From the NCBI GenBank assembly GCA_914767715.1, contig OU612071.1, positions 16,054,948 through 16,118,947 of the forward strand: a stretch of 64,000 nucleotides of DNA, in the 5' to 3' direction. This document shows positions 1-64,000 of this stretch, in pieces (within the stretch, counting starts at the first letter, position 1; the number at the start of each line of letters is the position of its first letter). The translations under genes were made by a program, and so were the position numbers. Below the pieces are notes generated by a model. The model saw nothing but the letters and a program-made list of their open reading frames with translations, was not told where the DNA came from and searched no databases. This stretch comes from Membranipora membranacea (Eukaryota > Bryozoa > Gymnolaemata > Cheilostomatida > Membraniporidae).

Positions 1-3000
1 CTGATTAACCGCTTCTGTTGCTTTCCTATCCTGCTCTTTTTTGTGCTCCTTTAACCATTCCTTGTAATCATCTATAACAGGTAGAGGTGTATTAATCAGT
101 GTTTATGGAGAGTGGCTGTCAAAACTATTCGGAGTGAATGACGGAAACCATTATAACGAACAGATTCTGTATATAAATTGACATGTCTACTAATGTCATA
201 TTATGCTATATCATTGCCAATAGGTATACATACAATGACTGGCAACCTGTGTCTTCGATAAATCCTGGTGAGGTCAAACATAACTAGAAATTTCCCATTT
301 TCTATATTTACGATCAATTGCTTACTATGATTAAAAGGTTAATGGCATGGCATAAACACTGCAAAATTCTGAATTAACCACGTTTTTGTACTAACAACTA
401 GTTTTTGTCTTCATGCCATCTTTTATTCAAAAAAACAAAACACATATACTTTTGGACACAAATTTGAACCATATCCATGTCATCCAACAAATATATACAG
501 TGTATTTCCGGGAGTAAGCCTATGTAATCTCAAATATTTCTAAATTCTTCTATCTGGGTATTCATGCCTTTATTTTGCTTTCCTTGCATCACGCTTCCAG
601 TTCAATATAACACAAACACTTATCTTAAGAAAAATTTCTTTATATTTTTTATCTCAGAGAATCATAGATAAGGAATGAGCTGAGAGCCTAATGGTAGCCA
701 GATAAGAAAGTTCCATGCTCCATTATATATTACATCTCTCACCACTTTTCAGGACTATTAGAATAAAATTCTTAAAGTTGCTCTAAATGGTGTTGAGATA
801 AGTTGGAGTATGGTGGAGAGGTTTCCGAAAATATTACAATGCCAAAGTTTTTTGATGATACGCATGTTTTCAAAGCGATCTGTCACTTGACTCAGAGGGA
901 ACTCCCATTATCAATGTCACAGCATAGGGGATATAGCTTATCATCTTGTTTACGCACCCATCAGGTAATGCTGCCTATATCGCAACAATGGATGACAGCA
1001 GAGAAATTGGTTGGCATATGTAATGGAGCATGGAGAATCCAAATCTGGCTCTCAGCTCATTACTTGTCTATGAGCCTTTAATGGAATGGTGACAAACCAT
1101 GTAGAAGTGAGTGGTATCACCATAGACTTAATATACTACCTAGACAGGCCAATAGCATTCAATACTGTCCGACTTAAATAGCACGACATGACGTAATTAG
1201 TTTGTGCTGTGAGCCATAGTTCACTACCGTAAGGTCGCGTATTGTAACCACGTGGCTTGTTGGTGAACAGGCCTGGATTAATTTAGGAAACAAAACACAG
1301 ATTTTAGCCATATCACACCAGCAAGCCCACTGTCATTTAACCACAATATCTAGCAGCCCAGGCAATATAATGATCAAGAAATGTGCACACTATGTGTTAC
1401 ATGCTAATGCCCTCCCACCACACTGCGCAGACCTGACCACAGCCCACAGCTGTCCTACTTACTTCTTCAAAACAAAACATTATGATACATTTTTTTCTGC
1501 CATTATAATAATCATTGCATCGACTACCAGTTGGAGAAGAAGAATGCTGATTGGTTAACTATTGGTCAGATCGTTTCTAATTGGAAGATAATTTTATGTA
1601 GTTGTAACGAGGCAAACAACTGCAAGGTTATTACAAGGTCAATACATTGAGCTCCCCAATTTTATATGTCTCTTCTGAGGTCGGATATTGTTAATAAAAA
1701 TAAGAGATATATAGTTGATGCTAGCATGTTACAACTGAGTTAGTATGTATGTTCACTCATTAGCCGCCTGCCTTTTGAATTTGGAAACAATGCCCTTATT
1801 ATTACTGCGGTATGCTTGACTAAGTTTTAACCACTCATGGACATTAACCATGCGGCTACAATACGCGACCTTACGGTATATACCATTCAATGAAATAATG
1901 TGAAAAATCAAGGGACGCTGGGCATGATATCAGCCCCTGTCCAGCCCCTTATCATTCAAACACAAAGAAAATTAGTGAGTGTATGTAAAAGACCTTTCCG
2001 CACGAGATGGTATTCATAATTTGTCCCCAGAACCAGAACTTTTTATGATAAGAGACAATCATTAGCCAATAAACATTGAAACAAATACAGCGATTTATCC
2101 TCAGCACTTCCATCACTAGTATAAGAATGTAAAGAATACCTATAACACAAGATCACAAATATTTTGTTGGATGAGCCAGATCTAAGCACCAGCACCACCA
2201 CCATCATCAATTTTTTTCTTAAAATTATTCGAAGTTGTGACTAAACACAACCAGTCTGCTCAAATTGGATTGCTAATTTTCTTGTCGCTTCACAAGGAAG
2301 AATAGATCTGTGCTGTTAAATGAGTATGCAAACTACAGATAGCTGTTGTTCCTGAGTACGTATGATGAATCTAGAGTATGTGACAATAACTTAAAATTAT
2401 TATACTTCAGTACTGTAGTCAAAATCTAATGGCCTTTACCGTGGCCAAACTTAATGCCGATGCCGGTAAGGTTCTTTGAGTTTATAAATGTGATAACGGC
2501 GTCAACAGTGAATTTCTATTGCTATCCCTACCTATACACAGAAACAGCAGCGTAAAAAAAAAGTTATTACTGAGATGTCTATAACTTTTTAAACAAAATT
2601 GCGTCCGATAAAGACCATCCTCTTTTTAGTTGTGTTGTTTTCAACTGTGCAAAGGTATCCTCTCGCCTACATACCATCTATTGCCCGCCAAAGTACAGGA
2701 CAGAAAAGCATTTAAAGAGCTTTTTTCTATACTACATGTCAGCTCACAGCAGAATTCAAAATTTTCATTTTCATGTACCAATCCAATCCTATCGCCTGCT
2801 AATACAATGATTGTTATAATAAGCCAAACCAAACCAGAACACGTCATCATCTGAGCAAATGGAACTACATGTAATGATGAAACTACAGAGGAAAAAGGAT
2901 GGAAGCATGTGACTGTATAATTGACAATGTCTCCTTACAGAGTGACTTTTTTAGTCATTGCAGAAGGGATTGTTGCTGCTCATTTATTCAACAACTTCTC

Positions 3001-6000
3001 TGGCTTTCTAAATAAAGGGTTCAGAACCGTTATTTTGTGGCTCAGACTTGGTTCTATACTAATAGCAATTATTCATATTAAACCTTAGCTCATACCAACA
3101 AAAATTTATTGCAGGCTACGGAGGTTTGTGCTTGTGAGCAGCTGTGATGCATATGAGCACACAATTCTCGGCTGAGTCAAGCAATAATGCTGGTGATCGT
3201 TTGGCGGGCATTTATTTTCCAGTCTTGGAAATTACTGCTTCCATTCTTTTCCTGTAGTTTCATCATTACATGTAGTTCCATTTTCTCAGATGATGACGTG
3301 TCCTGTTGTAATAACTACTTTTTTCACACTGCTGTGTCTGTGAATAGGTCAAGGAAGCAATTGACATTCACTGTTGACGCCGATATCACATTGATAAACT
3401 CAAGAAAAAAACGATGATGGTGGTGATAAGATCTGGCTCATCCAACAAAATATTTTTGATATTGTGTTATATGTATTATTTACATTTTTATAGTAGTGAT
3501 GGAAGTGCTGAGGGTAAATGGCTGTATTTATTTCAGTGTTTATTGGCCAATGATTGTATTTTATCATAAAAAGTTCTGGTTCTGGGGACAAATTATGAAT
3601 ACCATCTCGTGCGGTAAGGTCTTTTACATACACTCACAAATTTTCTTTGTGTTTGAATAATAAGGGGCTGTACAGGGGCTGATATCATGCCCAGCGTCCC
3701 TTGATTTTTCACATTATTTCATTGAATGGTATATAGTAAACTATGGCTCACAGCACAAACTAATTACGTCATGTCGTGCTATTTAAGTGGGACATATTAT
3801 GATCAGTGAAGCATAAGCATTGTCCTGTCTAGGGAGTATATTAAGTCTATGGGTATCACCAAATAAATAAGATATTTACCTTCATCTTTATCGAAGCCAA
3901 TTTCATTGACTACTTGCACAGCCAGTGCTTCATTGAAGCCATCATAGCAACTGATAACATACACAGCATCCTCATCATCACCTTCCATATCTTCCAACAC
4001 TATGAATGAATCTTCAGGTTCACTCACAACATCTATATCTGCTTTGAACTCATCCAATATATTGAATATTCTGTCAGCCGCTAGAGAGTGTACCATGGCG
4101 AGTAGTGGCAGGGACTATAACAGAAAAATTACAAATTACTACTCTTAAATAATTAAGAGCATATGAGGCTATAATTTAGGGAGAATATCTGTAAGCTGAG
4201 CGCTTTATTTTCTACAGAGAATAACGTGATATCATAAGGGCTGGAGTTTTGGATATTGGGTAAGACTGAGGTGAGTTGCCCTCAACCCTAAGGGTGATCA
4301 CTGACCAACCAGTATCACAATGTACAAACCCAACTGGACTCACCTCGGCTTGACCCTAGGAGGCAAAACCCACTGGTTAATTGAATCCATGACAATACAG
4401 TCCATAGCTATCACTATCTCTTAACAGAATATTAATGGATGGATAAACTACCAAAAAACCAAGCTATATCAAAATTATCCTCTCTGCCAGTAATTTGTCC
4501 ATGCCCTCACCACAAAACAATTCATGCTGTCTACCAAAGCCTTTTGCTATTCCAACCAAAAGATATGAATATTCCATCATCATTGGCTAGTTTTACAAGA
4601 CACATCACAACAATAGTAATCAAGTCAATCTGAAGAAAAATATGTTGAACAATGTACACTCACTTCATTGAGTGGATGATCATTTCCATTTTTCCTATGG
4701 TAGTAAAATAATCCGAGCTCTTTTCGCAGCATGACAAGCTGTTCTGTCCGGAAGTAATTTAGACCTTTCATCTCACTGTTAAAATATACAAATATCCGCT
4801 TTATATGAATTAAAAAGTTTCCCAAGCAACTTGTGGACACAAATAAATCTGTATGTGCACTGTGCTGCAGTCAAAGTGGTTAGTGGCATTTCAGGAAATA
4901 ATACTACACTGTTATGTTTAGGTTCAAAAGCTACCAGTAGCAGTCATTAAAGTTAGCTGCTATCAAAGCTCATTAACAAATAAAAAGACATGTTCTGACA
5001 GATACAGGAAAATATGATATCATGAGATTTTGAAGCTTTGCAAATCATTATTGATGGATAGGATAGGAATGATAGAAATGCTGCTAGTCCTGTACAGAGC
5101 ACGTAAGCAGATACCAACGTTCATCTTGGGATTTTTTGTGGTCAGGTCCTTAAAGTAGTAACATAATCAATGCTGATGGCACCACCTCACATTTCTTGTA
5201 TTGTATTGGCGCAGCCGCATATTTCAGCAGGGATCAAGGTACAAATTCTTATACAACAGAAATTATAAAAATTATCAGTCGTCTCTACTGAATTCACATT
5301 ATTGTGTGCAAATCGACACTTGTATTGATTGGCAAAACTTCATAATTAAACTTAGGATTGTCAGTTGTACTCAGCACACCTTTTACACTCAGTCTACAGA
5401 TAACATATGTAGCGAGTCAAGTTTAAGGGACATTACCCATCGTAATGTATTAACAAACCTCCGCTTCTCATTCATGCTATCTCTCCATTTTCCAAGGCAG
5501 TCTTTGAGGTATTTTTGAAGGTCCTGGCAATGGTTAAGTGGCGTTTTCTGGCCCTTGAAGCCATACATTTGTTTTCCAACAGAGGTGAGACCAACCTCCA
5601 AAGCGATTTTTGGAGACGCATCACTGTGGATAACCACTAGGAGGTCATCAAACTGTATACATCCCTCTTGCCGTATTTCAATGTATGCTTTAGCAAGGTT
5701 TTCTACAGCATCCCTCATCTAGAGCAAGAAACAATAAATGACCATTAATGTATGACCAGCATCGTTAAACAAACAAATGGATGAAAAAACTAAATTGATG
5801 GACATATGTGATGGACTGGTGGGTGGTTCAATGGGTCGATGTGTGCATGTGTGTATGTGTGCATCCATGTTATACATTCATATGTGCATATGCCTATGGA
5901 TGCATGCATGCAAGGATGCATTGATATATGAATGCATGGATCCTTGCACATACATACATTCATACATACATACATACAAACATGGATGCATGGACACATG

Positions 6001-6347
6001 AATGGATGTAACCATTCATGTGTGCGTGGATGCACGCATATATGCAATAAAAACACATTTAAGACGTCCTCAAATATCAAAATTAACTGTCCATTAACAT
6101 TTTTTTCAAAAGTACCCCAAGGTTCAGCTTCAAAACAATATGCTTTACATTAATGTAATATAACACATACAGCATCAAATGTCTGGATTATTTCCAAGTT
6201 TTCTTTCTGTCTGTCTGTGGCAACAAGAGTAAGCTTGCTCTGTAACTCTTTAAGGTCTGAATGAGTCATTATGTGCTTTTTGGTACTGCCTTCAGGCTCA
6301 GTATCCTGCTTGACGGCAACCTTTAACTTGATAACATCCTCAAAGCT
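1..6347 (-). CDS. RNF213: RNF213 exons 36-40: end of N-arm, last exon cut by the window edge
   Basis: Exons 6171-6347, 5459-5718, 4664-4775, 3880-4114 and 1-71 (incomplete). Exon 36 (HSDLKELQSKLTLVATDRQK) matches the human YSLEEVKELLNKLMLMSGKK region. Exon 37 (NLAKAYIEIRQEGCIQF) matches RLSQAFIDLHSAGNMLF. Exon 38 (YFRTEQLVMLRKEL) matches FYTAEQLVYLSTEL. Exon 39 begins SLPLLAMVHSLAADRIFNIL and is strongly acidic in the middle. Exon 40 enters in phase 1 after CTGTTATAG and reads DDYKEWLKEHKKEQDRKA to the edge. The intron between exons 39 and 40 is 3.8 kb and filled by palindromic elements. Confidence 0.85.
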
Positions 6348-9300
6348 CTACAATTGGGATTTCTGATTGTATCATCATCAAAATGAGCTGTGAACAACAT
6401 GGCAATTCAGTTTTGCATCCTGAGTCACTGGTGTTAGCATGGTCGACTAGATATGGAACTCATTTCATGCTTATGTAATTTCTCTCTCTTCTAACTGCAG
6501 TGATTTATGTCAAAGGCAACAGCAACTTTTGAAGCAGTTTCCATGTCACTAAATAATACAGAATGAGCTTTTGAGGGAGTGATAAGGTAGTGAATTGTCC
6601 TACTTTCAACGTTCTCCAATCATGAAGCTATACTCATATTACTATTGACAGAATTTAATGTGCTGAGAACAGCTAGCAAGGCGGGTGGGGGTGGAGCCTG
6701 CAGTAAAAAAATTGACCTAGCAAATATGGGTACAGACTGAAAATGTTAACATTTTTTTTAGTGTGACATTATGTTATGTAAATGGTAACCATACACATAT
6801 TAATCATTCTCTCTGTTGTGATGTTATTTCCCCAGCCTAAATACATGTCAATTGACCCATATTTATATAATATCACCTGACATCAAGCACAAGAGCTAAT
6901 TACAGCTATGATAAACATTTAGATTAGCAAAATAATAAGTTTCAACTAGGGTGTATTAGGTATCCTGTGTATCTGCACTGATAATAGCATATTTACCCGG
7001 TGTTATATGACCCAGCCTAATTTTAGTTTAAATGTTTCAGGTTGGAACTCGGCTATAGTGTGTAGTATTTCATGCCAAAACTGCAATATTCACAACAATT
7101 CTAAGGCGAAATAGGTCATCTTTCTTGTATAGCTGAATTCAAGAATCAATAGGCGTTTAAATATTATTAAAACATCTTTGAACATGTGATGAAGTTATGT
7201 TCATGTGTAATTACTATATCTCTCTCTTCTGCAAATCAGATGTAAAACTTTGAGTGTTATCATTAGTATCTTCATGACAGTTATCTCCCTTGTCGTAAAC
7301 CATTATGTGAACATGAGAAGACAACTTTTAAACGGTACCTACGATTGTAAACAAAAATTCCGCATGTCATGTGAAGGGTAGTATCCAAAATATCCCACCC
7401 TCCCTGCAGCCATTTAGGAGCGGTTGTGAGTAGTGATATGTGCTGTCCTTCCTAACAAGCAATTATGTGATATGTGCCATTTCTAACAAGTAATCTGACT
7501 GGATTACAATCTTCTTGCTTCATTGGTCTTTGCACAAATGTACAGTAGCTTTTGATATATTATGATATGAGTCTAGAGGTCAGGTCATGTTTTGGATGAT
7601 GTAACCCAGTACCACTTGCCGCACGGTCAACTCACAGAGGACTTATCTGGTAAGCCCACTGGCCCTGTAGAGGGAGTGGGAAGAGGAGTGGACACCCTGG
7701 TAAGACAAATACAATACCTACCTAAAAAGGCACATGCACCTCTCGTCTTGCGCTCATCCACAAAACCGGTACTGCGGCCTTGCAGCTGTCTATGGAAGAC
7801 AAAGGCTGGGGTAGAAAACCCGGACAAAAAACAGCAAATGCCTGTGGCAGCATTCAGGAGCAGAGATAAACAAATCTATCAACCGGTCAGTCACTGCAGC
7901 TAGGCAGGGTTGCCAGCATGTCTTGACCAGCTCCCTACTTTGCCGAGAGAGTGATTCTGGTCCTCACCAAACCATTTGCATGCAGTTTTATTTTATGGTC
8001 AAATAGCGGCACGAACGTCACCTTGGTCAACAAGGAATGTGCTGGCTTGCTCCTGCTTCGGCGGCCAGGGAAGAGTAAGCAAAGTCATTCTGAGACAAGC
8101 TGAGTGGAACGTTAGAACTCTGCTCGACAGAGATGGCTCCAAAAGACCGGGACGTCAGACAGCACTAGTGGCCAAAGAGCTGAGTTGATATGACATTGAC
8201 ATCGCAGCCATCAGAGAGACACGGTTAGCTCTCCATGGTAGCTTAGTGGACCACAGCTACACATTTTTTCTGGGGCAGAAGAGGGGAAAATGAGAGGAAG
8301 GAAGCAGGAGTTGGCTTTGCTTTAAAGAACTCCATAGCCAAACAACTGGAGCAAGAACCAACACCTATCAACGACAGATTGATGACTATGAGACTTCCCC
8401 TGCAGAAAGATGCCTACGCCACAATCAAAAGCGCATATGCCCCAAACATAACAAACCCGGACGAGGCGGAAGAGATGTTCTATGAACAGCTGAGAGAAGT
8501 CATGAGACAAGTCCTCACCAACGATAAACTGATCATAGCTGGAGATCTCAATGCCAGGGTTGGCAGCAAAGTCGAAAGCTGGCCTAGGGTGATGGGTCAT
8601 CATGGCACAGGAAAGTGCAACTCAAACGGTCAAGTCCTTCTGACATTCTGCTTTGAGTACAACATGTCCATCACAAACACCATCTTTAATCACAAGTCAC
8701 ATCACAAGACGTCATGGATGCATCCTTGATCAAAGCACAGGCATCTTCTAGACTACGTGATCACCAAACAGGAAGATCGGAAAGACGTAATGGACACGCG
8801 TGCCATGAGAGGTGCCGACTGCTCTATGGATCACAACATGATTAGGATCACTATCTCCTTCTCTATCAAGAACCAGATTACCAAGACCGGTTTCAAGCCT
8901 CCTAGCAAGTTGAATGTCATCAAGCTGATAGACAAAGATGCACAAGACCATGGAAAAACTAGAGAAAACAGACACAGATATAGAAGACATAATATTGAAC
9001 CACCTGAAGCAATCTATTTTTGCCACAGCTGAGGGAATCTTTGGCGGACCCAAGAAGAAACACCAGGACTGGTTTGTAGAAAAAGATGACAAGCTGAACT
9101 TCTTGCTTGAAAAAATGGAACAAAGGCAAGGCACTGCAGAGAAACACGTGGGCAAACAAAACAAGACTAGTGGAAGTAAGAAGAAGGCTACAGCAGTACA
9201 CAAGAAAGCTAAAGTCTCAGTGATGGGAGGAAAAAGCAGAAGGATTACAGCTTGCTTCGGACATAAATGATATGAAATCATTTCACAGAGGGGCTGAGAG

Positions 9301-12300
9301 AGGTTTATGGGCCACAAAAGAGGGGAATTGCACCACTAACTGCCCTTGATGGTGAGGCTCTGTTGAAGGAAAAGGATGAAATACTGAACAGGTTTGCTGA
9401 ACATTTCGACCAACTGCTAAGCATACCGGGAAATGTACACTATGCAGCGCTCAACACCATAGCTGACAGACCCAGTGTCACTGACCTGGATGATGAACCA
9501 GTTTATGAGGAACTTGTGAAGGCCATAAATTCAAAGCACATACCTCCAGTACCTTGAAAGTACAGTCTCTAACAACGCTCGGATAGATAAGGATATCAGG
9601 AACAGAATGGGTATAGCGGGTATTGCCTTTGGAAAACTTCAAGATCGGCTATGGAAGAATAGGCATGTTACTGTCAAGATAAAGTACAAAGTCTATAGAG
9701 CGGTTGTATTGTCTTCCATCCTATATGTAGCAGAAACATGAACCATCTAAGTACCCAGATGAAAAAAATTAGTGCATTCATGATGAGGCAACTGTGAACC
9801 ATAATGAATGTGACATTGAGGGATAAAATAACAAATGAAGAGATCCTGTGGCGTGCAGGACTCCCTTCAAAGACAGAAATATAGATAGTGAAAAACTTCA
9901 GATGGCTGGGACATGTGCACCAGATGGACGATGAGAAACTTCCGAGACAACTGCTGTATTCTCAGCTCTGTGAAGGAAAGAGAAATCTAGGTAGACCCAG
10001 ACTCGGGTTCAAAGATGTAGCAAAGTGAGACAGGAAAGTGCATGAAATCAACCCTGACCTGTGGCCGAAGACAGCAAGAAATCGACCTGCCTGGAGAAGT
10101 GTCATCAAACCTAAAACCTAAGCATGAAATAGTCCTTGTCGAATCGACCGACTGCAAAGAGAGAGAGGCTAGAGAACAGATTATGCAGACCCTACATTAC
10201 AAATAAGATAGCTAAATGGCAGCTTCCACTTCTTGACATTTTTGCAATTAAAAAGGATGCCAGAACCTTACTTCTGATGCCTTATAAGCTTTGTTGCAAA
10301 TGATATGAGAAGATGTCACTATTAGCCTTCTCAAACCAAATGATTTTTTTCCATTTCTTAAGGTACTGCTCATTGAATCTTATCTTATGATCTGTACGCC
10401 ACTGCTTTACCTTGAAATCTTTGCTGAATCCCTTGATGTTACCGACATAGTATACTCCAGATTTGTTAATTGCAGTCGCTTGTGTTATTGAATCAATTTC
10501 GACGTTGCCATAGTGATCTTTGACTTCCCGAAGAAAATCTAGCTCTCCTGCCGAATTAGTCTAGAAGATAAGATTACAATACAAATCATAATGAGAAATA
10601 TTACTTTTCCTTAAATTTCAGGCGTGGGTGAACTCAGTAATCCGTTACTTCCCAAAGACCAATGTATGTTATAGTCAGGCAGTTACTTATCATCATGGAA
10701 TGTTTTTACCATGCACATCTGACAAAACTTTATGATAAGTCAACACACATTGGTCTTTGGGTAGTTTTTAAAGGCCCGCAGATAATGAAGGTGTTGAGAG
10801 ACTAATGGATGCCAGATTTGGAATCTCCATGCTCCATTTCATCTTTCCATCAATTTCCAGGGCTATAGGTATCATATTCTAGAAGTTATTCCAAATAGTA
10901 TGTAAAACGAATTTGGTGTTAGGTGGAAATAACTCCGAAAGTTTTATGACGTCGATAGAGTTCATCGATGATGTGTCATGATCATTATGTGAGCTAATTT
11001 TAGTAATTTTTGGTAACATAGGGCTATATAGCTGGCTGAGGACACCCCAAACATACTTCTCTATGGGCTCATGTTAGGGCATGGAATCTAAAGGTCTAGA
11101 TTAAGAGCTTGATTAGATACTAAAATACTAACATACATAATGCTTTACAACGCAATTTGTCACGTGACCTAGAGGGAACTCCCTTAATCTAGGTCACAGC
11201 TTTGGGGATATCCCAGCACATTGTGCTTTTACATACACCAGGTATTGCTACCTATATCTCAACGATGGGTAGCAGCAGAGTGATAAAAATTGGTGGGTTT
11301 ATGTAATGAAGCATGGAGATTCCAAATCTGGCATTCATTAGTCTCTCAACACCTTCCTTGTTTGCGAGCCTTTAAGATCAATATTTTCTTTCTTTTGGGA
11401 AAAGAGTATGCTCTTTTTTAGTAAACAGTCTGGATAATATGTGATACTTATATTGTTATTATAGGTTTTACTTGGTCCAACATTTGACCCCACTTACTAG
11501 ATGCTCTGGCAGCTTTTGGTTGTCCTTCAGATATGTCCACACCTGTTCACATATCATCCAAAACTCAGCAAGAGTACGGCCAGTGTCAGGAAACTCGTAG
11601 ATGAGAGGCGCATATCCATGAAGAGCATTCAGTAAGTATGTGGTTTTCTGGGCTGCCAAAGCGTCCTCACCCATAGTGCTGCTGGCGATGTCCACAAACA
11701 CGTCTATGTCATTTCCTAAAATCCATAATTGATCAATCGTCATGTAAATTATCCATTTGCAATTATTGTCTACAAACAAAGCAGTACGCATCTGTTCACT
11801 TAGTATATTTATACTCTCACTTACTTGGGACCTCATCCCGTATCCAGTGTATGAAGTTTTTCGACTTCTCCTCTGTGTAGGTTTTGAGGCATTCTTTAGA
11901 AAACGCTTTGAGACAATTGGCCTTGCCAATTTGATCTTCATCACATATAATTGGTTCCTCTCTTTGCAGATTGGGTGTGAATTCTGCCAAGCTCATTTTC
12001 TCTTCTCTCCTCTTCTACAAGGATTTCCAAAATTCAGCATGTAGCTTTATGATAAATACTCTTCAAAATTTGTTTGCATTCCATGCAGTTGGATGGAGTA
12101 AGATTCTCGAAATTTAGATCGAATGCAATTTGGTGAATTCATTATCCTATACTCAACAAACCAGAATCAACTTGTAGTTTTCAAACTCTGTATCGTCCTG
12201 CAGTTTCAATGCCTTTTTAATGTCTAACATGACTTGTGCATCTTCAAAGTATACATCAAGCTGCCGGCAGCCGTTCAGCTGGGTAATGCGTTTGTTGCCC

Positions 12301-15300
12301 AATTCCTCTCCTATCATATGAATCAGTTCACTTTTGAAGAACTCAATGTTTCCGTTGAAATACTTCTCACAATAAATGTCAATTTCCTTGACAGTCAGCA
12401 GCCCTGTCAATTAAGAGAAACAAAGGGGTTGATCTCCTCCGGTCCTCTGTTAGCAATAAAACCTTATAACAGAAACAGAGCAAACTAGCAAGGTTTCTAG
12501 GTCTGTATGATGCATCAATATTTTTAAGCTTCTGCTGAATACTGTTTGATTACCTTTTGATAGGTTATCCACATCCATTCTGTATCGTTCGAGGCTTTTG
12601 TTGAAGAGATCCATCAGTGTTTCCCATGATTGAGTTGCATCATCGATTGATCTGCTGAACATGTTGCCAAATACAGTTCTTGGTATGACTACTCCAAATG
12701 GCTTAAGCAAAGACCGGATTTGACTTGGAAGTACATCACAGACAACTTCTTTTGTCTGCTCATTGATGCACTCTTGGATAGTGAGTTTGAATATATCTCT
12801 GTTGATCCATCCGTTTACCTTTTCCACAATTTCATCTATTAAAACACGAGATGTGGCTTTTGCAGTACAGTTGTGGTCATTCATAGTCAAATTCATAAAA
12901 AAAACCAGTGGGTTTAGGTTCGGCATTCTATATGAACGATCAAAATAATATTTGTTAAATGATTGTTCCTATCGAATGCCGGACCTAAACCCACTGGTAT
13001 TTGTATCTTATAAGAAGAAAATATTCATCATAATTGGATTTTCAGACTATCAATCACAACTAAGCCAAAACATTTCAGCTGGTAGAATATTATCCTATGA
13101 AGAGGTTAGAAAAGAAAATAAGTGAATCAAGAGAAGACAAGGTCAAAAAAATCATTCTAGCATGATGACTTTCTTTCCCAAGCCAAGTGTTTTTAGCCTT
13201 AACCATGCTACTACCCTAGGTACCTCTTGTCAATTTCTTCTTTCCACTTTGATCTTTCTTGTTTATTTTAAGAAAAGTTTACCTTTCATAGCGGTCTGAC
13301 ATGCACCCCATAGTACACCAAGTTTGCTCTTGAAGTCATCATAGATTCTGCGATACTCCACAGCTTTATCAAGGATTCTTTTTACGTCTTCCTTGTCAGC
13401 ATTGTGATACCTTCTCAACTCAAACATGATATCACAGAGCTTCTCCCTCTGTTTGGCCAAAGTTTCCAATTCCTGGAACCTAAGCCTTCCTTGAAGAAGC
13501 TCCGAAAAAACTGTTTCAATGAGCTGAGTACTTCTTTGCATTTTCTCTCGGGAATGGGTGCTAAATCTCCTTATCTGTTCGCTTGAGAGAGATGCTGGAA
13601 TCACAAAGGTTTTATAGGGACATACAAATAGCTTGTATCGCGATTGAGCTTACTTGTAGCAAATATTAAAGCAATTTTAAAAGTGCCCATTCTGCTTATT
13701 CAAGACACAGTGATCTGTTTTACAAATAGTTAGTATGAAGAGCATTTGTTGCTGGAGTTGTATATGCATTTTTATTTTTAGAAATAAATACATACTCACC
13801 CCAGAATTTTGTGAGTGGAACAATGTTTCCAAGTTCCATCATTCTAAGCAAATTATCTACCATGTTGTCTTGCGCCAGTGAAATATCGTCAAGTTGAGAA
13901 GCTTTGGCAATTGCTGCATCGAGTATTGCTTGAACTTTGGGGTCACCTGTATGTGCAAAACTGTTCCTACCTCCCTGTAAAAGAGATGTGAATGAAATGT
14001 TTTATTTTCATAAACATAATATATCATAAATGATTTGATACAGGCTCGGTGTCCTACCTAAGGCATTACATTCCTCATGACACAACAACACATTAATTAA
14101 TAGTTTGAAGTGATGATTCAAAATATCTAAGCAAAAGATCTGAAATGCTTCATCTCTTTTTGCTAATCCTTATGAATAAAATAGAATACAAAAGATTTTG
14201 ACAGGAAGTATTGACAGATTTAAATCCAACAGTCTTTTCAAGAGTTCTTCTAAATACATGGGTTAAATGATTGGCAAATTGGAATATTTTTGATTGTTGA
14301 ATAAGAGAATTTAAAATTTGATTAAAGATTTCATCGGGTAAGATAATTTCAGAGATGCGTAGGATAGTGGGTATTTTTTCATTAGTATTTTAGCCTCAGT
14401 TTGTTTCAACTGGATTACATTAGAACTTCCACACTCTTTTATTCACCCTTACAACATATATCAACCAATCAAATCTATCTCGCAGTCCAACGATCTAAGA
14501 TATGGTTGTTGTCTTTGGGGAATTCTGAACTAGATGGGCATAAGAATATGGACAATTTCTTTGATTGACAGTCAGAAGAAATATTGGCAGACAGTCTTTG
14601 CTCCGAACAGACAAATATGGGCTTGGCTGTACAGTAAGTAAAAACCTTTGCGATCGGTAAGCAGATAAACACAGACCGATAACCTCCAAAGATGGTGGTA
14701 ATGAAATTATTTCCAATATTGTCCTACTGACAGACATTAGCTACATGACACCATGCTATCAAAATTTATGATCTAGTTCAAATTACTTGGATCTTTGTTT
14801 TGATTAAAAACCTGTGACAATAGATTTGGGTTCTGCACCCTTCACTCAATGAACCTTGTCCAAATCTGCAGGGACTTTGAAACGTCTTTTAAGCCTGATC
14901 AATCAAATTTTGTTCAATTTAACACAATCTTAACGCCTGCCCCTTTAGTCATGACTGTCCACAGATGAGATATCTTAATTTCCAGACTTGAAATGCCTCT
15001 TCATACATTGACATACTGTGGCCAAATGGCACAACGCAGTGAATTTTGAAAAAGGAGATATTGTAAAAAAAGCATTGCCAGAGTTGTAGGTCAATATCCA
15101 TATGAATGTTAATTACCCTTGTGACATTGTGAACATTGTGTACATATTGCTCAGCACAGACATTAAAGATGGGCTAAAAGAAAGTCTCATAACAAATTTT
15201 TTTTTCCATCAAATTACTCTCCACACAAGTAAAACCCTGTATGTGGACTATCAAGTCTCTATTATTGTTACTGGATCTGAATCAAAGCCCATCTTTAAGA

Positions 15301-18300
15301 AGGTGAATGTTAGAACAAAGCAGGTGTAGTTAATTCTGAATCCAACCTTCAAAGTCAAAATGAGTTGGGCCAAACTGTAACTGTAACTGTAACTGCTTAA
15401 GAAAATGAATTTCTACATGTTGTTCCCATGACGGAGTGACATGTTTTACCAAGGCATGAATCTCACAGACTAAACTAGATTTATTGTTCCGTGGCTATGC
15501 CAAATATATTATTAATTGTTAATTTTCCCAACCTCATCCAATGGCCATGCAGTTGAATGGTTGTGGCATCAAACCAAAGGGCCTCCCATAAAATATTTTT
15601 GTTTTAACATGAGCCTAACTTGCCAAATACAAAAACCGACTAACCAACCAAACTAACAACCAATTATGATTATGGTTAGATGTAACATTATTATATTCCC
15701 AACAGGAAGGCAAAGCAGCCTCAAAATTTTTCATATCGTTCTAACCAATCATAAATCAGTTGACAGAGGTTAGCATTTGTGTCAGGAACCCATTTAGTTG
15801 TTTTCATGGACTAAGTTTATGTGTTATTACTATCAAATTATTACCGGCTCTGTCAGGAAATATGCAGCAGAAGACAGCACAGTCTCTGTCAAGACATCTC
15901 CGATAACCTTAGATGTGTACTTTCCTTTGAGGTACTCGTTCATCAACTCTCTTTTCTCAACCACCTATATGGGAAGATAGTAATTAAACAATCCATATAC
16001 AGAGGAACAACCATGGCATAGGGTTGATTGATCTGTTAGATTAATCAGCAGTTGTCAAGGATATTAGTTATAACATGGCTACTACGTACACTGCACAATT
16101 GCCCCAAGCATTTATAAGTTTGTTCCTTTATGAGGCTTTCAAGCACCTAAGATAGAACTACAAATTTTGTTAAATGTTGTGTCCAACCATTGAAAACTCT
16201 GATTTCTAAAAATAATGCACCAAGTTTCGTATATCAAAACCGGTTGTTCTTGCTCAGAAACTTTGGATGGGCAGATATTGTGATGATCCTTGCCCTATCC
16301 TGATATTCTTGTATGCAGTACATATGTGACCAGGTTGACTGCATATAATCCAACTTTAGAGATTATCCAAAGACCAATGCATGTTATTGCCAGGCAGTTA
16401 CTTATGCTAAAGTTTTGTCAGATTAACTGGTAGAAAAATCAATGCGTTTCTGGCAAGAATTATTGATGGTGGAAAAAGTGCATCTATGACGTGCTTGTTT
16501 CTTATATTGAAATTCCTAGAGTATGTGACATCATAATGCAGAGAATGAGCGTTACTTTCCCTTATGGAAGGCACTTTTTCTGCCATCAATAATTCATGCC
16601 AGGTAGAGTATTGAAGTTATTTACCGCACAAATCTGAGACGACTTTATCATAAGTAACTACCTGACTATAACATGCATTGGTCATTGGGTAGTCCTTAAG
16701 TCCCTTCCATAATACATTGATTACAATATAACTAATTCTTTAAGAATGCAGGGCTAAGGAATTGAGATATGTAACGGTTGTCAGTATAATGTTGATAATA
16801 TGTTGATGATTCATACATAGTATGAGGGATATGATCTTTTTGGGAATACTCAACACATTAGTTGTTACTCATCAACTACAGTTGTGTTTTAGAGCTCTTC
16901 AGGTTAAAGTCAAAATGTTGAATATCCAGTCCTTGATTAAATATTTATGAATAAAATGTAATATTTCATAACAATGATAAACGCTCTTTAAATGATGTCA
17001 TGTGAAGCGTTACGGATCCTGGTTAAATGCAGGTATGGTAGAAGCCTCTATTATACTCACAGCATCAACTCTTGACCTGAATGCACCTGCATACGCTTCA
17101 AAAAGACCGGCAGAAAACAACTCATCTGTTGCCTGACTCGCCTGTATCATTTTGTCCCACTCCTATAGATTGAAGATAAGTTGGGTATAGCGACTAATTT
17201 CAATAGCAAACATTAGATACAAACATTTATAAATCATGAATGTAAATTGGCTCCATTGCGATGCAACTGCAAAACAATTTTTAAATCCCCTTGTGACACA
17301 TTTACAATATGAACCTGAATTTCTGAGGACCCAAGCCGCCTTTGATTCTTCCATATCTGAAACTCCTTGTATGCCTCCAAGAATCCTGTGAATGTTGCCA
17401 CGATTTCATCAACTCGCTCTTGGTTGCCTGCTGACTGCCTTAAATCCACATCCTTAATTGATATGTATATTTCAGCCGCCGAGCAAGGATCAATCCATTG
17501 TTGTCTGTGATGGTTGTTACTCTTATACGCTCCATGTGTCTGAATGTAGAGGAGATCTTTCGTGAGAGCAGCTGTCGTACTATTGAATACTATTTTCCGC
17601 ACGCTGAAGAATAATGTTAAAAATTGATCAAAGAAATCTTATTTCACTGTTGCACAGTGCGATAATGAAATCAAATTACTTTGTTTCCATTTGATATAAC
17701 TGCAAACAATTGATACCAGTCATATAATATCCCAGGGTGTTCTATGGGATTCGGATGGAGCAAAACATGACATTCTACAACGGGTCTTGTTGTGAAGACT
17801 GTCACTCAGAAGTGTGTTAACATATATGTTGTGGGTCAATCTACATAATGGTGTTAGCGCATCTCAGCTAATATCATAGAACCAGGTACATTCATTTCAC
17901 AAAATCAAAGCGGCTGCTTTTGATATACTTGAATTCGAACATGAATCATCAATCTTGATCATCCAGTGGACTGGCCTATCTTGTGAAACATATCTTATCA
18001 TCAATGACCGACTGAATGAATGAAATTAATTTAACCCACCTTTCATGATCACATATCAGCTTTCGTAGGTAGCTGCAGAGGGCGTGATATGTCTGATGCC
18101 TATCCTATCAAAGTAGATTGAGCTCTGTGTTAATACAATTTATTGAAAATCCATCAGATGTAACAAAATTATGGCATGATGATTTGATTTGGAACTGCAA
18201 AGAAAAAATTATGGTCAAGCTAGGTCATGGTATCAAGTTCTGATATAGCTGTTATGACAAGCACCAAATCACCTGTGTATTTCTTGATGCAGCCGTTATA

Positions 18301-21300
18301 CAGACAGAATGGGGAATGAGAGGCCTAAGCAAATTTTACTTTACTGAAAATTTCCATCATCTACTGACAATGTCAAATCTGTGTGCATGTATGTGAAAAT
18401 GAAACATGCGCAATCTTATATTTTTTCTCATCCTTATTTACAAATTGTTTACAATTATCTGTCAAGCTGATATATTCTTACACATTATACTGTTTTTACT
18501 CCACGTGCTGTCATATTCTCATTGTGAAAATACCAATGTTCTATTGCTAGAATTTGTTGCAACTTGTAATCCGTTTGATATCTTTCGATGGATAAAAAGG
18601 GAAAACTCCTCATTGAAGACCATACAAACCTTAATCAATCCCGCACTATTGATATGGAACACACAACATGCCAGTATTGCATTCAGAGGGAGAATATGCA
18701 AGCTTTCAGATGAAAGCAAGCCTTCAAGTTGGTCCTTTCGTAAGCAAGCCAAGAGGGTGAATCCTGCTAGTGAGGTTGGATCTGAATAAATGTCAAGTAT
18801 GCCCAACCATGCTTTCCATTTTTTCCTAAAATAAATGAGGGTAGGTCGAGTCAAGGAAGTTAACTGAACCATTTTTTACAGAATCTGATGGATCGTAACA
18901 CCATCAAAGTTATTTTGAATTAACTGGAGTAAGACACCAATAACATCGATGTTTATGATATTACTACATTGGTATGACCACAGACTGATTCTCTTTTCAA
19001 ACCCATCATAGCCGAGAAAGAGAAAATTGAATATGTCGGTGACACCAGTATAGCTAACACAGATATATCAAGCAAATGACGGACTAATAAATGTTGCAGA
19101 AATAGAGATCAAAGGCATTCAATTGAACTCATCCACAATGGTATAGTGTGATATGATGTATTTATAGACTGTAGCTAAAGTCATGACCTTTAATTTTTTG
19201 ATTTCACTGGTTTATAGAATAGATCAACTGATCTGGTGGATTGCTCAGCTTTTCCATGCATATCACAACACTCATACTCACGACTGAGAGGACTTCTTTA
19301 TGTCTCTAACTTGATGGCTGTAATCTTGGGTGCCCCACCAATATTGTGTGTTGGTATCGGACCCATGTGTCTTGGTTGATATTCCTGTCAGACACTGGTG
19401 TAAAGGTACTAACAGCATCCATAGCTGATAGTTCCCGGATTTATGAGACTTATCTATCAATGATTTCAGATGATGGCAGTCATTTGTTAGCCTAAAATGG
19501 AAGTTGATCGGTTGAATAGATCATCAAGAAATTGATCATATACAGGGGAGCAGTAAAACTTAGAAAATGAATTAGAATTTCACATTTATAGACTAGCATC
19601 ATCTCTTAATTTTCAGCCAAACTATGGTTTGATTCCTAGCAACTTTGGAGCATGGCTAAATAAATATCAATTATAACATATTCAAGTGTGATTTTACGTA
19701 GGTTAACATCCTTAACACTCGACACTCGACAAACATATGTAATCTATCCAGTGCCTTCAACGAGCATGGTTGTTGAGGCATTTTTATTAATTATGGCTAA
19801 GAATATAAAGCACATAAGTGACATTGCAAGGAAATAATCAGAAAGTTGTCTTTTACCTCTTCTAAAATATTGAGGTAGGTACGAGGTTGTGTTCTCTTGT
19901 TGTTGAAATTTGATGGCTCATTTACAAAAAAAAAGAGTAATCACCACATGTACTTTATCATGGAAGGAAATTGACCACTACTGGGCAGCATATCACAAGC
20001 AGTCAACTTATTACTAGTGTTGGTCTTTAGATGCATCAAATGTTTCTGTCCTTATAGAAATAAATAATAATGGCCTGTCAAAACTTGAATCAATTATATT
20101 TTGTATAATTTTAAAAAACCTGTTAGTGCAAAGAAGGTTTCTTTATATTGTGATCCTTTTTGTAGTAACATTGCCATATGCCGTATGACTGCAAGTCTAA
20201 AGACTAGAACAGTTTTTTGTTTTCAAGAGCAATTTTGGACCAATTCCTCTCTTTTTGGGCTTGTTGTTCGTTGGGAGATCGCAGTACTGAACATGAAAAT
20301 GAAGCATGCCAATTCTAGCAACTGGTTGAAGATAAATTAATACAGGTGGGCAGATTGGTTATTTTTACCTGATAAATGGTATACAGTGAGAATATTTCAA
20401 TGATAGTCAATGTTTTGTGATGTACATATTTAATATTTAATTTTTATTAATAGGAGGTAGCTCAGTGGTTTAGACACCAGTCCGTCCACACTTAAGTGAT
20501 GAAGGTTTTGGGTTCGAATCCCACTGCAGTCTATCAACTACTGGGGTTTGGTTGGCCCCCATGTGTGCTCCGAATTGCCTGAGAACAGAGAGCAAATTGG
20601 CGCAGACATTGCGGCCTTGCCATTAAGGCAAATTAATATTTTGCAGCCCATGCTTTGGGATGTGGCGTGTGATACGACATCCGATTTTTTTTAATCAACT
20701 GATACTGAAGTAATTGTATGCACAAAATGGCATAACTGCATGCAAATATTTTAAAGGTTTATATTTTTCCTGTACTGCTTTCACATTCTGTCTAGTTTGA
20801 CAGGTTACATCTTCAAATAATATACCATATTATCACCAAATCTGTTAGCAATTCAAGCAAGACAGACCAGCACAGGCAAGGTGCCAAAAAGCTTGCAAAA
20901 TTTAGCGAAGCTTGATGCCTAAAACCTCTTTTGTCCATTTTATGTTATGTAATGAGACATGAGGCAACCCTCCTGTATTGGCCGTACCCTTTGTCCTACC
21001 ACTTGAAAACCCATAAATATAGCAATTTGTCTTGGGGAAATACGATGAATGAATTATTTTTGTGATTTACTCGTGGAATGAATTTTAATTTATAGCCGCT
21101 TATAACTCCTGAGAATAAAGTATATAGGCGCTACCGTTGAAAATTTCCTTCAGTACAGCCCTACTCCAGGTCTCAGGTTTATTTTCATGTTGCACACTTA
21201 TGCAATTTAGAGATGAGATAATACTTCTAGATTGATGTGCCTATATACACGCTTTTATGTCTAAAAAAATGAGTCTTGCTCAAGTAAAATTTTTAATGCC

Positions 21301-24300
21301 AGGAAGTATAGATGGTCACTCACCTCATGTTTTTATCAGTGGTTGATCTCATGATAGAAATTTCTTCAGCAATGTTAGTGCTGTCAATTTCTAAGCTTGT
21401 CTTTGTGTCTTTGATGAGTTTTTCTATGAGTTGGGTATGTTCTCTAGGTTTTAAATCAGTGACATACTCATCGATTAGCTTCAGTAAACCTAGCATAGAT
21501 GACACCTTTACCGCAGAGGTTATCATTGAATCTGCGCAGACACTGCTTGTGTGGTCACTGCATACTGATGATGCAAACACCAGCAAGCTCTAGAAAAAAA
21601 ATGCAAATGAATTAACTCACTCATAGAATATTGAACATTAGTGAGCAATAAAATAAAATAATTCTTCTCACACGTTATAATCATCAGTCAATCTACTTGT
21701 TAGACCATTCAGCGCTGTGAGGTAAAAATGAAAGTATACCTCGATGACAATGCTGCAGACAGCAACTCCCAGCGCTGCCATTTGCAAAATGCCTTTTGGT
21801 TCTAGGACAGTGTACCAAAGCTCTATCCCATAAATTAAATTAGGATCAAAATGATAAATCAACCTTGTTTATATATCTTGGAAAAACTCATTTAGGTGGG
21901 ACCTTCCAGATTCCTACCCCTACTTCTGCCCACTTCCCACTTTTTGTAATTCTCACTATTTCCTCCAGATTTGAGAGAAAACCGCCCTATTGCAATGTTT
22001 TAGTAACTGTCCAAACACTTGTTGATGAGTTACTGGTAAGGTCTTTACACACACAATTAAAAGGAATTGTGCTATTCAAAAGTGTTAACAGATTTACCTG
22101 TTGAATTAACAATCAGACTCTTATTGTCGATGGGATGGTTTCACTGGACATCGGAAAATTAGAGGAATGTAAATCCCAAGAGCCAATGTGCTGATTGTAA
22201 GTGTTTACAGTGTATTTCACCTCATTTTGATATTTTAGTGTACTAGTACAAAGGACAAACATGGAATTATTTGCAATCAATTATGCGTTTCTAGCCCTTC
22301 CTCCCTTCCCTTCAGCGGCGGGGGCCCCACCCCGGACCCCATTGGGGCTCATACTGCCCCCAAACCCCCAGGTTGACCACTCCGCACCCTTGAAGCATCG
22401 CGATGCGGGGCAGTATTGCTGTTAATTGAAATCTTTTGAATTTAGATTACTTGGTAAGTATGGAATAACTGTAACTCTCATGTTAAAGATCCAACGTACA
22501 ATTTCTCTGCACATGTCAGCACTTGATTGTGCTCACTTCATGATGTCTTATCATAGAGTTTAGATAATAATCCCATACTAAGAGGGAAACTATTTAAAGA
22601 TAATACGCAAAGGTATACTGATCACATATCTGATATTCCCATGTTGTCCGAGTTTTGCAGATTTTTGGTTAGAGGAAGTTATATGAATGCTTCAGTTACA
22701 TATTTCAATCAGCATCTATGTTTCTATCGATTACACAAACTGTTCATTAGAGTGTGCCAATAGATTTATGCATCAAAATAGATTTGAAAAACGGAAATAT
22801 TCTTCACTAACTTTCATTTTGTTAACCGAAGAGTAAAAACTGTGCAATGTGCATCAGGTAGTTGTTTTCTTTTTTTCTGTATCACAGCCGACAATCCAAA
22901 TCAAAAGTTCAAAAAGCATTTAATTGCAGTGTTCGAAATTATCCCACTTGATTTGTTCTTCCTGTTTACTGCCATGAAATTGCACATTATCCAAATGGGT
23001 GTCTGGGAAAGAATTGATTTGTGACACAGATGGACAAACAATTAGCATTGAATTTATACTAACAGAAATGACATTCTCCTTCGGATTGTCCTGATAGAAT
23101 GTGTTTGAGTACTGCTTGCAGTGTTGAGTCTGCTGTTCAACTGCATTTCTGATCTTCTGTAGAATGACATCAGGTGCTGTACCGGATTTTATTTCCTCTG
23201 ACCAGTTTGGTAGGATAGCTGGGATGGCATCAATCTTTAATTCATAATCTCGACTAGGGCTGAAATAAGGAATTCTCCATGACTTGCTTTGAGCCAGTAT
23301 CAGTCCATCGTAGTTAGTCACTGATATAAATCCTGTGAAATAAAATGGCATACATGCAATGACATTATCAACAGAGCTGACTTCGTATGAATCATCTTGG
23401 GGTCGCAGGCAAAAACAACCTCAGTTGAGTTCAGCAGAGGATATTTTTTTGTGTATGAGCCATTAATCTACAGAGTCATAACTTCAAATAACAAATTAAC
23501 TTACTTTGATAAAATGCAGATCGGAATTGGTCAGATGAAGAGTTGGGATTTTTTTCATACACTTTTGCACCAGATTCAGTGTCCTTGAGATAGTATTGAT
23601 AGTTCACAATCCTTTGCGACAAAGGGATTCCTTTTAGGTTTAACACCAGCTTGCTGCCGCTGTAATAAAATTTGAAAGATATTTCTAAATTTTCCGTCAG
23701 AACATGGCCGACTGATGAGGCGATCAGTACTGTAATGATTCATCATTTGTGTGATAGTTTGATTCCCTTGCCCAGTGTCTTTTGGATTTGTAGACATTGG
23801 ACGAATGATTGGACATGATTCCTGAAAGAAAAATAATGATGAATAAAATGATTGAAAAGATCATTGTGATCTTACTAAAGATGACTATAGTTTGTTGAAC
23901 TGCTAGAATTAGAGATAAACCATATTCAACAAGATTGGTGGAATTTATGTTGATTGAGATAACACAAACAAAGCAATATAGTAGGCATATATGAATATAG
24001 AGACACTTTGTTTGCGTTGAAGGTTTGTTATCTGTCGAATAGCGTAAACACACTTTTTTAGTTTCTGTGTGTTAAGCTAATGGACGGCCTTGTGAGAAAT
24101 GAGAAGCGACACATTGTCAATGGAGATGAACTGGAATAGCTGTACTTTGCTTGCCACCACTGTCAATATCTAGACTCTGCTGACTAATAGTTTCTTTTCT
24201 TTAAGCTCCATTATGTTGTAATAGACAACACTCAGGGAGCGATATCCTAATATACAAAATGATCTTTCTTTGATTGTCTTGCCACCACATCTCATTACAT

Positions 24301-27300
24301 CAAATCTCAGTTGTGCAACAACAAAAATTCAACTACCAAAGGATAAATGTGTGGCCAAATTACTACCGGCTGTGTACTTACCTTTGCCTCATTTCGTTGA
24401 TCCTCATTACCTTTCGATCATTGCTCAATATTTCCATGTGAAGACTCAACTTTTTCTGTGCAACCAGCTCCATCCCTGATGTTGTTAGTGTCGCCACAAA
24501 TGTCACTTGCCTAAAAGGATTTGACACCATATATATTCTTCAATAAACTTGCCACAAGGTTGATTTGATTAACAAGCCATTTTCACCACCAAGCAAAGAT
24601 TCAGAATTCTGATACACAAGGAAGGTTAAGTTTTTGCATCAATCAACTTTCTCATTTTATATATTTAATAGTGACATGAAATTGAGAAAATTTATCTGAA
24701 AGTAAGGTCTAGGAACAGCCTTTCATGGAAATGAATTTTTTTTGTTATCAAATGAATTTATATTTCAGAAATTTGCATGGAATGAATGAATGAGGTTATA
24801 CTTAATTATGATACACAGAGGTGTGATAAGGGGCGATATATCCACACTCACCAAGTATCTGTCGTCTGAAATAGGAAAAGAGAAATATGAGATGTAGATT
24901 GAACTTTCAATATTCCAATGATGTAGCAGGATCGCATTAATTTATGTGTGATGTTTGTCTACCTACAATACATTATGTTTGTGTGATAACAATGAGAGAT
25001 CTATTATTGTTTTCTGTTAAGGCTTGATAATTCTGTGCGTTACATGCAACATCGGCACAAACTAACGCGAAACAATCTTTAGGATTGCTTAAAGAGTATA
25101 CTACACAACAAGTTATTATTCTCACCTTTGTGTTTCTTAGAATTTTGATCTTCTCTATAGTTGACCTTATGCTTGCCTCATTGACGGATTGGAAGTTTGT
25201 TATGCGTTTATGTACATTTGACAGATTGTCGTGGCGTTGAATCATAGCATCCCCCGTCGCCTCATTGAATTCTCTGAGAGCCTTCGAGAATTCTGTATTC
25301 AATATGTTTGTCTTGTTTGCAAACTCCTCAAGACTCCTGTGCGTGTCTTGTTTGGCGTAGCTGGCAATGTTTTGGGAATTCCCGTTTGTTTGAATCTCAG
25401 TGTTCAGCATGTTCAGGAGATCAGCAAATTTCGATGGCAGTTGAAGAATCGCCTCTATAAAGGCAATTTCAGATGGTAAGTAAATCAGAATCTTATATTA
25501 CTGTAGATTTTTTGACATCGAATAACTTTATTATTCAATTATCAGTTTCAAGACTACAACCTTAGGGACACAGGGACCTCGGACATACCTTAAGGCCTGA
25601 CAACGACTGTCCAGAAATTTAAAGGATTGTGTTTGTGTGCTCTAACATTATCATATAATACAAGGATTGGCTCTCACTATAACAGGAAAATGAAGTAAGA
25701 TGTTATCTCAGTCAGCTTGAGGGTAAACCAAGGACTAAATTTTCATTTACATTTGCCTCACTGCTAATCTGTCTTTTTCTGGACACAATGATAATCTGTT
25801 CTGAATGAAGGTCCACATCAATTTTGAGTTGGCATTCAATTGCAATTATGAATTTGTTAGTGAGGTTTCATAGTATACTAACTTTGCATTGGCCTGCCAT
25901 AAGAGTGGATTTGACCCTGTGTAACCTCCTCCGCTCCCCTTTGAGAAGATCAATGCTTCACTTAACCTACTATACCACTGTGCGTACCCAAAACTTACCT
26001 GAGGGCTTGAAGTTTTGAACACTGGTTCTTTCTAGTACAGAGTTTGTACTTGCTTGCTTGAAGCTATTTCTCCTCAACTGCATGCCTACAGACAGTCAAG
26101 AACATATTGTGACCAAATCGTTCAACTTCTAATCAGTCGAACTTCCATGGTTAGTGTTTAAGTCCATATATTATTTTCCTGGCGATTATACATTTTTGAG
26201 GGCCTCCTGTTTCAATACACAAAGCAAAGAAAATATGGGAATGAACTTATTGTCCCAGTAGTCCTCGAAAGAAGGTCCCAAGGTAAGAGCCATGTAGTGG
26301 ATCGATTTCTAACAAATCTATATGTCAAGCCAAATAAGGCAGGCCAACCTGTTTGGAGTCTATTGCGCGACTCAATCGAACGGAAAATAAGGGGAAACTG
26401 AACTACTATGTGTGAAAATTCTTGGTTGAGCTTATGTTTGACTTTTGACATTTGCGAGCCTGGAAAGCCAAACAGACAAAAAAGAGATTTTGTTGACAAA
26501 TTTCCTGATATTTTTCATGGATTAAAAATAGGATTAATCAGTTTTCAAACCCCTGATGATTTGAAATACTTTGTCCCTGTAAGTTTTAAATGATGCTGAT
26601 GCTGATTCTGAATGAGATTTCATCCTATCTTATGCAGTTCCCAAGATATATTGATTTCAGCTCCATTATCCTATGCTGCGCAAGATAAAGAGTCCCAACT
26701 TGAGAGAGAACAACTCCGAGCATAGGCTTATATTCAAAACTGTCTATGTTCAAGGCATGATACTGATTGATGTGAAAAATGATTACTTGATCAGATTATA
26801 AACCAGCCTGTCATATTCCAAGCACCCAGATTATTTTATTTTATTCTGTTCCAAATTGGCCACTATGTGTAAAATTTGCTTTCATAAATTTATAGCGGGA
26901 ATAGAAAAACTCTGGTTACAAGGGATCTGGAACCCAGACCCTTACTTCTTTAGCCTTTGTAAGGAGGGGTCAACCAGCCATGGTGGTTTACAAGGCTTAT
27001 CATTATAATAATATGATGGGTAATCAAACAGCATGACCAGTGGGTCACTTCACACTTAATGGATAATGGCAAGATTTATCTCTTAGCCAAAAGACAAGTT
27101 ACATGTATATCACAAACATACCTGTGATCAAAACAAAATTCCTGATCTAAAGTGTGAGAGAGTGCTATGAAATTAGACATTATTGAGTACATACCTTCAT
27201 TCGACTCTCCATTGCGACTCTCCTGTTGAAACTCTTCACCTGGTACTGAAAAAATATCCAACAATTTATTTCAATAATTTTCCAGGGTTATGAAAAAACA

Positions 27301-30300
27301 GTAGACCAATTTTATAACCATATCTGTGGAGTGAGTATAACAATTTTCTCAATGAATATTTTGGAATCTTTATTTATCTCTAAAACATCACAATAATTCA
27401 ATGTTACATTGATTTTGAAATAAATATCTGACGTTATTTTTTTAATATGGCAAGTCCTTTGTCACAGATTAGAACTTAAGGATAGTGAATCTTTGAGTGT
27501 GTTTGGCAATTTAATAAAACGTTCCTTGATTTCAAACGACCGATAGTTGAGATACAAAATGATGTGTCCTTATAGACTGCCCAGGGTTAAAGACTTTGTT
27601 TGAGGCTGCTCGTTTGTATCACATCTTATCCTCCATATTTTATTCTATCATGTGAGCGATTTTCAGCTTTAGAATCCAAATATTGAGGAAGTTATGGCCT
27701 CTCAAACTTCCAGGGTGATTGCCTTCAATCGGCATTGGGAATAAGCGGATATTTCCCCTGGGGTATGTCACAACCATAGACATGTGGCATAGACATTATG
27801 AGTTATTAGTTAATACACTAATAATCACACAGATAAGATGATGATCAAAATTCAGACCTGGGTGGGAATCGAACCCGGGCCCCTATACCTATAGGCAACC
27901 ATCACGCCACTTGGACCAACTAGGTTAGCCAGTAGACAATATAGTTCAGTATTAGCGGCGTCGCCCATTTGGACCTGGGTTCGAGACCGTTACAGATTTG
28001 AACATTTTGATCATCAATATTAGTGACGTACCCTAGGGATTGCCGGCTGATTCTTACTGCTGATAAATTGCCGTCATCTTGGAAGTTTGAGAGGCCATAA
28101 CTTCCTCAATATTTGGATTATAAAGCTAAAAATCGCTCACATGATAGAATAAAATATGGAGAATAGGATGTGATACAAAAGAGCAGCCTCAAACAAAGTC
28201 TTTAAGCCGCACCCCAATCATCATTGGACCAATCACAGTTTGGTTACATTGAGCCATACCTGCATCATGGTATATTTCCTCTTCAGGTTCTTCCTGACTG
28301 GCTTGGACAGTTCTCTTATCAACTGCCATCTGATACAACTCTACACCTGGAATTGAAATTTCAGGAGCATTAAAATTTCACTACGGATAATGAGAAAACA
28401 AAGGACACTCCAGGCAAAGAAAGTTTTAGATAAATTATAAGATACATTTTCCTTCAGAAAGACAAAAACCAATCATAGATGGAGCTGCAGCAATAACAGT
28501 GAAGATATTATCGTTGATATTAATCCAAACGGAAATTCTTGTATTGGTAATATCAGAGTAAAAACATAGTTGATTGTAGCATTAATTCCTCATTTCTTTG
28601 CGAAAAGGTAAGTATTGGTTGGTACCGTTGTAGTATTGTAAACTGTCCCCCACGCGAAAACAACCCCGGGACACTTTACAATATTGTAAACTGTCCCGGG
28701 GACACTTTACAATAAAAACAGGCCTATTGTAAACTGTCCCCCCCTATTGTAAACTGTCCCCCCCTATTGTAAACCGTCCCCCCCTATTGTAAACTGTCCC
28801 CCCTATTTGTGACTGTCCATATCGAGAGCCCAGCTGTTTATCACCATTCTAAATGGGTCAGATCATCTAAGTGGAGCATACCATGATGTTCTGGCTGCCA
28901 CTATGATGGCCAAAGTTGTACCATGGGGATGGTGGTGGTATCTCATAGAATGACTGTATAAAGCCTCTTTTTCATATGGTACTTTGGGGATCTATTTTTC
29001 GCAAACACTAGTTATTTGAAGCTCCTATGATTTAGAGATGTCTGGTTTGCGAAGAAAGGTGCACTAAGCCAACAGTGGATAGATGTGTAGTTGCCACATC
29101 ACAGAACACACATACTTTCATTGCAGGTTCATGAGCCGCGCGAAAACAACCACCCCATTCATTCATCATAAAATCTACCTCCGTCAAGCATTTGCCTAGG
29201 AGTGATGGCAGTCAGTCACAAGTGTGAGCGGGAGAAATAATTACTTTTGAGCTTTTCATATTGTGAGGATGGGTATTGCACTGTAAAATATTGCTTAAGC
29301 CGCGCGAAAACAACCACCCCCCAAGCTGTCTTATAAAGATATCTGTTAAAAAGTCTCAAACATAATGAACCGTGATTTTGCATCCATAATGCGATTATCA
29401 TAAGGTGACTGTTTACCAAATTTCAGATTAGTAGGTCAGAACTTAATGACACAACGCATAATATGTCGTTCTTTGCAAGTTCATGAGCCGCGCGAAAATA
29501 ACCACCCCATTCAGTCATTTTGAAATCTACCTCAATCAAGCATTTGCCTGTGAGTGATGAAAGTCAGTCACATGTGAGACCTGGAGAAATAACGACTTTT
29601 GAGTTTTTCATATTGTGCCGCCTGGTATTGGACTGTAAAATATTGCTTAAGCCGCGCGAAAACAACCACCCCCCAAAGTGTCTTATAAAGATTATCTGTC
29701 AAAAAGTCTCAATCATAATGAACCATGATTTTGCAGCCATAATTCGATTGTCATAAGGTGACTGTGTACCAAATTTCAGATTAGTAGGTCAGAAGTTAAT
29801 GACACAACGGATGATATGTTGTTCTTTGCAAGTTCATGAGCCGCACGAAAACAACCACCCCATTCATTCATCTTGAAATCTACCTCAATCAAGAATTTGC
29901 CTGTGAGTGATGACAGTCAGTCACAAGTGAGAGTGGGAGAAATAACCGCTTTCGAGCTTTTCATATTGTGCGGCCTGATATTGCCCTGTAAAACATTGCT
30001 TAAGCCGCGCGAAAACAACCACCCCCCAAGCTGTCTTATAAAGATTATCTGTCAAAAAGTCTCAAACGAAATGAACCATGATTTTCTAGCAATAATGTGA
30101 TTGTCATGAAGTGACTGTGTACCTAATTTTGGATTAAAAGGTTAGAAATTAATGGCACAACGGATGATATGTCGTTCTTTGCAAGTTCATGAGCCGCGCG
30201 AAAACAACCACCCCATTCAGTCATCTTGAAATCTACCTCAATCAAGCATTTGCCTGTGAGTGATGACAGTCAGTCACAAGTGAGACTGGGAGAAAGACCG

Positions 30301-33300
30301 CTTTCGAGCTTTTCATATTGTGCGGCCTGATATTGCCCTGTAAAACATTGCTTAAGCCGTGCAAAAACAACCACCCCCCAAAGTGTCTTATAAAGATAAT
30401 CTGTCAAAAAGTCTCAATCATAATTGACCATGATTTGGCAGCCATAATGTGATTGTCATAAGGTGACTGTGTACCAAATTTCAGATTAGTAGGTCAGAAC
30501 TTAATGACACAACGGATGATATGTCGTTCTTTGCAAGTTCATGAGCCGCGCGAAAACAACCACCTCATTCATTCATCTTGAAATCTACCTCAATCAAGCA
30601 TTTGCCTGTGAGTTATGAAAGCCAGTCACAAGTGAGACCTGGAGAAATAACCACTTTTGAGGTTTTGATATTGTGCCGCCTGGTATTGGACTGTAAAACA
30701 TTGCTTAAGCCGCGCGAAAACAACCACCCCCCAAGCTGTCTTATAAAGATTATCTGTCAAAAAGTCTCAATCATAATGGACCATGATTTTCTAGCAATGA
30801 TTTGATTGTCATGAAGTGACTGTGTACCTAATTTTGGATTAAAATTTTAGAAATTGATGACACAACGAATGATATGTCGTTCTTTGCAAGTTCATGAGCC
30901 GCGCGAAAACAACCACCTCATTCATTCATCTTGAAATCTACCTCAATCAAGCATTTGCCTGTGAGTTATGAAAGCCAGTCACAAGTGAGACCTGGAGAAA
31001 TAACCACTTTTGAGGTTTTGATATTGTGCCGCCTGGTATTGGACTGTAAAACATTGCTTAAGCCGCGCGAAAACAACCACCCCCCAAGCTGTCTTATAAA
31101 TATTATCTGTCAATCATTCATTGCAGTTGTCTCCCAAAATGAAAGAGGAAACAACTTACAGTATGCTGCCATATGTGCTGTAATTCAAGGGATCTAACTG
31201 TGGAGTGAAAATATAACCATTCTATCTGAAATTTGGTATACATTCACCTCATGACAATCACATTATAACTAGAAAATCATGGTTCATTCCGTTTAAGACA
31301 TTTTCACAGATAATATAAGACAGCTTGGGAGGTGGTTGTATTCGCGCGGCTGAAGCAATAGTTTACAGTGCAATACCAGGCCGCACAATATGAAAACCTC
31401 AAAAGTCATTATTTCTCCAGGTCTCACATGTGACTGACTTTCATCACTCACAGGCAAATGCTTGATTGAGGCAGATTTCAAGATGACTGAATAGGGTGGT
31501 TGTTTTCGCGCGGCTCATGAACTTGCAAAGAACGACATATCATCCGTTGTGTCATTAAGTTCTGACCTTCTAATCTGAAATTTGGTACACAGTCACCTTA
31601 TGACAATCACATTATGGCTGCCAAATCATGGTCAATTATGATTGGGACTTTTTGACAGATTATCTTTATAAGACACTTTGGGGGGTGGTTGTTTTTGCGC
31701 GGCTTAAGTAATGTTTTACAGGGCAATATCAGGCCGCACAATATGAAAAGCTCGAAAGCGGTCTTTCTCCCAGTCTCACTTGTGACTGACTGTCATCACT
31801 CACAGGCAAATGCTTGATTGAGGTAGATTTCAAGATGACTGAATGGGGTGGTTGTTTTCGCGCGGCTCATGAACTTGCAAAGAACGACATATCATCCGTT
31901 GTGTCATTAACTTCTGACCTACTAATCTGAAATTTGGTACACAGTCACCTTATGACAATCGAATTATGGCTGCCAAATCATGGTTCATTATGATTGAGAC
32001 TTTTTGACAGATAATCTTTATAAGACACTTTGGGGGGTGGTTGTTTTCGCGCGGCTTAAGCAATATTTTACAGTCCAATACCAGGCGGCACAATATGAAA
32101 AACTCAAAAGTCGTTATTTCTCCAGGTCTCACATGTGACTGACTTTCATCACTCACAGGCAAATGCTTGATTGAGGTAGATTTCAAAATGACTGAATGGG
32201 GTGGTTATTTTCGCGCGGCTCATGAACTTGCAAAGAACGACATATCATCCGTTGTGTCATTAAGTTCTGACCTACTAATCTGAAATTTGGTAAACAGTCA
32301 CCTTATGACAATCGAATTATGGCTGCCAAATCATGGTTCATTATGATTGAGACTTTTTAACAGATATCTTTATAAGACAGCTTGGGGGGTGGTTGTTTTC
32401 GCGCGGCTTAAGCACTATTTTACAGTGCAATACCCATCCTCACAATATGAAAAGCTCAAAAGTAATTATTTCTCCCGCTCACACTTGTGACTGACTGCCA
32501 TCACTCCTAGGCAAATGCTTGACGGAGGTAGATTTTATGATGAATGAATGGGGTGGTTGTTTTTGGTGCGGCTCATGAACCTGCAATGAAAGTATGTGTG
32601 TTCTGTGATGTGGCAACTACACATCTATCCACTGTTGGCTTAGTGCACCTTTCTTCGCAAACCAGACATCTCTAAATCATAGGAGCTTCAAATAACTAGT
32701 GTTTGCGAAAAATAGATCCATAAAGTACCATATGAAAAAGAGGCTTTATACACTCATTCAATGAGATACCACCACCATCCCCATGGTACAACTTTGGCCA
32801 TCATAGTGGCAGCCAGTACATCATGGTATGCTCCACTTAGATGATCTGACCCATTTAGAATGGTGATAAACAGCTGGGCTCTCGATATGGACAGTCACAA
32901 ATAGGGGGGACAGTTTACAATAGGGGGGGGACGGTTTACAATAGGGGGGACAGTTTACAATAGGGGGGGACAGTTTACAATAGGCCTGTTTTTATTGTAA
33001 AGTGTCCCCGGGACAGTTTACAATATTGTAAAGTGTCCCGGGGTTGTTTTCGCGCGCGGGACAGTTTACAATACTACACCGTATCTAGTCTAGCCAATTC
33101 CCAACAGGGTTACCCTGGTGCCAGGGTGGTACTATTTTAGACTGTCATCAGTGTCCCCAAAGATGATTAATTAGTATGAGGAATTTATAAGGAATGGTAA
33201 GTCTTTGGTCGTGTTTTAGGAGTGATGGATGAAGAGAATGTACAACACATAAATATGTTTTTACTACAGCATTCTACTACGATTTCTAACACGGTGAAGG

Positions 33301-36300
33301 ATAATACTGTAATCATACAATAAAGAACACAATTTATTTAGCAATAATAATTAATAATGGGTTGCTGGTTGGTTATTGATAAATTTGTTAACAGAGAAAA
33401 TACTATTTCTGTTCAGTATTGACCAACAATATTGGGGTATGAAATGCAGTGAGGCAATTTGTAACTAGTATTCTATTGGGACACTTCACTCACTTTTTCA
33501 CTTATAAATAGAATATGTAAGTAATATAGAAGTTGTAATTTTTTGAGGTGATAAATTAGGGCAAGTGTTAAATGCCACGAGACTATAACTCATCTGACAG
33601 ATGTGAGTTTAATATTAAGAGGGAAAGTAATCATTATGAGTTAAGGATAGTGCTATTCTATCAATCAAGTGGCCATGAGCTTACGGTTGAGGTTATTGAT
33701 AATTAGCTTGGAAATTTTAGTAGAAAGGGGAGTACATGTAATATCTGTGTCCTAGACTCTCAAGCATATTCTGCATATACATAAATGTAGTACAAACCTG
33801 GATTCTTTGAATCTAGAACATTGGCATTGTTTGAAGCATCCAATTGTTCCTGTTGACCATTACCAGTTTTGCTTAAATTCTCAACCGTAGCTGTAAGAAG
33901 GATATGATTGAAATTACAGTATATTAGTTGAGATTCCCTTATTGATCTGTGACATATTTTTAGAAAAGGTGGAAAAGAAACAACAACAAGAACTTTTGTG
34001 GAGGCGTATTAATTTAGTGGATGGGATGTGTATTAAACTTTCTGAATGCTGTGTTGTTACAGGGCAACCAAGGTTTCAATCAAGTTCTCATTAATTGATC
34101 GCAGATTACACCTTATGTGTAGGGAAAGAGATCTAATCTAAATTGGATAACTATTCAGTGAGAAGTCTTAAGAAACATTCCATCCATCAGGAGCTAAAGG
34201 TATTTCAAACACTGCTCAAATTCAGCTGAACTAGAACCACACAGAGCAGTTTCCTGTTATATTTAGCCTATGCTCTATCACATAATTACTGCAATATCTT
34301 GGAACCTTCCCTAAACTGAAGTGTTACTCAGCTACGAGTCAGCAACTACTTTGAGTTTTGCACGGCGTCATGCACAAAGCTGATGCTGCGTAGCACATTC
34401 TTTACTACCCATTTATGCAATGCTGCGAAACTGTGTAGTCCCTTTAAGTTAGAAGTGTTTTAAAGGGCAACCAAGGTTTTGCAGCAATGCATAAATGGGT
34501 AGCAAATAATGTGCTGGGCAGCATCAGCTTTATGCATTACGCGATGCAAAACTCAAAGTAGTTGCTGACTCTAAGCTGGGTAACACCATACTGACTCTCG
34601 TGATCTGACTGGGCATGTAGATCACTGATAAACTAGGCTATCATTACCACAAAGCAGGTGTCGTAAGGCTAAGTATGCATCATGCGTGACTTGAATTTGC
34701 GCATGTGCAAGAACAATGAGTTTAGTTTGGGTTCTGATTGCAACTTTGGAAAGGGGAAATGGGATATCCCCTGCATAAACTGTCAATCAAAATCAGCTAA
34801 TAATGACAAGAGAGGATTAACTATTAATAACAAATCCGCACACTTTGGGGAGTATGTTACTAGAGCAGGTAGCCAATCAGATGGCTTCGGAATTCCGAGA
34901 CTCAATTTTGCAGAGATCAGCTCATGCCCAGCGCTGAGCATGCGCAACCAAGATTTCGCATCAATGCATTAATGGGTAGCAAATAATGTGCTGGGCAGCA
35001 TCAGCTTTGTGCATTACGCGATGCAAAACTCAAAGTAGTTGCTGACTCTAAGCTGGGTAACACTTCAGTTTAGGGGAGGTTCCAAGACTTTGCTGTAATA
35101 ATGATAGAGCACAGGCTAAATAATAACAGGAACAGGAAACTGCTATGTGGAATTCTCTTTTAGCTGAGTTTGAGTACCTGATGGAAGAAATGTTTCACAA
35201 GAATTCTGGCTGAATAATCATCCGACTTATATTTTGTCTTTATCCCCATGCAGAAGGTGCAATCTGCTATTAATCAATGGCCATCAATCAGAAGTTGTTT
35301 GAAACCTTGGTTGCCCTTTAATGATTACACACAAAATAAGTACAACTGAGAAAAAAAGATTCAAGAAACTGCTCGGTAGTGGTATTCTATTTTAGCGGAG
35401 TTTGACTCTGATGGATGAAATGTTTCACAAGAATTCTTGCTGAGAAATCATCCTAATTAGATTTTTTCTTTTTCCCTATGCAGAAGGTGCAATCTGCTTT
35501 TAATCAATGAGAAATTGTTTGAAACCCTGGTTGCCCTTTAATGATTACACACAAAATAAGAGGATATAAGTACAGCTGAGAAAAAAAGATTCAAGAAAAT
35601 GGAGACAGAATTAGGAAAAGCCAAATGAGCGATAAGTGAAAGAATTATTGAAGATAAAGAAGAAATTTATACATCTATTAACCTTGCGGTGACAGAGTGG
35701 TTGGATTATAATGCATACCTGGCTTTTTTGAATCTCGGTCCTGTGCATCCCCCTGTTCACCAGTTTGCTCTGACCTGTCAGTGAAGGTTTCATCAACAGG
35801 ATCTCCTTAGATCATGAACAAAATTAGCTTTGTTACCAATAGAGAATTACAGCTAGCTCATTGCTTGCAAACCAGATATCATGGTTGTAGCAAAAAGATA
35901 GCAAATAAGTTCGAAAGAACATATGGCAATTACAATTACCTTCATGTAAATCTTCTTTGTTCTTTCTCTCTCCATGCCTCTTGGCAATATTTGTCTCCCC
36001 AGCATGTGCGTTCTCACCTGTGTCATCTATTCCAGACAGTGCGTCACTCTTCACTGTAACATAATTTTGAAAGTAACGATGACAATATAAAAAATCAATC
36101 AACAGGCAATACATATTTGATGGATTGAGTCAATTAGAGGTAAAACTTAAGGTTATGATACCAGTGTTGACCGATTCGGACATTTCAAGGTAAGGTTATC
36201 GAACACTGATTCTGAAAATGTTGGTTTTAGCATGACGTCATGTCATGGCGTTGCGCTATTTTGATAAAAGGCAGGATAATCGGCTTTGAGGAGAATTTTT

Positions 36301-39300
36301 TAGAACGAAGTGGTGCAGAAACAATGGTTCATATCCGACTTTCAACTGAATAATATTTACAAGAAACCTCTGAAGCACCCATGTGGGGCAATTTCTGTCT
36401 CCTGTGGCGATGCGCACCAGATGAAAAATCATATTTTATGCATTGTTTATTAGCTCATTTAGGTCATTTTGGTTTAATGGATGAGGATCCAATGTGATGC
36501 AAACCACATGCAGAAAGGAAAGTTATTTCCTGCAGGAGACCCCATGCTACGTGTCACGACTAATAAATAACAATTATATAGCATTCTGACAGAGAGGGCA
36601 ACTCCTAATATTATTGATACCAATGTCTTTTATTAGTCATGACATATAGCATAAGGTCTTCCCAAAGTAAATAACCTGTCTTTTCGTGTGTGGCACGCAT
36701 CACATTGGATTCTCATCCATTTAACCAAAGCGACCTAAATGAGCTAATAAAAAATGCACAAAAGATGATCTTTAATCTAGTGCTTAATGCCACAGGATCC
36801 AGAAATGGCCCCTCATGGGTGCTTCAGAGGCTTCTTGTAAACATTATGCGGTTGAAAGTCTGATATGAACCATAGTATCATAAAAATCCTCCTCAAAGAA
36901 GATTATCCTGCATTTTATCAAAATAGTGCAACGCCATGACACGACGTCATGCCAGACCAATATTTTCAGAATCAGCGTTCGATTAGCTTTCCAACGATAT
37001 ATAAAATGTCGAAATCGGACAACGCTGGTATCATAATCTTAAATAAAAAATATAAGCTTTCATTATTATTTGCCAAACATTTTCTTAAAGTTTTTGTCAG
37101 ATATGTGCAAAAAAATCAGATTGTATTCCGATTGCATAAATATATGCCTGTGAGGTACTGTCCTGTGGAAGCATGGGCCGTGTTTCAATGATTTAAGAAA
37201 TGCTGGGGCTGAAGCCATTTGTGTGTGAACAAATACAATGGGAATAGGTGGGCTATACTGTGAATGCAGATGAGCTCAGTATTGTCAAACACAAAGTCAA
37301 AGTATCGGATAGAAAATAGAATATTGACAATATTTACAAACAAACGAGAGACAGAATTATGATGGGAACCGAAATAAAATTCAGCGATAACAAAGAAACT
37401 AAGGTCAGTTGAAAAAAGTGAGAGAATGCAGCAAATAAACGGGAGGAACAATTACAATATGTAAAGGGATGAACTTAAAGGGCAACCAAGGTTTCGCAGC
37501 AATGCATTAATGGGTAGCAAATAATGTGCTGGGCAGCATCAGCTTTGTGCATTACGCGATGCAAAACTCAAAGTAGTTGCTGACTCTAAGCTGGGTAACA
37601 CTTCAGTTTAGGGGAGGTTCCAAGACTTTGCTGTAATAATTATAGAGCACAGGCTAAATAATAACAGGAACAGGAAACTTCTATGTGGTATTCTCTTTTA
37701 GCTGAGTTTGACTACCTGATGGAAGAAATGTTTCACAAGAATTCTGGCTGAATAATCATCCGAATTATATTTTGTCTTTCACCCCATGCAGAAGGTGCAA
37801 TCTGCTATTAATCAATGGCCATCAATGAAAAGTTGTTTGAAACCTTGGTTGCCCTTTAAACAGACCTTCTAGCAAATTCGGATATAAAGCAATTCCCAAA
37901 TACCCTAGTCTGTAAGTACTCAGGTACTAAGTAGGCACGGTAATCATGGTACTGGAGCAAAATCTTGGACAACCGTAAACATATTACAACTTTGAAATTT
38001 CAGCATCCCAACCTCTTTGATTGCAAGGTTTAATATGTATGGATTCTATATATAGCCCTGAGACATTCAAAGAATCTGCCATACATACCTGGAATTTTTG
38101 GATCTTGATCATGTGCATTCGGCTGATCATCTGTTTTGTCTGGCTTGTCAGTGAAAGTTTTATCAAGCATATCTCCTGGATCTGCTAAATATCATGAACA
38201 GTATTAGCTTTGCTATCAAAATGGACTAACAAACAAACAAAAATACTGATTTCTTCTATATAGCAACAAAATAGCAAACATAAAAGAAATAACAACATGC
38301 CATGTCAAAATCACAATTACCTCCATGTAAATCTTCTTTATTCATTCCCTCTCCATGCACTTTGGTAACATTCGTCTCCCCAGCATGTGCGTTGTCATCT
38401 TTATCAACCATTTTAGACAGTATATCACTCTTCTCTGTAAGATAATTTTATAAATAACATTATTTGAAAAAAAGACAGACCGGCAGACAATACAAATATA
38501 TAATAATAATTATTGTAATGAGTGTAATTGTGATGTAAAACTTAAATGTAAAATATCTGCCTTTAGATTCATTTGCCGTTAATATTTTTAGCAGTGGTGT
38601 ATCAATTTTTTAGGTAATCCAGGTGCCGAATGCCAAGGGAGGACAATTTTGCCATATGTTGAATGCAGAGGGGCACAGCATTGACCCAGACAAAGGCAAA
38701 GCATTGGAGGAAAAGAATAAATAGAAAGTTACAAGAATGTGTAGGTAATTTTGCCATACACAATACTATGGTTGTAAAAACTTTGAGCAGGCTGTTAACA
38801 GAGCAGACTTCCAAGTAGTCATATCAAAATTTTAAAGCTTGGGACCAGGCTGGAAGATCTGAAAAATCACAAGCAAAAGCACAACACAGTATCTTTTCTT
38901 TGGGAAACCAAGATAGAATAGAATATGTAAATAAATAAAATAAATGAAGTCTCCACCAAAAAGTAATGTTGTAGACAACCTCCACAGTTGTACCAACAAA
39001 ATCTGCAAGCAGCTTTAGTGTACCCACCAAGAAAGACCACCATGATATTGCTATTATCATGTCATTGAAGCTCTGGAAACCCACGAAACATTGCATACGC
39101 TGGAGCAGTTTATCCTCTAGGTTATGATTGTAAGTTAATTTTTTTTTAAATCAAAAATCAAAATTCAATTAGATAACAAGACGCAATGGCACTCATAATT
39201 AGTGTTGCAGAGAAATTTTCTGCCACACAAGAATAGGGTACACTAGAGGAGAGAGTCTGATTTTAACTCAAAGCTGATAAAACATCTACACGCTCTTCAG

Positions 39301-42300
39301 GGAATGGACAAAAGTAGGAGAAATTCTATTGACCTTGAGAAAGTCGGAAAGGGCAACAGGACTCTTAGAAGATTTCACCCAACACTCCAGTTGAATTTGA
39401 ATTAAAATGACTGTCATCACATACTTTGTCAAGGGTTGTAACTGTTTTTGTGAATATGGGCACGGCACAACAACAAAGCATTCAATGGGGTTGTTTTAGT
39501 AGTTTTCCCTTATTATAGGGGGCGCTAAACAGATGAGACCATAAATCTGCACTTATTTATATAAGCTATCATTGGAGCCATTGAATTCCATATCTGGAAT
39601 AGCATCATTAGCTTTCTTTTGCAGAACAAAGGGCTTGCAAAAATAGCCAGTCCCTAGTAGCAATCTAGAAATGCCCTAATCATCGACACTGTAGGGGTAT
39701 AATTACTGTTTGCAACATTGTAAACAAGACAATTTCTCAGGCTAATTATTCATGCTACTAGGGACAGCCAATCAGATAACAGTCAGATGGGTCCCTGTGT
39801 TTAGTGTCCTAGCCGTATAACGCTATGATACTATTTCCATTCTAAGAGAAGAATCTAATTCAGTGATTGGAGCAGATCACACCTTTTGGTCTGGCAGCCA
39901 GGGAAATTAATATAGAAACAAAATGAGCCAAAATTCATGGCGGAATATGTTGCTCCGCTTTATGAGACAAAAATTTTCGGCGAATATAATTCAATATACA
40001 TTATATTATGTAATATAATAAATATCACATTAAAATAAAGAGAAATAATAATATTCCAGCTTTGAATTTTGAATATTATATAAGTCCAACCTGAAAATAT
40101 TGATTGCAGAAACGAAATTCAGAATAACATATATGTGTTTCATGTTATTATAATAAAAATGAATTCTCTATGTAATACAATAACTTAATACATATATGGA
40201 ATTATTATACAAAAATAATTAAATAATTTTGCTGCATATTGAAAGACATCTCCCTTCCTAACACTGAATTTCTTTGTGATTGATCAGGTTTTTATATTTT
40301 TATTTACTATCATTTAATTTTAATTGTATAAAAAATAGAATTTTTTGACACTTTTTTATTTCAGCATTAAGGTAAAATATTTGGATTACCGAATAAGTAT
40401 ATCAATTGTGGCTAGCTGAAACCAAGGAATTTTTACAGCAATAGGTCTCATCTGCTTCCTCTATGGCTTATATAAAAATTTGCAAAAGTCTGGTCTCATC
40501 TGTAAATAATCAAGGGAGATTACTCCGAAAAACATAACCCCATTACATTTTGAGAGCGCAGATTTTTTTTAGTTCTCACTAAAATACATGAAAACTGGAT
40601 GCGTGAAACGCGCATTAATAAGTTTGCTTTGAACTCAGGTCAAAGTATTTTTGGACAAAAAATATAGTGTTCTGTTAGAGCCAATACCTGTCATCATGAT
40701 CTGTCCATCTTGATAAAGATCTTTCTCCAATTTATACTCAGAATTTATCCCACTGATTGGTTTCTCATTGTCTCTGTGATATTCTTCTAGAAACAGATTT
40801 GAGTTTTAAATAGATTAAAACTTTCATTGTCATCTAATTTCTCGAGAAGAAATTGTTCCTCAACCAATACACAAAGATGAAGAAATCATATAAACAATAA
40901 TGTAATAATTAATGAGTTACTTTTTTCTGGTGGTGTCTGCTTATTGTCCTCTACTTCTACACAGGGAGCAGAACTTTCGCTTTCGACCAATGGCTCATTC
41001 TTCAAACCGAGTTTCTCTTCTACTGCACCAGTTGAAGCTTAAAGGGTAAAGAAAAAGGTTTAATTTAATATTTATAATTTCATATATATAAATATAATGA
41101 AATATCTAATAACCACAGTGTTAAACAAAACAAAATATGCCAACAGAGTTCAACTGTCAATAAATTATAACTTCAATTTGGTGGTGAATTATAACTCAAT
41201 AGATCATGAATCATTATGCTGCACCTAGCACAAATTTTGCTCAACTTGACAAACATGCTGGGCTGGAATTTTGCACAATGATGCTCTTGTTTGCCAATTT
41301 CATAATAATTAATTGGATAGAAGTATGTCACGTACAATTAATTGAAGTCTTCAGTATAGCTCCCTACACATTTTAACCTATGTGATGACAAGGACGCCAT
41401 TTTAATCAACTCTGGATCTGAACCAAAGTATCCCTTTAATATTATTTTGTCCATTTAAGGATTTTTCAATTGAGTCCCCAATGGCGAGGTGTAACCAACA
41501 AATTTTTGCAGGTTAGGGTTTACATACACTAAAACTGTTAACTGAGTAACTGTGTAAATTTCCAAATGCGAAACCATTCTTATACTGGTCTTTTGTAAAC
41601 AAATCCTTAGGGTATAGAATTTTATACGCTTGTTTCAGTTTAATCATATGAGTGATCCCTGTATTTGATATTTTTTTACTCACTCAAAGGTGGTGGGTCC
41701 CCAGGTGGTGGTGGGCCCCCAGGGGGCTCCTCTTTGCTCTGTAGAGTTTCTTCTGATGTCTCATTCGTCTCAGCAGCCATCTTATCTTCTGGAACAATAA
41801 GGGTAAGCTACGATTATCATGATGCAATAAAATAAAAGGTGAGGTTGTGGTTGTGAGTCACCCTTCCCCCCCCCCCCCCCCCAGTACTAATGAATCCAAG
41901 ACAAATCTTCCGCATTCCACACAGATGACTCACTCAACTCACGTTCTTAATCACATTAGATTACAATTTATTATGCTTTGAAAATCAAGTGGCTCAGGGA
42001 AAACAGTTTTGTCACTCATGTATTAGTCTCTTAATGTGTTGATACACTTACTTGTAGATGCTGGATCACCACAATAGTCCTCTGATTGCTTTGTGTTATC
42101 TGCAGAGGCTTTATTTGTCTCTGAAGCTGTTTTGTCTTCTGGAAAAAGAAGAGAAAAACTATGTTGCAAATGTTGCTAAACTATATCACCAACCTGCACT
42201 GCTCTAATGCAGTGATCGTACAGCGATCCACAGATGGTTTTTGCACACCGAAATTCATGAAGAATGTAAAAAACCTCAGAAAAAATTTCCTGAGCTTTCT

Positions 42301-45300
42301 TTACGCTACTACAAATGCTACATCACAACAGCCAATACTTTCATAAGTCTGAAATAGCGCTACGTTGTGACAATTCATGTGACCTGCAATTGGGAGGAGT
42401 ATTTTGTATCCGGCTACATCTCAGGAAGTCATGCCCATTACAATATATAATTGGATACATAGACTATTTAAACCACTGCTGCCACAGCTGGGCTTTGCCC
42501 AGCATAGCCAACAGTCAAACATTAGAAATAGAGAGTTGAGGTTGACTAATCAGGTACCTTTAAAATCTAGCTGAGATCCAAAATTTTTAATAGTGTTGGA
42601 TCTCAGCTAGATTTTAAAGGCACCTGATTGGTCAACCTCAACATATGTCATCACTAATGGTGGATGGCTGGGGAAGAAGATACTCCTTACATTTTGAGAG
42701 CTCATATAACTCCATTCAAAGCTACAGGCTATATGTTTTGATGCCACAACTCTCTATTTAAATCTTTGACTGGTGGCACTGCTGGGCAAAGCCCAGCTGT
42801 GTCAGAAGTGGTTTAAAGTGTTTAGGAAATCAAAAAACAACCAAGGTTCATATCTAAGGATTCTCATAGCAATGAACAAAAGAATCAAACTTACTTGAAC
42901 AAAGACATTGTGGAATGATATAACCGAATACTAAAAGCAAAAACCCTAAAATGATGATCCACAAACAGTATTATAGTAAGCCAAGCCCTGTTTGCCTAGG
43001 ACATTTACTAGGCTGTGCTCTACTTACACCAGATATAACACAAATCAGAGTTGGTCAAAGGTAGCGTAGGCAAAGAAATTTTAAGTTAACCTGTAACAGG
43101 GGAAATAACATACTCTAGCTAGACCCTTTTAGACCCTACACTTTGAAGTCGGTTATATCATTCAATAATGTCCCTGTAGAAGTAAATTTAGTTTATTTTT
43201 CCATTGCTATGAGAATACATTGATATGAAGAGTGGTTGTTTTTTTACTTTCCTAAACGCTTTAATGTAAAAGTGAGACGGTGACTGACCAATTAGCCTAG
43301 AAGTTATGAGTGAAACAGCGTGTAGGTACTGGTAATGTTGCTTGAAAGGTAATTGTTTCCATTATCTGAAGAGCCTAATCTCAGCTCTTACCATAAAAGT
43401 CACTGGAATTTATTATACCTGATTTGGCCTCTGGATCATTAGCGGTGTACGTTGTTTGCTGAACAGCTTCAATCTCAGATTTCAAAATGTCTGCCTGTTG
43501 CTCAGTCACAACTAAAATCCGAAACAGATGCATTGACATACATTTTCATATCATGTCATATTACAAATAAATCTATAAAATTGTGCACATTCATAGTTTT
43601 CTATTTCTCATTATTATTTTTGAGCAGAGAGTCAAATGTGTCATTATTTCGAATGGTTGTTACTGTACTTGTACTCACCGGAAGAGGATGGTTTCCCAGG
43701 AGGATCTTTTGCTTGCTGTATTTTCTCTGCGGATGCTTCATTTGTTTCAGAATTCTTCTTATCTACATATGAAAACAAAAACAATACGTATATATATACA
43801 TATGCAATACATAAAAAACAGCAAAAATTTCAATGTAATTTGGAGTTGTCTGCTCCTTCTTCCATATTTAAATTATCAAAATAAGTCATTCCTGACACAC
43901 CCACATTTTAACTAGAGGCTACATTAACCCTTACCAAACCTTATTTTCCACCCCAAGTTTCAAATATAGTTAGAGCACACAGAAGAGCTTCTCAACCCTC
44001 CCAAAATTTTTATTTATGAAATTATATCTTGTTACAGAAATGTATGCGTTTCAAAATGTGGGATGGGAAAGCGGTTGATAATGAAATCGTGGTATGTTTG
44101 ATATAAAAAAATAATTTAAGACATTTGATGGCTCAGCTCACCAGATTGGCTGATTTCTGTAGCAGCAGGAATAGTTTGTTGCTGAGCAGAAAATTCACCA
44201 CTACCCATCGGTTGCTCAGATACTTCTGTAATTAAATAGGAGCGCTCAGTTATGTGTACAGTTGGAAAGACAAGGATACTGTCAAAGAGGAACTGCTCGC
44301 TTTTTTGCATGCACACTTGTTAACACATAATGATCGTGAAATAGTTCTCTAACTAGCAACATGCACAGAAGACTACAAGGAGTATCAAGACATCTCTGCC
44401 TGGTGACATCTGCAGCCTATAATTATATATGTGGAGCCTGCAACAAACATGTCACGAGAGGATGTAAGGTCAGCCGGGCTTGCTAAGCTTGACCACTCCG
44501 GTGAGGTGACGGTTTGATCTTATTTCACTAACTACACCGAACAGTGTTACAACCATTCCAGAAATCTTCTAATTAAGACACACAGCAACAATCCATCCTC
44601 ATTTGGCAAAAAAAGCTATGCCAAAAAGAAAATAAAAGATGTCGTTTTGGGAAGGATTTTAGGGCATTATTTCAGTTTATAGTTTTCTGGCATATTGTAC
44701 TATGTGATAAACATTTATCTTCACCAAAAGGTCAACAAATCCTAATAATTTAACTGGGTAAGAAAGGCCATCATTACATGGGGATTAGAGGAATTTCCTT
44801 GATAACATTATATTTTTCGGAGTTGTCTGATTTTTAGATAACTCCTGTGTATAAAGTGTTACACTCTGAATGTAAAACTCGCTTATTCCTTTGTTATCAT
44901 GGAAAGTTTCTTCGGTCTCAACACCCTGTGTGTGTTTAGATTCTCACCTTTCTGCAGGAGCATCTGTGGTGGGCCTTGTGCATGAAGATGAGTAGACACA
45001 TCAGTCATTGAAGCTGACATACTCACACTACTGGTAGCCAAACTGGTAGACATGCCTAAAATACAGCGAGCAGTAATCACTAATGTCAATGATAACCAAC
45101 AGCTAGTCAAGTTTCACCTGGTTGTATCTGGAATAACTATCCTAAATTTCACTTTCAAGTAATGTGAGCATCATCTGATATACAATAAAATTATGCCCCA
45201 AACCAAGGAGTTAGATACTTGCTCAAACTCCATACTATAATTAACTGTCACGGCTGTCACTCATTTTTATTGACCTTGAATCTCATATAAAGAATTCTAA

Positions 45301-47518
45301 GTTCTAAGTTCATATCCATGCCTGATATCATATCCATAAATTCCCCTTCTTCTTAGATACATGAGTTGCTAATAGGTTGAAAGGTACTGATTGGCTAATT
45401 CGCAGCACAGTCTCATAACATGGGAACAGTGGCAGTCTTCTAGAGCGAGCTGAGAGGAGACAACTCGATCTAGGCTGACCTCAAAATCCACATGGGAACA
45501 TAGTAATAGATAGACCTGACCTTTTTAAAACCAAAAGCCCCTTGTTTACTGCTGGTTCGCTATTTAGTTAGTTAGTGCCAGCTTCTAGACTGGCAACACT
45601 AAAGTCCGATTACGAACTATAGTTACCAAACTTGGTAAACTGCCAAGTTTTCACTTATTGAAAACTGGTGCCTTGAAGTTATGATTGCTTGCAACAGCAG
45701 ATAAATTTTGTAATGATGTTGCCTTTTTATCACACAGCTTCTAAAATGAAAACTTAATGCTTAGCCAACTCATTTCATTGGTAAGGATTAGCTAAGACAA
45801 GCCATGAATTAGCACTTGTACTGCATATTATATTTCAGTTTGGCTCAGTGGTAAGATCGGCTGTCATTTGACCAGCCGGGTGTTGGTTCAGATTTCATCC
45901 GGTAACAAAAGTCGACTTTGACTGGTCATATAGTCCCTTTAGATCAGGGCTCAAAATAATGAGGCCTTCTGAATGTACAACAACATCGTGCATGCAGGTA
46001 AAATTACCCTCCTGTATGGTATATGTCTATACAGGAGGGCGCTGTCACCAACCACTGCAGCTCCGGCCTTGTAGCGATATGCTTCACACTGGTTAAAGGC
46101 TGTCAGTGGCACTAATGAAGAGGTTGAAGAGTGGCACTAAGGACTTGGAAACCAAGTCATCACTATACAACCTCATCGTAGCACACACCTCGGTGTAGTC
46201 ATCGTCCATATAGACGGACAGCCATTATAATTATTATATTATTAAAGGGTAGTTAAATTCGTTAGCAGTATAGTTGTGCATCATTCTCATGCAGCGGTAA
46301 TTGCTTGTAAAGTTGTGTCTTTCACTTAACCGTCGGAGGGGGGATGACAGTGTTAGAAGTGGAAAATATGAGGTAGGGGGTTGCCAACCATGCCACCATG
46401 GCATCCTAGGCCCAGAGCTGGGTCAGGGATGGAGCCCCGACCGCCCGAGTCATGTGATGATTACAAATAAAATTGCATCAATTTTAGCCATTGTAATGGT
46501 TATGATATATAGGGGGATGCATTCCCCTGGACAAAGTAGGAAGGGAAAACCATCCCCTTGCTTCCCTCCCCAATTCTAACACTTGGGGAGGGGGTACTGG
46601 TGCAATAGTCTGGGGGATTATGTTAGTGTGTGAAAATTATCTAACTCTGTAATCTAACTCATCATTTACTCAGCTATTATTCTTGCTCGTGGTAAGCAAA
46701 GTCTACTTTAGCTGGATCACAAACATCAGTTAGCAGTCTTAACGAGCCTAAATCATGCTCAAGTGGTTTCCATTAGATAAGGGCCTCATAACAGTACCCC
46801 CTTATATGGCTATAATAGAGAAATATCTAGCACACACAAAAAAAATTGAGCAATGGAAACAATAATTATTCTTGCATAACAGACCAGGTAAAAATTTGTA
46901 AGTAGCATAAACATTCATAACAGTACTGTCAGTTTTTCTTGTGGTGTTTTGAATCTATTATTGATTTTCATTCTCTACCATGTGCAATGCAGGTATAAAT
47001 TCCTAGAACTTCGGTTTGTTCAATCACTATTATTACAGATATTTTTCTATTGCAGCCAAGGAGAAATCAATAAAATTAATCAATTACTGACCTATTTATT
47101 AAACGATAGTTCCTTGCGCAAAACCTATACACTGTGTGCAACTTGGCAGGGTATTGAGTCTATGGACCCACATCACATACTACCTACTGCTCTTGGTTGG
47201 GAAGTGTTTTGCTAATTTATCGCATAAAGCACCATTATAACAATGACCTTAGGTGGTACGGATACATGAGAAAGACCTACCCTGTTGTCCTGCTGTTTTG
47301 AACCTGTAACCGCATCTGCAACGGGCTGCATATTTTCCAGACTGTGCCTTCTTCCTTGGTGTTTTACACTTGGGACACTCAAGCTCAATACCAAAGCCTG
47401 TTTTTTCCTCACAAAAGTCGCATATATCTGGCAGACTCCCGTCGTCATTTCTGTCAAGAGGCTCTTGACAATGAGGGCAACACACATCCCAGTCCTCAGT
47501 AAGCATTGATTGCTGCAT
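1..47518 (-). CDS. RNF213: RNF213 (mysterin) orthologue, N-terminal 2037 codons over 40 exons, 3' part off the left edge
   Basis: RNF213 is a giant cytosolic E3 ubiquitin ligase with a dynein-like AAA+ core. In vertebrates it acts in lipid-droplet biology, antimicrobial ubiquitylation and moyamoya susceptibility. Identification rests on colinear similarity to human RNF213, clearest in exons 34-36: NDIDVFVDIASS matches human NELKVFVDLASI, and the TQATAINKSGVY stretch matches TLATAINQRGIY. Every inferred exon has AG/GT borders and the phases join without conflict to 6111 nt. The 5' coding end is the ATG at 47518; a good 3' splice site directly before it suggests a non-coding first exon upstream. 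Human equivalents end roughly a third of the way into the protein, so the AAA+ modules, RING and C-terminal zinc domain must lie left of position 1. Gene identity is very secure. Individual borders are inferred by eye; exons 18, 21/22, 31 and 33 are least certain. Confidence 0.92.
650..1080. mobile_element. MITE family A, copy 1 (worn)
   Basis: About 430 bp related along its length to the copy at 10772-11371. It shares a left-arm TCCATGCTCCAT, CAGAGGGAACTCCC, ACAATGGATGACAGCAGAG-type sequence and a right end GAGCCTTTAA. The arms pair as an inverted repeat (GAATGAGCTGAGAGCC near 675 with GGCTCTCAGCTCATT near 1047). The left terminus is degraded. Confidence 0.7.
1108..3862. mobile_element. Large imperfect palindrome (foldback-like element) in RNF213 intron 39
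   Basis: The left end (TGGTATCACCATAGACTTAA near 1112) is repeated inverted at the right end near 3860. Matching continues inward: 1160-1225 and 1877-2220 pair with 3400-3790, and 2480-2570 pairs with 3310-3405. 2838-2905 pairs with 3230-3300. The left arm is interrupted by the nested element at 1227 and by unpaired sequence at about 2222-2480. No coding potential. The right end lies 18 bp from the exon 39 donor. Confidence 0.8.
1227..1876. mobile_element. Nested TA-flanked MITE inside the palindrome's left arm
   Basis: Termini CCGTAAGGTCGCGTATTGTA and the inverse TACAATACGCGACCTTACGG are flanked by TA at 1225-1226 and 1877-1878. The other arm of the host palindrome (3725-3750) preserves the uninterrupted sequence TTTACTATATACC, which shows that one TA was present before insertion. 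TA duplication points to a Tc1/mariner-type transposase acting in trans; the ends do not match a family I can name. Confidence 0.8.
5776..6045. repeat. Low-complexity ATGC/CATA-rich simple repeat
   Basis: Tetranucleotide-like runs (ATGCATGC, CATACATACATT) fill most of the RNF213 intron between exons 36 and 37. The open frames here on both strands are composed of repetitive Cys/His/Met/Ile codons and are artefacts. Confidence 0.85.
7560..10180 (+). mobile_element. Degenerate non-LTR retrotransposon (LINE) with AP endonuclease, reverse transcriptase missing
   Basis: In RNF213 intron 35, antisense to the gene. A 5' leader (about 7560-8090) precedes endonuclease sequence spread over two frames: EWNVRTLL, then IAAIRETR, IIAGDLNARVG (8533-8568), HLLDYVI and SMDHNMIR, the expected catalytic blocks of APE-type endonucleases. 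A TGA after AKELS and another near 8729 break the frame. A short piece follows to about 9557, then the sequence jumps straight to post-reverse-transcriptase sequence (IKYKVYRAVVLSSILY; WLGHVHQMDDEKLPRQLL, about 9900-9950). The polymerase itself is deleted near 9555. Dead copy; the clade is not resolved. Confidence 0.85.
10411..12014 (-). CDS. RNF213: RNF213 exons 33-35: most conserved N-arm block
   Basis: Exons 11825-12014, 11498-11715 and 10411-10560 encode about residues 1567-1752. Exon 33 ends KNFIHWIRDEV (human KEFICWVREAL). Exon 34 carries NDIDVFVDIASS, then YLLNALHGYAPLIYEF and KLPEHL (human KVFVDLASI, then FHDAVQGYASLLFKL and YLPRKL). Exon 35 carries ELDFLREVKDHYGNVE and ATAINKSGVYYV (human NLEWLKTVNESHGSVE and ATAINQRGIYVI). 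This is the block on which the family call is most firmly based. The exon 33 acceptor (CCTTGTAG) is preferred because it keeps phase 0 with exon 32. Confidence 0.93.
10645..10764. mobile_element. MITE family B, short copy
   Basis: Inverted repeats CCCAAAGACCAATG and CATTGGTCTTTGGG enclose a hairpin with TGACAAAACTTTATGATAAG on the right arm. It abuts the family A element. A longer relative is at 16363-16693. Confidence 0.75.
10772..11371. mobile_element. MITE family A, copy 2, flanked by TTAA
   Basis: The ends AGGCCCGCAGATAATGAAGG and CCTTCCTTGTTTGCGAGCCT are inverted repeats, with TTAA at 10768-10771 and 11372-11375. The pairing GGTGTTGAGAGACTAATG with CATTAGTCTCTCAACACC extends the arm. 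Non-coding; in RNF213 intron 34. Confidence 0.78.
12162..17162 (-). CDS. RNF213: RNF213 exons 27-32: N-arm helices
   Basis: Exons 17061-17162, 15845-15964, 13800-13974, 13283-13594, 12554-12835 and 12162-12403, with phases 0, 0, 0, 1, 1, 1, 0. They encode about residues 1156-1566. Exon 30 (FSTHSREKMQRSTQLI followed by ELLQGRLRFQELETL) resembles human AKRLIAVADSVLTKVV followed by LLSGTILVGQLELI. Exon 32 (LLTVKEIDIYCEKYF, then FENYKLIL) resembles human EVTLAEIDVIFKDFV and the VLNTLLNF segment. The content is helical throughout with no motif for catalysis. Between exons 30 and 31 is a 95-bp hairpin element only 68 bp from the exon 31 acceptor. Confidence 0.85.
12904..12998. mobile_element. 95-bp hairpin element
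   Basis: ACCAGTGGGTTTAGGT and its inverse ACCTAAACCCACTGGT, with CGGCATTC and GAATGCCG inside, leave a loop of about 45 bp. It sits in the 447-bp intron between RNF213 exons 30 and 31, 68 bp from the exon 31 acceptor. Probably a minimal MITE. Confidence 0.7.
13975..15844. other. RNF213 intron 28 without recognisable content
   Basis: 1.87 kb between exons 28 and 29. Short open frames exist but none has the splice borders or similarity of an RNF213 exon, and no inverted repeat stands out apart from three copies of TGTAAC near 15375. Confidence 0.6.
16363..16693. mobile_element. MITE family B, long copy
   Basis: The outer arms TCCAAAGACCAATGCATGTT and AACATGCATTGGTCATTGGG match the family B copy at 10.65 kb. 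A second inverted repeat lies inside (AGAATTATTGATGGTGGAAA pairing with TGCCATCAATAATTCATG). Located in the intron between RNF213 exons 27 and 28. Confidence 0.75.
17315..21822 (-). CDS. RNF213: RNF213 exons 22-26: start of the helical N-arm
   Basis: Exons 21740-21822, 21324-21589, 19282-19491, 18040-18099 and 17315-17603. The encoded residues (about 853-1155) are mostly alpha-helical and weakly conserved, as in human RNF213, where this region builds a long N-terminal stalk. Anchors include LWYTVLEPKGILQ in exon 22, NYQLWMLLVPLHQCL in exon 24 (compare the human TYTWLGALPVLHCC segment) and HALCSYLRKLICDHE in exon 25. Phases 1, 0, 2, 2, 2, 0 join without conflict. For exon 25 the second of two tandem AGs is used, because the first would lead to a stop. 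Confidence 0.75.
20452..20695 (+). mobile_element. tRNA-derived SINE
   Basis: Box A TAGCTCAGTGG (20458-20468) and a consensus box B GGTTCGAATCC (20511-20521) form a tRNA-like head; the body ends in a T-rich tail near 20690. The head cannot fold as a whole tRNA gene, so this is a SINE. In the RNF213 intron between exons 23 and 24. Confidence 0.75.
22300..22410 (-). mobile_element. GC-rich transposon fragment related to 50810-50880
   Basis: Read on the minus strand, GGGGTCCGGGGTGGGGCCCC then CGCCGCTGAAGG aligns with GGGGTCTGGGGCAGCGCCCC then GGCCGCCGAAGC in the unit A fragment. The sharp rise in GC inside an AT-rich RNF213 intron supports an insertion. Boundaries are not visible. Confidence 0.45.
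23060..24510 (-). CDS. RNF213: RNF213 exons 19-21: CBM20-like starch-binding module
   Basis: Exons 24382-24510, 23505-23659 and 23060-23332 join in phases 2, 2 and 1. They begin QVTFVATLTT, then give KLVLNLKGIPLS and NYQYYLKD, matching the order and spacing of the human CBM20 strands (VTVFFHAIIS, RVLVEGIVCIS, IPYKYVIYNG). CBM20 domains bind alpha-glucans, and in RNF213 the module sits between the disordered N-terminus and the N-arm. Exon 21 continues into a less conserved helical part. Its donor is taken as TTA|GTATAA because that phase fits exon 22; TCT|GTTAGT four bases earlier is the alternative. Confidence 0.8.
24852..25454 (-). CDS. RNF213: RNF213 exons 17-18: coiled-coil exon and 14-nt microexon
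   Basis: Exon 17 (25126-25454, 329 nt) encodes a helical, hydrophilic stretch with heptad-like spacing, beginning EAILQLPSKF and ending KILRNTK. It is probably a coiled coil just before the carbohydrate-binding module. Exon 18 (24852-24865) is only 14 nt, flanked by TTTCAG and GTGAGT, and encodes TTDT plus two bases of W. It is accepted because it is the piece that converts phase 0 (end of exon 17) to phase 2 (start of exon 19); no direct 17-to-19 join keeps the frame. The microexon is inferred, not proven. Confidence 0.7.
25455..27194. other. RNF213 intron 16 without recognisable content
   Basis: 1.74 kb between exons 16 and 17; no exon, repeat or RNA gene could be supported. Confidence 0.6.
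27195..45055 (-). CDS. RNF213: RNF213 exons 2-16: acidic, repetitive linker of small phase-1 exons
   Basis: Exons: 44948-45055, 44142-44225, 43679-43762, 43419-43511, 42052-42138, 41684-41788, 40921-41037, 40688-40786, 38321-38434, 38089-38184, 35940-36053, 35719-35805, 33798-33890, 28260-28346, 27195-27245. All have lengths divisible by three (51-117 nt) and start and end in phase 1, so any can be skipped or duplicated without a frameshift. The encoded region (about residues 80-552) is rich in D, E, K, S, T and Q and looks disordered, as is the equivalent region in human RNF213. Families of related exons are recognisable. Exons 4, 6 and 7 share an ETN-x-(A/T)S core. Exons 10 and 12 share a NAHAGETN core. 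Exons 11 and 13 share a TFTD core. The region has no catalytic motif; it probably tethers the zinc ribbon to the CBM20 module. Confidence 0.85.
27591..28201. mobile_element. TTAA-flanked palindromic MITE with two divergent tRNA-like heads
   Basis: Perfect terminal repeats begin AGACTTTGTTTGAGGCTGC, flanked by TTAA at 27587-27590 and 28202-28205. The arms pair for more than 120 bp (for example GAGGAAGTTATGGCCTCTCA). At the centre are two tRNA-type promoters facing outward. On the minus strand box A is 27899-27909 and box B GGTTCGATTCC is 27865-27875. On the plus strand box A TAGTTCAGTAT is 27942-27952 and box B GGTTCGAGACC is 27978-27988. Confidence 0.8.
28730..28805 (+). repeat. 20-bp tandem repeat CCCCTATTGTAAACTGTCCC near the left end of the foldback element
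   Basis: Three exact-period units fill 28741-28800 with partial units on each side; one carries T to C. The mirror-image cluster (GGGGGGACAGTTTACAATAG type) is at about 32904-32985. The core TTGTAAACTGTCCC also forms the outermost 20 bp of the element. Confidence 0.85.
29128..31110 (+). repeat. 353-bp tandem repeats, left arm of the foldback element (five full copies and a partial)
   Basis: Units begin near 29128, 29482, 29835, 30187, 30540 and 30892, each opening TTCATGAGCCGC. Every unit contains the motif GCCGCGCGAAAACAACCACC twice, once after TTCATGA and once after GCTTAA. Open frames of 62-88 codons recur in the units, but they start at TTG codons and simply reflect the repetition. Confidence 0.88.
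31216..32600 (-). repeat. 353-bp tandem repeats, right arm of the foldback element (about four inverted copies)
   Basis: The reverse-oriented units carry GCGCGGCTCATGAA at about 31507, 31860, 32213 and 32569. There are about four copies against nearly six in the left arm, so the arms have changed copy number independently. The outermost unit has lost the CG-rich core (GGTGCGGC instead of GCGCGGC). Confidence 0.85.
34061..35600. mobile_element. Cluster of MITE family C copies
   Basis: 34061-34443 is a full-length copy in inverse orientation. 34464-34587 is the left part of another. 34943-35317 is nearly complete. 35378-35541 is the right part of a fourth. The flank sequence TGATTACACACAAAATAAG recurs at 35321 and 35543, so the last piece arose with a local duplication. 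All lie in RNF213 intron 13. Confidence 0.8.
36151..37038. mobile_element. 888-bp palindromic element flanked by TTAA
   Basis: The ends GGTTATGATACCAG and CTGGTATCATAATC are flanked by TTAA at 36147-36150 and 37039-37042. The arms pair throughout, including CATGACGTCATGTCATGGCG near 36230 with its mirror near 36940. The paralogous intron at 38536-38550 (AAAACTTAAATG) lacks it and shows a single TTAA, confirming the insertion site and duplication. Confidence 0.85.
37479..37855. mobile_element. MITE family C, intact copy flanked by TTAA
   Basis: 377 bp with ends AGGGCAACCAAGGTTTC and its inverse AAACCTTGGTTGCCCT, flanked by TTAA at 37475-37478 and 37856-37859. No coding potential. Nearly identical to 34943-35317. 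Confidence 0.85.
39560..39990. repeat. Dispersed repeat D (also in unit A at 49500-49660 and 50331-50370)
   Basis: GAATTCCATATCTGGAATAG, GCTTTCTTTTGC and CCAGTCCCTA occur in the same order as GAATGCCATATCCGGAATAG and its neighbours at 49.5 kb. This copy is uninterrupted where the other holds the hAT-like palindrome. Type unknown; in RNF213 intron 9. Confidence 0.6.
39990..40400. other. Very AT-rich intron segment
   Basis: About 400 bp dominated by A and T (TATATTATGTAATATAATAA type) in RNF213 intron 9. No gene or clear repeat unit is visible. Confidence 0.7.
41864..41882 (+). repeat. Poly-C tract
   Basis: An uninterrupted run of about 18 C in RNF213 intron 6, between exons 6 and 7. Confidence 0.9.
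42472..42812. mobile_element. Palindromic MITE flanked by TTAA
   Basis: Ends ACCACT and AGTGGT with TTAA at 42468-42471 and 42813-42816. The subterminal CAGCTGGGCTTTGCCCAGCA pairs with TGCTGGGCAAAGCCCAGCTG. A central hairpin pairs TAAAATCTAGCTGAGATCCA with its inverse at about 42601. Confidence 0.8.
42817..43260. mobile_element. MITE family E, copy 1, sharing a TTAA with its neighbour
   Basis: The ends AGTGTTTAGGAAATC and CTTTCCTAAACGCT are flanked by TTAA at 42813-42816 and 43261-43264. Subterminal CTCATAGCAATGAACAAAAG and CATTGCTATGAG pair. The left TTAA is also the right TTAA of the element at 42472. Confidence 0.78.
45836..46240 (+). mobile_element. tRNA-derived SINE, longer family
   Basis: Box A TGGCTCAGTGG (45841-45851) and a worn box B GGTTCAGATTT (45885-45895) are followed by about 320 bp of body containing a CCCTCCTGTA...TACAGGAGGG hairpin and an ATT-rich 3' end (TTATAATTATTATATTATT). 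In RNF213 intron 1. Confidence 0.65.
47281..47518 (-). CDS. RNF213: RNF213 exon 1: double zinc-ribbon N-terminus
   Basis: This first coding exon encodes 79 residues plus one base (phase 1). Two cysteine quartets are visible. The first is C14-x2-C17 with C33-x2-C36; the second is C48-x2-C51 with C67-x-C69 followed by glycine. The spacing is that of paired zinc ribbons. Human RNF213 also opens with a short zinc-ribbon-like motif (CPSC...CSQC), so position and fold agree although the sponge-like version has two ribbons. The start ATG at 47518 is chosen because translation opens one base after a strong acceptor (pyrimidine tract then CAG), and the first ribbon begins 13 residues later. The donor is CAGG|GTAGGT at 47280. 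Confidence 0.85.
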
Positions 47519-48429
47519 CCTGGAATTAATCAAAAAGCAAACATATAAGCCCCCAATCTGGTTTCAGAAGGACCTACGTTTTTTTTTGGATCGCCAGAGA
47601 AAAGTTAGTCAAAACAAAAAATCTACGCTTGTAAGAGTAATATTAGTTGGGACTTCGTTAGCTTATACACTACAGCTATGTTTGCTCAACCACAAATGAT
47701 ATCAATATTTGATGTGGAAGGAACCTCCTAAAGATATTCAACAATAATTTGGTAAACCCTAATCTGCGAATACCAGACAAGTCTACCCGCAAAACATTTC
47801 TCCATTATTTTATTGCCTTGTCAAGAAAAACAGTATTCACCATATTATTTGTCATGACCTCGGTTTTTTTGGTGTTGGTTGAAGTACACGCTAAAGCCCA
47901 TTGGCTATGGCCGAGCAAAGAGGTAGTAGGTAAGAATGGAAGAACTTGCTCAAAACAATAATCACCTCACAGAAATATAATAATGCAATAAATGATCGGA
48001 CCGAATAACAACCACATGCCGTGACCCAGCCTGACCTACTAAAAATTTACTTCCTCATCGTAGTCGCTGAGCATGGGCCAAAGTCTGGGGTAGGCAGGGT
48101 TATGCATTCTCCCCCCTCCCCCACCAGTTTTCTTATGGGGTACTCTGCAAGTCATGGTACCCCCACAACAATTTATACGTTCTGTATTTTGCAACACATA
48201 TGCCACTAGTTTCATTCTAAAAATCATTTGGTGAAACTTTCTAACGAGGGGCGCACTCCCAAATCCCTCCCCAAGAAACCCCATCCACATATTGGATTAT
48301 GGGTATCCCCACCAAATCCTCAAGCCTTTGACAACTGGCGCTTAGGTTTCCTATTTGCTCCTAATCATATGTATTTTGATGAAATATGCTCAAGTTCCCA
48401 TAAATTGTCAATGCTGTGGCATTAATATG
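47519..48429. promoter_or_regulatory. Region upstream of RNF213, presumed 5' UTR and promoter
   Basis: An acceptor (TTGATTAATTCCAG) ends immediately before the start codon region, so a non-coding exon is expected to the right. No TATA box or clear donor could be assigned. The neighbouring TPR gene is transcribed away, so regulatory sequence for both may lie between here and 51.9 kb. Confidence 0.4.
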
Positions 48430-48698
48430 GCGCCAACGCTTACCTTCAATTGCAATGAATGCTTTAGAGTCAGAGAAAAGCTGTCCTCTCCCCACTGCGT
48501 GTAGCAGCATAATGCCAAATATTAGCATCCGCAATATGCATATTTTCAGTCTTGGCCAAGCCACCTCAGTATTTTGTCTAAATTTGGCTTGATGCCAAGT
48601 CTACAAAGGTACAACGGAACTTACTAGGGAGGTCCCCTTAAAAAGACTGGTTTAAACCGGATTTTTCTGGTATGACATGACATGACCAAGCGAACGAC

Positions 48699-49118
48699 CA
48701 TTTTAACATGGACTGAATAGTGTTAGAAGTTTATCATTATTCAAATAAAATAAATGGCTGGTAGAGGCTTATCTAGAAGGTCTCACAACATAAGTGCTTT
48801 TGAGAAAGGCTAATCGTGATATTACAGGGTCTGTATAGTGTACAACAGAGTATAATAAAAATGCCTCTCAGGTTCATTTCCATGCATAGAATAGATAGAT
48901 AGATAGAGCATTTTAACATGGACTGAATAGTGTTAGAAGTTTATCATTATTCAAATAAAATAAATTGCTGGTAGAGCCTTATCTCTAAGGTCTCACAACA
49001 TAAGTGCTTTTGAGAAAGGCTAATCGTGATATTACAGGGTCTGTATAGTGTACAACAGAGTATAATATAAATGGCTCTCAGGTTCATTTCCATGCATAGA
49101 ATAGATAGGCATAGCGAA
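48699..49118. repeat. 210-bp tandem duplication
   Basis: Two nearly identical units begin at 48699 and 48909 (CATTTTAACATGGACTGAAT). The copies differ at only a few bases, so the duplication is recent. An ATAG run lies at the junction (48890-48907). Confidence 0.88.
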
Positions 49119-49668
49119 AAATGAACCAACACACACCAACAACAGTAATGTGTTTCAAAGCATGGCAACAAAAGACAAAAACAAAGATTTAAAGGTGAAA
49201 GTTTTTTCACTTTGCAAAAACAGAGGCTATACTTGTTGATCTGAGCAATCTATTGGAAATGGCGGAAAACCATAAATTTACAAAGGCGCAGGAGATTGCC
49301 CAATCATTAGCACTATTTTATATATCTGAACTAGTAGTTGGCAGTTGTGCAGAAAGAACGCTTTGACTTTTTCTGATGTTGTTCAGTACAAAGTATAAGG
49401 TAATAGCAAGTTGTTTAAATCGGTTCGATATGACTATTCTACAGCTCTGGTTAAAGGAGCAATTGAGGATATTGGTACGGTGTGTCGGTTGCCAATGCGT
49501 CAAAAGCATTGAATGCCATATCCGGAATAGCATAAATAGCTTTCTTTTGCCAAACAATGGGCTCGCAGAAACGCCAGTCCCTACTAGGAAAGCCCAAATC
49601 ATCAATCAAATCCATGGCAGATGAGTCCCTGTGATGGATGTTCTAAATGTATGATGCTATGATACTAT

Positions 49669-50322
49669 CGCAGAGTAAGGATATACAGAGTGGACAGTTC
49701 AATGATAGTTATAGTGCCTGCGGGTTTTGATTCACTGGGGGAAAATTGTGCACAGCTGGATGCCAAAAACTCATTATCTCTATATGTTATAATGGCATTT
49801 TTCTTGCAGACATCCCTACCTTTGATGGGCCATAATTCATTCTGTATTTATCCTAAAGACTGATTTCCAACTTTGTTGGAATGTCCAAGCTTCAAGCTAT
49901 ACACCATATTGTTGTCATTTTTTGCTAGGATTCATAGGCTAAGAGTAATCCAGGTTTTTAAAATGAGTTTTATCATATAGATTTACATGTGACAATTGAT
50001 AGACGGCTGGTCTATATGATAAAACTCTTTTTAAAAACCTGGATTACTCATAGCCTATGTATCCTAGCAAAAAATGACAATTATATGGTGTATAGCTTGA
50101 AGATTGGACATTTCAGAAAAGTTAGAAATCAGTCTTTAGGATAAATACAGAATGAATTACGACCTATCAAAGGTGGCTATGTCTGCATGACAAAACTCCA
50201 CTGTAACTTATATATATTCTGAAATTGGCAGGTGGCCAGATTGATGAATTTCCCCCAGTGGATAAAAACCGCAGGCACTATAACGATCATTGAAGTGTCC
50301 ACTCTGTATATCCTTACTCTGT
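49669..50322. mobile_element. 654-bp palindromic hAT-like MITE
   Basis: The arms CAGAGTAAGGATATACAGAG and CTCTGTATATCCTTACTCTG are flanked by GATACTAT at 49661-49668 and 50323-50330. An 8-bp duplication with CAG-type ends is the hAT signature. A related host repeat at 39826-39845 (GCTATGATACTATTTCC) shows the empty site. The arms stay paired to the middle (ATCATATAGACCAGCCGTC type loop). Confidence 0.82.
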
Positions 50323-50774
50323 GATACTATTTCCTTTCCATGTGAAGAATTTAATTCAGTGGTCGAAAGTGACAGGGGATTAAGAAAGTTGAAATATAAC
50401 CACTTGGTTGATAGCTATCAGCTATGAACCAGCTTTCCTCAATGATTTGACCTCATTCAGTGTCAAATTCACAATATTTGTGACATCATAATTGCCGTAT
50501 ACAATATAATCCCTCAGACTTGTCGAACTTTCACTTGCCAAATAACCTCTCCACTTAGCCTAATTCTAAGCAAATGCCCATTATTGGAACTTGAAAACCA
50601 CTAATAACTGATATGCTGATAAGCTGGTACCTTGTTTGCTATTCCTGCTATTTATAAAGACGTGTTGGAAACTATCTTGCTGACAAGGACGTACTGCAGC
50701 AACCGCGTGCAACACTATTTATGCAAGTATACGAGGAAGTCAGATTACCAAATGTTGGTGTTGCCAAACTCATA

Positions 50775-51860
50775 CCTGTCAACATGGGCTAATATTTTTG
50801 AGGGACAAACCAGGCCGGGGGTCCAGGGGGCCGCCCAGGCCAACTGGCGGGGTCTGGGGCAGCGCCCCGGCCGCCGAAGCTTTTGAGCAATTACAAAGCA
50901 AAAAAGACCAAAATCCAGGCATTTTATGCTATTAAGCTTACTCTGAATATAGATACATGGATATGACAGAGAATGTCCCACACAATCGTACAGACAAATG
51001 AGTAAACAGATTCAATAGATATGGCTGTTGTAATGTAATTATTATTTACTGGTCTGTGCAGTCTTGGCCATCTCCTTATGTTTCTTGCCAAGTGTGTGTC
51101 TGAACACATCATTAGATCCACCACCAGTTATATTAATGTCACTTTTACAATAGTAAGTACAATGGGCATAGTCCATCCCCTGCACACTTTTCTTTAGAAA
51201 AGGGTAAGTGGTATTCCATGCATCTAAGTATTTGCATGACCTCTTTGCTTTAGGTTATGGTATTGTGTCTGTCTTTCTTTGATGAGATGAGAAGAATTGG
51301 ACAAAAATGTGCAGAGTGTGAATTTTATATTTCCATAACTAAAGAAAAAACTTGTGAAGAGATTTTAGTATTATCAAAATCATTTCTTTAGAAGTGGGAC
51401 TTAGCTAGTACAATGAACAATGAACAATGAACAATGAACAATGAACAATGAACAATGAACAATGAACAATGAACAATGAACAATGAACAATGAACAATGA
51501 ACAATGAACAATGAACAATGAACAATGAACAATGAAGTTCATTGGCTAGTAACCACTCTTATCTTATCTTTTATCACAGTCTCTAACAGATTGAATTAGG
51601 GCTACACTACACTTACAAACAATAGACATACACGTCATAGTAAAACAATGTATCATCAATGTCAAAATAGTGTCATGTCCATTGCTGTTGCCAGGGCAAT
51701 TGAATAAACATGATAACAGCTATTCTAACATACATGACCGATTTTTAAGCATACATAAATCATTTCCCTGGACATTTGAGGGACATTAAGTGCTTGAGGG
51801 ACAATGAGCATAATCCCTGGACGATCCCGTGAGATCCGGGGACAGTTGACACATATGGCC
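50775..51860 (-). mobile_element. Fragment of a DNA transposon with a BED-like zinc finger
   Basis: Unit A is interrupted here relative to unit B. On the minus strand near 51040-51165 a frame reads CTYYCKSDINITGGGSNDV and then RHTLGKKHKEMA, a C-x2-C...H-x4-H finger like those at the N-terminus of hAT-derived proteins. The borders carry CCTGTCAAC near 50778 and GTTGACAC near 51847. A GC-rich stretch (50810-50880) follows the left border. No transposase core is present. Confidence 0.55.
51410..51536 (+). repeat. Heptamer satellite (ACAATGA)n, about 18 copies
   Basis: Perfect 7-bp periodicity over about 126 bp with no visible interruption. It lies about 430 bp upstream of the duplicate first exon, inside the transposon-derived insert of unit A. 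Confidence 0.95.
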
Positions 51861-51962
51861 AAACTTAGTAAAGCTAGCTGAGTAATCACCTATAGTGCTG
51901 GTTGTGTGTATATAGAGAACTGAATTGGACAAAATATTACTGTGACCTCAGTACGTAATAAG

Positions 51963-52062
51963 ATGGGATGTTCATCCATTGTGTCTGACAGCAATGGGCT
52001 TCAAACCACTAAGAGCAGCGACCCTGATAATGATCCTTTGGCGAAGAGCAGAAAGGTTCCAG
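51963..52062 (+). CDS. Duplicate first exon of the TIR-like/TPR gene (alternative start or relic)
   Basis: This open 100-nt exon matches the gene's exon 1 at 55238-55337: same length, same MGCSS start, same AG|GTAAT donor and the same phase 1. The two encoded 33-residue peptides agree at 22 positions. Surrounding sequence is also paralogous on both sides (about 51870-52110 against 55160-55390). No copy of exon 2 lies between here and 55238, so on its own it is not a gene. It could splice over the downstream exon 1 to the acceptor at 56387 and give an alternative N-terminus. It could equally be a non-functional leftover. Position 6 is Ile instead of Ser, which weakens the myristoylation match. 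Confidence 0.65.
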
Positions 52063-52736
52063 GTAATCATAGCAAAATGACTAAGGCTCATAACTGTATT
52101 TGGCGTCTATGCCGTGTTGGGATCACCGCTCTTACTGACTTACTTAGTATAGTTTTCGCAGGAGATGAGGCTCGCCCTTTTGCAGATCAAAATTGTGATC
52201 ATTAATCATTCAATTGCTCAGAAAAAGACAAAATCAAACTATAGCTAATATTTTTGAGACAGCGTAAGCTACCAGGAACTGAACAAATAACTTATCAGCC
52301 ATTGGCTGTGACATTTTGATCTAAAAAATAGATCATCCATCTTTACCAATCATAATTACTTCACATGAGTCAGGCAGCCTATTTTAACCATTCTTACCAG
52401 CCATAATAATTTGGACTTTTTCAACTTTTTTCTCTTGGCAACTAACTAGTATTTCGTCTAGATTTGGCAATGCATCAAGGAACTTACAAGGAAGTTTGTC
52501 TTTAAACTGGATGGGGCTGGTTTCATAAACTGGTATTATTGCCAGCGTTCATGACCTATCAACTGCGTGTTGAAGCATATCATTGAATAGTGATGGAAGT
52601 TTCCAATGTTTTTGAGAAATTTGAAACGTTCAACCAATCATCACACATTGTATAGCCTCATCGCAAGGGAGAATAAAAGAATAAAACATTATAAGGCTCT
52701 CGTGTTCATTTCAGTGAATAGAATAGACAGATAAAG

Positions 52737-53164
52737 AGTCTGGGAAAGCAAAAAATAACCACTGTTCATATGAAAGCAATCTCATAGCAATGAACAAAAC
52801 TAAATTTGTTCACCCAAGGGCATTATTGAATGATGTAACCGATTTCAAAGTGCAAAAACCTAGGACTAGAAGGGTCTAGAGTTATGTTATCTCCCCCGTC
52901 ATAGATTAAAATTAATATATTATCTTTGACAAGGCTTCCTTTGACCAATGCTGTTTTGTGACTATTTCTGGTGTAAGCATTTAGTGACTGTCATAGGCAA
53001 GCCAGGGCTAGGCTTACTGTTATACTGTTAGTGGATTAGGTGTTAATCTGTAACAGGGGAGATAACATACTCTAGACAGTGGGTTTTTGCACTTTGTTCA
53101 TCGCTATGAGATTTGCTATGAGATTTGGTATGAGCAGTGGTTGTTTTTTGCTTTCCTAAACGCT
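52737..53164. mobile_element. MITE family E, copy 2
   Basis: Matches 42817-43260: GGGAAAGCAAAAAATAACCA at the left and TTGCTTTCCTAAACGCT at the right, with GGTCTAGAGTTATGTTATCT and GAGATAACATACTCTAGA pairing inside. Lies in unit B of the segmental duplication. The flanking TTAA is not preserved. Confidence 0.75.
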
Positions 53165-54568
53165 TCAAAAAGTTACCAGCGCACATCAATGACCCTAATG
53201 TGCTTTAGAGCATAACAACAAAAGACACAAAAAAAGATTGAAAGGTGAAAGGTTTTCAGTTTACAAAAACAGAGGCTTTATTTTGTTATTCTGAGTGAGC
53301 AGTAGGAAACGGTCCAAGACTTTCATCTACAATGGAGCTGGTGATTGACACTTAATGGCTGTATAACAGTCATCGCAATGATATTATAAAAACTATTTTG
53401 TACATCTGTGCAGCAAGAGCGCTTTGTATACTGCCATAGCAATAGTATAGTAACGGTAACAAGTTGGTTATATCAGTTTGATGTCACTGCTCTACAGCTC
53501 CGATCTGGTCCAAGAAGCAAATGGGAATATTGGGTACGACGTCAATGTGTTTGAGGAGCAAGGGGATCGAGAACTAGCAGCCACAGTTAAAAGATAAAAT
53601 GTAACCACCTTATACCATTTTTTAAGCTATTTTTAATTATATATAGCCAACTTCATTCAACAATTTGGCCTCATTCTGTGACGAATTCACATCATTCTCT
53701 TGTTCAGCTTCGATGTCGCAATTGCTTATAATATAATCTCTCAGACATGTCATCTGGGTTGCTGACGATGTAATATAAATTTAATTGAACACCCTCTGAT
53801 AACCATAGACCAAGTTCCATGTTTGCTATGCTTTGTGTTAATAAAGTGACTGCGTTGAAAACCATCTTATTGACAAGATCGACCTGCGTCAATCGTAACA
53901 GGACTCTGTATAGAAAACGTACGAGGAAGTAGGTTACTAGAATGTTGGCATTGACCCAGTTTTTTATGTACAATGTCAAGACAAAGCTTGATTGATAGGT
54001 ATGTACTGGCTTAGCGACAAAAATCTCAATTTAATGATACATTCTTATCTTAGGATAAAACAATAAAATAAGTGTCATGTCATTTGGCAGTGGTCCATAT
54101 TGTTCAATCCTGACACAGTTCCAATTCCCATTTTGTCGGTCCTGGCTCGTAAATATGAATCTGAATATTTTTGAGTGCCAGGAGTTATACGGACATCTTT
54201 TGTAATACTGTTTTACGCACCTAACACTAATAATGCCCCTCCCCTTCCCTTCCCCCACTCGAAGTTGCGTCTACTCAGGATCTGTTGTAGGCCCATGGGA
54301 TTGTAGGTGACATTCAGACTGTTTGACTTACAAAATGTCAAGTTGGGTCCATGCACAATATTCACCACCAATGATGAGTCATGCATACTGGTGGACTATG
54401 TTCAATGAGCAGTATGTGAAGCATGATTGGAAATCCTTTGCTTTCATGAGAAGAAGCGACGAGATCCGGTATTTTTACGGCTTATGTCCAACCAGTATTT
54501 TCACTGACAGGAGGCTGTTGCAATGTAGATAACGAATAGTTCGTGTGAGAAAATTGTTATGCTATCAC

Positions 54569-54590
54569 AGAGTAAGGATCCTTACTCTGT
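54569..54590. mobile_element. Minimal 22-bp palindrome made only of the hAT-like ends
   Basis: CAGAGTAAGGATCCTTACTCTG equals the two 10-11-bp termini of the 49669 element joined directly. It is flanked by ATGCTATCA on both sides (54560-54568 and 54593-54601), resembling a target duplication. It is either an extreme deletion derivative or an excision product. Confidence 0.65.
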
Positions 54591-55237
54591 GATGCTATCA
54601 TAGCTAGATCGAAAGGATTGAATGCATCAGATTGCTGAGGTCATTGGCCTTCTTGAGTGTTTAGCTCTGACTTAATTGACCTTGTTTAAAGGATCCACAT
54701 TCATAGAGAGGAAGTATATTATTTTTGTAGCAGCAATTCGGAGTTGCCCGTTTTCTTATTCTTTTGTCCCACAATGCAACAATACTATGTTGGCTCCGGA
54801 TAACATGATCCCTTATGGATGGAGCACTCAAGTAGCATCTATAATGATGCATTTGGACCTTTCATTGGGAAGCTGTGACTAAGACATACCAGTCAGCCAC
54901 AGTTGCCTGTCATGTTACATAATTTCCACAGATTAACAAGCAATTAGCACAGCATAAAAAATCACACATAAGAGTATTTAAAAACAATATGAGACATGAT
55001 TGTGTTAATGCTCAAAGGAATAAGCAAAAACAAAGAAAGTTGTTTTTGAAGTTATATGAATGCAGTTATTGATTTTTGGTTGTCATAATAAAGCCACCGT
55101 GAATTAACAAAAATACCCTGCATTCGAAGTTTGACCTTACACTGAGTCTGCTTCGTAAAACTAGCACAGTAATCACCTGTAGTGTTGCAGGACTGTATCA
55201 GACAAAACATAATCTGTTAGCTAAGTGTGAAATAAAG

Positions 55238-58086
55238 ATGGGATGTTCATCCAGTGTGCCTGACAGCAACGGGCTTCAGACTACTAACCGCAACAACCCT
55301 GATAATGTTTCTCTGACAAAGAGCGGAAAGATTCCAGGTAATTATGGTAAATTCTCTAGAGCTCATTTTGCCCTTTTGTGAAATACATTGCAGGCTTACA
55401 GTCACCCGCCGTCTTCATCTTAGCGTGTCAAAATTGGTACGAGCAATCATTGATTTCCTCCAAAAATAGCTAAATTAAACTGTAAATGAAGACCATTCCA
55501 GAGATGAGATAGGGATATGACGTACCCGTAAGCATGTCAGTGTAATTAATGCTCCCTCACAAACGTGCTCTTTGCCATAGATCACATTTCACTGATGTTG
55601 TGTTGTATGTTCCCCCTTTCTTTAAGACCTTCCTAGCAAAGTCACAGTCAACAGGCCAGTTTTGTTACCCCATATTTGCCCTCCATCAAGTGACATCGGG
55701 ATATGAGAATGACAGTATTGATGTTCTGTATGTCAGATATTATCACATAAACTCTCAGACTGGTCATCTTCTATGTTAGATAACCTTAGCTCTGACATCT
55801 GGTCGTGCTCAAACATTTACCAATAACCTGTTAACATTGTCAATTAGATGATCAAAATTAATGGGTCTTACCAAAGGCCACATCCCGAAGAGTACGCTGC
55901 GAGATTATGGATGTCTTGGGGACAAGACTCCCACTGATTCGCCAGTTTTACACCATGTTTGTAGCCAGGTAGGAGCAAACCTGGGGGCCAACCAAACTCC
56001 AGTACCCACGACCTTTAACGCTGGCTTGCTGAAGGACCATCTGAGCCACCTCCTACTCCTCCATGTTGTTGAGACTAAGCGAAATATATTACAGACGCAT
56101 ATCAGGCGTACATTTTGGTGCAAATTGAAAGTTTCCTTTTTCGAAGACGTCATAAATTCCCTTGTCTGTAACAGTGTAAAGCAAAAACCATAGTATATTA
56201 TTGGGTTGGTGTAGCTTTTGTCCGTAATGGTCACCATGTGCTGCCTTCCAAACAAAATTTGTTAGTGCTTCACTACACCCTTGTAAATCTATAAATTGGA
56301 AATATGGACATACCCATCAAACAATGTTAAATAGGTTGCCAATATGTGACAAGACTAGCCTAACCTATATTACCTTTTTGTTTCAGCTAATAAAGACAGA
56401 CCACTAGGACTGCACATTACTGCCATCCGGAAGTTTATAGATGACCATCCACGAGTAAAATCTGATCACCTCACAACATCTCAAATAAACTCTGCCTTTG
56501 TCAAACCTGAAACAAAAGGTACAAACCATGCGTTTATCCAAAAGTATGCCAACACCCAAGACCCTGCCACCGGGGTGCCATATGTTTCCTCTGCTACAGT
56601 CTTCGTTTCGCACGCCTGGAGATATTCATTCTATGATGTTGTTGTGGACGTTATGGAACAACACGCAAAGGAGCATCCAGAGACTTATTTCTGGTTCGAT
56701 CTGTTCACAAATAATCAGAATGAAGTATACAACAAGGACTATGATTGGTTTAGTACAACCTTCAGTAAAAGTATAGGTGATATCGGTCAGGTCCTCCTCG
56801 TGCTCTCTCCTTGGAATGATCCGATACCTATACGTAGAGCCTGGTGCCTGTTCGAAATACACAACGCATTGGCAGAATCGGAGGTGAAACTTCATGTCAA
56901 TCTTCCCAGTGGCGAAATTGATGAACTTAGAAAAGGTGTGATTGAAGATTCAGAGTGCGTTGTTCAGGCTCTCGCAGATATCCAGGCTGAGAAAGCCGAG
57001 GCTAAGAATGATTATGAACGCGATATGATTTTTGATGTCATTAGGGAATCGAGAGGCGGGTTTTTACATGTAAACAAGCAGATAAAAGAAGGGCTGAGAA
57101 GCTGGTACATCGAGCAACTACAATCTCTCAATGATAAGGAGGGATACAACTCAACACTCCTAATGCACACAGCTAACGTAATGAGAAGCTTCGGATTTTA
57201 TGATTCCGCTTTGCAACTCTACAAGAAAACTCTGGCCATCAGAATCAGCACTTCAGGAGAGAAACATCCATCTGTGGCGGCTTCGTACAGCAACATGGCG
57301 ACAGTGTACAAAGATATAGGTGAACTTGACCTAGCTCTTGAGTACTTTAGCAACGCTCTGACTATTATGCTCGCTACGTTGGGGGATCAACACGCTGACG
57401 TGGTACAGTGCTACAATAATATAGCAAACGTGTATTATAGCAAAGGGCAGTTTGAGAAAGCTTTGGAGTATCATCATAAATCACTAACGATTCGACTAAA
57501 AACATTAGGCGACAACCACCCCGCTGTCGCAACAGCTTACAATAACATCGCCAATGTATACTTCTCTCAAAAGGACTATGACAAATCTTTGCAGTATCAC
57601 CACAAATCCCTGACGATCAGACTGAACACATCGGGCGAGAATCATCCTCATGTCGCTGTCACATATATGGGGATGGCCAATGTTTACGACAGCAAAGGGG
57701 AGCATGACAAGTCATTAGAGTATTATAACAAGTCACTGGCTATAAGACTTAGCACGTTGGGTGAGAATCATCCAGATGTGGCGTCTCTATACTTCAACAT
57801 GGCCGCCGTTTATCAGAGCAAAGAAGATATGGATAAGGCTCTTGAGTTCTACAATAAGTCATTGAGTATCCGAGTGGACACTCTAGGTGAGAGCCATCCA
57901 TCTGTAGCGTCTTGTTATAAGAACATAGCCATTGTGTATCGGAACAAAAACCAGCTCGATAAAGCTTTCCAGTACTACCATAAGACGGTGGCCACTATTG
58001 GACTTCATGGCCAAAAAGGAAAACCGGTCGTGGCTCCTAAATCTCCTCCAGAAAATCAAAAGAAGCAGAGAAAGATGTCACTGTAA
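55238..58086 (+). CDS. N-acylated TIR-like / kinesin-light-chain-type TPR protein, two exons, 599 aa
   Basis: Exon 1 is 55238-55337 (100 nt, phase 1) and exon 2 is 56387-58086. The acceptor is TTTTTGTTTCAG and the donor CCAG|GTAATT. The protein starts MGCSSS: Gly2 with Ser at position 6 is a good N-myristoylation signal and Cys3 a likely palmitoylation site, so membrane attachment is inferred. Residues about 103-207 form a TIR-like domain of the kind fused to TPRs in sponges, choanoflagellates and algae, with ATVFVSHAW, FWFDLF, LLVLSPW and RAWCLFEIH. A charged helical spacer (about 208-290) follows. Residues about 290-565 hold seven TPR units, mostly with the 42-residue period and GE-x-HP-x-VA turn of kinesin light chains. 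The basic tail ends KKQRKMSL. The role is unknown; a signalling scaffold is plausible. AATAAA at 58244 is a likely polyadenylation signal. Confidence 0.9.
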
Positions 58087-58243
58087 TAACGTTGTTGAAA
58101 ACATGGCCTCTTCTTTAGCGGTGGTACCTTTGAACTATAACCCATGAAGTGTTAGACTATAGCGTGACATTGCTCAACATTTATTCTCTAATTATAAAAT
58201 AAATAGAGATTGTATTCTGAACTTTTTTTAAGAATGTAGAAAC

Positions 58244-58249
58244 AATAAA
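58244..58249 (+). terminator. AATAAA polyadenylation signal of the TPR gene
   Basis: A canonical AATAAA lies 158 nt after the TAA stop. AT-rich sequence with ATAAAATAAATAG about 50 nt earlier offers a second candidate. Nothing coding follows. Confidence 0.55.
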
Positions 58250-59684
58250 ATGCTGCCTTTTAACAATGTCTCTCACAACTAGAAATATTTTAAGAATTAT
58301 TTTCAAGTGTTGCCTTTTGTTTTGAATTATTTGCTTTTCATAAATAACAAAAGTTTGTGGCTAAAGGAACTATTTTATTTTGTTGCCGCAATATCTTATT
58401 ATTTATGAATACAATGTGACCAGGTATGCAATTTCCCTTTGGCTGCTAAATTTGATTCGGGAGTCTCCTTCCTGACTGCAAAACTACCTAATTGATGAGT
58501 CAAATAAGTCACAACAAGAAAAGTTCATGCTTTCACACATACTTTTAAACAGATAACTTTAAAGTGAGCCAATGTTTACTCACGCTCCTTCCTCAGCTAT
58601 CCAAAACAAAGTGCTAGTTACCGTTAATTCCTACTGATACGAATTTCATACCAGTGGGTACAGTACAGTATTCATAGAAGGAAAATAGATTGAAACACTG
58701 ACATTTAATGGCTAACCATTTACTCCAGCTCATTACATGAAGCTAAACTTCGGTTTTGACTAGCTCTAGTGTGATCCATTTCTCCCGATGAGCCACCAGC
58801 TCAACGGAGGGGGGGGGGCTCCAAAAGCAGGCACATAGAATATATCTGGATCCAAGTTTGGACAATGCTGTACATCACTAATCACCGTAAAATTTTACCA
58901 GTGTGTGAGTTTATCCCCTGATAACTGAAAGGAGAATTGCACAAATATTTTAATATATAATTATAATATCAATTTTTTAGCAATCTTTGGGTGTTTTTGG
59001 CTTAGTTCTCGTGTGAATAGGTGTTTCCATCGACCAACTCGAAGTTTTGAAAATTGTAGTGTGTTTTCGGAGAGATTATTCAAACAAAAATTGTTCATGA
59101 GCAAGAACATCTGCCAGTAGTCTAGACTCTGAAGGACTAAAGTATTCGCAGGAGAAAAAATTTGCGTTCATCACCTGCTTAAAATAGTGAAAGTTTAGTA
59201 ACTCAACCTCAGTACTTTATTCAAACATAGCGAGTCAAAGTGTTCTAACTAACATTAAAGCACCCCACAAAATGACGATAGCTTGTTACTCCTTTGAGGT
59301 ATAAGCGTGCTACCTAATGTAGTGCCCTCGAATCATAGTAGATTAATTATGTCACTCTTTGTACCTGCTTCAATGATGAGGAAACCAAGTAAAATGATTC
59401 AAATCAAGTGCTCATCATTTTGGCCATGATTTACACCGACCTAATTCAGGTGAAGGCCTGTTTCAGATTTTACGATCTTCTTGGGAGAGAATGAGGAGAG
59501 GTAAGGCATTTAAAACTGTCATGAGGGCAATATTTAAGAAAACCTCTATAAATAAATAATTTTTTATTATAGGTTATGAATGCAGCAAAATAGGATTTCA
59601 AAAAAATTGTTCCTAGTTCCTGATACTGTTATCCGTTAACCTTTTGAAGTGTATCTCCCTGTAAACTCCCTGAGTGACCCTGAC

Positions 59685-59712
59685 CAGGGAGGGTGGGTTC
59701 CCACCCTCCCTG
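59685..59712. repeat. 28-bp perfect palindrome
   Basis: CAGGGAGGGTGGGT is followed directly by its inverse ACCCACCCTCCCTG-type arm with no loop. It is GC-rich inside AT-rich intergenic DNA. Confidence 0.85.
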
Positions 59713-60190
59713 CCCTGACTATAGTTAGTATGGAAAAACATTTGATTGTGATGTTATCATAGTTATCCACTCATTGAAACTGAGAGGACAACTTTTTACA
59801 AATGATAAATTCTTTCACATAACTTTCAGTGGCTCAACTTAAAGCATTTATTTTTGTAGAAGTACAAATAGTTTTAATTATAACATAAAAGAGAGGTAAT
59901 TTTACGAATTATATTCTAACCACTTCGACTACTCTATGCTGAGGTTAAAGGTCGGGGTTGCTGGCAAAGGAAAACTGAAGTGAGTGAGGTAAGGTATGAT
60001 TCAAGATTTTGTCACTCAATGACTGAGAGCAGTGCATCTTAAAATAACTTGTGTCAGTTCATTGATCCATATGGCAACTGCATTCCCGAACTCTGGTAAA
60101 TGCAGTAGTCCTATACAATCACCAGTGAGAATGCTAATCATTCATTTCAAATACTTCTCTCACCTCAGGACAAACTTAATTATTATATTA

Positions 60191-60333
60191 AACATTCAAT
60201 TCACAATCACCGAGACTGCGAGAGTGAGTTGAACCAAGGAGCTAACTCCTTGGTTGAACTACTGTTTTTTATTTATTATAATAACAGAGAAAAACAGTAA
60301 TTCATTCAGTCAACTCAGTGATTGTGAATGTGT
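60191..60333. repeat. Short MITE-like hairpin pair
   Basis: The outer arms ATTCAATTCACAATCACCGA and TCAGTGATTGTGAAT pair, and inside is a tight hairpin GTTGAACCAAGGAG / CTCCTTGGTTGAAC (60228-60259) with a 4-bp loop. Confidence 0.65.
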
Positions 60334-60354
60334 AAGTTTTAAAATAAGAATCAG

Positions 60355-60500
60355 GAATAGCCCAACCAAGCAGTTGGTAGAGTGCCGGCATAAGCCCCTG
60401 GGACTTGCGTGCCTTTACTTTGCCAGTGTCCAGTATCAACCACCCCCCATCAGAGACTGGGAGTGAGAGGGATTGTTCTAGATTTCAATCTCACATTCAG
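60355..60500 (+). mobile_element. Possible worn tRNA-like SINE head
   Basis: GCAGTTGGTAGAGTGCCGGC resembles a tRNA D-arm and box A, but no good box B follows. Reported only as a possibility. Confidence 0.25.
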
Positions 60501-61254
60501 TTTTCTGTGCTTTACCTTGATTTTTTGGGAGAGGAGGGTGGTTGTGCATTGGTTTGGGAAAAATATACATGCTTGCATCTCTAGATGTCTAAACCTATGT
60601 GTCCAGTTGCTAGACATGTAAGTTTTGTTTCTCATCATCACATTTTTCATTCACTTGCGCGCCAATAAGGAGTAAAAGTCCTATGTTACTCTTGTGTGAA
60701 TATTGACCAGTTTATTGTGGCCAAGTGGCGCCTACAGTATGGTTCTAAGCATGAGAATGAACGGACTTGCAAGCAATTTCAGTGGGATGAGTATCATCCA
60801 TAACAAACCAAAGGCTGATTTATCCTGTTCCTAGGCAAAACTGAATACAAGCATGTAAGCCTAGCATCACAGGGTCTGGGCCCGGGCCCATTTATGGTAG
60901 GGAAAGGCAATTATCTATAGTGACTTAAAGTGACCAATTTGATCACTGGTGAGTCTGCAATACCTCTGCTCCTACAGTCGAGTCACTTGCTAGCTGCTGC
61001 TTTTCTTGACAAAAGAAGGCTTGTATTTAGTATTTAGTTCAGGTTTCTAATAGACTCACTCTCTGAGGGTGTGCCAGCATCCTTTCTATTGTGTATCTTT
61101 CTGCTGTGACCAAACTACTAGATATACAGCAGAGATTCCATTTGATGTATCTACAGGGCTGCCAGAACAGTTGGCACGGGGAAAGCTTTTGTGGTTGCGT
61201 TTCCTTTGAGACCTCGATGCTGGGAAGTGGGAGCAGATTGATTGATTTGTTTTT

Positions 61255-61305
61255 AGGAAGTTTCTATTAGCCTATAGTAGCTAGTACTTTTAGTAGAAAC
61301 TTCCT
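61255..61305. repeat. Small inverted repeat
   Basis: AGGAAGTTTCTATTAG pairs with TAGTAGAAACTTCCT across a 20-bp loop. Function unknown. Confidence 0.6.
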
Positions 61306-62237
61306 CAAGCTTACACCATTTGCTGGTTTTAAGGCTGAAAGTGTGAATTCACCGGCTGACATTATTTTGTTTCATTGACAACATTTGTAACCAGCTTTTT
61401 TTGTTTAGAAAAACCTCAGGCAATTTTGCCTACCTGTAAAATGTGATTGTAAGGTGGACGGACTTGTCATGTTGGCTTTATTGTGTTATGGTTATGTCTC
61501 ATAAATGCCAAGACATGGAAATTCAAAGGTGTGATATTCAACATACACTAGCTGACAGCGGATTGTTTGGTACGTTGTGATGACAGATTTGGGTGTTGGC
61601 AGCATAATCCCGTCGTGTGTGTAAATATTGCTTAACCTTTCCAGTATATTTAAATTTCTGGTCTTCTTTTCAATCACTTGGTTTATTCATCATGATACTC
61701 GATTGGTTTTCATTGCGATTCCTACATCCTCCTCAGTGGCAGTGATTGACACTATCAATTGAATCAATGTAAAAAAATTGGTATTGTTTTTATCCAAGAA
61801 ACAGGAATCCCCGTCAAGGATTGGCAATACATCTCAATATTCAGCTGAAGGATAACTTGCTCGCCACTAATGTCATAGCCCGCAATGCTAGAAGCATTCT
61901 TGCATTGCAGTTTTAGCCAAGCAATCCCCTGGAGACTGTCTCAAATATTGTAATTGCTGTGTATATGAAATCACTTGGGATTCCAAATCATACCTTTATA
62001 TGATATTTTTACCATGTCCTCAACAAAAGTTCACAACTGAAATTTCACCCAGAAATCTGACATATATACTCCTGTGACTTTGAGATCGGTTACCTAGCCT
62101 TGTCCCATGCCATTTAATAGGGCTTACATTCTCCAATACGACTGATATGATCGTGTCATGTTGTTCTGCTCGTGTTTAATTGTGTCACCGAAGCTTCTTA
62201 CATAGCTGTCGGCTCATATTAGACCGCTGAGTATAGA

Positions 62238-62275
62238 ATGTCAGTCGTTGTACCGGTATCACTACCAAACAATAG
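62238..62275 (+). CDS. Weak candidate first coding exon of a gene further right
   Basis: ATG followed by 12 open codons (MSVVVPVSLPNN) runs into a strong donor, AATAG|GTAAGT. No following exon is seen before 64000. A chance combination is quite possible. Confidence 0.2.
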
Positions 62276-64000
62276 GTAAGTATGTTGACATGATGTGAGA
62301 TGGTGAATATTGTCAGTGTGACATAGAGGTTATTCTAGTATTGATAGTTGTGATATGTTGTAGAAAGTCATCAGTTGATTTTCTTTGCTCCTGGAGATGT
62401 TTTGGCTGTTTGTGACTGCTGGTATTGGGGTTCCTGCAGGTGTGTAGGCCTTATTCATCTGCAGAAAGATTTGCTTTATCTTTGTTCATTGGTAGCTAAC
62501 GCCCAAACCCTTCTTACTTTCTAATGACAATAAAATCTTTAGCAAGAGTCAATAGTAGATCAACTTTGTGAGGGCAATAATGAGCTATCCATAGCTTGAA
62601 ATTTTAAAGCTTAGTGAAAGAATAGTTTATCCCAGCTAACTAGACTAGTGAAAGCATTCCTTATTGACCCTGTTTAAGTAGGTAAGGATTAGAATGCCTT
62701 GCATATTTTCTAAGAACTATTACATATCACTATTTAAATATTTATAATGCTTTAAACTTCTTTGAGAATCTTTACTCTTCATATTGACCAGGACAACGTT
62801 GGGATTTGTCTGGGAATTGATCCAGAATCATACATTACTAAAATATTGATTTGTTGCCTGTAGCATTGTGTTAGTGCGGTCAGAAATTTACAGTTTGTCT
62901 CTGGGAAGTGCAAGAAACCTCCTGATCAACTGGTTAGAATGATCACAAAATCAGACTTGACAACATTATTGACAGTATGGCTCCAATTTTTATGCCACTT
63001 TGATTTTATTAAAAATCTTTCTGTGTCGCTAGCCAATACTAATAATCACAACTTTATTTTGGCAAGGCAAGATCTTAATTCTAATGAAAAATGTCTTCAT
63101 GTCGGGTCAAAAATTGCTCTACAAATATAAGTTAATGGAAAATAACTGAAACATCTGGTTTTGCATAGGCTTAGGATAAAATAATGGCACGAATATGTTT
63201 GTTTGTCTCTCTATGGTAAATGTGTCTTGTGGTCTCATATATTTAGATAACCTCATAGCTGGGTCATGTCTCTCCAGGTTTTGGTTGCTTTGCAGTATTT
63301 ATGCGTATTTTTATTCTGTTATTGATGGGGATAGAGGAAATAAAATGGTCTATGGGAATTTTTTGTCTTCCACGCCTGTGCCATTAACAATCACTGTTAT
63401 CTTGTCCTCAGGGGTGTCATGGGAATATTTCAACCCCTTTCTCATCTTATATGTCCCTGAACATGTCGGTTAACTGAAGATTTGTTGGTGAAAAAAGTAC
63501 CAAATTACAAAAAGGACATAACCTCAGAATCAGGGTTGTTGTCTCAGATTATGCAAAGGGGTTACGGGAGGGGGGATGTTACACATAAGCCTAATAGTAT
63601 CATTTATTATAAAGTTGATGGGTTTACGATGCACCCCTGCCCTGCCAGACTATCCTGTTCCCATATAGGAGTACTTAATGGTAGTCAATAAATTAGGATA
63701 ATATTATGCTCAATAGATGTTATTTAAATTAAGATACTCTCCATAAATCCCAATTATATGTAGTTAGGCTATGACTTCATTCATCAAGCTGTGGAGTGGC
63801 TTGTCCATGTTTTTGTAAACAGACAAGTGGTTCTCAGGGCGTCAGACAGGTGAATGTCTGTGATTCTCAAGTCTCTAATTACTCATTGCCAGGCAACTGT
63901 AGTTTCTCAAGTTTCTTGGAAGTCTTTCTTTTTTGTACGATGTATTTGTATGTTACTTCTCTTTTGTTGGCTAACTACATGATCCCTATTGTAAGCCTTT

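Follow-up and report, generated by a model that had tools for sequence, protein, structure and literature searches.

The element and its locus

The window, a 64,000-bp stretch of Membranipora membranacea DNA (contig OU612071.1), contains a foldback element at 28629-33078: a near-palindrome of 4,450 bp with termini TGTAG...CTACA. Its first bases, at 28629, are TGTAGTATTG, and its last, at 33078, are CAATACTACA. CCGT abuts both ends in the same (direct) orientation, an exact duplication. The parts are as follows.

28625-28628, no strand: left 4-bp target-site duplication, CCGT
28629-33078, no strand: whole foldback element, 4,450 bp, TGTAG...CTACA
28629-29116, plus strand: outer domain of the left side (terminal inverted repeat, free of 353-bp units); 480 of 489 columns match the right outer domain
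28634-28804, plus strand: left TATTGTAAACTGTCC repeat cluster, direct and inverted, including a 38-bp imperfect palindrome at 28664-28701
28651-28665, plus strand: left subterminal CACGCGAAAACAACC motif, the same motif as in the 353-bp units
29117-31113, plus strand: left array of 353-bp units, 5.7 copies, L1-L6, L6 partial
31119-31218, no strand: central spacer, about 100 bp
31224-32590, minus strand: right array of 353-bp units, 3.9 copies, R4-R1 in plus-strand order, R4 partial
32591-33078, minus strand: right outer domain
32908-33073, minus strand: right TATTGTAAACTGTCC repeat cluster, direct and inverted
33042-33056, minus strand: right-end subterminal CGCGCGAAAACAACC motif
33079-33082, no strand: right 4-bp target-site duplication, CCGT

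At 11468-11989, on the minus strand, lies an ORF that matches RNF213 (best E 3.6e-5, query residues 93-166), and other minus-strand ORFs flank the element on both sides. Six further minus-strand ORFs, compared with PDB, gave no RNF213 match. Among ten ORFs compared with Pfam, none scored above its family's cut-off; a zinc-ribbon-like ORF at 47249-47560 had a sub-threshold match only. A Pfam scan of 20001-34801 in two of the three minus-strand frames (the third and the plus-strand frames lay outside the scan) returned nothing at E 0.001. The preliminary description had placed the element whole inside an intron. This placement is plausible but not confirmed: the RNF213-like ORF and the minus-strand ORFs on either side favor it, whereas the six ORFs lacking an RNF213 match do not.

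The element is built of two arms around a small center. The outer domains, 488 bp per side, are 98% identical over the 489 aligned columns. Tandem Repeats Finder (TRF) describes a 353-bp unit in the left arm and, as its inverted counterpart, a 352-bp unit in the right. The inverted repeats measure 488 bp without the units and about 1.9-2.5 kb with them. Among the ungapped inverted arm pairs reported are three of 1,053 nt (94% complementary), 800 nt (98%), and, at the termini, 521 nt (96%). The center (span 31114-31215 compared) resembles the unit and the outer domain at chance level only. Base composition also sets the element apart from the rest of the window: GC content is 41.1% versus 37.7%, and CpG observed/expected is 0.61 versus 0.43.

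The element has no coding capacity. Its longest stop-to-stop ORF is 99 aa, and its ORFs recur with the array; a protein search with one of these chance ORFs gave no candidate. The window holds no sister copy: blastn of the element against the remainder gave four matches, all of 15-21 bp (E 0.24-0.84). Exact scans of viral contigs (three patterns) and prokaryote contigs (two patterns) yielded 0 matches each, which is little informative for a eukaryotic element. The anatomy in the preliminary description is thereby upheld: a foldback near-palindrome with TGT...ACA ends and CCGT on both sides, tandem units in both arms (nearly six against four), and non-coding throughout.

Motifs shared by ends and units

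Two motifs recur within the element. The terminal-type repeat TATTGTAAACTGTCC is present in 16 copies when up to 2 mismatches are allowed: eight at each end and none elsewhere in the window. By comparison, 200 Markov-1 sequences of element length contained a mean of 0.01 copies and a maximum of 1. Some copies stand head to head, forming a 38-bp palindrome. The clustering of subterminal repeats reported earlier thus bears out.

The second motif, CGCGCGAAAACAACC (15 bp, up to 2 mismatches), links the ends to the arrays. It occurs 21 times in the element, and neither in the remaining window nor in the 200 simulated sequences. At each end it begins at base 23 from the terminus; the other 19 copies lie in the units, twice in nearly every one. 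(One half-unit of R1 has an inserted base and so falls outside the count.) All left-arm copies are on the plus strand and all right-arm copies on the minus strand, so that the motif always points inward. This inward-pointing recurrence, from the ends through the units, is a new result. The 353-bp unit is no mere copy of the outer domain: the two align only over a 16-bp motif region.

How the arms relate to each other

Units were numbered from the ends inward. Those at matching positions in opposite arms are strikingly alike: L1/R1, 96.9%; L2/R2, 99.4%; and L4/R3, 98.9%. Every other comparison among L1-L5 and R1-R3 falls between 85.2% and 93.2%. L3, L5, L6, and R4 are without a close partner in the opposite arm, although the spacer truncates L6 and R4 and thereby depresses their identity over a whole unit. 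Because position-matched units share 97-99% and others only about 85-93%, whole blocks appear to have been copied or converted between the arms, also a new result. Independent growth of the two arrays is rejected as an explanation; it would not yield position-matched pairs. Exchange also happens within an arm: over its last third, R1 resembles R2 (98.2%) more than L1 (93.8%).

The innermost left units record a different event. A stretch of 232 bp is exactly the same in L5 and L6 (30516-30747 and 30869-31100). No exact run at that spacing is longer, and it is the sole run of at least 80 bp in the left array at spacings of 352 or 353; it marks a recent in-phase unit duplication. The simplest history, then, starts from an old array whose units had diverged, followed by block copying or conversion between arms and in-phase gain or loss of units. 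In-phase duplication and arm-to-arm block copying would account for most of the array pattern, and the rolling growth proposed in the preliminary description is not needed.

Palindromes of about 4.45 kb are hard to assemble, and one arm might be spurious, an inverted duplicate of the other made in assembly. In such a false mirror, the arms should match perfectly and flank sequence should be mirrored as well. Here, however, the arms differ at 9 of the 489 outer-domain columns, they hold six and four units with the four unpartnered units named above, and mirror symmetry ends at TGT with direct CCGT outside. Because the arms differ in both unit number and sequence, and because of where the symmetry stops, an assembly artefact is very unlikely.

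Alternatively, breakage or template switching might have inverted and duplicated a satellite array on the spot, with no unit transposon involved. Satellite-like arrays do occupy most of the element, and their unequal unit number would suit such an origin. An in-place inversion is nevertheless hard to reconcile with symmetry that stops at TGT/ACA, with CCGT copies that are direct rather than inverted, with flanks that differ beyond them, or with motif clusters at the ends, as in transposons. We give this origin little credence.

Ends and target site

A transposon reading draws attention to the ends, for which the preliminary description had suggested an integrase-type mobilizer. Published features now lend that suggestion support. 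Ginger1 elements are transposons with a Gypsy-integrase-like transposase, containing YPYY, zinc finger, DDE, and GPY/F parts and usually an OTU or Ulp1 domain (Bao, Kapitonov and Jurka 2010, PMC2836005). They have TGTNR ends and 4-bp duplications (CCGG, 75%; CCGT/ACGG, 24%); full-length elements measure about 2.6-7 kb, and non-autonomous copies are known from lancelet (PMC2836005). The element resembles them in that it has TGTAG at both ends, is flanked by CCGT (one insertion), falls within the size range, and, like the lancelet copies, is non-autonomous.

The CCGT match is improbable by chance. A random 4-bp direct match in this window has a probability of about 0.005, and the further requirement that it be CCGG, CCGT, or ACGG lowers this to about 2e-6; these three make up just 0.24% of the window's tetramers. 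When TGT...ACA pairs with one of these duplications were sought across the window, at a threshold of at least 9 of 14 end matches, the element was the sole match. With the duplication unrestricted and 12 of 14 end matches, there were 19 pairs: the element itself, one nested in the outer domains, 16 between array units, and an unrelated one at 2022-3590, which falls within a longer inverted repeat.

In other features the element departs from Ginger1, among them its lack of a transposase. Terminal inverted repeats there are about 40-270 bp, a range describing full-length, mostly autonomous families, whereas here a 488-bp outer domain is followed by arrays, so that the element is palindromic almost throughout (PMC2836005). 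Because its inverted repeats far exceed the published range, membership in Ginger1 is not claimed. Rather, the match between the ends and the published description suggests that the element is moved by Ginger1, or works like it; the target class rests on one insertion, since a single copy was seen.

Related groups fit less well. Ginger2 shares TGTNR termini but targets RTATAY (PMC2836005), and is ruled out by CCGT. Polintons and IS3EU/GingerRoot (the latter with mostly TA..TA ends) make 6-bp duplications, against the 4 bp here, and are likewise ruled out. The ends would fit a solo LTR, yet solo LTRs lack long inverted repeats, which rules out this candidate too.

IS481EU requires more careful weighing. 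It has TGT...ACA ends, its duplications are 4 bp in several families (15-16 bp in others), and a single insertion cannot establish target preference; the foldback might thus be moved by IS481EU, or by an undescribed group with TGT ends and 4-bp duplications, with CCGT incidental. The scarcity of the three tetramers speaks against an incidental CCGT. Moreover, IS481EU has been characterized from parabasalids, whereas the neighboring RNF213-like ORF suggests an animal, and its inverted repeats are mostly below 50 bp, in disagreement with those here; the element offers no transposase to compare. A mobilizer from another superfamily is accordingly improbable, though far from negligible.

Proposed mechanism and known foldbacks

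The favored reading, to which we assign a probability of roughly 0.7, makes it a foldback DNA transposon that is non-autonomous: a cut-and-paste transposase of Ginger1 type (Gypsy-integrase-like), its gene lying at another place in the genome, would move it in trans. The transposase would cut at TGT/ACA and, at CCGG or CCGT targets, make a 4-bp stagger. Both the terminal repeats and the arrays' CGCGCGAAAACAACC motif would be putative binding sites, which may help a transposase with a short site discriminate its element from the remaining genome. Candidate routes that would hold the arms alike are arm-to-arm conversion, template switching on a hairpin, and repair of the gap after excision. Unit number would shift by in-phase unequal exchange.

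"Foldback" is a descriptive class rather than a superfamily, and the anatomy here belongs to it: long inverted repeats with tandem repeats, and little or no middle. Galileo makes 8-bp duplications, as against 4 bp here. In sea urchin TU elements, the long inverted repeats are likewise modular and carry short tandem repeats in their outer part; the 8-bp duplications and the outer repeats of about 15 bp differ. TU elements are listed as foldbacks of sea urchin in the report on Tetris (PMC4079207).

Galileo resembles the element in its long inverted repeats, some subfamilies having internal tandem repeats of about 210 bp in numbers unequal between arms; it differs in belonging, by its transposase, to the P superfamily (PMC3573991). 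Footprinting located a Galileo transposase THAP-domain site near the end, and more sites were identified in the arm repeats (PMC3688188). Tetris, from Drosophila virilis, is apparently non-autonomous and has an outer flanking domain followed by tandem units of about 220 bp; a 37-bp stretch is common to domain and unit, much as the CGCGCGAAAACAACC motif is here, and a unit duplication between alleles is described (PMC4079207). Tetris differs in its 8-10 bp duplications and its inner and middle domains, and its account describes no Ginger1 signature (PMC4079207). In the element studied here, flanks TTGGTACCGT and CCGTATCTAG have a direct match of 4 bp and none longer, unlike the 8-10 bp of Galileo and Tetris. 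The Galileo arm sites and the Tetris common stretch are analogous to the recurrent motif, and by that analogy the arrays may be amplified recognition sites.

Each half of this architecture has a precedent, the ends in Ginger1 and the foldback arms with tandem units in Galileo and Tetris. The earlier claim that no named family fits needs dividing: the ends do fit Ginger1 and the arms Galileo or Tetris, and what stands is that no named family was found with both. No report of the combination stood among the listed papers of the openly licensed literature, most of them judged by title and opening of the abstract; a Repbase or Dfam entry may exist. The Ginger1 sections of the original description mention no internal tandem arrays, and "tandem repeat" has 0 occurrences in its main text (PMC2836005). 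There is some precedent for linking Ginger1 with tandem repeats: the 1,736-bp oyster satellite CgiSat41 is annotated as Ginger1-related (PMC8268682). Ginger is also mentioned alongside tandem repeats or foldbacks in PMC10294476 and PMC6431247.

A broader proposal is possible, though we hold it tentatively. Within the integrase-like Ginger1 group, foldbacks with satellite-filled arms may have evolved separately from those of Galileo and Tetris, as a convergent means of multiplying transposase binding sites; the arms would evolve in concert by arm-to-arm copying, and the element would serve as a small mobile factory and disperser of the 353-bp satellite. If confirmed by more copies, the element would indicate that foldback architecture evolved convergently with unrelated transposases, one of them related to retroviral-type integrases; it would support arm satellites as amplified binding sites; and it would exemplify a satellite unit arising and spreading inside a transposon.

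Other repeats and reading frames in the window

A second inverted-repeat element lies at 1877-3735, with TATATACC at both ends. Its arms (1877-2228 and 3394-3735) are 90.6% alike over 352 aligned columns, and it has no blastn match to the main foldback element. Further self-complementary palindromes, 77-83% by self-blastn, occur at 36147-37042, 49662-50330, and 34321-34586; foldback-like elements of other families are thus abundant in this region. A 378-bp dispersed direct repeat (34944-35321 and 37482-37859, 97% identical) overlaps a 230-bp tandem repeat at 35147-35560, and a perfect ACAATGA heptamer array spans 51410-51536 (18.1 copies, 100% matches).

A plus-strand ORF at 8247-8729 has weak, sub-threshold similarity to endonuclease/reverse-transcriptase families, and is probably a retrotransposon remnant. 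Finally, a long uninterrupted ORF of TPR repeats (575 aa) occupies 56359-58086. One database protein is 100% identical to it over 87% of its length; there are 2,665 other matches, and choanoflagellate TPR proteins are among the best 120 of these.
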